Part shown: piece by piece, positions 1-38,281 of the stretch | Layout: each line of letters opens with the position of its first letter | Position numbering within the stretch: the stretch's first letter is position 1 | IMG/VR virus record: IMGVR_UViG_3300037882_002040 | Location: 1 to 38,281 of that record | Source of the DNA: a virus | DNA: 38,281 bases | Strand: one strand, 5' to 3' | Made by a program: the position numbers and the translations under genes | Notes under the pieces: model-generated | Seen by the model: the letters and a program-made list of their open reading frames with translations, nothing else | Told to the model about the DNA's origin: nothing | Database searches by the model: none

Positions 1-1413
1 AATAAACAGCCTATTCGTGCTGGCGATGGACAGGTATTGTCCAATCTCTTTACGATAACTTTGGAGGGAACTCTCCTTCCACAGGCTACGGGCGATACGT
101 TAGGCATTATAGATGTTGATGCGAACCAAGATAGAATTTTAGAAATATTTAAAGATGAGGGAAAATTACTAAGCGTAGAATGCGGCGGGGTAGAGCTAAT
201 AAAGTGTTTTCCACGAGTTAATAGTATAGTTTTTCCTAGAAGTTCAGATAACTGGGCAGTTAGTTCGGATTATACTATTCAGCTTGAGTTTAACGATTAC
301 CCTCCAAGTGGAGCGGGTAATTTCGTATCGGATTTAAGTGAAAGTTGGACCCTAGAACCATTAGACGATAATCATAATTATTGGACGTGGACTTTGCCGG
401 GAGGCACAATAGATTCTGGTCCGTATTTATTTAGACTGACACACGAAGTCTCTGCAGTTGGGCAGCGAGTGTTCGATGAGAACGGTTTAGTTAAAGAGGC
501 GTGGGAACAGGCTAGATTTGAGGTAGTATCACGTCTAGGATATGATTCTACTGTTGTGCAAAGTAGCGGAGTAATTAACTTAGATATTGGGCAGTTTAGT
601 ACGTATAATCATTCTAGGGTACAAAATCATAATGAAGTAGCGGGTTCTTTTAGCGTAACGGAAAATTTCGTAGTATTTGGAACGGGGGATAGTAGTTCGC
701 CCGGTCATGTAATTGAGGATTTTACTATTGAGGTAAGACAGAGTGTTCAGTCTCCATTAATAGGATTCGTTATAAACGGTCTTATTCAGGGGTTAGAGAC
801 CAGAAGTTTTGGGTCTGAGCCGGGCGATTTTACTATTACGGAGACTAAATATGCGGCAGCTTCTGGTGGGTGGGAAACTATCCAGGGAAGAGTATATGAT
901 AGGGTAAGAGCGGTTGCTGAAGATTTTACTGCAAGAACAGTAAATCCGACAGCTTTAAATTTAAGCGTGGGACACAATGTTCCTGCGGGCATTATTTCTT
1001 ATACCTATGAATATAACGATAGGCCAACAACATGTATTGCTGGGGCTTTATGGGAGAGTTTTACTATTACAGACCACGGACAATTAGACCAATTTGCAAG
1101 TCTATTTGTGCTTGGGCGTGCTGCTGGTCCTGTTTTGCAGGACTTATCTACTAAAACAGCGTTTGTTAGAGAACTACATATAGAGGCAATAGTAGATTTA
1201 CCAACAGGTTGCCCAGATACAGCTGCTAATGTTGTTACTTATATTAATCAAAATCCGATTACTGAGGTAGATGTTATTGTAGACGCAATAGAAGATAATT
1301 TAGAAACCTCGTATAATCAGGTCTTTAGGTCTGTTAATACGGCCTCTTGGAGTCCTCAAGAAGGAAGATTTAGTAGAGATGCCCAATGGACATGCTCAAA
1401 TTGCCCAGGCTAA
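1..1413 (+). CDS. Tail/baseplate-type protein, 5' end outside the window
   Basis: The frame is open from base 1 (it reads NKQPIRAGDGQV before the first possible start, a TTG at 37), so the gene most likely begins upstream of the window and at least 470 residues are visible. The sequence is rich in beta-prone, Thr/Ser/Val segments, with phrases such as YRLTHEVSA-type FRLTHEVSAVGQRVFDENG and KEAWEQARFEVVSRLG that I associate with phage tail or baseplate proteins encoded beside the hub gene. It ends in a small cysteine pair (WTCSNCPG). A 31-base gap with an AAGGA site leads into the hub-like gene. The virion role is inferred from sequence style and neighbours; no enzymatic motif is seen. Confidence 0.6.
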   Translation, partial: NKQPIRAGDGQVLSNLFTITLEGTLLPQATGDTLGIIDVDANQDRILEIFKDEGKLLSVECGGVELIKCFPRVNSIVFPRSSDNWAVSSDYTIQLEFNDYPPSGAGNFVSDLSESWTLEPLDDNHNYWTWTLPGGTIDSGPYLFRLTHEVSAVGQRVFDENGLVKEAWEQARFEVVSRLGYDSTVVQSSGVINLDIGQFSTYNHSRVQNHNEVAGSFSVTENFVVFGTGDSSSPGHVIEDFTIEVRQSVQSPLIGFVINGLIQGLETRSFGSEPGDFTITETKYAAASGGWETIQGRVYDRVRAVAEDFTARTVNPTALNLSVGHNVPAGIISYTYEYNDRPTTCIAGALWESFTITDHGQLDQFASLFVLGRAAGPVLQDLSTKTAFVRELHIEAIVDLPTGCPDTAANVVTYINQNPITEVDVIVDAIEDNLETSYNQVFRSVNTASWSPQEGRFSRDAQWTCSNCPG

Positions 1414-1444
1414 GTATATAATAGAAATAGGATAAGGAATAAAA

Positions 1445-4400
1445 ATGTCTAATAATTGTTCTCCAGCTAATATTTTTGGACCGTTTGAACATACGCTCTT
1501 TATGGGACTGAGCGTTATGGGATTTACTGCATCTGTAGGATGGAACGAACAGGTTTCTGAATTGACTATTACTTTAGTGAGAGATACTTGTGCGGGAAGT
1601 AAATTTTATTATGACGAATCATTAAATAGAATATCTACAACCGAAATAGACCCAGGACTTCGTAATTGTAATGTTGGTAGTCCGTGTTATTTTAGGGCGG
1701 GAAATTTTGAGTGGACCGGACTTCTTCAATCCTATCAAGAAATAAATAGCGAACAGGGTGTTACATATTCTGTTAAGTTGGTTGGTCCTAATCAAATTTT
1801 AGAGGGTTGTCAATTAATTGTTGGGGATTATGCGGGTTCTGTTTATGACGAATATAATCTTTTTAGCGTGATGGGTTATCTGGAAACCTTCGGGGGGGTA
1901 TGTCCTGAGACGGTCATTAATGGTGCGACTTTTGGAAGTCCAGCGGGAGGCTTTGGTGGTAGTCAAACTAATGAATTCGGAATGCCTGTTAATCGAATTG
2001 CGTTAGGAACTTCTCTGTTAACTAGTAGTATTCCTTTCGTGGCAAATAAATTTTCTCCTTATGGGCGAATAATCTTTAAGGGGGCAAACCCTTCTACACA
2101 TAGTTATGGTAATATAGAGGCCGATTTTTTTGACCCGCGTATTACTATTAATTTTGCTAATCATGATGGTTACTTATCGGAATATTATTTAGACTTGAGT
2201 GAGTTACCAACCGTTCCGGATTATTATAGATTCTCTGCTACTAATATTTCTATTATGGATTTTATTAGTACGGTTTGTAGTGATGCTGGGTCAGATTTTT
2301 ATTTGGAACTTATACCCGTAAAATTTGGCGGTTCTGTTGTTAAGTTTATAAAGCTTAGAACCGTAAGTAGAGCTGCTCAACCTTTGTTAGGTCAAATCTC
2401 TTCTTTTATTGGTAATTCCGTAGGAACTGAAAATACTTCGGTTGGCGTTGAATTAAGAAATGAGAACACTGCTAGCTTTCTTATTGGGGGAAATAAACAA
2501 ACCTTATTTCAAATAGACCAAGATGAGGGTGGAGAAGGGTTAGAGGATGATATAATAGCCCCATTCTTCGGTGTTACACAAGATAATTCTGTTGTACCAG
2601 CATTAAAGGACGATGATGGAAGTATTAAAATAAATGTTAATATTGAGGCATTAAATCAAACCTTACATACTCCGTTAGCGGCGTTATCGGTACACTTAAC
2701 TGAGAATGAGATGAGATGCGCTTTGGCTGGACCGGACGATTGGTTAAGTTATGCGGTTGGAATAGGGACCCATTTAGGAGCTTTACTTCCAATCAAAGGA
2801 GTGTGGGACCCACGACATTTTATCAATGTTTTTAATAATTTAGCTGCAGGAAAGCTACTACCACACGACGTTCCTGGCCTGATTGATGCAGACAGAAAGA
2901 AAGAAGACTTGATAGCAAAAGATATTGACGCTATTTTTAATTTCGTTTTAGGATTTGCTAGAGATTATTATGGTAAGAAATATACGGTTAGACTGCCGTA
3001 TTCGTGCGTTAGTATTGACCAGGAAACCGGTAAACCTATTATGACCGATTTACCATCTGAGGGGGGATGGACAGAAATTTCTACAATTTTAGAGTTGCCG
3101 CATCCTAGTGCTTTAACAGACTTATTTTCTTTAGAAGATGGTAGGGTGGCTCCTATCTTTAAATTTGATACCGCCGAAAGATTCGACGTTTCTAATTTAG
3201 ACGTTCATGATTGGGGTATTATCAACAACAAGTTATATGTAAAGGCTACAATAGACCCAGAGCTATACTGGTTGAATGGTACTACTTTTGTGGGTCCTCG
3301 TGTAGTAATGACTTTACCACAAGCTGTTGGGATAAGACCAGAGGACGCAGACATAAAGAAAGTAGGCGCGGGTCTGGATTTAATGTTAAAGAAGTTGGCA
3401 AATATTGGTGGTGATGCCGTCAGAGATAAGTTAGAAGCTATTGGAAAGAAAGTGGGTAATCAGGAGCTTAATATGGGCGCTGAATATAAAGCTGCCGTAC
3501 CCGATTCTGCTGCCGTTCCTCTTAGAAGTACAATTTCTACTTATGGTCCTTGGTATATATCTGGACCCCCAGGACAAACTAGAATAGAAAAAAATGATTC
3601 ATTAGTTCCTTGGGAATACGGGTCTACTACTACAATGAATACTGCGGCTTCTGCTATTGTGGCAGCCGACATTACCTATCAACAGGTAGGAGAAATGGGT
3701 TCGGTTACAGTTCCTGGTTATCCAACTATACCTCTAGGGGCGGAATTGGGGGCTATTGATGGTGGATTTTTTGGTGGCGGAATCCATTTGATTGAAACCA
3801 GAGATATTACAACTAATGATTTTAGCGAGGAAGGTAACGATATTGTTTATGGTTCTGTTGGATTTGGTGGTTGGACAGGATTATACGGACCTAATGTTAC
3901 AGGAGTTAGCGTAAGTATAGGTTCTGATGGGGCTAAAACCACATATCAAATGAGAACTTTTACTCCTAAAGTGGGTAAATTCGCGAGACAGAACGCTGAA
4001 CGAATTAAAAAAATCGGACGATTAAATTATAATCAACAAAGGCGATTTCGTGGAGCTTTATTAAAACAATTAAAAGGGGGATTTGCTCAGGCAAGATTAG
4101 CTGCCGCAGATGTTCGCGGAGCAGCTATGAAAAATCCTGCTGCTATGGAGAGACATTCTCCTGGAGAAATTTTAGTTGGACAACAGGCGGAATGGACAGG
4201 AACCAATAGAAGACAAAATGTAACCTTATCTAATTTCTTAGAGTTGCCTGCAGAGTTTGGCGATGATTATCGTTATAAGGCCATGATGAGCTTAGATGGT
4301 CTAGTTACTCCTGTTTCTATGGATGGTGATGGTAATCTTCCTCCTTATTGTGTTCCTGTAGGAAGTCAATGTATTCCTCATCAAAGCGTTCAACCCTCTG

Positions 4401-5443
4401 CCCCTGTTGACCAATGGGTTCCAGCAACCATAGCTCAACCATATCTTAACCCCTTAACTAATCCAGCAGGGTTTTCTCGCTCTACGGCTAATGGAACTCA
4501 TATTGGACATGATGTTGAGGTTTTAGCTAGAGGAACCTCTCCTCCTCCGTCGAGTATGGTGATTCCAATAGACCAATATGGGGGAAATGACGGATATGCT
4601 AATGATTATAGATTCGTAGCAATGAAGGGCCCCATTATGCTACAAGCTTGGGGTTACGATTTAGAAGGGAAGCCTGTTCCTAACTTTGCAGATACAGAAG
4701 TAGCAACTAGCGGAGGAGTATTTGCTACAACTAGTTTATGGGATACTTTTTTCCCTGATTGGCTCACTAAACGTCATACGTGGCCTGTAGCTCCGATAGA
4801 TTTAAGATTGGACCGCACAAGAGGGGTTTGGACAATTCCTCAACCTTTTAGGTTTCAACATGCAACTTTAACCTCTTGTTTAACCTCATTAGGTACTGCT
4901 ACCGCAGTTATTAATGCTGGGCCTACTATTTACGGGAGTTCTGGAACAGCTATTCCTCCTGGCTCTCAAACTATTACCATTACAGATAGAAATGGAATTT
5001 GTTTGCCCAACGGAACAATGGTTACCGTTTATTATGATACCTATGATTGTGAATACCATTTACTTGATTGGCCAATGACCGTACAAGAAAGTGGAAATTG
5101 CCCTCCTAATGATAATGGCGTCGGAGCAGTTTTGTGCTTGTCTAGATTGGTTTTGGGTAGTGGTATTATCGGACAAAATCTTGGATGTGGAACCATAGCT
5201 ATACATAGCGATTTAAGAGTTGATGGTCAGGACCACGTATCATGTATTGATTTTGATGTTGACAATTTTACAACAACTAAAAACGGGTGTTGTAGAGATA
5301 TTAAACTAAAAGAACAGGGAGACCCAGCAACAATTGAGTATGTTTGTAATGTAGAATGTACTGGAGGAACTTTAACGGTATATACAGCAACTCTAACCAT
5401 TAATGAATATGGCATTGTTACCGCATCAGGAGCTTGTCAATAA
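1445..5443 (+). CDS. Large baseplate-hub-like tail protein (1332 aa)
   Basis: The ATG at 1445 follows AAGGAATAAAA, a good ribosome binding site. The first 150 residues resemble phage baseplate hub proteins: a beta-rich start (SELTITLVRDTC), then GSPCYFRAGNFEWTGLLQS and VKLVGPNQILEGCQLIVG, followed by an Asp/Tyr-rich stretch. The middle holds a helical, lysine-rich segment near residue 640 and a very basic Arg/Lys segment near residue 860, which may contact DNA or pack in the tail tube. The last 180 residues are cysteine-rich, like the next gene. The stop overlaps the next start (TAATG), so the two are translationally coupled. The hub assignment is an inference from motif style; a general tail protein is the alternative. 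Confidence 0.55.
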   Translation: MSNNCSPANIFGPFEHTLFMGLSVMGFTASVGWNEQVSELTITLVRDTCAGSKFYYDESLNRISTTEIDPGLRNCNVGSPCYFRAGNFEWTGLLQSYQEINSEQGVTYSVKLVGPNQILEGCQLIVGDYAGSVYDEYNLFSVMGYLETFGGVCPETVINGATFGSPAGGFGGSQTNEFGMPVNRIALGTSLLTSSIPFVANKFSPYGRIIFKGANPSTHSYGNIEADFFDPRITINFANHDGYLSEYYLDLSELPTVPDYYRFSATNISIMDFISTVCSDAGSDFYLELIPVKFGGSVVKFIKLRTVSRAAQPLLGQISSFIGNSVGTENTSVGVELRNENTASFLIGGNKQTLFQIDQDEGGEGLEDDIIAPFFGVTQDNSVVPALKDDDGSIKINVNIEALNQTLHTPLAALSVHLTENEMRCALAGPDDWLSYAVGIGTHLGALLPIKGVWDPRHFINVFNNLAAGKLLPHDVPGLIDADRKKEDLIAKDIDAIFNFVLGFARDYYGKKYTVRLPYSCVSIDQETGKPIMTDLPSEGGWTEISTILELPHPSALTDLFSLEDGRVAPIFKFDTAERFDVSNLDVHDWGIINNKLYVKATIDPELYWLNGTTFVGPRVVMTLPQAVGIRPEDADIKKVGAGLDLMLKKLANIGGDAVRDKLEAIGKKVGNQELNMGAEYKAAVPDSAAVPLRSTISTYGPWYISGPPGQTRIEKNDSLVPWEYGSTTTMNTAASAIVAADITYQQVGEMGSVTVPGYPTIPLGAELGAIDGGFFGGGIHLIETRDITTNDFSEEGNDIVYGSVGFGGWTGLYGPNVTGVSVSIGSDGAKTTYQMRTFTPKVGKFARQNAERIKKIGRLNYNQQRRFRGALLKQLKGGFAQARLAAADVRGAAMKNPAAMERHSPGEILVGQQAEWTGTNRRQNVTLSNFLELPAEFGDDYRYKAMMSLDGLVTPVSMDGDGNLPPYCVPVGSQCIPHQSVQPSAPVDQWVPATIAQPYLNPLTNPAGFSRSTANGTHIGHDVEVLARGTSPPPSSMVIPIDQYGGNDGYANDYRFVAMKGPIMLQAWGYDLEGKPVPNFADTEVATSGGVFATTSLWDTFFPDWLTKRHTWPVAPIDLRLDRTRGVWTIPQPFRFQHATLTSCLTSLGTATAVINAGPTIYGSSGTAIPPGSQTITITDRNGICLPNGTMVTVYYDTYDCEYHLLDWPMTVQESGNCPPNDNGVGAVLCLSRLVLGSGIIGQNLGCGTIAIHSDLRVDGQDHVSCIDFDVDNFTTTKNGCCRDIKLKEQGDPATIEYVCNVECTGGTLTVYTATLTINEYGIVTASGACQ

Positions 5444-6405
5444 TGAGTTATACTATAGAAAATTGTGATGTTTGCTGTAGTGGAGATAATTGTCCAGATA
5501 CTTGTGAAACAGGATATTTATGCATTCTTAGTAATTGTAGCGGTTGGCACGAATCGGAAATTATACTGCCTCCTACTACTCCTAATTTAATTTGGAGTAA
5601 TGATAGTATAAACGGAGTACCCTATATCATAGAATGTGATGGGCTTTTGTATAATGGTTATTTTACGGTTGTTAAAGATACTACTCAAGAATGCGCCTTT
5701 TATGTAAATTTGAAAATTGAGGATGAACTTGGACAGTGCAATTTTGGTCCAGTATATTTTACTAACGAGCAATTATCTCCTCAACCATTAAAATTAACCG
5801 CAACATTTCCTATAGACCCTGTGTCGCCCAGTGGAAGTTATGGAGCAGGATGTAATTGTATTTCCAATCTAGGGTGTTCATTAGACCTAACATTCATGTG
5901 CGATTATTGTCATGACGATGTTTTTTCTACTGGTTGCTGCACCGGAGAAAATGTGTGTTCAGTTTTGCTTTTATCTGTCGTTAGTCCAGAATGTCCAGGA
6001 ATGGATTTTGAAATAGAAGTTAGCGGTGGATTTTCTGACCCTGAAAACGGACATTGGAAAACCATAGAGGCAACAGATTATTGTATTCCTGCGGCAGTAT
6101 GTTCTGGTATTAATAGAACTTCAGATTTTTTTGATTGTCCAGACGGTACTATAGCTGGAAATTTTAATGTTTATTGTACTCCTACTGGACATTATATGAG
6201 TTTTCAGTATAATTTTGCTATGGAGAATGATGAAGTACTAGATTTTTGTACATTAATTAGTTACAATGTAGAATTAGAAAAAATTTCATGCAACCAATTT
6301 TTATTGCAGGGTAATGCTCTTATGACAGATACGGCACCACCATGCGAATGTTATAATTCGTGTCCTGTTATTATTACTATTACTGAGGGTAGTGGTTGTA
6401 GATAA
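5443..6405 (+). CDS. Cysteine-rich virion-type protein (320 aa)
   Basis: I chose the ATG at 5443, which overlaps the stop of the upstream gene as TAATG, over an in-frame TTG nine bases earlier. The product has about 29 cysteines in 320 residues, many in CxxC, CC or CxC spacings (ENCDVCCSGDNC near the start, GAGCNCISNLGC and TGCCTGENVC in the middle, CECYNSC at the end). The rest is beta-rich with many Gly, Asn and Thr residues. There is no signal peptide or membrane segment. The C-terminal end of the upstream gene shows the same style, so the two may form one disulfide-bonded or metal-bound tail structure. I do not recognise a family; the structural role is inferred from context. Confidence 0.6.
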   Translation: MSYTIENCDVCCSGDNCPDTCETGYLCILSNCSGWHESEIILPPTTPNLIWSNDSINGVPYIIECDGLLYNGYFTVVKDTTQECAFYVNLKIEDELGQCNFGPVYFTNEQLSPQPLKLTATFPIDPVSPSGSYGAGCNCISNLGCSLDLTFMCDYCHDDVFSTGCCTGENVCSVLLLSVVSPECPGMDFEIEVSGGFSDPENGHWKTIEATDYCIPAAVCSGINRTSDFFDCPDGTIAGNFNVYCTPTGHYMSFQYNFAMENDEVLDFCTLISYNVELEKISCNQFLLQGNALMTDTAPPCECYNSCPVIITITEGSGCR

Positions 6406-6416
6406 GGAATATTAAA

Positions 6417-7745
6417 ATGAATTGCGAATGTGAGTTAGCCGGTTTTTGCTCAAGACATATAGGAACTTCCGCAGAGTATAAAGGAAAGGCTTTGTATGCC
6501 AAATGTCAGGACCAAGACCAATCATATAAACAAATGTGGGATAATCGAGCAGATATTGCTCATGCGAAATATTTACAGAAACCAATGTCAGATTTTGAAT
6601 TATTTAAATATAATAACACGTATATTAAATATCATAAAAATATAGACGTTCATAATTTATTTTATGGCCAAACCTCCCATTATAATCCATCAATTATTAG
6701 ATTCCAGAAAAAAACTATAATGGCCTGGAGAAGTAATCAACACCAATCTAAATTAAAGATTGCTAGTTTAAATAATAATTGGAAAGCCGAATTTGTTAAA
6801 GAACTAAAAATAGATAAGATTTCTGTTGAAGACCCTAAATTATTTATTTTTCAAAAAGAATTATATATATCATATCATGTATTAGACGAATATGGATTTA
6901 ATCAACATTATGGAAAATTAAATGAAAATTTAGATATTGTAGAGGAATATCAAATTCAATATGCAGAAGGAGGTATATATACTAAGAATTGGGCGTTTTT
7001 TCAACATAAGGATGAATTATTTGCCCTAGTTAGTGTGCGGCCCCATGTAGTACTAAAAATTAGGGACGGAATCGTGGAATCTACTATAGAGTTTCCTAAC
7101 GATTTATGCGGCGATAATCTTATGTGTGGGGCTCCACCTGTTTTGTACGAAAATGATTATTATGTTTTTTATAACAAACGAGAAAATAATAAGTCAGTTA
7201 TAGGGGTTTATACTTTTGATGATTCGTTTAAGCCTAAAGAATATATTGATGCTGCGATTTTAGAAGATAAACTGCAAGTAGTAGGGAAAAACACCTATGA
7301 TTCTTTGTTTTGTTCTGGGGCTTTTCATAAAAGAGACCAATGGTTTATTTCGTATGGATATAACTCTAATTGGTGTAATTTAATTGTTTTGGGTAGTCAA
7401 AATATTCGGTCTAATTTAATTAATGTCATAGACTGTGGAACCCCTGTTGGATTACCTCCTACAAATAAGAAAAGTAGGGGGTTCGGAGATACTTTAGCTA
7501 AAGGTCTAGAGGCAGTAGGTATTACTAAAGAAAGATATTCTAAAACCAAACAGATGATTACCGGAAAGAAGAGTAAAGCAGGTTGCACTCCATGCTCTAA
7601 AAGACAAGAGCTGTTAAATAAATTGTTTCCCTACAAACAAGAAGAATCAGAAAAGGACCGCCAAGAACGCAGAAGACTTAAAAGAGAAAAGGCTAATAAA
7701 CAAAGAAAGGGCGAACAGGAAAGCCCCGAATCGCCCTTATTATAA
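6417..7745 (+). CDS. Beta-propeller protein resembling GH130 glycosidase/phosphorylase, with basic Cys tail (442 aa)
   Basis: The ATG follows AAGGAATATTAAA. Residues about 85-350 show repeating propeller-blade signatures: PSIIRFQKKTIMAWRS, VEDPKLFIFQKELYISYHV, a TKNWAFF blade, GAPPVLYENDYYVFYN and FCSGAFHKRDQWFISYG. This pattern is like family 130 beta-mannoside phosphorylases and related five-blade propellers. From about residue 355 a helical tail follows, with AGCTPCSKRQELLNKLFPY and then a long Lys/Arg/Glu-rich end. Similar short Cys plus KRxxLN tails occur at the ends of phage proteins encoded near tail genes. It may bind or cut host surface glycan. Catalytic acids are not confirmed, so activity is uncertain. 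The hairpin at its 3' end closes the rightward transcription unit. Confidence 0.5.
   Translation: MNCECELAGFCSRHIGTSAEYKGKALYAKCQDQDQSYKQMWDNRADIAHAKYLQKPMSDFELFKYNNTYIKYHKNIDVHNLFYGQTSHYNPSIIRFQKKTIMAWRSNQHQSKLKIASLNNNWKAEFVKELKIDKISVEDPKLFIFQKELYISYHVLDEYGFNQHYGKLNENLDIVEEYQIQYAEGGIYTKNWAFFQHKDELFALVSVRPHVVLKIRDGIVESTIEFPNDLCGDNLMCGAPPVLYENDYYVFYNKRENNKSVIGVYTFDDSFKPKEYIDAAILEDKLQVVGKNTYDSLFCSGAFHKRDQWFISYGYNSNWCNLIVLGSQNIRSNLINVIDCGTPVGLPPTNKKSRGFGDTLAKGLEAVGITKERYSKTKQMITGKKSKAGCTPCSKRQELLNKLFPYKQEESEKDRQERRRLKREKANKQRKGEQESPESPLL
7707..7738. terminator. Hairpin between convergent gene sets, probable bidirectional terminator
   Basis: AAGGGCGA (7707-7714) and TCGCCCTT (7731-7738) form a perfect 8-bp stem with a 16-base loop. 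On the - strand the stem is followed by TTTCTTTGTTTATT, a U-rich tract typical of intrinsic termination; on the + strand it is followed by ATTATAATTTCTT, which is weaker. It lies at the end of the last rightward gene and 29 bases from the end of the last leftward gene, exactly where a shared terminator is expected. The stem is inside the coding end of the + strand gene. Confidence 0.6.
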
Positions 7746-7766
7746 TTTCTTCCTGCTTATGTAACG

Positions 7767-8156
7767 TTAGTCTTTCTTCACATATTTGTACCAACCGTTA
7801 TACGGTAAGTATCCAAAGTGCTTAGTAGAGTAGTCTTCTTGTTCGCCTCTACTAACCTTTTCGCTTGGAGATAATGAGTCCCACTTACGTTTTGGATATA
7901 GGGCCCCTTTTGGTTTCTTCATACAGCCAAACGCTAATTTAGCTCTACATTTAACGTCTAAGCATAACATCTCATAAAACTTATCTTCGTCGTCGTTAGA
8001 ACGAACTATGAATCTAAGACTTTCTCCGTTACAAACCCCGCACTTATCATGCCCAAAAACCTCTTGACCTCCAGCCAAACCCTCAAATACATCCGTATGA
8101 TTATCGCCCTCTACTTCGATAGATGCTCGTGGACTGACTTGTAATAGAACTTTCAT
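7767..8156 (-). CDS. Small phage zinc-binding-like protein (129 aa)
   Basis: The ATG follows AAAGGTTTTAAAA. The protein starts with a beta strand and an acidic stretch (VEGDNHTDVFEGLAGGQEVFG), followed by a CGVCNGE knuckle and a second cysteine pair (LCLDVKC), which together could bind one zinc. A basic, aromatic tail follows (YPKRKWDSLSP, GYLPYNGWYKYVKKD). I recall similar small proteins encoded beside recombination genes in phages. Here it sits just downstream of a possible single-strand annealing protein, with only the interrupted LAGLIDADG gene between. A role in DNA recombination is an inference from position; no enzyme motif is visible. Confidence 0.5.
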   Translation of the reverse strand: MKVLLQVSPRASIEVEGDNHTDVFEGLAGGQEVFGHDKCGVCNGESLRFIVRSNDDEDKFYEMLCLDVKCRAKLAFGCMKKPKGALYPKRKWDSLSPSEKVSRGEQEDYSTKHFGYLPYNGWYKYVKKD

Positions 8157-8167
8157 TTTTAAAACCT

Positions 8168-9061
8168 TTATGATAGAGAAATAACTTTAGACAGCTTGAT
8201 ACGTTTATTTATGTATTTAGCATAATGGTTATTATCTAATTTAATACACTCCATATTTATTAATATTTGGTCAAACTTATCCTTTTTTCTTATTAGATAT
8301 GGAATATTTTCAGAATAATATAAATTATGATATAAATTATAAATATCTTCTTTTTTACAAACCATCCAAACGTGTGATTGCCTACGAGGCTGTTTACACG
8401 GATAAACATTACCCATGTTATATATTTTTTTTAATTCATTTAAAAATTCTATGGAAGAACAGGTAACCGAAACATATCTTTTCGATTTTCTTTTTAGAGA
8501 TGCGAAAACGCAACCGTCTCCATCAATTAACCCTCTTAAGAAGTCCCATTTATAATAAAAGCACTAGTTAGGAAATTTTTCTTGACCTGTTTTTCTATGG
8601 ATAATATTTAGTTGTTTTAATTTGTTTGTTAAATATGTGTTAGTTATTTTCAATAATGCATAATTATAATCTTTATATTTTGTGTTACTATTACCCGGCC
8701 CTATTCTTATTTTATATTCTGATACTAATTCTTTATTAAAATTTTCTATAATATATGCGTCTTGGACCTGTAGATTGAAAGAGAGAGTATTATTTCTTAC
8801 GCATCCATCGGCCATTAAAAATCCTAAATAGTAAGACTGATTTGGGCCAACTATATCAAAATATTTTTCGTTGATTTTATGTAGAGTTCTAGTTATAGAA
8901 TGGTCCTTTTTTAGGCCCGCTAATTCTCTTCCATAACGTTCTATTGTTCTGACGGAACAACCTAATTTTTCTGCTAAAATCTTAGTTTGAACATTAACAA
9001 AATTATCTACGATATATTTTATTTCATCTGGTGATAAAAATTTTTTCTTTTTTTGAATCAT
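8168..9061 (-). pseudogene. LAGLIDADG homing endonuclease interrupted by an in-frame TAG
   Basis: The gene starts at an ATG that overlaps the upstream stop as ATGA. The first 165 residues carry a helix-turn-helix-like head (EKLGCSVRTIERYGREL) and the first LAGLIDADG helix (YYLGFLMADGCV). The frame then meets TAG at 8564-8566 after EKFPN and continues, with no shift, as CFYYKWDFLRGLIDGDGCVF, the second LAGLIDADG helix, down to a TAA at 8168. Both motifs, at normal spacing, are needed for one active monomer, so this looks like a single nonsense mutation in an otherwise intact gene of about 297 residues. Readthrough or a sequencing error are alternatives. It lies between two genes likely to work in recombination. 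Confidence 0.8.
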
Positions 9062-9846
9062 TGTTTAATTGAAAAGGTTTGTTTCCACAGATTATCATAT
9101 CCTATTAGATTTTCAGGAATTTTAGTTTTATCTTGTTGATATTCTGATAGTGTTTGATTAAGTTTTTGGGCTTCTGATTGAGAAAGTTCATTAATTGTTT
9201 TTAATGGACGTTCTATTAGAAATTTAGCTACTTTTTCAACATTTACGTTTACTCTTTCAGCTAGAATATTTACAAAGTTGATTTGTTGTGGGTTTATTTT
9301 TTCTTCTCCGCTACTATCTTCTGGTGTAACCAATTGTGACACTTCCTCGGCGGCAATAGCGCGTAATCTTAATAAACGTCGAAGAGCGCGAGCTTCTGCT
9401 CTAGTATCTGCGGTTCCTACCGGATAAGAATTATAAGGAAACTCTGTGTTATTTAAATAAACGTCTGCCGACCCCGAAAATACTAATCTAACCGTCTCTC
9501 CATTAGCGTCTAATACGCTTGCTGTATGAGGAATTATTTCAACAGTATGGGTAACTGTTGCTCTATGCTGATTTTCTGGACAGGGCACCTGGTCCACCAC
9601 TGATGTAGACCTAACAATAATTCCAATAAATTCTTCGGTAATTCTTCTTAGTCCGTCTACGGTTGGAGAACCATTAAATATTTCGTCGGACCTCAATTGA
9701 GATAGAACCCAATTAGTCCAATTTGGAGAATATAAACCAATGGTTTCTTCGGGGGTAGATTCTACATTATCTTGCACTTCCTCAACCGCGTCAAAATTCA
9801 AATCATATTCGACTAATTTGTCTGATGTTAATGGAGATGGCGTCAT
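9058..9846 (-). CDS. Possible single-strand DNA annealing protein (Rad52/Sak-like), 262 aa
   Basis: The ATG follows AAGGATAAATA. After an acidic N-terminal tail, residues about 60-160 show a pattern seen in Rad52/Sak-type annealing proteins: GLRRITEEFIG at the start, strands such as ATVTHTVEIIP and VRLVFSGSADVYLNN, then TADTRAEARALRRLLRLR, the Ala/Arg-rich helix following the sheet. The C-terminal 90 residues are helical and may bind DNA or partners. The neighbouring zinc protein and the homing endonuclease nested between them fit a recombination locus. The assignment rests on motif resemblance only, and a general ssDNA-binding phage protein is the alternative. Confidence 0.4.
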   Translation of the reverse strand: MTPSPLTSDKLVEYDLNFDAVEEVQDNVESTPEETIGLYSPNWTNWVLSQLRSDEIFNGSPTVDGLRRITEEFIGIIVRSTSVVDQVPCPENQHRATVTHTVEIIPHTASVLDANGETVRLVFSGSADVYLNNTEFPYNSYPVGTADTRAEARALRRLLRLRAIAAEEVSQLVTPEDSSGEEKINPQQINFVNILAERVNVNVEKVAKFLIERPLKTINELSQSEAQKLNQTLSEYQQDKTKIPENLIGYDNLWKQTFSIKQ

Positions 9847-9878
9847 TATTTATCCTTTAAAATATGGTGATTATTATC

Positions 9879-10685
9879 CTAGTTAGAATCTTCCTCTTTC
9901 AATTCAATTTCGATTAGGCGGTCGTCACGTTCCGGATATTTAACTTTAATTTGGTCTAATTTTTCCTTAATAACAGCGTATAAATCTCTACAATATTTAT
10001 CGGATACTCGTGGTTTAGCTCTGACGCGAATCATAACTAAGCCCGAATTAAGAATGAGTCCAGATTTTTCTCTGTCGGCCCTTTGTGTTCTAGTAAGTGA
10101 CTTTTGTCCCCATACAGCCTCTCTGTGTGAAATTCCGTCAATTTCGACACAAGTTTTAAGTTGGGGTAAAAACAAATCTATTTGCAATCTTCCATTTAAT
10201 AAAAATTGTTCCTTATGAAGCTGCACAGCAAAACCATCTTCAATTAATCTTTGTTGTAGATATAATTCCAACTTAGTTCCGTGCCGTGCTGCAGTACGAC
10301 AGGCTTTTGTGCCGGCAGCGTTGAACTCCTTTCTCTCCTGATATGTCTTTTTATTCCAATTTTCTTTTCCCTTATTTTTTCTTTCTTCTAATTCCTCTGG
10401 CGAAAGATTTTTCCAAACTTCGCTTATACCTTCGCTTATTTTAATTTTAGATTCCTCAGACATAGTGGTACCTTCTGTTGGATGAGTTGCCCTTCCAGTA
10501 GAAAGAGCATTCTTCTGAGATTCGCTTCTTTCTCTTCTTTCAATTCCCCACTTTTTCATCTTTCTTAAAATACTATTTGGGTAGGTTTGAAATTCTTCGG
10601 CAATTGAAGGTATAGATTTTTTATTTTCTATATATTCTTTTTCTAAATATTCTTTTGTCAGACCGTTTAAGTTTTTAGTGCTCAT
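9879..10685 (-). CDS. EDxHD (Vsr-like) homing endonuclease with HTH and NUMOD3 modules (268 aa)
   Basis: The ATG follows AGGAAATATA. Order of parts: an N-terminal helix-turn-helix module (residues 8-50, KEYLEKEYIENKKSIPSIA then LRKMKKWGIERR), a NUMOD3-like DNA-binding stretch (residues 75-95, MSEESKIKISEGISEVWKN), and a C-terminal nuclease domain (residues about 135-225). The nuclease shows E140, D170 in LQIDLFLP, and VEIDGISHR (E181, D183, H187), as in the Vsr-related EDxHD homing endonucleases described in phages. It ends with TAG, one of few such stops here. It lies between the possible annealing protein and a GIY-YIG gene, so two different mobile endonucleases sit side by side. Confidence 0.7.
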   Translation of the reverse strand: MSTKNLNGLTKEYLEKEYIENKKSIPSIAEEFQTYPNSILRKMKKWGIERRERSESQKNALSTGRATHPTEGTTMSEESKIKISEGISEVWKNLSPEELEERKNKGKENWNKKTYQERKEFNAAGTKACRTAARHGTKLELYLQQRLIEDGFAVQLHKEQFLLNGRLQIDLFLPQLKTCVEIDGISHREAVWGQKSLTRTQRADREKSGLILNSGLVMIRVRAKPRVSDKYCRDLYAVIKEKLDQIKVKYPERDDRLIEIELKEEDSN

Positions 10686-10700
10686 TATTATATTTCCTAT

Positions 10701-11285
10701 TTAATATTTATTAGAACCTTGTAGTGCTCTATTTCTTTTTCTACTAGCCTGTCTTTTGTCTATCATCTCTTGCGGAATTTTCTTGCCTTTCCAAGGGCCT
10801 GGTTTGCCAATATTAATTTCTGATAATTTTTATTTAGTTTCTATTGAATGATGTTTACCGTAGAAAGAATTTTTATGCCCTATTTTGACATCACTAAAAA
10901 CTTTGAGTTGTTGTTCTGTCCATTGCCGACCAGTATTAGCTTTACTTATTTTTTGTTTCTTTTCCTCAGAACATTTGACGCCTAATGTGCTGTCTGCTTT
11001 ATAACAAATATTATATCCTCTATCTGACCGGTATGTTTGTAACTTGTCTAACCAAAATTGTTCTCTTTCGATTAATTTTTCTTTAGAGCATTCTTCAATT
11101 TTTGAAAATTTAAAATTAGATTCTCCATATTTATTCCAGGCTTTTTGTAAGTACGCGTTATAGTGTTTATTATCTTTTAATGAGTTATAATGGTCTCTTA
11201 TTCTTTTACGAATGTCTATAGAAGAACCAACATACTTCTTTTTATTCACCCTGTTAAATATCAAATAAATCCCGCTAACTTTCAC
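10701..11285 (-). pseudogene. GIY-YIG homing endonuclease interrupted by an in-frame TAA
   Basis: The start is a GTG at 11285 behind TTAGGAGAAATGTAA. Residues 1-90 form a GIY-YIG nuclease domain (SGIYLIFNRVNKKKYVGSS, then the LIEREQFWL helix with the catalytic Glu). A NUMOD3 motif begins (CSEEKKQKISKANTGRQW, NSFYGKHHSIETK), and the frame then hits TAA at 10830-10832. It continues in the same frame with KLSEINIGKPGPWKGKKIP and a basic helix, ending at a TAA at 10701. The continuation is clearly the rest of the NUMOD3 DNA-binding tail, so one nonsense codon has removed about 42 residues. The nuclease domain itself is intact, so the shortened protein might still cut DNA. Confidence 0.8.
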
Positions 11286-11732
11286 TTACATTTCTCCTAA
11301 TTGTGTTAGTTGTTTTAAGTTATATTTTTCCATAACTAAGATGGGTTTTTTCCAATTATTTTCAAGTATTTTTGCTTGCTTATCTGAACTAGCTATTAAA
11401 TGTATTTGGGGATGATTATAAAGTCTCTCTATATCTTGAAATCTAAATAATTTATTTTCCCATTCATTATTAGTAATGTATAAAAACTTATTTTTAGCTA
11501 AAGGAAGCCCTATAACCTTTTGAATATGGGTGAGGTTCTCTGTTAAAATATTCCCTCTATGCCCGAAACATTCCATCATTTGAAGAATGGCAAAATTATT
11601 TTTAACTGGCGGTGAAATCCACCCCGTATTGAATACTACTGGTACAATATCCGCGCCTGAACTTAATTCGTTTAAAGACGTAATCAATTCAGTATTATCT
11701 AATTTATCTAAGCAGATTCCTAATTTTTTCAT
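11286..11732 (-). CDS. Unknown protein in the glycan gene cluster (148 aa)
   Basis: The ATG overlaps the upstream stop as ATGA, so it is coupled to the GT-B-like gene before it. The sequence alternates strands and helices (IVPVVFNTGWISPPV, NKFLYITNNEW, IHLIASSDKQAKILENNW), like half of a Rossmann-type fold. The phrase LIASSDKQAKILENNW resembles the end of a nucleotide-sugar-binding half of a GT-B glycosyltransferase. It could be the second lobe of the enzyme encoded just upstream, split into a separate gene. I do not recognise a family, and no catalytic residue can be named. Confidence 0.45.
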   Translation of the reverse strand: MKKLGICLDKLDNTELITSLNELSSGADIVPVVFNTGWISPPVKNNFAILQMMECFGHRGNILTENLTHIQKVIGLPLAKNKFLYITNNEWENKLFRFQDIERLYNHPQIHLIASSDKQAKILENNWKKPILVMEKYNLKQLTQLGEM

Positions 11733-12505
11733 GAAAGTAAATTTCTAATCTTTTCGTCAAATATATTCAATACCAGTTCTTTTTCGTTAGTTAGTCCTAA
11801 TCCTTCAAAAATTTGTCCTATACTTTGAAAATACGTATTAGACGCTACTCTTTCCCTGTTTTGTTTAACTAGACTGGTATATTTTTTAGGGTTCTGCAGT
11901 AAAAATTGACAGATGTGTACAACGTCCTCTACTGTATTATACACCGTCCCGTCCAAACTGTCAAGGTGATTTTTGACCTCATGTAGACATATTTTTCCAT
12001 TCATCCAACCGTCTAATTGCCATCTTTTAGTAATATCTAGCACGAATTTACAAGAAGCTAGAGCGTTTCCATATTCTTTATACGATGTTAAGGCCCCCAA
12101 TTGTAAGGGCGTTCTTAGCAGATTTTGAGCAAACATTTTTACTCTAAACCCCTCTTCAAATAATTTCTCGGCAAACTCCTTGGCTTGAGGAGGTAGACTA
12201 TGGTCTAGTATCACAACATCACATGCATACTTTTCCTCTGCTAATCCCAGTAATTGAACCGGATTGGCAGGAGGAATATAATGTATGGGGGTTTCATGGG
12301 TTAGGCATCTAACTATTTTAAGATTGATTAATTCATCTATAAGAGGTTTACTTTGTGGTTCATATAATATGATATCTGGCGATATTTCGTCGTATAGGTC
12401 AATTAGGGATTTTGCGGGTTGCCATAAAACTACATTATGACCACAATATTGTAGGGTAGCAGCGTAAGGGTGACCTAATTCGCCATGTTCACAGATAATT
12501 TTCAT
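11729..12505 (-). CDS. GT-B-fold, CgeB-like glycosyltransferase-type protein (258 aa)
   Basis: The start overlaps the nucleotidyltransferase stop as ATGA. The N-terminal part has Rossmann strands (MKIICEHGELGHPYAATL, SPDIILYEPQSKPLIDELI). The C-terminal 100 residues resemble the CgeB/glycosyltransferase family 1 end: ASCKFVLDITKRWQLDGWM, an acidic loop, then an EDVVHICQFLLQNPKKY helix and RERVASNTYF, close to the usual HTY near the end of CgeB proteins. The expected GxGxxxxE donor-binding loop is poorly preserved, with NGKICLHEV in its place. It probably transfers a sugar or is a degenerate member. Gene order places it in a glycan-building set with a nucleotidyltransferase. Confidence 0.5.
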   Translation of the reverse strand: MKIICEHGELGHPYAATLQYCGHNVVLWQPAKSLIDLYDEISPDIILYEPQSKPLIDELINLKIVRCLTHETPIHYIPPANPVQLLGLAEEKYACDVVILDHSLPPQAKEFAEKLFEEGFRVKMFAQNLLRTPLQLGALTSYKEYGNALASCKFVLDITKRWQLDGWMNGKICLHEVKNHLDSLDGTVYNTVEDVVHICQFLLQNPKKYTSLVKQNRERVASNTYFQSIGQIFEGLGLTNEKELVLNIFDEKIRNLLS

Positions 12506-13206
12506 ATAATATTCTTAGCTAATTCTATATCTTTAGGATTGTCTACATCAACAATTTTTAAACCTTTAGGCTTATAGCTAATAAAACTTCCGTTTTTATC
12601 TATAATTTCATTAAGGGTCTCGAATCCGTAAAAGTTATATTTATCAGGATTCCAACATATAGATTTTAATAGTTTGAGTTCTTTTCCTTTAAAGAAGGTT
12701 ATTTGAGCCCATTTATTAGGAAGACCATAAAAGATATTTTCGAGTTTATTATCTATAATATTACAACCTACCTCGCTATCTTTCATTGTGCTTTCATCAA
12801 TCAGAACCATAGACCTATCCATAGGTAGTTGTTCTAGCGCTATGTCATTAAAGACTAAATCTCCATAAATTACAATAATATTTTCTGTGGTTGCTGCCCT
12901 AAGCCCTATGCCTAAAGACCTCGTTATATTTGTGGTGTCGAATTTTTCGTTTTCAATATTAATAATCCACTGAGGAGTATTATCCATAATTTTTCTAGCC
13001 TCATATCCTGAGACTAAAATAATTTCTTTAGGGTGTAACATTCGCCCTATAATATCTAACTGTCTAGATAAGATAGTTTGTGCGGGCGTCAATCTTATTA
13101 AAGGTCTCGGTCCATAAGATTTCATCCTATCTCCAGGGCCTGCCCCTAAGATAATGACCGATAATTCTCTCTTAGGAGGAGCATGAATATATGTTACATT
13201 ACGCAT
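12502..13206 (-). CDS. Sugar-phosphate nucleotidyltransferase-like protein (234 aa)
   Basis: The ATG lies inside the end of the upstream gene (13-base overlap). Residues 15-40 hold the N-terminal signature of the NTP transferase family: VIILGAGPGDRMKSYGPRPL, comparable to GxGxRM...PKPL, except that the usual Lys of PKPL is Arg here. Further signs are NITRSLGIGLRAA, then IIVIYGDLVFN, which supplies the metal-binding Asp of the DxD/GDxxF motif. It ends with VDVDNPKDIELAK, the common VDTPEDLE-type end of this family. It would activate a sugar phosphate with an NTP, feeding the nearby glycosyltransferases. The Lys to Arg change could alter or abolish activity. Confidence 0.7.
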   Translation of the reverse strand: MRNVTYIHAPPKRELSVIILGAGPGDRMKSYGPRPLIRLTPAQTILSRQLDIIGRMLHPKEIILVSGYEARKIMDNTPQWIINIENEKFDTTNITRSLGIGLRAATTENIIVIYGDLVFNDIALEQLPMDRSMVLIDESTMKDSEVGCNIIDNKLENIFYGLPNKWAQITFFKGKELKLLKSICWNPDKYNFYGFETLNEIIDKNGSFISYKPKGLKIVDVDNPKDIELAKNII

Positions 13207-13949
13207 GGTACAATGTCTGAGATTATTAAGTCTCCGAAGCCTTCCTCTTGTAGTTTATCTTCTAGGGGTTTTTCAAAATTACCCCCAAAATATTGGTGAC
13301 AGGAAGTATTATATAAATCGTAGTTTTTACCTTTAATAACGGCTCCTCTAATAGAATGCTCTATGATAGTATCTTGCCACGTTAATGCAGCCCCTTTGAT
13401 TAGTTCGTTATTACACTCTACTACTACATACCAAGGACGTTTTGTGCTATCAATAGCCAAATCTATGACAAATCCCCTCGCATAATCCTCTGTCATGAAC
13501 TGAACTTTCCACTCAACCCCCCTATTTTTTAGCAATTTAGACGAGTTAAACTGATTAAGGATTCCGCCCGTATAAACACATACAGTAATATGACTAGGCT
13601 TTATATCTTGACCTAATAGGGAATCTAGAGTTTTGCCTAATTCCTCTCTAGTTGTAGTTTTATTTGTTAAGATGACCCCCATATAATTTAATGTGGTTTC
13701 GCTCTTAACTCGCCCATATATATTTTCTCCTGCTAATTTTACTTTATCCCTCCATTCGGAATTTCGTAAGAAGGGGCAATATCTTCCCTCTATTATAAAA
13801 AACTTCTTACCTGTTTCATCATAGGCTCCTTTAAGAAATTTTTCATATTTTTGAAGTCTATTAAAATGGCAGCCGACTTGTGTATTGTCTTCATAAGTGG
13901 CAAATACGCAACGTCCACAAGACGTGATGATTGGGGGTAATTTATCCAT
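13194..13949 (-). CDS. GT-A-like protein with N-terminal cysteine metal site (251 aa)
   Basis: The N-terminal 70 residues carry TSCGRCVFATYEDNTQVGCH and later GRYCPFLRN, four cysteines in a CxxC...C...C layout able to hold a zinc or an iron-sulfur cluster. From about residue 88 a glycosyltransferase-2-like start follows: YMGVILTNKTTTREELGKT, LLGQDIKPSHITVCVYTGG, then WYVVVECNNELIKGAAL, where a GT-A enzyme would keep its metal-binding acidic residues. It overlaps both neighbours by a few bases. The fusion of a cysteine cluster to a GT-A-like domain is unusual. The enzyme call is tentative, since the DxD is not classical. Confidence 0.45.
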   Translation of the reverse strand: MDKLPPIITSCGRCVFATYEDNTQVGCHFNRLQKYEKFLKGAYDETGKKFFIIEGRYCPFLRNSEWRDKVKLAGENIYGRVKSETTLNYMGVILTNKTTTREELGKTLDSLLGQDIKPSHITVCVYTGGILNQFNSSKLLKNRGVEWKVQFMTEDYARGFVIDLAIDSTKRPWYVVVECNNELIKGAALTWQDTIIEHSIRGAVIKGKNYDLYNTSCHQYFGGNFEKPLEDKLQEEGFGDLIISDIVPCVM

Positions 13950-14361
13950 TTGCGGGAATAGCCCTTATTGGTCGTGTTGCTTTTATATAGTATTTCATGT
14001 CATGGTATTTAATTTCAAGAACTGTAAGTCCTACATTTTTTAGTTTTTCTAGAACTTGCGTAAGGGGTTGTATGCCCATTCGTCCTCCGGCCACCAACAT
14101 ATTAAATTCATCAATAGATAGATTGCCGACTTCATAAGCTTTAATCGCAGAATTAAGGTCGGTTCCTACTAAAGTTAGATTACCGCCATATCTTAGCTTT
14201 TTGACAAGTAAAGGAAAATAGTCATTATTTACATATTCAAGGGTCGAATCTACCAGAATTTCATCACAAATAGAATCTATAATTTTGGGTAGTTCTTTTG
14301 TAGAAACGTTTTGATAGTCTAATACTGTGGGGCCGGACTGTAGAACCAGATTAATTTTCAC
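13942..14361 (-). CDS. Methyltransferase-like fold fragment (139 aa)
   Basis: The start is GTG at 14361 behind GGAGAAATTAA. The protein resembles the second half of a class I SAM-dependent methyltransferase as found in phage genomes: ILVDSTLEYVNNDYFPLLV, LVKKLRYGGNLTLVGTD, then a helix with NMLVAGGRMGIQPLTQVLEK and a final strand pair (GLTVLEIKYHDMKYYIKATR). The glycine-rich SAM-binding motif I is missing, so it may not bind SAM alone, or it may be a non-catalytic relative. It sits between a HAD phosphatase and the GT-A-like gene, overlapping both, which suggests a role in sugar or virion glycan modification. Confidence 0.45.
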   Translation of the reverse strand: MKINLVLQSGPTVLDYQNVSTKELPKIIDSICDEILVDSTLEYVNNDYFPLLVKKLRYGGNLTLVGTDLNSAIKAYEVGNLSIDEFNMLVAGGRMGIQPLTQVLEKLKNVGLTVLEIKYHDMKYYIKATRPIRAIPANG

Positions 14362-14791
14362 TTAATTTCTCCTTAATTTTTTGTAAAACATGTGGACCTA
14401 CTGCATCCCAATTTACGTATGGTCTGCCCTCTAAATTATTCCAATCCCACGCTAATGGGCATCCAGTAGCGTTATCATCTATATATTGTTGAGCATATAC
14501 TTTAGGCGAAGTAGTCCATTCTTTTTGGTCAGGATTTTCGTTAACCCCATAAAATTCTATGCCATGCTTTTTACAGAATTCTACTGCTTCTGTTAGTACG
14601 TCTCTTGGCTTTCCTAACTTTTGTCCCTTATTTCCTAAAACCTGCCCATCACATCTCATAGTCCAAAGAATTAGGTCTGCACCAGCTTCTTGAAATTTCT
14701 TCATCCATTCAAAAGCTCCAGGAACAGGGTCGCCTATTTCTGGGAACTCGTGTTTAGCAATAGTACCATCGAAATCTATACAAATCTTCAT
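14351..14791 (-). CDS. HAD-superfamily phosphatase-like protein (146 aa)
   Basis: The ATG overlaps the preceding stop as TAATG. The HAD signature is clear: DFDGTIA (D7 nucleophile and D9 acid in DxDxT), LILWTMR with motif II Thr, and YIDDNATGCPLAW as the acidic motif IV. At 146 residues with only a small insert after motif I, it is a minimal HAD enzyme similar to the short phage and Bacteroides hydrolases. The substrate is unknown. The operon with sugar genes suggests removal of phosphate from a sugar phosphate or nucleotide. All catalytic residues appear intact. Confidence 0.8.
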   Translation of the reverse strand: MKICIDFDGTIAKHEFPEIGDPVPGAFEWMKKFQEAGADLILWTMRCDGQVLGNKGQKLGKPRDVLTEAVEFCKKHGIEFYGVNENPDQKEWTTSPKVYAQQYIDDNATGCPLAWDWNNLEGRPYVNWDAVGPHVLQKIKEKLSEN

Positions 14792-15207
14792 TATGTGTAT
14801 TTCCTTCTTCCAAATTCGTTATCTTCACATTTCCATGAGTCTGCCCAATATGGTTTGTAGACATCAGGCATAACTTTTAGTAAAATGGGTTGTGGACCTA
14901 AAGATGAATCCCACTGTAAATAACCGTCAAAATCATCAATAAAAATATCTAGACCAAGCTCTTTAATTAGGACGGCTTTTGCCATATTACCATATTTTTC
15001 ATAGTCGGCACAATAAATATCGTCGTGAAATATAAATTCAAAACCATTATCGGCCAGCGTTTTAATTACTTGTTCTTTTGGGTGTTGGTCTGTAATAATA
15101 TATACTCTATCTGGATAGTCTTTATTGATAAAATAGTCCCAAAAAAATCTTTTAAATTGTTCTGGATATTTACTTATTACTCCACCGATATCAAATCCTA
15201 TTTTCAC
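14791..15207 (-). CDS. HAD-like protein with altered first motif (138 aa)
   Basis: The start is GTG at 15207 with AAGGA upstream. It has the HAD layout: GFDIGGVIS as motif I, VYIITDQHPK as motif II, a Lys in the middle, and IFIDDFDGYL as motif IV. The second Asp of motif I (DxD) is Gly, so general acid catalysis is in doubt, although the first Asp is kept. It directly precedes the intact HAD gene, so the pair may be an old duplication in which one copy has changed role. It may bind the same ligand, or hydrolyse it slowly. Confidence 0.65.
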   Translation of the reverse strand: MKIGFDIGGVISKYPEQFKRFFWDYFINKDYPDRVYIITDQHPKEQVIKTLADNGFEFIFHDDIYCADYEKYGNMAKAVLIKELGLDIFIDDFDGYLQWDSSLGPQPILLKVMPDVYKPYWADSWKCEDNEFGRRKYT

Positions 15208-15217
15208 ATCAAAATCC

Positions 15218-15529
15218 TTATGGAAAGTACCAAATATAGTGTTTTTCTTCTGATGAGTCGTCTACATAAATATCTACATAAAAGTTTGTATCTCCCCTTG
15301 ATATAGGACCACACGAATAATAGTTTGGGTCTGGTTGATATTTTTCATATTCCGGTTTTTCTACGAATTCTTCTCTAAGAAAATATTTAATATATCTTTT
15401 ATTCTTAGGAATAATATCTACAAAAAGATTAAATAGGTCTTGCTCGGTTACTGGATAATGTCCTGGCATCCATGAGTATCCTTTGATATCTTTAGTTGTA
15501 GTCTTTACTAATTTAGTTATCTTTTCCAT
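15218..15529 (-). CDS. Unknown small protein (103 aa)
   Basis: I do not recognise this protein. It is acidic and aromatic, with many Tyr and Pro residues (YSWMPGHYPVTEQDL, EKPEYEKYQPDPNYYSCGP) and a strand-like end (FYVDIYVDDSSEEKHYIWYF). It looks like a compact alpha/beta fold with no membrane segment and no catalytic motif. It lies between the HAD pair and a zinc ribbon protein in the leftward operon, with gaps of 3 to 11 bases, so it is surely co-transcribed. Confidence 0.6.
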   Translation of the reverse strand: MEKITKLVKTTTKDIKGYSWMPGHYPVTEQDLFNLFVDIIPKNKRYIKYFLREEFVEKPEYEKYQPDPNYYSCGPISRGDTNFYVDIYVDDSSEEKHYIWYFP

Positions 15530-15532
15530 GTT

Positions 15533-15748
15533 TTATTCTCCGCAATCGCAGTCTCCGGTTCCCATATTAAATCCATAAGCTATTCCGCAGTGGGGACATT
15601 TTGGTGTTCTTTTTTCTTTTTCTATTGCATATTCTTGAGGGGATTTAAATCCATAAAGTCTAGCTTCTTCATCATAAAATTCTTTAGAACCTTGACCAAA
15701 TCTATTCTTTGGGTGTCTATGACCACCTATATATCGTAAATCTTTCAT
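15533..15748 (-). CDS. Small zinc-ribbon-like protein (71 aa)
   Basis: The ATG lies just upstream of the unknown 103-residue gene. The first 40 residues are basic and Gly/Phe-rich (YIGGHRHPKNRFGQGSKEF), and the C-terminus has a CPHCG knuckle followed by CDCGE, a likely single zinc site. Such short zinc proteins are common in phage operons, where they may bind DNA, RNA or a host protein. Nothing in the sequence shows which. Confidence 0.6.
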   Translation of the reverse strand: MKDLRYIGGHRHPKNRFGQGSKEFYDEEARLYGFKSPQEYAIEKEKRTPKCPHCGIAYGFNMGTGDCDCGE

Positions 15749-15750
15749 TT

Positions 15751-16662
15751 TTATCTTTCGTACATTATTTTTGAGCTATTTTCAATTATATTTTTCCAAC
15801 CATCCTGAAACGCTTTATAATCTCCTATTTCCTGTCTAGCCTTCTTACTTACATCGTAGAATTTATCTGTCATCATGGGGTCAATTATCTGTTTGATTTC
15901 ACCAAATGTTTGACATAGAAAGCCGTTTTCCCCATGCTTTATATGAGCAGTAATCTCATCGCTTTTAGCCGAAATAGTAGCACAACCACACGCCATAGCT
16001 TGGAGTGTACTAAAATGTACGTGGGGACCATTCAAATTAATAAAGACTCTTCCATTGTTAAACTGTTCGCAAAGTTCTTGTTCCGTTTTACCATTTAGCA
16101 TGACATATTCATATTCTTTTATTAATTCTTTAAAGAGCATTTCTTGCTGAGGATTTTCTGGCTCTAGAAGGATTATTCTTTGCGGTCTATTTTCGCTAGA
16201 CGTAAATACTTCTTTATCTACGCAATTCTGGCTTATATATCCTACGCCCCCCCACTTTTCTCTAACTATACTAGATGTGTATACTGAGGCGAATCCTGAA
16301 CGTTTTTGTAATGATGGAAAGTTAGGGTGTTGTACTAAGCTATGTGGACCAGAGTGATTTACTATAATAAAGGGACAATGGCTTGCATCCGAAATTCCCT
16401 TAATTAAACCATATTGATTAGTGCGGTCATTAGATATACACACATCAGGATAAAACAGAGGAGATATACCTTTTAATATTTGTATATTATCTGGTTTTGG
16501 GATTGTTAAATTCCAAGCAACCCCCCCAAAGATATATTGCCATGTATCTAATTTACTTAGTTCATAATTAAACCATTGGTCTTCTGCAAAACAAGTAAAA
16601 ATATTAATAGGGCTATTATCTTTTTTTATTATTTTATTTATAATTGTATTAATTGGGTTCAT
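15751..16662 (-). CDS. Glycosyltransferase, GT-B fold, family 4-like (303 aa)
   Basis: The C-terminal half has the family 4 layout: RIILLEPENPQQEMLFKEL, then GRVFINLNGPHVHFSTLQAM (205-223), then ACGCATISAKSDEIT and HIKHGENGFL, the conserved acceptor and nucleotide-sugar-binding region. The usual EGFGxxxLEA Glu is replaced by FSTLQAM, a variation seen in diverged members. The N-terminal half has a Rossmann strand pattern. Its start overlaps the small NUMOD3 ORF by 14 bases, with a third glycosyltransferase beyond it. Substrate is unknown; virion or modified-DNA glycosylation, or host surface change, are all possible. Confidence 0.7.
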   Translation of the reverse strand: MNPINTIINKIIKKDNSPINIFTCFAEDQWFNYELSKLDTWQYIFGGVAWNLTIPKPDNIQILKGISPLFYPDVCISNDRTNQYGLIKGISDASHCPFIIVNHSGPHSLVQHPNFPSLQKRSGFASVYTSSIVREKWGGVGYISQNCVDKEVFTSSENRPQRIILLEPENPQQEMLFKELIKEYEYVMLNGKTEQELCEQFNNGRVFINLNGPHVHFSTLQAMACGCATISAKSDEITAHIKHGENGFLCQTFGEIKQIIDPMMTDKFYDVSKKARQEIGDYKAFQDGWKNIIENSSKIMYER

Positions 16663-16774
16663 GAGAATTTTTAAGAAGTTGTTGTTGTCTTTTTTGTCCC
16701 TCTGACATTTTTTGTCGAGTTTCTACAGAAAGCTTTTTACCAAAATTTGGATTTCCAGCAATTTTCGTTCTCAT
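16649..16774 (-). CDS. Mini-ORF made of one NUMOD3 DNA-binding motif (41 aa)
   Basis: An ATG at 16774 overlaps the upstream glycosyltransferase stop as ATGA. The product begins MRTKIAGNPNFGKKLS and continues VETRQKMSEGQKRQQQ, which is a NUMOD3 motif like those in the GIY-YIG genes of this window (compare SEETRQKMSKASKG). No nuclease domain is attached. It is best read as the tail of a lost GIY-YIG or HNH homing endonuclease, still with a good coupled start, or as a free DNA-binding peptide. It fills the gap between two glycosyltransferase genes. Confidence 0.65.
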   Translation of the reverse strand: MRTKIAGNPNFGKKLSVETRQKMSEGQKRQQQLLKNSHEPN

Positions 16775-17871
16775 AGTAACTTTTCTAGTCTCTTAGCCAT
16801 ATTTTCATAGCTAAACTGTTCAACTAATTGAGAGTTATCCGTCATAGTTTTATCTTGAAAAGACTTAAAAACCAGTCTCATTAAATGTTGTAAATGTTCT
16901 TGAGATGGCTCCCACCATTTTTCTCTGCCTGAATAAATTTCGGGCAAAGGGGTGTCGTCAGTAAAAACCTGTTGTTGACTGCTTTGTATTTTGTAGTGTT
17001 TAACATAAGAAGCAGGGCCAGTGCGGTCCGTAACTATAACCTCTTTACCAAAACCAACCGCGTCTGCCGTGGGACGCGACCAACTCTCACCCCTAGACGG
17101 CATGACTAAACAATGCCCCGTACTATGAAGTCTACATATATCGTTTTCGCTAATTTTTTCTGTAATTACCTGTATATCCTTATATTGTTTAAAGTCCTTA
17201 TACAGACGTAATTTTCCTTTTATTTGTGCTATTAACTCATTACATTTATCTGCACACTCTTTACTTGTTAGTCCCCCTTTAGAAGTTTTTACTACTAAAG
17301 TTACCGGTTCGTCCTTCTTAAATTCCGTTAAGAATGCCCTAAATAGAACGTCTAAACCCTTCCTATGAATCATCTCTCCAATAAAGTAAAATACGCATTT
17401 ATTGGTTTTAAATAGTGGCTCATAACTTTGAGTAAATTTTTCAATATTGATGGGCATTCCTATAACTTTGATAGGAGTTTTTAGACCAGATTCTTTAAGA
17501 TTATTTTCATCTGCCAAAGAGGGTACCCAAACTTCATCCATTAGCGAGAGCTTTTCAATCCAACCACTATAATTTAGTCCGCCAGTCTCAGTATATATCA
17601 AAGCTACATTTTTACCAACATTCCTATTATATATTAGGAGGTCTGGCAATACATTAAATATGGTAACGTCAAATTTTTTACATTTGTTATATTCCCATTC
17701 ATAAAAATCATCGGGCGGAAGTGAAGAACTTCCATTCATATAGATTGGTCTTATAGTTAGATTATTATTTGTTTTGTCTAATGCTCTAATATAATCATGC
17801 GAGGAATCGCCCCAGCCATCGCCTAATTGATGTCGATATGGCCCCAGAAAAAGAATATTAGGTTTACCCAT
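16771..17871 (-). CDS. Glycosyltransferase family 4 protein (366 aa)
   Basis: The ATG overlaps the upstream stop as TAATG. A GT-B enzyme: the N-terminal lobe begins ILFLGPYRHQLGDGWGDSSH, and the C-terminal lobe has FYFIGEMIHRKGLDVLFRAF (161-180), the typical HRKG loop, then LVVKTSKGG and LVMPSRGESWSRPTADAVGF (255-274) followed by a VIVTD strand. The last is the E-x7-E style donor-binding motif, with GESW carrying the first acid and a changed second position. It follows a larger family 4 protein, and the two may act in sequence on one glycan. Acceptor unknown. Confidence 0.8.
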   Translation of the reverse strand: MGKPNILFLGPYRHQLGDGWGDSSHDYIRALDKTNNNLTIRPIYMNGSSSLPPDDFYEWEYNKCKKFDVTIFNVLPDLLIYNRNVGKNVALIYTETGGLNYSGWIEKLSLMDEVWVPSLADENNLKESGLKTPIKVIGMPINIEKFTQSYEPLFKTNKCVFYFIGEMIHRKGLDVLFRAFLTEFKKDEPVTLVVKTSKGGLTSKECADKCNELIAQIKGKLRLYKDFKQYKDIQVITEKISENDICRLHSTGHCLVMPSRGESWSRPTADAVGFGKEVIVTDRTGPASYVKHYKIQSSQQQVFTDDTPLPEIYSGREKWWEPSQEHLQHLMRLVFKSFQDKTMTDNSQLVEQFSYENMAKRLEKLL

Positions 17872-19547
17872 TATATATTTTCCTTCTGCCTATTAGCATA
17901 TTGAATATAATCGCATGGTTGTAAAGCGGCCCTATTTAATCTTCCGTGTTCTATCTGATTAATATTGTTTCGCATTCTAATCAGAGTATTCACAAACATC
18001 TCCCTATTAAAAGGTTTCATGCCCGTTTTACTTTCTATAGAGCCAAAATTTATGTTTCTTAACATTACAGCCCCAAAGAACGTATGTAATTCTTCTGGTT
18101 TTCCTAAAATATTAACTATACACCATTCTACAAATTCTTTATTTGGTAGGTGTTCGGGGATGTTGTCTGTTTTAGACTGAAATTGTTGTGCTGGGCTATC
18201 CCATTTTCCTTGACGGCCTGTTAATTGTATTTGGTCAAAATGGTCTTCCCATATCTTAGCTATTCTATCCCAATTATACCACTTAACAGCCCCCTGTCTA
18301 GCCTGAAAACCTTTATTTGCTCGAACTTGTGCTGGTTGCTGAACAAATTTTAGGAATTTTTGTACAAAGTCCGAATTGTTTGGAATTGCTCTATATTGCG
18401 TATTTTTTACATCTCTAAAAAACCCCTGAACATTTACCGGTGTAGCATTTAGCGTTTCTGTAAAATCTTCTAACGACGAATAGTTTACAACAAAACAATG
18501 AACACCTGCTGCTGATGCTTCTGGTACTGTTAATCCAAATCCTTCTGCGCTCACGCATTGATAATATGCGTCCATCAAATTATACACATCGTTTAGTTGT
18601 TGTTGAGTATGTCCTAAAGACACATTAGGCATTACAGCAGAAACGGAACCACACCGCTTACAAACAGCTCTAGCGTCTTCAAAGAAAGAAACAGAATGAT
18701 GTTTACAGTTTTTACAAATATAAGACGCTAATATTTTGCCAGATAGGCCATGCTCCATTATTAGGTCGGGTAGATTCCACCCCGTATTGTCTGGCCAAGA
18801 AGTATGAATTAAGCAGTAACTTCTTTTAGCTAAATCTTGTAACCCTTTATTGTTACATTCATCTAAATATAGTCTGAATGAAGCAAAAAAATCTGGAAAT
18901 AGTTTTCGAGGCTGATTACGAGAAACGAAACCTACTATTATAGCGTTTTCATCCACCCCCATTCTTTGACGATGAGCGGACTTATTAAGAATAGGTTTAA
19001 AAATTTCGGGGTCTATTCCTCCACCGGCAACAGGACCTATATTGACATTGTGATTAGTTGAGCTTTCTAGGACTTTACGACCATATTTTGAATAAGTAAG
19101 AACATCATCTACTTGAGTATAGTTATTTAAGAATTCAGTTCTAACTGGGGCTGAGTCAATAGTGACCATATGTACGAGTCGATAGAATGGTCTTAAAGGA
19201 GATGAGATTTGGTAACTCGACATATAATCGTCCCCTGGACAAATCACGATATCAGGTTGACAATCTAATAAAACTCTATCAAGACGCCACATACCGAATT
19301 CGTGTTGCTTATTTGATAAATATTTTTCTTCTTGTGGGTCTCCCTTTTCGGGGGCATTAGCATACCATTTCCACGGAATAGAACGATTTCGTGGGTCAGA
19401 AATTTTTCCATAGTTGGCAAATTCGTTTATTTCATATTTTTTTGTATTATATAATCTAGACAGTACGTTTTTTGTATAATTAGCGTAACCGGTGTTTAAT
19501 TCAGAAAAATCAGAATTCCAAAGGATTTTTAATTTTTTATTATTCAT
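17871..19547 (-). CDS. Large family 4 glycosyltransferase with inserted zinc ribbon (558 aa)
   Basis: The N-terminal lobe (KILWNSDFSELNTGYANYT, residues 8-26) and C-terminal lobe (IIVGFVSRNQPRKLFPDFF near 203-221, EGFGLTVPEASAAG at 335-348) are a classic GT-B family 4 pair with the donor-binding Glu residues in place. Between them, residues 278-299 contain CKNC and CKRC pairs 15 residues apart, a zinc ribbon rarely seen inside this fold. The last 150 residues are an extra helical domain. It overlaps the GIY-YIG gene upstream by 8 bases. The zinc ribbon may stabilise the lobe or bind a partner; this is an inference. Confidence 0.8.
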   Translation of the reverse strand: MNNKKLKILWNSDFSELNTGYANYTKNVLSRLYNTKKYEINEFANYGKISDPRNRSIPWKWYANAPEKGDPQEEKYLSNKQHEFGMWRLDRVLLDCQPDIVICPGDDYMSSYQISSPLRPFYRLVHMVTIDSAPVRTEFLNNYTQVDDVLTYSKYGRKVLESSTNHNVNIGPVAGGGIDPEIFKPILNKSAHRQRMGVDENAIIVGFVSRNQPRKLFPDFFASFRLYLDECNNKGLQDLAKRSYCLIHTSWPDNTGWNLPDLIMEHGLSGKILASYICKNCKHHSVSFFEDARAVCKRCGSVSAVMPNVSLGHTQQQLNDVYNLMDAYYQCVSAEGFGLTVPEASAAGVHCFVVNYSSLEDFTETLNATPVNVQGFFRDVKNTQYRAIPNNSDFVQKFLKFVQQPAQVRANKGFQARQGAVKWYNWDRIAKIWEDHFDQIQLTGRQGKWDSPAQQFQSKTDNIPEHLPNKEFVEWCIVNILGKPEELHTFFGAVMLRNINFGSIESKTGMKPFNREMFVNTLIRMRNNINQIEHGRLNRAALQPCDYIQYANRQKENI

Positions 19548-20205
19548 TATTTTTTTCTTTATGATATTTATCCCATCTTTTTCTGCTTGATTCTCTCATT
19601 TTTTGTCTAGTTTCTTCTGAATGTTTTCGTCCTAAATTTCTTTTATGCCCTTTAAAAGCTATAGATAATTTTGCTTTTGTTGCTTCAGAAGTTTTATATC
19701 CTACTCTTCTTTTATGTCCTTTTGAGGCTTTAGACATTTTTTGTCTTGTTTCTTGAGAAGGAAAGCGGCCTTTGTTATATTGGTTACCCTTTGAGGCTGC
19801 CCCTATTTTTCTTTTTGTTTCTTCGGACATTGGGGCACGTCTTTTTCCTGCTTCGCTCATTCTTTTTCTTGCCTCATCTGAACGCTTAAGTCCTAATGGT
19901 GAGTTAGCAGATTTATGAATATTAAAACCTTTAGTTTCGTCATATGTTTTTAATATGTCTAACCAGAATTGCTCTCGTTCTAGCAGCTTATCGGGACAAC
20001 AATATTCAATAATAGAAAATTTAAAATTATTTTGTTGATATTTGTTCCAAGCTCTTTGTAAATATGGATTGTGATGTTTATTTGTTATTAAATCATATGT
20101 GTGTCGACGGAATCTTTTCGGAATATCTACAGCACTCCCAATATATTTCTTTTTGGAGGCTCTACAGAAAATTAAATATATTCCTGAAATCTTTTCTTTT
20201 CTCAT
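19540..20205 (-). CDS. GIY-YIG homing endonuclease with NUMOD3 repeats (221 aa)
   Basis: The ATG overlaps the sigma-like stop as ATGA. The nuclease domain spans about residues 5-95: SGIYLIFCRASKKKYIGSAV (7-26), an Arg-rich helix after it, and LLEREQFWLDILKTYDE with the catalytic Glu. The rest is four to five NUMOD3 repeats (SDEARKRMSEAG, SEETKRKIGAASKG, SQETRQKMSKASKG, SEATKAKLSIAFKGHKR, SEETRQKMRESSRKR) that would track the minor groove of a long target. It is intact. It lies between the sigma-like gene and the glycosyltransferases, the usual position of free-standing phage endonucleases that spread by cutting neighbours' alleles. Confidence 0.9.
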   Translation of the reverse strand: MRKEKISGIYLIFCRASKKKYIGSAVDIPKRFRRHTYDLITNKHHNPYLQRAWNKYQQNNFKFSIIEYCCPDKLLEREQFWLDILKTYDETKGFNIHKSANSPLGLKRSDEARKRMSEAGKRRAPMSEETKRKIGAASKGNQYNKGRFPSQETRQKMSKASKGHKRRVGYKTSEATKAKLSIAFKGHKRNLGRKHSEETRQKMRESSRKRWDKYHKEKNNE

Positions 20206-20648
20206 GGTCGCTTAATCTTCTTAATAGCCTTCTTATACTGGTTTTTTACTTTATGATACGGAATCTTTAACAGGTCTGCTATTGCTTGAAAAGTATATCC
20301 AGATTCAAACTTGAGTAATAGAATTTTCTTTTCGTCTTCCGTAACACAATCAAATACTGCTAGTAAGTTTACAAAATCACACGAATATTCTTGTTCGTTA
20401 TTAATTAGTTCTTCTGTAACAATTCTGTTTTTCCCTGTATATCTGATTAGTTCGTTAGTAATACACTTATGAGCAAATGTACTAAGTTTCCCCTTGTTTG
20501 GGTCGTGTGACCTTACAGCTTTAAGAAGTCCAATCATTCCCACCTGTACATAATCATCTAGGTCTGATTTTGATGGATAAAACGAACGCGCTATTTTCTG
20601 AACTAGCCCTATATTTTCTTTACAAAGGTCGTTTTCGGTTTTTTGCAT
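20202..20648 (-). CDS. Sigma-70-like transcription factor (148 aa)
   Basis: The ATG overlaps the upstream stop as TAATG. Region 2 is recognisable at residues 13-75: NIGLVQKIARSFYPSKSDLD, then DDYVQVGMIGLLKAVRSHDP and KGKLSTFAHKCITNELIRY, matching the core-binding and -10 recognition helices. Region 4 follows (VTEDEKKILLLKFESGYTFQ, AIADLLKIPYHKVKNQYKKA), the HTH for the -35. It is a minimal, ECF-like sigma, probably replacing host sigma to read phage middle or late promoters. Its place at the end of the replication block, before the glycan cluster, fits a switch between gene classes. Confidence 0.85.
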   Translation of the reverse strand: MQKTENDLCKENIGLVQKIARSFYPSKSDLDDYVQVGMIGLLKAVRSHDPNKGKLSTFAHKCITNELIRYTGKNRIVTEELINNEQEYSCDFVNLLAVFDCVTEDEKKILLLKFESGYTFQAIADLLKIPYHKVKNQYKKAIKKIKRP

Positions 20649-21787
20649 TATAACTGATATACCTTATTAATAATGAGCGACCCCTTTTTCTTATCCTTCT
20701 TACCCAATAATAATACCGTATTTCCCTCTATTACAATATTTTTAGCCTCTCTCCAGGTATCTGCAAATATCACAATATCTTCCGCTTCACAATATTGGTC
20801 GGATATTTTAAGAAAAGCCATCTTGTCTCCGCGATTTTTGCCATTCTTAATTTCTACTTCCTTAACGTTTTCAATTTGAGCAGCTATGATAGGCATCTCA
20901 GGCATCTTATCTTCTACCAAATCTAGACACGTACAATTAGCCGAAGACGTATCACACGTATCTAAATTAGAAACTGTTAAGGGCGTTCCTAATAATGATT
21001 TTTCTTTAGAAACTAACCATTCTGGCGAATCTATTAGGGCGTAAGGAGGGTTTTGTAAAGTTTGAATAAGTCCATCCACCACTTCCTTACGATTTTTATT
21101 AGAGGCAAATCCAGACCTTCCTGGCTTAGTTTGGTTTAACTCCATAAGCAGAAGAAGTATATCATTGGGAGGGGGCACTCGCAACTTTTCCCTTTCCTTA
21201 TCCGTAAGTTTTTCCAAAGTCTTATATTCGTAGGCCATTCTAGTGCGTGGTATTCCTAAGAAGTCTAGGGCCCCAGAATTAATTAGGGCTAGTATACTGG
21301 GAGATGGTAGGTCCTTGTCCATTTTCAATAGAAGCTCACCCCACTTCATACATGATATACTTTCTCTGCCTATTTTGGTATAGAAATCTTGAATTCTTTT
21401 GAATGCGGATTGTCCTATCCCCTTAATGTCGCTCACACCAAATAGAATGTCTCCATTTTCTAGTAGTTTAAAGTGTTTGTTACACTCTAATAAGGAGGGC
21501 GATTTTACCGTTATATTGAGAGAACGAGCGTTATTTACTAGGCGGTTAATCTCGTAGTGCGGGTCTTGTTTATCTTGAGCATGATATAAGTAAGAAGTAA
21601 AAAACTGTTTGGGAAAGTGGGCTTTGCAATATGCTGTTAAATATCCTAAAATTGCGTAGGAAACGGCGTGCGAGTTAGAGGTCGCTATGCCGTTAGCATA
21701 AAAAATATGTTCTGGGCTATTAATTTCTAAATCTAGAGTTGGTCGTATTCCAATTTTTTTACAAGTAATTATTTTGTAACTTTTCAA
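20648..21787 (-). CDS. dnaE: DnaE polymerase C-terminal piece fused behind a split-intein C half (379 aa)
   Basis: The start is a TTG at 21787 behind AAGGAAAAAACAAC; the next in-frame Met lies far inside the extein, so TTG is the only sensible start. Residues 1-38 are the C half of an intein, ending IFYANGIATSN. The extein starts with Ser39: SHAVSYAILGYLTAYCKAHF, the conserved DnaE fingers helix. Then comes the helix-hairpin-helix (GVSDIKGIGQSAFKRI) and the OB fold (GDKMAFLKISDQYCEAEDIV). After trans-splicing the extein would join the middle piece. The stop overlaps the sigma-like start. It carries no catalytic aspartate, so it is useless without the other pieces. Confidence 0.9.
   Translation of the reverse strand: MKSYKIITCKKIGIRPTLDLEINSPEHIFYANGIATSNSHAVSYAILGYLTAYCKAHFPKQFFTSYLYHAQDKQDPHYEINRLVNNARSLNITVKSPSLLECNKHFKLLENGDILFGVSDIKGIGQSAFKRIQDFYTKIGRESISCMKWGELLLKMDKDLPSPSILALINSGALDFLGIPRTRMAYEYKTLEKLTDKEREKLRVPPPNDILLLLMELNQTKPGRSGFASNKNRKEVVDGLIQTLQNPPYALIDSPEWLVSKEKSLLGTPLTVSNLDTCDTSSANCTCLDLVEDKMPEMPIIAAQIENVKEVEIKNGKNRGDKMAFLKISDQYCEAEDIVIFADTWREAKNIVIEGNTVLLLGKKDKKKGSLIINKVYQL
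21674..21787 (-). other. Split intein C-terminal half (38 aa)
   Basis: This is the segment MKSYKIITCKKIGIRPTLDL plus 18 residues, ending with HIFYANGIATSN. The final Asn38 is the cyclising residue and Ser39 the first extein nucleophile. The usual His before Asn is Ser here, a known variation. A length of about 38 residues is typical of natural C halves such as those in cyanobacterial DnaE. Confidence 0.9.
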
Positions 21788-22670
21788 GTTGTTTTTTCCT
21801 TGCTTTAATTGCTGTTAGTTTTCTATTCGGTAATTTTTCTTGTAAAATACTTATATCGTTTGATGATAGTAATATTTTTTCTTCTTCTTTTTTCCAACAA
21901 TTCGGCATATGATTTATTAATAGAAATTTATTATATTTTCTTTGCATTTTAAAAGCGTCTTTATTTTTATAAATAATATCTTTAAGTTTAATAGTATTTT
22001 GTTGTGATAAAGAAAGCTCAAAATATTTTTTTCTTGTTGTCCTGACATAGCCAAATCCTAATCTTTTTTGTATATAATCTAAAAATGGTTTTGACGCACA
22101 AACAAAAGAAGACCTAAAACATTTTTTTATCTTGTTATGATATTGGCATTCAAAAATACTTCCATCTCCGTCAAAATACCCTCTTAAATAGTCTCCCCAA
22201 AAATCTTCTGGAATGTCAAAGTTGACTTTTAAATTAAAAGTTTTATCATTAGTTACGCTATATTTTTTAAGGTCCGACCAAATTTGCGGAGAATGAATAT
22301 TTATCTGTACTATCTCTTTAGAATGTCTTACTTTGCTTGTTGGAGATATGCAATCTCTTATATGTTCAAGAATATCTTTATCTTTTTTGTTTATTCCTAT
22401 CGTTATGAATGGTCGGCCTTTCCATACATGGCCATCTGCGGTGATAAATCCTAAACAATACGCCATTTCGTGGGACCAACTAGAGAAAAAATCGTGATTT
22501 GCATGATATTTAACAGGATTAATTTTTGGTCGAACTATAAATCCATATTCTTTAACTAATTTTCTTACTGTTCCGGGCGATATTCCTAGTATTTTTCCTG
22601 TTGGTTTACTACCAAGATTTTGAATAACATAGTATTTTTCTATATCTTCTTTAGACGGTTTAATATACAT
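21759..22670 (-). CDS. LAGLIDADG homing endonuclease lying between the two split-intein halves (303 aa)
   Basis: I chose the ATG at 22670, which has AAGGA seven bases upstream, rather than an upstream TTG at 22706. The head (residues 1-45) is a helix-turn-helix (NLGSKPTGKILGISPGTVRK). LAGLIDADG helix 1 is LGFITADG (residues 73-80) and helix 2 is LRGYFDGDG (162-170), each keeping the acidic metal residue, so the enzyme looks active. It starts 58 bases after the intein-N stop and overlaps the intein-C start by 29 bases. It is the free-standing form of an endonuclease that would sit inside a contiguous intein, and it would mobilise the split intein. Confidence 0.9.
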   Translation of the reverse strand: MYIKPSKEDIEKYYVIQNLGSKPTGKILGISPGTVRKLVKEYGFIVRPKINPVKYHANHDFFSSWSHEMAYCLGFITADGHVWKGRPFITIGINKKDKDILEHIRDCISPTSKVRHSKEIVQINIHSPQIWSDLKKYSVTNDKTFNLKVNFDIPEDFWGDYLRGYFDGDGSIFECQYHNKIKKCFRSSFVCASKPFLDYIQKRLGFGYVRTTRKKYFELSLSQQNTIKLKDIIYKNKDAFKMQRKYNKFLLINHMPNCWKKEEEKILLSSNDISILQEKLPNRKLTAIKARKKQLEKLQNNYL

Positions 22671-22727
22671 TAGTCGTTCCTTAAGTTTAGCAGCGTGAAA
22701 GAACAAACTAATATTACACGGTCTAGG

Positions 22728-23624
22728 TCATTCTTGACACATAATTTCTAGATTTTTTTCTAGAATTTCCTGTAATTGTCGTTCAATGCCATCTTCGCAT
22801 AGAAATTTATGTTGCAGAGTGCATCGTATTGAGTTTCCATTTTCAAGGACTATTTCATAAACCTCTTGCTCACCGTGGTCATATTTATTGGTTACTTCTA
22901 TAAATTCGTCTTTATTGTTTGTTGGTCCAAGAATCCAATCTCCTATATTTATATCTTTTATTTGTTTAGTGATATTGTTTTTAAGTTGAACTACTGTTTC
23001 AGGAATTATTGAAAAATTAAACGCGTACCTCTGGCTTTTTTCTATCCAGCTAAATATTTCTTCGGCTTCTTTTTCGGTAACTATTTTAAGCTCTTTAGCT
23101 TTTTCTAAAAATAAAGTTTTAACTTCCGCCATTTTCTTTGTATCTTTTTTGCCTGCCGCTTTTCGTAGATTATCAGCTTCAACTTCACTGAATCCTGCAA
23201 TTTTTTGCGCTATTTGCATAGCCTGTTCTTGAGCTATTAAAACCCCTTGAGTTGGTTTTAGAATTTCTTCTAGAGCAGGATGAAAACAATCAATAGGTTC
23301 TAAACCGTTTTTTCTATCTATATATGATTGAACAATAGTTTTGCCAGTTTTTTCAAGAACCCCTTCCAAACATGCTGGTCTTGCAAGCGCTCCAATATCC
23401 GCTAATTCTTTGATTGATTGAGGTTTAATATCCTTACAGAGTTTTTGTCCTAACTGAGTTTCTACTTGAAAAACTCCTACGGTATTGCCGGAACTAATTA
23501 AATCCCAAGTAGCTTGACAGTCTAGTGGAATTTTTTCAATGTCGGGGTCGAATTGAATACTAAGCTGATTTCCCGCTGGTTCAGCAGGGAATTCGCAGCC
23601 ACAATCAAATTTAACAGACTTCAT
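22728..23624 (-). CDS. dnaE: DnaE polymerase middle piece (fingers) fused to a split-intein N half (298 aa)
   Basis: The ATG overlaps the end of the small upstream gene. Residues 1-204 are the DnaE fingers region: TWDLISSGNTVGVFQVETQL (39-58), IGALARPACLEGV, then QEQAMQIAQKIAGFSEVEAD (132-151) and NLRKAAGKKD, with IEKSQRYAFNF at the extein end. Residues 205-298 are the N half of an intein, beginning SIIPETVV, with KYDHGEQEVYEIVLENGNSI and the TLQH box. The catalytic aspartates are in the 643-residue piece upstream. It starts FDCGCEF, a cysteine pair I associate with phage DnaE. Without splicing this polypeptide could not be joined to its C-terminal end. Confidence 0.9.
   Translation of the reverse strand: MKSVKFDCGCEFPAEPAGNQLSIQFDPDIEKIPLDCQATWDLISSGNTVGVFQVETQLGQKLCKDIKPQSIKELADIGALARPACLEGVLEKTGKTIVQSYIDRKNGLEPIDCFHPALEEILKPTQGVLIAQEQAMQIAQKIAGFSEVEADNLRKAAGKKDTKKMAEVKTLFLEKAKELKIVTEKEAEEIFSWIEKSQRYAFNFSIIPETVVQLKNNITKQIKDINIGDWILGPTNNKDEFIEVTNKYDHGEQEVYEIVLENGNSIRCTLQHKFLCEDGIERQLQEILEKNLEIMCQE
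22731..23012 (-). other. Split intein N-terminal half (94 aa) with Ser at position 1
   Basis: Starts at Ser205 of the middle DnaE piece (TCA at 23010-23012) and runs to its stop. Block A is SIIPETVV, and block B is NSIRCTLQHKF with the conserved Thr-x-x-His. The segment DHGEQEVYEIVLENG is strikingly like the DRGEQEVFEYCLEDG of the cyanobacterial DnaE intein. Ser instead of Cys at position 1 means the first step would be an N-O shift. Confidence 0.9.
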
Positions 23625-23808
23625 TGTAATATTTTTCTTTTTCTCTATCTATAACTTCTTCTAAGTTTTTAATTAATTGTTCGCGTATTTTTTCTGCCTG
23701 TTCCAGTGTGCATTCCCATTCTATTACTTTTTCGGGAATTTTACCTTTAAAAGGAAGAGTATAGGCGGCAACTGTTCCGTCTTTATTTAATAAGTCTTGA
23801 TTCGTCAT
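23611..23808 (-). CDS. Unknown small protein in the polymerase locus (65 aa)
   Basis: I prefer the ATG at 23808 (AAGGGAG nine bases upstream) to a TTG at 23814. The product is charged and helical: a short strand region (TVAAYTLPFKGKIPEKVIEW), then a coiled-coil-like helix (LEQAEKIREQLIKNLEEVID). It overlaps both the exonuclease and the middle DnaE piece, so all are coupled. It could be a linker or assembly factor for the divided polymerase, but nothing in the sequence proves it. Confidence 0.6.
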   Translation of the reverse strand: MTNQDLLNKDGTVAAYTLPFKGKIPEKVIEWECTLEQAEKIREQLIKNLEEVIDREKEKYYNEVC

Positions 23809-24493
23809 TTGCAATTGCTCCCTTGAATTTTATTCTCTCAGCTACAGGTCTCATAGCTCTCAAACATCTTACAATCATCTCGGCACAGTCTTTTACGTCT
23901 TGTAAAGCGTCGTGACCCTTCTCTTTTGACATACCAAAAAAATCTCTTAAGTTGTCTACAGCAAAGGAGTTAGGAACATCTGCTAAGTTCTCCCACCAAT
24001 AGAAAAGCAGAGTTTGAATATCTAAAACGTCTCTTGGAAAAAAGATATTAGATTTGCCCTCTTTATTTATATTACCATATCTTTCAGAAAGTCTTTGACA
24101 TATAACGAGGTCGAATTTAGTAATATTTGCTCCTGCCGCTATACCTGCTGAGAACATGGTTTTACTTTTTCCTGCCGTATGGTATCTTAGTAAGTAGTCG
24201 ACAAAATTTTTCCATACTAATTCCTGGGACGGATATGTTTCCCATTCTTTTAGTAAACTTTCTGATGTATAATTACCACCCTGATTATTACGAATCTTAA
24301 CATGCCAATCCACCGTTTCCGGGTCAGTATAATCATCAGGATGCGGTTTCATATAGGAGTTAAATTCGCTATTTGGAATAACCTCCAACTTACGAGGATT
24401 CAAAGCTAGCGCCGACAATTGTACAGGAGAACAATTAGATGGGTCTGCGCTTGTCGTTTCAAAATCGAATACGATAATTGTGCGATTATTCAC
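23783..24493 (-). CDS. DnaQ-like 3'-5' proofreading exonuclease (236 aa)
   Basis: The start is GTG at 24493 with GGAG six bases upstream, inside the end of the DnaE first piece. It is a DEDDh exonuclease: IIVFDFETTSADP gives D10 and E12 (Exo I), ANITKFDLVIC gives D128 (Exo II), and KGHDALQDVKDCAEM gives H194 and D199 (Exo III). All four acids and the His are present. It lies between two DnaE pieces and would supply proofreading for a polymerase that lacks an active PHP site. The gene order suggests it is part of the same holoenzyme. Confidence 0.9.
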   Translation of the reverse strand: MNNRTIIVFDFETTSADPSNCSPVQLSALALNPRKLEVIPNSEFNSYMKPHPDDYTDPETVDWHVKIRNNQGGNYTSESLLKEWETYPSQELVWKNFVDYLLRYHTAGKSKTMFSAGIAAGANITKFDLVICQRLSERYGNINKEGKSNIFFPRDVLDIQTLLFYWWENLADVPNSFAVDNLRDFFGMSKEKGHDALQDVKDCAEMIVRCLRAMRPVAERIKFKGAIANDESRLIK

Positions 24494-26417
24494 TTAATTC
24501 TCCAGTCTTTAATATTTTCTGAATTCCCATTACTTTAGATAAGGCGGCAATTCCTAATAAATCAAATTTACAAAGCCCGCTCTTTTCAACATTATGCAGG
24601 TCATAAGTTATAATCATATTTTTAGTTTTTGTATCATAGACCATTGGATATTCGTCTTCTAATACTTCAGGACTTATAACTAAACCTGCGGCGTGTTTTC
24701 CGCGAGAAATTTTCGTACCCTCTATTCTGATGGCCTGCTCTATTTTCTTAGCTAGGGGGCCCTCTAAACTCCCGTCTTCGTTAAGTTTTACCCACTCCTC
24801 TAATTTTTTACCTTTATTTTCTAATGTCCACTGAATAATAGAGGAGAATCCATCATTTTCTTCTCGCATTTCTTGAAGTTCATCGGCAATTTTAGCTTCG
24901 TCAGGTATAAACTCTGTAATTTTATTCATCTCATCAAAAGAAATGCTTCCTGATGAGCGTAAAATCTCTTTTACTGCATTTCTGCCTTTTACGGTACCAA
25001 AAGTAGATATTTGAGAAATTTTGTTCTTTCCGTATTTATCTTTTAGGTAACCAATAATAGTTTCTCTGTGCTCAATAGGCACATCCAAATCAATATCTGG
25101 CAAAGCTATTTTTCCCGGACTATTTCTGCCCGCATTATAGAATCTACTAAAAAGCAAACTATATTTTAATGGGTCTACCGAAGTAATTTTTGTAAGATAA
25201 CTAACAATACATCCTGCGGCAGAACCTCTTCCTGGACCAGTTAGCCAGTTATTTGAATGACAAAATTTTACAATATCCCACAAATAAAGAAAATAAGAAG
25301 ATAATCCAGCTCCTTGTAATACTTCTAGTTCGTATTTTACTCTATCTACATATTGTTGTTGTTCTTGTTTAGGAATCCTATTTTGAATTTTTTCTTTCCA
25401 GCCCTCCCTACAAAGCTGTCTCAAAAATTCCGCGTCATCCATACCATTAGGACAATCGAATTTTCTTAAAGTTGGCTGTTTAGTAATTTTATACGCTTCG
25501 CATGAATTTAATAAATCTAGTCCAGTCTTAATTTCTGTTTCGCTGAAAGCCTGCACAAACTCTTGACCGCCCACATGATGGTTTGAACTTTGAAAAAATC
25601 TATACAGATTAATGTTTGTTTCTAGCTGTAATTTTTTAAGAGCCGTTTCGCTTTTGGTTTCTAATAAATTCAAAAGTAAAATTTTCTGGTCGGCTATGTC
25701 TGCGGGGTCATTATAGTGGCTGTCGTTCAGAGGAACTACGGGCAGCTTTAATTTGTCTCCAAAATATACTACAGCATTATTAACCACTGCCTCCACAGGC
25801 ATAGTAGTATTAGAAGACCTGCCCAAATACAAATCGGGAAATAATCTCTTGAGTCGCTCAATTAAGTCTCCTGTTTCCTTTACAGAGTCAACACTAAGAA
25901 ATGACCTACACTCACTAAGATTAGAAGATAAAACAGCGTTACCTTGAGCATACTTGAAGAGAGGATACATTAAAACTGAGGATATTCCGCCCACTATACA
26001 TATTATACCTTCTCTGCTTATCTTGTCAAGCTCTGTCCAGTCCAAACTAGCGTATCCATCTCTTACTCTAGGTTCATTAACAGCCTGAAATTGAAAATTC
26101 TCTTCCTTATTGGCTGTAGAGCTAAGTTTGACAAGATTCTTCCAGCCCTGTTGATTGCGAGCGAGCAAGATTAGGTTATACAGCCGATAGTTGCCCTTAT
26201 CGTGATTATCCTCTCTAATTTTAAGAGTATACCCAAGAACAGGTTTAACCTTCTTAGCTTCCATCTTTTCTACAAACTCAATAATACCAGCCAAGCTATA
26301 ATCAGTAATAGCGGCCCCAGGAATTTCTAACTTAGCTAACTTCTCGGCTAGTTTATCGGGCTTATTAAAGCCTTGGAGAAGACTATAGTGAGTTCTGTTT
26401 TGAATTGGAAAATACAT
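24486..26417 (-). CDS. dnaE: DnaE polymerase first piece: PHP and palm with catalytic site (643 aa)
   Basis: The ATG is three bases after the upstream stop. The PHP domain (about 1-230) begins YFPIQNRTHYSLLQG and AAITDYSLAGIIEFV; the metal-binding His of the usual HxHS and TDH motifs are mostly lost, so it is probably inactive. The palm has GPGRGSAAGCIVSYL (394-408) and PDIDLD (440-445), with D441 and D443 as the first two catalytic aspartates. D619 in KFDLLG is the third. The protein ends at GIQKILKTGELSE, where the normal DnaE would run straight on into the fingers. That fingers region is encoded two genes downstream as a separate protein. Confidence 0.9.
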   Translation of the reverse strand: MYFPIQNRTHYSLLQGFNKPDKLAEKLAKLEIPGAAITDYSLAGIIEFVEKMEAKKVKPVLGYTLKIREDNHDKGNYRLYNLILLARNQQGWKNLVKLSSTANKEENFQFQAVNEPRVRDGYASLDWTELDKISREGIICIVGGISSVLMYPLFKYAQGNAVLSSNLSECRSFLSVDSVKETGDLIERLKRLFPDLYLGRSSNTTMPVEAVVNNAVVYFGDKLKLPVVPLNDSHYNDPADIADQKILLLNLLETKSETALKKLQLETNINLYRFFQSSNHHVGGQEFVQAFSETEIKTGLDLLNSCEAYKITKQPTLRKFDCPNGMDDAEFLRQLCREGWKEKIQNRIPKQEQQQYVDRVKYELEVLQGAGLSSYFLYLWDIVKFCHSNNWLTGPGRGSAAGCIVSYLTKITSVDPLKYSLLFSRFYNAGRNSPGKIALPDIDLDVPIEHRETIIGYLKDKYGKNKISQISTFGTVKGRNAVKEILRSSGSISFDEMNKITEFIPDEAKIADELQEMREENDGFSSIIQWTLENKGKKLEEWVKLNEDGSLEGPLAKKIEQAIRIEGTKISRGKHAAGLVISPEVLEDEYPMVYDTKTKNMIITYDLHNVEKSGLCKFDLLGIAALSKVMGIQKILKTGELSE

Positions 26418-26420
26418 AAA

Positions 26421-27467
26421 TTAAACTGCGCCTGGTTGCTTATAACTTCCGAAGTCGTGAATTGGATTCTTATAATTTTTCAACACCCACCCCATACCAT
26501 TTTTCCCCATCATATATTCAGTTTGAGAGCAAATATTCATTGGCTCACCAATCTTAGTGAATTGCCCCGCTCTAAATTCTATCATAGGCTCAATTTCTGT
26601 ATCCTTGAAAGTATTCTTATAGAACGGACATAATTTAGAACATCTCCACGATTTAGTTAATGTGGGCGTTTTGGTCTTTTTAATATCTTCAAATACTTCT
26701 TTAACTAATGTTTCTGCTTTACCTAAGTCATTTTTATTAAAACATAGAGTAAATGGTCCCCCATCATTGATGAAATATATGGTGACTAAGAAGTTATCTA
26801 TCGAAGGATAAAGATGGTGAGCAGCATAAAAATACATTAAAAGCTGGGGGTCGCTAGCTAGTACCGCATGAGTTTTTAACTCGCCCGTAAAGAAATTGGT
26901 CCGTTTCCCCGTTTTATAATCTATAATTTCATAAGTAGAATCGTCTATCTTACTAATTAAATCTATAGTTCCCTTAATATGAAGCTGTCCGCTTAATACT
27001 GTATTATCTGGCAATTTATATTCATACTTTGCCCACTCATAAGGCAACTCAATATCAAACTCGGGTTCCGCATCTACTATATCTCTTTTAGCTGGATTAT
27101 AATCTTCCTCATTAAACTCTAGAACAGAATTTGTCCATTTTCTACAGTCTTTTTTATCTTTTTCGCCCCAATCCTGAAAAGCGAACGCCTCACTATAATG
27201 ACTATATATCTTGTCAAAAATATCGTCAAGAATATAATTATTAACATCAAGTTCGCCCACTATATCATCTATAATTTTCTCCTGCTTATCTTGCTGGGCC
27301 TTCTTACACAAAGCTATTAGTTCTAATACTTTGTGAGTACAAGAACCTTTATTAGCTTTTAGCCCGGCCGGATATCTCCATCCTAACAAGTATTCTAAGA
27401 AGTATTTATGATGACAATCATACTTCCACATATTTAGACTAGAACTGCGTAGATAAACACAAATCAT
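26421..27467 (-). CDS. PD-(D/E)XK exonuclease, RecB/Cas4-like (348 aa)
   Basis: The ATG overlaps the upstream HNH stop as ATGA. The core is GTIDLISK (D169) and YEIIDYKTGK (D183, K185), followed by DPQLLMYFYAAHHL, which gives the QxxxY helix; together this is the RecB-family nuclease signature. The N-terminus has YLRSSSLNMWKYDCHHKYFL, the usual S-x-x-x-x-W/Y-x-x-C start of Cas4/AddB-like enzymes. A CSKLCPFY pair near residue 265 may be the remains of an iron-sulfur site. It probably processes DNA ends during replication or recombination, and it directly precedes the polymerase genes. Confidence 0.85.
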   Translation of the reverse strand: MICVYLRSSSLNMWKYDCHHKYFLEYLLGWRYPAGLKANKGSCTHKVLELIALCKKAQQDKQEKIIDDIVGELDVNNYILDDIFDKIYSHYSEAFAFQDWGEKDKKDCRKWTNSVLEFNEEDYNPAKRDIVDAEPEFDIELPYEWAKYEYKLPDNTVLSGQLHIKGTIDLISKIDDSTYEIIDYKTGKRTNFFTGELKTHAVLASDPQLLMYFYAAHHLYPSIDNFLVTIYFINDGGPFTLCFNKNDLGKAETLVKEVFEDIKKTKTPTLTKSWRCSKLCPFYKNTFKDTEIEPMIEFRAGQFTKIGEPMNICSQTEYMMGKNGMGWVLKNYKNPIHDFGSYKQPGAV

Positions 27468-28152
27468 GATATTTCTTTATTATAATTTCTAGCAATCTGG
27501 CAACAATAATTGATAAATGTTGATTCATTAAAATTCCATTTCATATTGTTAATGTCTTTATGTAGCCATTGTATATTACCCTCTATATATCCTTTAGTAT
27601 TATCTATTCTATCTAATGATGCTGTTTGTTGACTTTGCTTGATTCTTTTTTCTTCTGGATGAAATTTGATTTCTATTCCAGACAGTTTACATTTTCTATC
27701 TTGTTTTAAAAACAATTCCCAAATATATTCTATTGTTATTGAAAATTCTAGATTGCGTTGTTTTGCATTTCGCTTTAATTGACTAAAATATGTTCCAGAT
27801 ATTTCTTCGTGTCCCTTCCAATAAGAACTTTTATTACTAATAGCCGCGTGTTTTCTTATTGGTATTGCAAATTTTTAAGTAAAGTTTTTACTGTTGGTAT
27901 TGCAAGATGATTATATTTTGCTATATATTTAGCTGAACGTTTTTTAATTATATATTCTTCATATAAATATTCTTTTGTAATTTCATTATACGATTTTGGA
28001 GGTTTAACTCCTTTTATAATTTGAAATTTATCTAGATATCTTTTAATAGTTTCTTTTGAACATTCTAATTCTTCAGCTATTTTAGCATGACTTTTGCATT
28101 CTATATAATGTTTTTGATATAGAATATCTCTTGACATTTCTTTTTTCTTCAT
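27464..28152 (-). CDS. HNH homing endonuclease encoded in two frames, candidate -1 frameshift (about 229 aa)
   Basis: The ATG at 28152 overlaps the dNMP kinase stop as TGATG. Frame 0 gives two HTH-like modules (AKIAEELECSKETIKRYLDK, KYIAKYNHLAIPTVKTLLKN) and ends at TAA 27856-27858. The -1 frame carries on without a stop from the junction as AIPIRKHAAISNKSSYWKGH, then YIWELFLKQDRKCKLSGIEI and the HNH-type region ASLDRIDNTKGYIEGNIQWL. The two parts join at A_AAT_TTG, giving LLKNLAIPIRKHA, which matches the layout of the EDxHD gene here (LRKMKKWGIERRERS). An indel is the alternative; then it is a pseudogene. Confidence 0.75.
27818..27874 (-). promoter_or_regulatory. Candidate -1 ribosomal frameshift signal: slippery heptamer plus stem-loop
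   Basis: On the - strand the heptamer A_AAT_TTG (27868-27874) lies in the zero frame. After a 5-base spacer (CAATA) come CCAATAAGAA (27853-27862) and, 25 bases later, its perfect complement TTCTTATTGG (27818-27827), a 10-bp stem. The zero-frame TAA is inside the stem. Heptamer, spacer and stem all fit the textbook layout. The stem is AT-rich, so its strength is uncertain. Confidence 0.55.
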
Positions 28153-28931
28153 CAATTTATTTCTGGGATAACGTCTAAGTTTTTAATAATTTTATATATA
28201 GCTTTATTTTGTTCGCCAATTGACATATTGGTATTATCTATTATATAGGTAAAATTACTATAATTATCTAACGCTATTTCGCTTTCGTGTAAATCTTTGC
28301 TATTTGAATTTCTTGTAAGTCTAATTGAAACTCCTCCAGCTTCATGTACGGCATCTAATTCGTCTGGGAATCTAGCGTCGGTTAAAATACTAAGAGCAGA
28401 GTCATCAGTTTTAATTTTTCTAATTGTTGCTTCTGACCATACATTTTTATTAATTTTTCTAAAAAAATCAGTACCTATTATTTGTAAAACTTCTCTATTA
28501 GTGAGATAACCATGATTTTTATTAGATAAAGGCAAATCTTCCCATTTAATTTTAGATAAGGACTGTTTGCCTAATTCTGTATAAACGTCTTCATATGACA
28601 TTCCTAAAATATCAAGACATATTAATTGTTTTAATGGGTCCGCGAAACTATAAGCTTTCACAAATGGGTCAAGATACTGAGCTAGGAAGTTCTTCATAGT
28701 TGGAGTATTTCTAAACATATCAAAAATGCCTTCGTATGATTTATCTCCTAGAATATCATATACATATAGTTGCCCATTCTCGTTAATATCCATCCTTTTT
28801 GTAATTCCAAGAGAGGTCATAACTAAACCCACTATAAAGTTACAACTTGTGTTTTTTCCTGATTGTTTTTTACCGCTTAAAGCAATAATTGTTTGGTTCA
28901 TTATTTTCTCTTTTTTCTTTTTACTTCCCAT
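28152..28931 (-). CDS. Deoxynucleoside monophosphate kinase-like protein (259 aa)
   Basis: The ATG at 28931 follows AAAGAGGGTTGT, a good site, although an internal Met11 just before the fold is possible. The P-loop is ALSGKKQSGKNTS (17-29). Later motifs are typical of phage dNMP kinases: LLQIIGTDFFRK-type VLQIIGTDFFRKINKNVWSE, then LTDARFPDELDAVHEAGGVS and IRLTRNSN, with the DxRFxxE motif intact. It would phosphorylate dNMPs from degraded host DNA for phage replication. It follows the primase by 10 bases in the replication operon. Confidence 0.85.
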   Translation of the reverse strand: MGSKKKKEKIMNQTIIALSGKKQSGKNTSCNFIVGLVMTSLGITKRMDINENGQLYVYDILGDKSYEGIFDMFRNTPTMKNFLAQYLDPFVKAYSFADPLKQLICLDILGMSYEDVYTELGKQSLSKIKWEDLPLSNKNHGYLTNREVLQIIGTDFFRKINKNVWSEATIRKIKTDDSALSILTDARFPDELDAVHEAGGVSIRLTRNSNSKDLHESEIALDNYSNFTYIIDNTNMSIGEQNKAIYKIIKNLDVIPEIN

Positions 28932-28941
28932 ACAACCCTCT

Positions 28942-30054
28942 TTATAATAGGTGACTAAACTCTTTTCTTACTTGTTCTACTGTCATATCTGCATAATCAT
29001 TAGCAGAAGGAAAATATATATTTGTCGTGTATAGTCGGCTTAACTGTTCTGTTAAGATGGGTGCGGCCGTTTTTCCTGCCAAGTCATTATCCATTAGAAT
29101 GTTAACATTTAGGGCCCCACTACTATCAATTAGGTGTTGTTGTAGAGGAGAAAGATTCGTACTTAAACATGCTACAGTATTTTTAATGCCGCTTTCTACT
29201 AGTCTTAGCACATTACCCGCGCTTTCCACCAAATTTACACATTTTTTCTCTTTAATATAGGGTAGTGCCTGCCAATAATTAAATAGGGTTTCTTCGACTT
29301 TGAGGGTTTTTGAATTTCTCCACTTTGAATACATCCAACGATAATCTTCTTTTGGACAATTCCCCACATGATAGCACTGACATTTAGAACACTTATCGTT
29401 AAGAGAGCGACCTAAACATGATACTAGATACTTGCCCGATTCATCAAAAATAGGTATAACAGCTCGTCCTACCATTTCTTTACCTTTAGTAAGACATTCT
29501 CCTATACAGTATTCTTCTAGAATTAGTTTAGTAAATCCTCTTTTTAGGAAATACGCTGAGGGTGTAATCAGACTTTTTCTAACTTGCTCTCTAGTAATAT
29601 TAGTCTTTGGATGCTGAATAGGAGTAAAAATATTTGTAATATGGGCAAACTTTTTCTTTTCTAGGTCGCTCCTATTTATCTTAATATTATCTAGTTTTTG
29701 TCCTGAGATTTCTTCTAAAAAGATTCTAGCCTCATCCAACGAGGCTTGCCTGTCCCCTTCTTTTCCCCACCCATATTCTTTTCTAGATAATAACCCCTTA
29801 ATAAGACCAACAAAATTACCCCCAAATATATTATGGCAATTCTTCGTTCTACACTTCCAATTTCCCCTTATATAATCCCCATAAGGATATAGATTAAATC
29901 CAGTACGAGAATCTGAAGGGTGAACAGCGCAGCTTCCATACATTAGCTTATTACCCCTGGTAAGCTCTACATCAAAATATTGAAAAATGTCTTCTAAATG
30001 ATTTAGAACCGCATAATCAGATAACGCTTTTAATTTGTCTCCGCTTTCGCTCAT
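28942..30054 (-). CDS. dnaG: DnaG-type primase (370 aa)
   Basis: The N-terminal CHC2-type zinc finger has C42, H45, C68 and C73 (SCAVHPSDS, GNWKCRTKNCHNIFGG). The middle is the primase core, with a second cysteine group (KCSKCQCYHVGNCPKED, 221-237) that may bind another zinc. TOPRIM is at about 270-340: CVNLVESAGNVLRLVES with E277, and NILMDNDLAGKTA with D322 and D324, the metal-binding acids. The DnaB-binding C-terminal domain of bacterial DnaG is missing, as is usual in phages. It is encoded just downstream of the DnaB helicase, so together they form the lagging-strand priming unit. Confidence 0.9.
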   Translation of the reverse strand: MSESGDKLKALSDYAVLNHLEDIFQYFDVELTRGNKLMYGSCAVHPSDSRTGFNLYPYGDYIRGNWKCRTKNCHNIFGGNFVGLIKGLLSRKEYGWGKEGDRQASLDEARIFLEEISGQKLDNIKINRSDLEKKKFAHITNIFTPIQHPKTNITREQVRKSLITPSAYFLKRGFTKLILEEYCIGECLTKGKEMVGRAVIPIFDESGKYLVSCLGRSLNDKCSKCQCYHVGNCPKEDYRWMYSKWRNSKTLKVEETLFNYWQALPYIKEKKCVNLVESAGNVLRLVESGIKNTVACLSTNLSPLQQHLIDSSGALNVNILMDNDLAGKTAAPILTEQLSRLYTTNIYFPSANDYADMTVEQVRKEFSHLL

Positions 30055-30069
30055 ATGGTATTTGATTTT

Positions 30070-30138
30070 TTAATTCAAGATATCTTTAATATATTGTTGT
30101 ATATACTCTCTAGATAATATTAATTTTTTATGCCACAT
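30070..30138 (-). CDS. Possible 22-residue ORF, head of a lost endonuclease
   Basis: The only content of the 98-base gap between helicase and primase. An ATG at 30138 opens a 22-codon frame: MWHKKLILSREYIQQYIKDI plus two residues. It loosely resembles the heads of the homing endonucleases here (for example KKKFLSPDEIKYIVDNFVN). No ribosome binding site is clear. It may be a fossil or chance. Confidence 0.25.
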   Translation of the reverse strand: MWHKKLILSREYIQQYIKDILN

Positions 30139-30152
30139 GATATAATCGTTTA

Positions 30153-31613
30153 TTAAGCAAAAGGAACGTCTTCTTGGTGGTCTACTACTTGATAGTTGTT
30201 TTTGCTTTTAGCCTTAATTTGCGATTTGGCTTTTCCTGGTATAATTTTAGTACACCAAGGTTTAAATCCTATATTAAGATAATCTCCGTCTGATAGACTG
30301 GCGCTTCCGTGTCTTGATAAGACGGTTACTAATTTTTTTTGTCCGTGTTCTGGACCATCCTCTGCAATTTCTTCGTCTGTTTTTGACTTATAAATACTAA
30401 AATTAGTACAAAACCAAGAAATTCTATCAGAACCAGCAACCGCACTAATATCTTCTTTAGTTAAACCGTCTCTGTTAAGTTGACAAAATAAAACTATTGG
30501 TATTTTATATCTTACTGCAAAATTATGTATTGCTGTAAGCATGAATCCTAATTTTTGAAATTCGTCTATATTTCCCATTTCTCCGGCAGACATTAATTTT
30601 AAATAATCATAGATAATGACACACGTTTTAGCAGAACCATCGTCATTAAATCCAACAGTTTTTACTAGCCACCTTCTCATTATTGAGAGGATATCTTCAA
30701 TAGGACATCCACTTATATTTTGATAATAATAAGGAAGTTTTTCTAATGTTTTGGCTGCGTCAAAAACCTTTTTTCTGCTAGCAGGATTTTGTCCAAACTT
30801 TCCTTTTTCTATATCGTTAGTTGATACTTCGGCAATAGACCCTAACATTCTATGTATATGGTCATCTTTTAACATTTCTGTATCACACACCAACACCGGC
30901 GTTTGTGTGTTTTGAGCAATATATAAAGCTATATGGTCACATAATAGACTTTTTCCTTGTTTAGCTCTTGCTCCAATCATATTAACTGATGCTATACGAA
31001 GTCCTCCACCAATCGCCTCATCAAAAATTGTTCCTAATCCTGTTGGAATACCAACATATTCTCTAGGATTATCCGCCAAATGTTTGATATATTCATTAAT
31101 ACCTGTTCCTAGAATCTCTGGACCTTCTTGCTTATCATTCAATAATGAGGAAAAATCAAAAATAGCATCTTCTGCTATTCCTAGAATAGCATTAATTTTT
31201 TCAGTACCATCTATATCTAGTAACTTTTCTTTGGCCTGTTCTAATTTCTGTGTTAAAAGTCTCGTTATTTCAAGTTTTCGTATTTGGGCAGCAAATTTTC
31301 TAACGTTTTTAAGTTCAATTGGCAGACTAATTATTCCATTAAGATGTTGAACCTCTGCTCTCTTACTTAAAATGTGAGTATATCCTAAACTTTCACCTAC
31401 AGCATAGATACTTGGAATATCTATTTTATGTTTTTCATCTTTTTCTATTATACTTTTTACGCAATGGAATAATAGCTGATTGCTATCTAATGTAAATGTT
31501 TTTACATTAATTATGTCTGCTATATCAAAATATGCGTCAGAACCAAAATGAAATAATCCAGCTAAAACCGCTCTTTCTGCTGCGACATTACTTAGTATGT
31601 AATTATTTTGCAT
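30153..31613 (-). CDS. dnaB: DnaB-type replicative helicase (486 aa)
   Basis: The ATG overlaps the HNH fragment stop as TAATG. The N-terminal DnaB domain starts at AAERAVLAGLFHFGSDAYFD. The RecA-type motor begins near residue 185 (VGIPTGLGTIFDEAIGGGL), with Walker A GARAKQGKS at 214-222, the catalytic Glu in VLVCDTEML (240-248), Walker B TCVIIYDYLKL near 330-340, and the VLFCQLNR motif near 374. It is full length for the family and looks active. It would form the hexameric ring working with the DnaG-type primase that follows. Confidence 0.95.
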   Translation of the reverse strand: MQNNYILSNVAAERAVLAGLFHFGSDAYFDIADIINVKTFTLDSNQLLFHCVKSIIEKDEKHKIDIPSIYAVGESLGYTHILSKRAEVQHLNGIISLPIELKNVRKFAAQIRKLEITRLLTQKLEQAKEKLLDIDGTEKINAILGIAEDAIFDFSSLLNDKQEGPEILGTGINEYIKHLADNPREYVGIPTGLGTIFDEAIGGGLRIASVNMIGARAKQGKSLLCDHIALYIAQNTQTPVLVCDTEMLKDDHIHRMLGSIAEVSTNDIEKGKFGQNPASRKKVFDAAKTLEKLPYYYQNISGCPIEDILSIMRRWLVKTVGFNDDGSAKTCVIIYDYLKLMSAGEMGNIDEFQKLGFMLTAIHNFAVRYKIPIVLFCQLNRDGLTKEDISAVAGSDRISWFCTNFSIYKSKTDEEIAEDGPEHGQKKLVTVLSRHGSASLSDGDYLNIGFKPWCTKIIPGKAKSQIKAKSKNNYQVVDHQEDVPFA

Positions 31614-31843
31614 TATACGAACATGTATTTTTCTAATTGATGTTTGGATATTTTATGACACCATTCAATAAATGTGTTGTCTAACATGTTTCCTTTTAAC
31701 ATATTTATATTTTTATGAACCCATTGTAAGTTACCTTCTATATAACCTTTTGAACTATCAATTCTGTCTAAAGACGCTGTTGGTTCTACTAACGTAATTA
31801 TTTTTGGGAAATTTCGTATAATCCTGTTCTCATTAACAGACAT
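31613..31843 (-). pseudogene. C-terminal fragment of an HNH homing endonuclease
   Basis: From about residue 20 the frame reads EPTASLDRIDSSKGYIEGNL and QWVHKNINMLKGN, the same HNH-type second half as in the 27464-28152 gene (TASLDRIDNTKGYIEGNIQW). The first cysteine strand and the HTH head are missing. The apparent N-terminus overlaps the upstream gene in another frame and is not related. So this is a fossil of a homing gene left between a small unknown gene and dnaB. It overlaps the dnaB start, which may now rely on it for coupling. Confidence 0.75.
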
Positions 31844-32010
31844 ATACTGGGAATAGTCATAGCCGCCTGTTGAATTCTTCCAAGTTCAGCACTAGCCTCT
31901 AAATAATATTTATCGCCGACGGCACTCGCTAACTTTTGTATACAGTCATTTATTTCAAAAGATAATCTTTGCAGACAACACAAAGAAGAGGTAAATTCTG
32001 AGTTAGTCAT
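31798..32010 (-). CDS. Unknown small helical protein (70 aa)
   Basis: The ATG lies inside the end of the upstream gene. The product is helical throughout (SSLCCLQRLSFEINDCIQKL, YYLEASAELGRIQQAAMTIP) and has three cysteines in its first half. The 3' end overlaps an HNH fragment, so its last few residues (LYEISQK) may have been changed by that insertion. Its function is unknown; the place before the helicase gene suggests a replication helper. Confidence 0.5.
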   Translation of the reverse strand: MTNSEFTSSLCCLQRLSFEINDCIQKLASAVGDKYYLEASAELGRIQQAAMTIPSICLLMRTGLYEISQK

Positions 32011-32215
32011 GTTTTGGCTCCTTAATTGGTCCCGCCCAATAACCGTTTTGATATTTTACGTCCCATGAATCAAAAATTAATCTGTCGTTTAATATATCAA
32101 CCTCTCCAACTTTTGTTGGCCAATCTTTATACTCTTTATACCAATACCAACCTGCTACTTTAGGTTTGTCTTTCGTCCAAACTAATTCAACCGCTGCAGA
32201 TTTTGTACTATCCAT
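32003..32215 (-). CDS. Unknown small Trp-rich protein (70 aa)
   Basis: The protein has seven tryptophans in 70 residues and a pattern seen in small phage proteins: ELVWTKDKPKVAGWYWYKEY, then a central strand region (VGEVDILNDRLIFDSWDVKY) and GYWAGPIKEPKHD. The phrase TKDKPKVAGWYWY followed by GYWAGPI is a compact beta fold common in bacteria and phages, whose function is not established. It is coupled to its neighbours by short gaps and overlaps. Confidence 0.6.
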   Translation of the reverse strand: MDSTKSAAVELVWTKDKPKVAGWYWYKEYKDWPTKVGEVDILNDRLIFDSWDVKYQNGYWAGPIKEPKHD

Positions 32216-32230
32216 TATTTAATCTTCCAA

Positions 32231-32842
32231 TTATTTTCGCGGCACACAACTAGCGCAACGATATCTATTATATGGCGGAATAAGATTTTCTGGAATTGTA
32301 TCAATCTTACCACACCCCAAACATTCAATTTTTACTGATAATGATTCTCTATCTCTAGGAACAGGAGGGACCACATATTTAGGCTCAATTCTAGCGGCCT
32401 TATAGTCTTTCTCAACGTCCTGTTTAAATTTCTTATCTTTCGTAATTTCCTCGAACCTATTTGGACGATTACCCAAACTTATAGCCTGACGGCGAGCTTC
32501 CACGTCGCCGGGCCTATCATCATTTCTTGCTCGTCTGACAAGACCAGTAGAGCGTCTAGTTGATGACGGCTCATCCTCTTCCTTAGTTGCCCTAAGAACG
32601 TCATCCGTATGATTCTGAGTAGTTATAGCAGGATTCGCGGTAGGATGAGCAGGAATATTAGTATGTGGGCTCGATAATTCTGCGACCTGTTGCTTTAGGG
32701 CTAATACCAACTCAGTTAATTGTGTAATTTCTGATTCGGTGATTTTTTCGGCAGCATTTTTCTTACGGACATATTTTCGTTTAGGTTTTTCTGTTGCTGT
32801 AACAGGAGTGTTATTTTCTATATTTGCTAGTTGTTCTGTCAT
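32231..32842 (-). CDS. Unknown protein with basic linker and C-terminal zinc ribbon (203 aa)
   Basis: The start overlaps the upstream stop as ATGA. The N-terminus has a basic patch (KPKRKYVRKKNAAEK) and a short coiled coil (ITQLTELVLALKQQVAELSS), followed by a long, polar, probably disordered section. The last 35 residues have ECLGCGKIDTIP and RCASC, a likely zinc ribbon. This looks like a DNA- or RNA-binding adaptor. It lies in the recombination and replication block, between a possible mediator and the helicase. Confidence 0.55.
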   Translation of the reverse strand: MTEQLANIENNTPVTATEKPKRKYVRKKNAAEKITESEITQLTELVLALKQQVAELSSPHTNIPAHPTANPAITTQNHTDDVLRATKEEDEPSSTRRSTGLVRRARNDDRPGDVEARRQAISLGNRPNRFEEITKDKKFKQDVEKDYKAARIEPKYVVPPVPRDRESLSVKIECLGCGKIDTIPENLIPPYNRYRCASCVPRK

Positions 32843-33360
32843 TGTTTTACCATTTTGCCTTTCTTTATATTGTCTAATGCGTCGGCCACCCCATTAATTC
32901 CATTAGCTAGAAATTCTAATCTATCTGTTCGCTGTTTAGCATATCTAATTATACTATCTAATTTTGACGCATATTCATCTTGGGCTGTAACTTTACAAGC
33001 CTTTTCATCAAATCCGTATCCATTTACGGAATCAAACTTAGGACACACATAATTTTTAAATACTGAATTAGCCCAATTTAGTCTCGCCCGCTCTCTATTA
33101 ATGGACCTCTGAATAAAAACCCCATAGGCCCTCAACTCAAAACTAATATAGCCGCAACTTTCTATATCTAGTTTTTCCAGTTCAGTACGCCCCATAGCCA
33201 GATATAACCCTATATTTTCTCTCTGCTTATTTATTTCTCCCTCATAATTAGGCAAACCTAGTTTTTGCTCATATTCGTCTAATATTTTGTCAATCTCTAC
33301 TAACCTTTGACTTGCTGAGGAACTATGTGAGGAGGTCTCGCCATTTATCTGATTCGTCAT
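32839..33360 (-). CDS. Helical protein, possible recombination mediator (UvsY-like), 173 aa
   Basis: The product is almost all helix: RLVEIDKILDEYEQKLGLP, INKQRENIGLYLAMGRTELE, then ELRAYGVFIQRSINRERARL and a final helix DSIIRYAKQRTDRLEFLANG. The closing layout (an Arg-Thr helix followed by IxxIxD) resembles small recombination mediators of T4-type phages, and the RecA-like gene is only two genes upstream. Identity to UvsY is not shown; this is inferred from size, fold and place. Its start lies inside the end of the EDxHD-like gene. Confidence 0.35.
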   Translation of the reverse strand: MTNQINGETSSHSSSASQRLVEIDKILDEYEQKLGLPNYEGEINKQRENIGLYLAMGRTELEKLDIESCGYISFELRAYGVFIQRSINRERARLNWANSVFKNYVCPKFDSVNGYGFDEKACKVTAQDEYASKLDSIIRYAKQRTDRLEFLANGINGVADALDNIKKGKMVKQ

Positions 33361-33745
33361 ATTTAAGCTTTATTAGTTCGATGTTGTTAATTGTGCAAAA
33401 TTCTTGTTTAGACATGTCGTTTTGTTTTTGTTTAGCAAAAGCAAATATATCTTTATGAAAGAAGGAACTCTTTTCATAGTGCTGAGGTCCTTGTACTTCT
33501 ACAGCAATACGAAATAATGGAATAAAGAAATCTAAATATAAGTTGGTTTTAGAATTAATCGGAATTAATAATTCCTCAATTACTGAACATGTTGGATATA
33601 ACTCTTGAAGAAGAGAGCGACATTGCAAATGTAAACTTGATTTAGCTGCGGTTTTAGTATAACCTATAAGCGTTAATCTACGAGTTTTGCCTTCTAGGTC
33701 TGTAACTTCCATTAAATCATAATACGAAGGAAAAGGAATATTCAC
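33323..33745 (-). CDS. Vsr-like/EDxHD-type PD-(D/E)XK endonuclease (140 aa)
   Basis: The start is GTG at 33745; an ATG at codon 12 is the alternative. The nuclease core has LYLDFFIPLFRIAVEVQGPQ with D72, E83 and Q85, then H89, and a helix AKQKQNDMSKQEFCTINNIE. The VEVQGPQHY phrase matches VEIDGISHR of the 268-residue endonuclease in this window, so both belong to the Vsr-related EDxHD group, though this one has no NUMOD or HTH head. It lies next to the RecA-like gene, a common target for homing enzymes. It ends with TAG and overlaps the next start. It could also be a repair nuclease. Confidence 0.55.
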   Translation of the reverse strand: MNIPFPSYYDLMEVTDLEGKTRRLTLIGYTKTAAKSSLHLQCRSLLQELYPTCSVIEELLIPINSKTNLYLDFFIPLFRIAVEVQGPQHYEKSSFFHKDIFAFAKQKQNDMSKQEFCTINNIELIKLKYDESDKWRDLLT

Positions 33746-33800
33746 TTAGACGTTTACTCATTAAAAAGTAAGCCGCAAAATAAAACTAATATAATTAAAG

Positions 33801-34856
33801 TTAATAGCATTTAATACCCATCATCTCTTTGACTTGACTAAATAGTGTTTTATATAATTCTGGATTGTCTACTAAATGTTGTTTTACATTATTAATACCT
33901 TGAATTTTCTTTTCTTCATTAGGAAATTGATACCAAGCTCCGCTTTGAACTATAATACCAAGGTCTATACAAATCTGAGCCAATTCTTGTTCTTGGTCTA
34001 TACCTTTTCCATATTTAATAATGCTTGTTGGTGTAGCGCCTGGAGAGCCAAGACCAGAACATGCAATTACCCAGTTTACTTCTTGCCCAATTGGAGAGTC
34101 TGTAGAGTCTTTTCCTCCCGGTTTAATAAACGTAAAGAACTTACACATTAATCTAAAATCTGCAAAATACTGAACTGCCCTCCCACTAGATTCGCTATTG
34201 GGATTACCCATTCCAGGATTTGCAATAACATGGTTTACAGCTAATAGAATAGTTCTATTAACAGGAATTACATTAGAAATTTTCCTAAAGAATTTATATA
34301 ATAGTTTTGCTCCAGATGCCCTTTGCATATCTTCCATAGAGCCAGTATATTCTTCCGAAGTTACAAGAGCGGAAAAAGAATCTACAATAATTATTGAACC
34401 TGGTTTTTGATGGATTATTTTCTCTATAATAGACAGATATTCCTGAGCCATTAGAATCTTTCCCCCTTTACCTTCTGCGTCGTTGGGAGAAGAGCCTATA
34501 ACATGAAATCTAGACAGGTCTAAATGCGGAATACCCTCTAAATCTCTAGCCTTTAATCGTCCTTCTATATTAGCGTAGAATACTTCTCGTCCTTCCGTTC
34601 CTGGTAGAGCGTATTTTTTGTTCTGAGCGTTTGCTGCTATCCATAGTGCTGTGACGCTTTTCCCAGCTTTTGGGGGACCAGCTAGCGTAATCGTAGCGCC
34701 GTCCGTAATCCCTCCTCCGAGGGCAATATCTAGGGCTGGACTAACAGGAATAATAATTGGTCTTGATTCTAAGACCGATTTTCCACTTTTGATTACCGCT
34801 CCGAACTCTTTAAGAATACTGTCGAATTCGGATTTTTCAACTTTTTCTTTAGCCAT
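33801..34856 (-). CDS. RecA-like recombinase (351 aa)
   Basis: The Walker A loop is AGPPKAGKS (59-67). Further signs: FYANIEGRLKARDL after the core, Walker B SIIIVDSFSALVTSEEYTGS, ILLAVNHVIANPG as the L1 region, and GRAVQYFADFRLMCKF following it. Its length is normal for RecA/UvsX family members. It would form filaments on ssDNA for strand exchange and recombination-dependent replication. The PD-(D/E)XK and possible mediator genes follow. It is closer in style to phage UvsX-like RecA proteins than to host RecA. Confidence 0.9.
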   Translation of the reverse strand: MAKEKVEKSEFDSILKEFGAVIKSGKSVLESRPIIIPVSPALDIALGGGITDGATITLAGPPKAGKSVTALWIAANAQNKKYALPGTEGREVFYANIEGRLKARDLEGIPHLDLSRFHVIGSSPNDAEGKGGKILMAQEYLSIIEKIIHQKPGSIIIVDSFSALVTSEEYTGSMEDMQRASGAKLLYKFFRKISNVIPVNRTILLAVNHVIANPGMGNPNSESSGRAVQYFADFRLMCKFFTFIKPGGKDSTDSPIGQEVNWVIACSGLGSPGATPTSIIKYGKGIDQEQELAQICIDLGIIVQSGAWYQFPNEEKKIQGINNVKQHLVDNPELYKTLFSQVKEMMGIKCY

Positions 34857-34859
34857 ATT

Positions 34860-35315
34860 TTATTCTTCGTCTAATTTTTTAAGCTTACCTAAAATGCCTA
34901 CAGGCTTAGGCTGTGGCGTCTGTACTGAAGTATACTCCGGACTAGGACCGTTGTCAAGCTCCAACGCCTTTTCATCGAGCCTCGCGCGTTCTATGTCTAA
35001 TTTTTTTGCCTCTTGCTCGATATAGGGAACTAGTTGTTTTGCTCGAAGAGAACATAACCACCACAGGTCGGGATGTTTAATAGCGCGAGCTATTGCTACA
35101 TGGTCGTACTTTTTTAAGAGCGAGTTAGCCGCCCTAACCTGTTCTCTAAAAAACTTTGCCCACTTATCTTGTTTCCAAAAATATCGTGGAAGGTCTACCT
35201 TATCTCGTTTAGCTTGCTTTTCAGCAACTCTTTCTATTAAATATTGACTTGCTGTAATATACCCATCAGAATATGGACTTTTATAACAAGATTTGTTTGT
35301 TGGTTCAGAAGGCAT
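34860..35315 (-). CDS. Unknown protein upstream of the recombinase, possible loader (151 aa)
   Basis: The protein is helical and basic in the first two thirds: YSDGYITASQYLIERVAEKQ, LPRYFWKQDKWAKFFREQVR, AANSLLKKYDHVAIARAIKH, with many Trp/Phe/Tyr residues. The last 40 residues are a flexible, Pro-rich tail ending ILGKLKKLDEE, which may contact a partner. The core recalls small phage proteins encoded beside RecA or helicase genes and sometimes called loaders. That is an inference from position. It ends 3 bases before the recombinase start. Confidence 0.5.
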   Translation of the reverse strand: MPSEPTNKSCYKSPYSDGYITASQYLIERVAEKQAKRDKVDLPRYFWKQDKWAKFFREQVRAANSLLKKYDHVAIARAIKHPDLWWLCSLRAKQLVPYIEQEAKKLDIERARLDEKALELDNGPSPEYTSVQTPQPKPVGILGKLKKLDEE

Positions 35316-35361
35316 TATTGATTACCAGGAAATTTGTAAATATTTATCTATTAGATAATTT

Positions 35362-35421
35362 TTATTTATTACGATTGAATATAAGATATATTCCGCTAAT
35401 ATCAGTAATGGTTATAGTCAT
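35362..35421 (-). pseudogene. Fossil N-terminus of a GIY-YIG homing endonuclease
   Basis: The 119-base gap holds an ATG at 35421 followed by TITITDISGIYLIFNRNK and a stop. SGIYLIFNR is identical to the first strand of the interrupted GIY-YIG gene (KVSGIYLIFNRVNKKKYVG) and close to that of the intact one. The rest of the nuclease is gone. The remaining bases of the gap show no other feature. Confidence 0.7.
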
Positions 35422-35434
35422 ATGCGGGAAGAGA

Positions 35435-36313
35435 TTATATTAATTTCTGTAGGTGTGACCTAAAATGTTTCCACGGCAAACCCTGTTTAATTTCTTTAAG
35501 ATTCCACTGACTATATGCTAAATTATACAAGAATTGCTCTCTATTTGGATATATTAGGTCTTTTAGAAAGTATGAATGATTCGCCAAAGGGTATGCTATA
35601 CATAAATCGTCGTCAGTTATAATAGGGATGCCCTCTATCAGAGGCTCTAAAGCCGAATTAGAAGTCTTGGTTATTACACATAACACGTCCTCTAAGTCTT
35701 GAGAAAAGGGGCGATTAGCAGGAAGAATATCAAAGTTCTTGTCTGGTATGTCTGGTAATACTTTCTGGTTGGGGTGAGGTCTTAATAGAATTTGACAGTT
35801 TGTTTGTTTTCTGAGTTGTTGAACTGCCCAAGCATACCATCCTACTACATTAAAATGTCTCGTGCTAACTCCTCCCGCCATTTGTCCAAGGATGAGAATT
35901 TTGTTACCAATACGCCAACCTTTCATGTCTAGTCCCAATAATCTCCATCTGTCGGGCGGGCTTTTTTGGTTGAAATATTGCCCATATCCTTTAGTGCAAT
36001 TTAGCCCAATACTAGTATAACCTTTACTACTATTTTTTACCCACCTATCATTCTTTAGAAACCCAATATCCATAATCAATTTCGGCTTCTTAGTTTCTAG
36101 GCAATAGTCATTAACTAGACCCCTTAAAAGATTGTTCCCCCCATTAAATTCTCCATATTGTACTATCACGTCACACTTATGTAATCTGTCTATTTCCCCC
36201 TCATTCTTTACTTTGATATAACTGTCCGCACTATTAAGAATCCCCTCACAAAATCCGTCCAAGACCTCTATGATATTATCGCGATTTTTGGTATAACAAA
36301 CGCCCACTATCAT
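35435..36313 (-). CDS. KpsC/KpsS-like glycosyltransferase-type protein (292 aa)
   Basis: The C-terminal half carries signs of the capsule-type GT-B group: ILILGQMAGGVSTRHFNVVG, CQILLRPHPNQKVLPDIPD with the RPHP motif, then VLCVITKTSNSALEPLIEGI and PIITDDDLC, the classic SN/S-x-xxxEAL-like loop. The N-terminal half has a Rossmann start (MIVGVCYTKNRDNI) and IVQYGEFNGGNN. Such proteins are seen in many phages, where the substrate is unknown. It lies apart from the main glycosyltransferase cluster, in front of the recombination block. Confidence 0.55.
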   Translation of the reverse strand: MIVGVCYTKNRDNIIEVLDGFCEGILNSADSYIKVKNEGEIDRLHKCDVIVQYGEFNGGNNLLRGLVNDYCLETKKPKLIMDIGFLKNDRWVKNSSKGYTSIGLNCTKGYGQYFNQKSPPDRWRLLGLDMKGWRIGNKILILGQMAGGVSTRHFNVVGWYAWAVQQLRKQTNCQILLRPHPNQKVLPDIPDKNFDILPANRPFSQDLEDVLCVITKTSNSALEPLIEGIPIITDDDLCIAYPLANHSYFLKDLIYPNREQFLYNLAYSQWNLKEIKQGLPWKHFRSHLQKLI

Positions 36314-36331
36314 ATATTTTCTCTGCTTATT

Positions 36332-36832
36332 TTAGAGAGATTCTGACGGCTTACCAACTGTCGGTCTAGCATTAGATTGAGGATTATCTCTAACCTCCCC
36401 TTTTCGTATGTCAAAAATAGCTCCTTTACCTAACCTGCTTCCTGGTAAGGCTTTACCAAATTCATCTCCTCGTTCGGAGGCGGCGGGCGTCATTACTGCA
36501 ACGCCAGTACCTAAAGGTTTCCCCTCCGGGTCTTTTCTTACGGTTAAATGATGAAATGGTTTCTTTTTGGGAGGTTTTGACACTCTACCTACAGTCTTCT
36601 TTTTAACTACTACTTTTTCTACAGATTCCTGTTCAGGCGGATTTGTGTCTGGCTGAACGTCTGGTTGAACGTCCGATTTTATAGCTAGTGGGTCTCCATG
36701 TCTTTGAAAGTGTCGTTGTACTGTGGGCATTTTTTTCCCAATAGCATCGGCAATTTCTTGATATGATTTGCCCTGCTCTCTTAGAGTGGTCATGGCTATT
36801 TTATCACCAGCGGTTAAATTTGGTCCTCTCAT
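36332..36832 (-). CDS. HTH DNA-binding protein with basic tail (166 aa)
   Basis: The ATG overlaps the upstream stop as ATGA. Residues 1-47 are a helix-turn-helix of the resolvase/transposase type (LTAGDKIAMTTLREQGKSYQ, EIADAIGKKMPTVQRHFQRH). The rest is a Pro-, Lys- and Gly-rich, probably disordered tail (KKKTVGRVSKPPKKKPFHHL). This could be a transcription regulator or a DNA-organising protein. It lies near the upstream end of the - strand genes visible here. Confidence 0.65.
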   Translation of the reverse strand: MRGPNLTAGDKIAMTTLREQGKSYQEIADAIGKKMPTVQRHFQRHGDPLAIKSDVQPDVQPDTNPPEQESVEKVVVKKKTVGRVSKPPKKKPFHHLTVRKDPEGKPLGTGVAVMTPAASERGDEFGKALPGSRLGKGAIFDIRKGEVRDNPQSNARPTVGKPSESL

Positions 36833-37299
36833 ACTAATTCCCTTTCTGCGTTAGCTAAATATGCTCTGTTTTTAGTTTTTAGAAAATTTATATAATAGTC
36901 GAAAACCCTCTTAGACACTTCAACAAGTGGCCAAATTAATTCTTTTGTAGATTTATTTTTAGCGATTGATGAATCTGAAAACATGTCCATTGGGCTATAT
37001 AGTTTGTTTTGCTTACTTCGACGGGCGAAATACGTGTCTTTTTTACCTATAGTTACTCGTTTAGCAAAAGTGTACATATCTTCTTCTGCTGTATATAACT
37101 TACCTTGAGATTCGTAGTCTACTAAAATAGGGAATTTTTGAGCATCTAATTGGTCTTCTCTTCCAGAGATTGTGTAACATACTACCTCTCTAGTGGTAGA
37201 TACGTCTTCCTCGAAGGACCCGTCATGAGGTCTAAAGATAGCGTTAGATAGGTCTCTTGTGGTGGGGCGAGGCGGAATTGTTTTAACGTTATTTAGCAT
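36829..37299 (-). CDS. Unknown protein (156 aa)
   Basis: I do not recognise this protein. It begins with a Pro/Arg-rich tail (KTIPPRPTTRDLSNAIFRP), continues with mixed alpha/beta regions (DAQKFPILVDYESQGKLYTA, KRVTIGKKDTYFARRSKQNK) and ends with a long helix (VSKRVFDYYINFLKTKNRAY). It is coupled to the following HTH gene by ATGA. A virion-associated or DNA-packing protein is possible, but there is no direct sign. Confidence 0.5.
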   Translation of the reverse strand: MLNNVKTIPPRPTTRDLSNAIFRPHDGSFEEDVSTTREVVCYTISGREDQLDAQKFPILVDYESQGKLYTAEEDMYTFAKRVTIGKKDTYFARRSKQNKLYSPMDMFSDSSIAKNKSTKELIWPLVEVSKRVFDYYINFLKTKNRAYLANAERELV

Positions 37300-37789
37300 T
37301 TTTTCTCCATGTAAATATTTTTCTTAATTGTGACAGTTGGTATTTTAACCAAGGCCAGAAGTAAACCCGTCTAGCCAACATTGGAAAATATATTCCGTTG
37401 TTTAATTTAATAAAAACATAACCGGGGGGCAATTTATTCTCAGGATTATATTTTTCTGGAGGTTTAAATAACCCAAATTTTTGGACACATTTAGGAACTA
37501 TGTCGAATACTTTGTGTTTATAGTTGGGATTTTGTTCTATCAGAACCTGTTCTCCGTCCAGATGTAGTTTTGTTAATTCGGTTTTTTGGCTGGGGTTTTC
37601 GGTGCGAAATGCTACTTTGTCGTTATAAACACCTCCAACCACATCAGCAGTAATCATAACCTGTTTTTCGGGGCATTCCCCCCAACCTTCTGGTCTATCG
37701 CTAATATCTATAGCAACAGGAGTTTTATCTCTAGAAGGTTTAGTGAAAGCTTTTGGTTTCTTTTTTGTGTCTTTGATTTTTCTAGGCAT
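37289..37789 (-). CDS. Unknown basic protein (166 aa)
   Basis: The N-terminus is very basic (MPRKIKDTKKKPKAFTKPSR), followed by beta-rich regions (VMITADVVGGVYNDKVAFRT, ELTKLHLDGEQVLIEQNPNY, PGYVFIKLNNGIYFPMLARR) and a Trp/Arg-rich end (VYFWPWLKYQLSQLRKIFTW). It has no membrane span long enough to be certain. It overlaps both neighbours by about ten bases. Function unknown. Confidence 0.5.
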   Translation of the reverse strand: MPRKIKDTKKKPKAFTKPSRDKTPVAIDISDRPEGWGECPEKQVMITADVVGGVYNDKVAFRTENPSQKTELTKLHLDGEQVLIEQNPNYKHKVFDIVPKCVQKFGLFKPPEKYNPENKLPPGYVFIKLNNGIYFPMLARRVYFWPWLKYQLSQLRKIFTWRKNAK

Positions 37790-38171
37790 TTTTGTCTCTC
37801 TTTTTAACAGGTCTTTTCTTAGTAGGTGTATCTGTCCACTTAACAGGTTCGCTTTTTTTAATTCTCGTAGCTCCTTTAGGCGGCTCAGGAAGTTCTCCTT
37901 CTTCTAGGTAGGAGAAGTGTTGTTTCTTCATGTCTAATTTTTGGTCGTCACTATAAGTGTCTCGATTTCTCGCAGCTATATCGCCAATAGTTTTAAGCTC
38001 TGAGGAATGCTTTCTAACAGCTCCTACTAGACCGTCCAGGTCTTTTTCGTAGTCTCTATGGACTTTATTAGAGCCACAGGAACAAACAACCTGGAAAGAT
38101 TCGTACTGCTGTCTGGTTAACACTTCCTCGAATTCTTTTCGACAGGAAGTACAGATAAAACTATATATCAC
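37782..38171 (-). CDS. FmdB-type zinc ribbon protein (129 aa)
   Basis: The start is GTG at 38171 behind GGGAGCCTAATAA. Residues 1-42 are an FmdB-like zinc ribbon: YSFICTSCRKEFEEVLTRQQ and VVCSCGSNKVHRDYE, with CxxC and CxC pairs. The rest is polar and basic, ending KKRPVKKRDKNA and a TAG stop. Such proteins occur often in phage structural and head-gene clusters. Its role is unknown; nucleic acid or protein binding is likely. It overlaps both neighbours. Confidence 0.7.
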   Translation of the reverse strand: MIYSFICTSCRKEFEEVLTRQQYESFQVVCSCGSNKVHRDYEKDLDGLVGAVRKHSSELKTIGDIAARNRDTYSDDQKLDMKKQHFSYLEEGELPEPPKGATRIKKSEPVKWTDTPTKKRPVKKRDKNA

Positions 38172-38281
38172 TTATTAGGCTCCCAATATTTACCGCCAAC
38201 TAGAGTGACGCTTTCTGTTGTTTTTTCTTGGTCTAAGAAATTATAATTTAAACTAGTTGGATACATAGAGTTTCTATCTAG
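38168..38281 (-). CDS. C-terminal end of a gene entering from the right edge
   Basis: The - strand frame is open from the last base and reads LDRNSMYPTSLNYNFLDQ, EKTTESVTLVGGKYWEPNK, then TGA at 38168-38170, which overlaps the GTG of the next gene. So 37 residues of a longer protein are visible. There are too few to name it. Confidence 0.6.
   Translation of the reverse strand, partial: LDRNSMYPTSLNYNFLDQEKTTESVTLVGGKYWEPNK

Follow-up and report, generated by a model that had tools for sequence, protein, structure and literature searches.

The locus and its genes

The window, by which we mean the whole stretch of DNA analysed here, is an entire virus record of 38,281 bases with 35% G+C. No end repeats are known to us in this record, so it is probably a fragment. 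Its left end holds four rightward genes that form the end of a tail module, and nearly all of the remaining longer open reading frames (ORFs) run leftward, replication and glycan-related genes among them. The features at the left end are collected in Table 1.

Table 1. Features of the tail module end and of the gene that closes it
Feature	Position	Strand	Description
Putative Dit-like (distal tail) protein	37..1413	+	Ahead of the hub; frame open to the window edge, 470 aa
Tail hub, named by position	1445..5443	+	1332 aa; 35 of the 39 related viral records searched have a match at E <= 0.001
Cysteine-rich C-terminal tail of the hub	5102..5443	+	113 aa with 8 Cys, ending in the cap motif V-x-C-x-G-G-x-L-x-V
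AGGAG ribosome site and TAATG stop/start overlap	5428..5445	+	Direct sequence reading
Cysteine-rich protein	5443..6405	+	ATG ORF, 320 aa, 29 Cys (9.1%); singleton by sequence
442-aa protein	6417..7745	+	N-terminal Cys motif CECELAGFCSRH; C-terminal module GFGDT...CTPCSKR..LNKLFPY
Conserved convergent anchor gene (CxxC...C...C)	7767..8156	-	Closes the slot; 43-49% identity in five relatives (alignment A2)

In siphophages the hub or adhesin genes lie downstream of the tape measure and Dit genes, and the succession of tape measure, Dit-like protein and hub is the gene order of the tail tip. Three of the four relatives tested have a match to tape-measure PHROGs just upstream of their Dit-like and hub genes (L142, E 1.3e-11; L277, 5e-9; L280, 1.9e-5), and no such match was found upstream of the hub in the fourth, L119. 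This order is our reason for naming the 1332-aa protein hub, for which alignments A1 and A7 were made. The product of the gene ahead of it aligns with proteins of relatives that are sited between tape measure and hub (alignment A6, 20-24% identity), and by this position it is likely to be Dit-like. Neither Pfam nor PHROGs gave a match to it up to E 1, and PDB sequences gave none below E 0.3. The hub in turn is matched by nothing in the phage records, in Pfam or in PHROGs (up to E 1), PDB sequences offer no match by which to name it, and profiles of both proteins gave nothing below E 0.1 against PDB sequences. For the 442-aa protein we found no Pfam match, no match in viral_contigs or the phage records and a single weak PHROG match (E 0.02); its middle part is without matches.

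The gene between the hub and the 442-aa protein had been noted to encode a protein with about 9% cysteine in CC, CxC and CxxC groups, with a similar style at the end of the protein upstream. A recount agrees with this. The cysteine content compares with 1.86% in the rest of the window (non-overlapping ORFs of at least 80 aa), where the second-highest ORF reaches 3.9%. At the background rate, the binomial chance of at least 29 cysteines in 320 residues is 4.8e-12. ORFs with 9.06% cysteine or more number 21 among the 2035 distinct ones of at least 90 aa that come from the window and the 193 loci fetched (L111-L303). All three kinds of group are present, with two of each (CC twice, CxC as CNC and CEC, CxxC as CDVC and CDYC), and they therefore account for just part of the 29 cysteines. 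The hub likewise has 8 of its 23 cysteines in its final 113 residues. The cysteine-rich protein has a pI of 4.05 and no membrane-type stretch, with 42 acidic residues, 7 basic residues and 4 histidines as counted on the 323-aa form that starts at TTG.

The absence of a sequence relative in the collections searched could raise the suspicion that the ORF is spurious or decaying and that its cysteines come from base composition. This we consider extremely improbable. The codon score is positive (+0.224) in the annotated frame only, with the other five frames at -0.02 to -0.77, GC3 is 0.20 and the cysteine codons comprise 20 TGT and 9 TGC. An AGGAG at 5428-5432 stands ten bases ahead of the ATG, which overlaps the TAA of the hub gene (TAATG), and cysteine-rich genes recur at this position in related loci. 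The ORF is a genuine gene, and the overlap and ribosome site suggest that its translation is coupled to that of the hub.

Searches for relatives and a fold

For the 320-aa protein, Pfam and PHROGs gave no match up to E 1, and viral_contigs gave none. Against 50,697 phage records, tblastn gave nothing except a chance match at E 4. The 39 related viral records gave no match either, an empty answer that alone proves nothing. No credible relative was found among the ORFs of L001-L143, plasmids and PDB sequences, and a phmmer search of the ORFs of the 193 loci gave a best other match of E 0.52.

We also looked for patterns within the protein. A two-module internal repeat was rejected, with residues 1-152 against 153-320 giving a BLASTP E of 0.80 and 20 of 200 cysteine-preserving shuffles equalling the score. 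The highest cross-family score is that of the first half against L282 (2 of 200 shuffles); this was one of 23 comparisons of halves, so we make no claim from it. An N-terminal cysteine cluster failed as a general mark, being enriched in just 8 of 38 proteins. The window protein and those of L253 and L280 have a C-terminal pattern in common that is found in 3 of 2035 genes and 5 of 5000 shuffles, a post hoc observation that we regard as a hint.

A single-sequence structure model of the protein has a mean pLDDT of 33.6 and is uninformative. The cysteine-rich protein of L313, a positional relative modelled with eight sequences, gave a weak, nearly all-beta model (pLDDT 42.5, pTM 0.52), for which Foldseek found no match below E 0.2 in the PDB or viral libraries. 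The best VIA-align hit, at Z 5.9 and rmsd 4.9 over 121 residues, was to 6ohh_A, which we take to be a designed barrel. Avidins and other structures scored within 1 of it, so the arrangement is a common one and we claim no fold. At these pLDDT values both models are too weak for cysteine pairing to be read from them.

The phage lineage

The DnaE polymerase of the window phage has relatives in 79 viral loci, with 34-59% identity over the best segment, for most of them near 45%. It has 1331 matches in the phage records, of which the 15 listed are 27-29% identical over at least 95% of the query and one outside the list falls in the 60-80% band. The 39 records searched with the hub were taken from these 79, and contigs of the lineage reach about 238 kb. 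The hub of a relative is, like that of the window, unmatched in the phage records. A hub found in nearly all related records searched and in none of the phage records points to a broad group that seems to be missing from the phage collection. The window phage itself is known solely from environmental DNA, here as a virus record. A scan of genome_contigs gave three contigs of metagenome-assembled genomes that are named for three different groups, and we therefore leave the host unnamed. On a possible planctomycete link of the lineage, a literature search gave nothing. Thioredoxin matches were seen in 4 of the 39 records, 3 of them above the cut-off. A search for Erv1/ALR sulfhydryl oxidases was uninformative, with zero matches here and zero in the control genomes too.

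Cysteine-rich genes between hub and anchor

To describe the slot between hub and anchor we used loci L111-L143, which were fetched by DnaE and hub, and others fetched by an anchor profile (80 kept of 231 relatives in viral_contigs) or a hub profile (80 of 213 kept). This selection was blind to cysteine, but both profiles came from loci with slots that had already been seen. Genes of at least 90 aa, called as longest ORFs, were counted as cysteine-rich at 5% or more and at least 7 cysteines. The comparison covers 103 loci with an anchor and non-identical hubs, the window included; loci were removed as duplicates only on identity of the hub stretch used.

The cut was passed by 74 of 258 slot genes and by 2 of 1158 other genes. 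At least one cysteine-rich slot gene is present in 70 of the 103 loci and none in the other 33. A small zinc-ribbon type makes up 38 of the 74, and the 36 non-ribbon genes are found in 35 loci, again with the window. The window protein lies between its hub and the convergent anchor and itself passes the cut. When the hubs of 148 anchor loci were clustered at 50% identity, 32 of the 48 clusters had a cysteine-rich slot gene and 21 a non-ribbon one. Cysteine richness is thus a property of the position and not only of the window protein, across much of this broad phage group. The proteins themselves differ widely: 118 distinct ORFs (at least 4.5% and at least 8 cysteines, from the slot and elsewhere) form 37 clusters by sequence, in which the window protein stands alone, whereas the hub core and the anchor gene remain alignable. 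Such mostly unrecognisable, cysteine-packed proteins in the slots of many distant relatives suggest a fast-changing, cross-linked part of a host-binding tail tip.

Cysteine-rich genes follow the hub on the same strand in L141 (233 aa, 28 Cys), L253, L254, L266, L277, L279, L280 and L290. They lie on the opposite strand in L112 (208 aa, 25 Cys), L116, L138 and L142, and the slots of L138 and L142 also hold glycosyltransferase-like genes as judged by eye. In L224, whose hub is the nearest to that of the window among the 80 of 213 kept (44%), there is no cysteine-rich slot gene and the hub tail itself has 29 cysteines. Cysteine-rich tails are also part of the hub chain in L266 (86 Cys), L228 (69) and L233 (65).

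These arrangements bear on whether the protein belongs to the virion at all. It might instead be an assembly factor or chaperone of the hub fibre, or a host-surface or lysis protein that stands behind the hub gene by chance. Chaperones of fibres are often encoded after the fibre gene, the opposite strand in four loci means that membership of the tail operon is not universal, and the glycosyltransferase-like genes would suit a function outside the virion. Nevertheless, we find a non-virion role unlikely: cysteine-rich regions are also fused into hub chains, the cysteine-rich proteins form 37 clusters against an alignable hub core and anchor, and a chaperone with a cysteine scaffold would presumably fold poorly in the cytoplasm.

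A positional family behind capped hubs

Hubs such as those of L224, L253, L266, L310 and L313 have tails with fibre-like repeats (LxFGxGL...C) followed by a short cap motif, which is common to the ends of these hubs and of the window hub. A cap profile was trained on seven hub ends, the window among them, that were chosen after seeing the loci. Outside the training set it matches L277 (2e-14), L280 (8.5e-12), L266 (1.5e-9) and L279 (1.2e-7), and marginally L294 and L290. A same-strand non-ribbon cysteine-rich gene follows 10 of the 13 cap hubs that have a gene behind them, compared with 9 of 107 other hubs. The ten are divided into 5 of 7 training hubs, window included, and 5 of 6 newly found ones, two of which (L277 and L280) closely resemble members of the training set. 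The module at the C-terminus of the 442-aa protein is found at most three genes behind the cysteine-rich gene in L253, L254, L266, L277, L279 and L280 (phmmer, best E 5.2e-9 to 2.9e-7). It also occurs elsewhere, in L228, L233, L278, L296 and others, and in L228, L233 and L296 the next gene is not cysteine-rich.

Eight proteins with lengths of 293-370 aa and 23-34 cysteines, from L253, L254, L266, L277, L279, L280, L310 and L313, form the family that we call A5. An earlier set of six of them, A3, was used to search viral_contigs and gave seven loci with two new members. The phage records gave no match to the L253 protein, and PDB sequences gave none to A5 up to E 10. In the A5 alignment 19 of the 28 invariant columns are cysteine, spread over the entire chain, and no histidine is invariant. 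Aligned cysteines are identical in 88% of cases (1296/1472) against 27% for other residues (3512/13118), a comparison in which the alignment scores themselves favour cysteine matches. Judged from this alignment, it is the cysteines that appear to hold these proteins together while the other residues drift.

Members of A5 have a cap hub in front of them and a GLGDT...CxCSKR...LNK module among the next genes, a context seen by profile for six of the eight and, for the hub ends of L310 and L313, by eye. The window protein, with its cap hub ahead and the module of the 442-aa protein behind, is flanked in a similar way on either side. By sequence and profile no similarity to A5 was found, the comparison with the A3 profile in hhalign giving a non-significant E of 0.26. 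As there is no sequence similarity to the other cysteine-rich proteins, common descent has to be argued from position, from which the window protein may descend from A5.

The cysteines of a tail-tip protein could also be ligands of metal rather than partners in disulfides. Metal is commonly bound by CC, CxC and CxxC groups, such a protein would have the same tail-tip context and would need no oxidising compartment, and small zinc-ribbon-like proteins are frequent in the slot, at 38 of the 74 cysteine-rich genes. The tip proteins homologous to lambda gpL, and gpL itself, carry a four-cysteine [4Fe-4S] cluster (PMC10721106). Set against these points, the window protein has only two CxxC pairs and four histidines, which fit disulfides mildly better than zinc ribbons, and the 19 invariant cysteines of A5 are spread along the chain with no invariant histidine, a distribution with which all-cysteine clusters would still be compatible. 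On the other side, two points speak against disulfides: with an odd number of cysteines, one thiol or more must stay unpaired within the chain, and thioredoxin matches were seen in only 4 of the 39 records. Overall we judge metal binding to be an improbable explanation of the cysteine content.

A proposed disulfide-tied protein of the tail tip

Our preferred explanation, with a probability of about 0.5, is that the 320-aa protein is a fast-evolving, cysteine-scaffolded minor tail-tip protein that would be tied by disulfides after release, at the host-facing tip of the hub fibre. The protein would be made together with the hub and would sit at the tip of the C-terminal fibre of the hub or close to it, facing the host surface. 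Since the bacterial cytoplasm is reducing, disulfide pairing must come late: the 29 cysteines may pair with one another, and perhaps also with the cysteine-bearing hub cap, either late in assembly or once an oxidising environment is reached. The core would then depend more on covalent bonds than on conserved packing, and a covalently held core would leave the remaining sequence free to change fast, like a host-binding surface.

The original prediction of a spike or fibre tip tied by disulfides or metal was a reasonable one. Its tail-tip part has gained support from gene context, namely the overlap with the hub gene, the tape measures upstream in three of four relatives, the cysteine-rich tails of some hubs and the recurrence of cysteine-rich genes in the slot. 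The gene, its overlap with the hub gene, its neighbourhood, this recurrence and the cysteine conservation among the positional relatives are observations; we infer that the protein belongs to the virion, lies at the tip, has its cysteines in disulfides, contacts a receptor and behaves like its positional relatives. A bolder version seems doubtful to us. Here, in a phage lineage with no isolate known, the slot would be hypervariable with a dense cysteine scaffold as its sole lasting property, knottin-like host-contact proteins would alternate in it, and disulfides tied to the cap would serve as a redox switch. The knottin-like proteins would be unrelated or diverged beyond recognition, and the switch would arm or open the tip on release or on host contact.

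The host-binding parts of phages are usually recognised by fold or sequence, and the mark of the window protein is its composition together with its position. Disulfide scaffolds are used by many toxins and defence peptides. If our reading is true, phages would also keep a fold by such a scaffold while the surface changes. A hub followed by a cysteine-rich gene and a convergent anchor would then be a simple rule for finding host-binding proteins in a large set of uncultivated phages. A further question that the reading touches is how disulfides arise in virions whose proteins are made in a reducing cytoplasm.

Comparison with known systems

The order of tape measure, Dit-like protein, hub and variable host-binding proteins is that of siphophage systems. 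The window differs from them in that its hub, Dit-like and cysteine-rich proteins have no Pfam or PHROG match and in that the hub and the cysteine-rich protein lack a credible match among the 50,697 phage records. Small zinc-ribbon proteins like DUF6171 share with the window protein the slot, which they occupy in many relatives. They have about 95-210 aa, 6-11 cysteines and one recurring pattern (ICxxC...CxxCGC...CP..W), whereas the window protein has no CxxC...CxxCGC core; the likeness to DUF6171 comes from two ribbon proteins tested, both below the Pfam cut-off.

Among phages with cysteines in a tail-tip protein, lambda gpL has its four ligand cysteines in its C-terminal domain (PMC10721106). 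The 29 cysteines of the window protein are instead spread along the chain with no family match, and a single four-cysteine C-terminal site is not found. Homology to gpL received nothing from Pfam or PHROGs up to E 1, nor from the model fold, which at pLDDT 33.6 is uninformative.

A literature search through titles and abstract openings, mainly of freely available papers, found no description of cysteine-rich proteins beside a phage hub, and the available portions of the papers on Milano, 7-7-1 and gpL describe no fast-changing cysteine-rich slot behind the hub. Phage 7-7-1 has four capsid proteins with 2.58% cysteine in a network of bonds (PMC12796354). In Agrobacterium phage Milano, disulfides tie together tailspike, short fibre, baseplate and sheath, the structural proteins average 2.1% cysteine and bonds extend over sheath, baseplate and capsid; some of these disulfides need reduction for contraction, for which DTT with guanidine was required in vitro (PMC10811340). 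Both phages have structural proteins enriched in cysteine, as the window phage would if its protein is part of the virion. They differ in that the window has one small protein with 9.1% cysteine, without a recognisable relative, behind a hub unmatched in the phage records. The closest precedent for the window protein is the disulfide-linked virion of Milano.

Cysteine-rich proteins at and behind the tail hub

Within the hub chains of several related viruses (L266, L228, L233, L310 and L313) we observed tails with fibre-like repeats in which Cys recurs. The L266 hub has 22 matches to the repeat pattern, and its tail holds 86 Cys. Such repeats may possibly form a fibre shaft laddered with Cys.

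Many relatives, among them L114, L115, L119, L128 and L217, carry a protein of 2200-2800 residues behind the hub. Cys were counted in 44 distinct proteins of this kind, with 49-84 Cys in 19 and 18-37 Cys in the other 25. In the three that we looked at, Cys are dense towards the C-terminus, over a stretch of several hundred residues.

The slot, the variable stretch between the hub gene and the convergent anchor gene, also holds Cys-rich proteins of another type, encoded on the opposite strand (L112, L116, L138, L142, L236, L237, L256, L261, L271 and L302). These proteins have a short beta-like start at the N-terminus, of the form LxYNGKLLxVxGKLAxxxxCCC, and the CCC group is present in nine of the ten. 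Their genes adjoin the anchor gene.

Other genes of the window

Features of the window outside the Cys-rich protein
Feature	Position	Strand	Remark
442-aa protein	6417-7745	+	three-part: N-terminal Cys motif, middle, C-terminal module
Convergent anchor gene	7767-8156	-	conserved four-Cys (CxxC...C...C) protein
Glycan-related gene cluster	11286-19547	-	two genes by PHROG match, rest by eye reading only
DnaE polymerase	20648-24493	-	apparently fractured; by eye

The C-terminal module of the 442-aa protein (GLGDT...CxCSKR...LNK..PY) is common to small slot genes of the relatives, and its middle part gave no match. By eye, the N-terminal Cys motif is also seen in a 151-aa protein of L129. The anchor gene is present in 231 viral stretches; a Pfam match was not found for its protein.

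In the glycan-related cluster, the genes at 16771-17871 and 17871-19547 both match PHROG 2170. Residues 276-308 of the latter's product weakly resemble a zinc ribbon, under the Pfam cut-off.

Read by eye, the DnaE gene looks split into pieces. The end of 22728-23624, after ...SQRYAFN, resembles the N-part of an intein, and the start of 20648-21787 (...FYANGIATSN|SHAVSYA) presumably the C-part. The ORF between them (21759-22706) appears to be LAGLIDADG endonuclease-like. Such a layout would be that of 'fractured genes' with split inteins.
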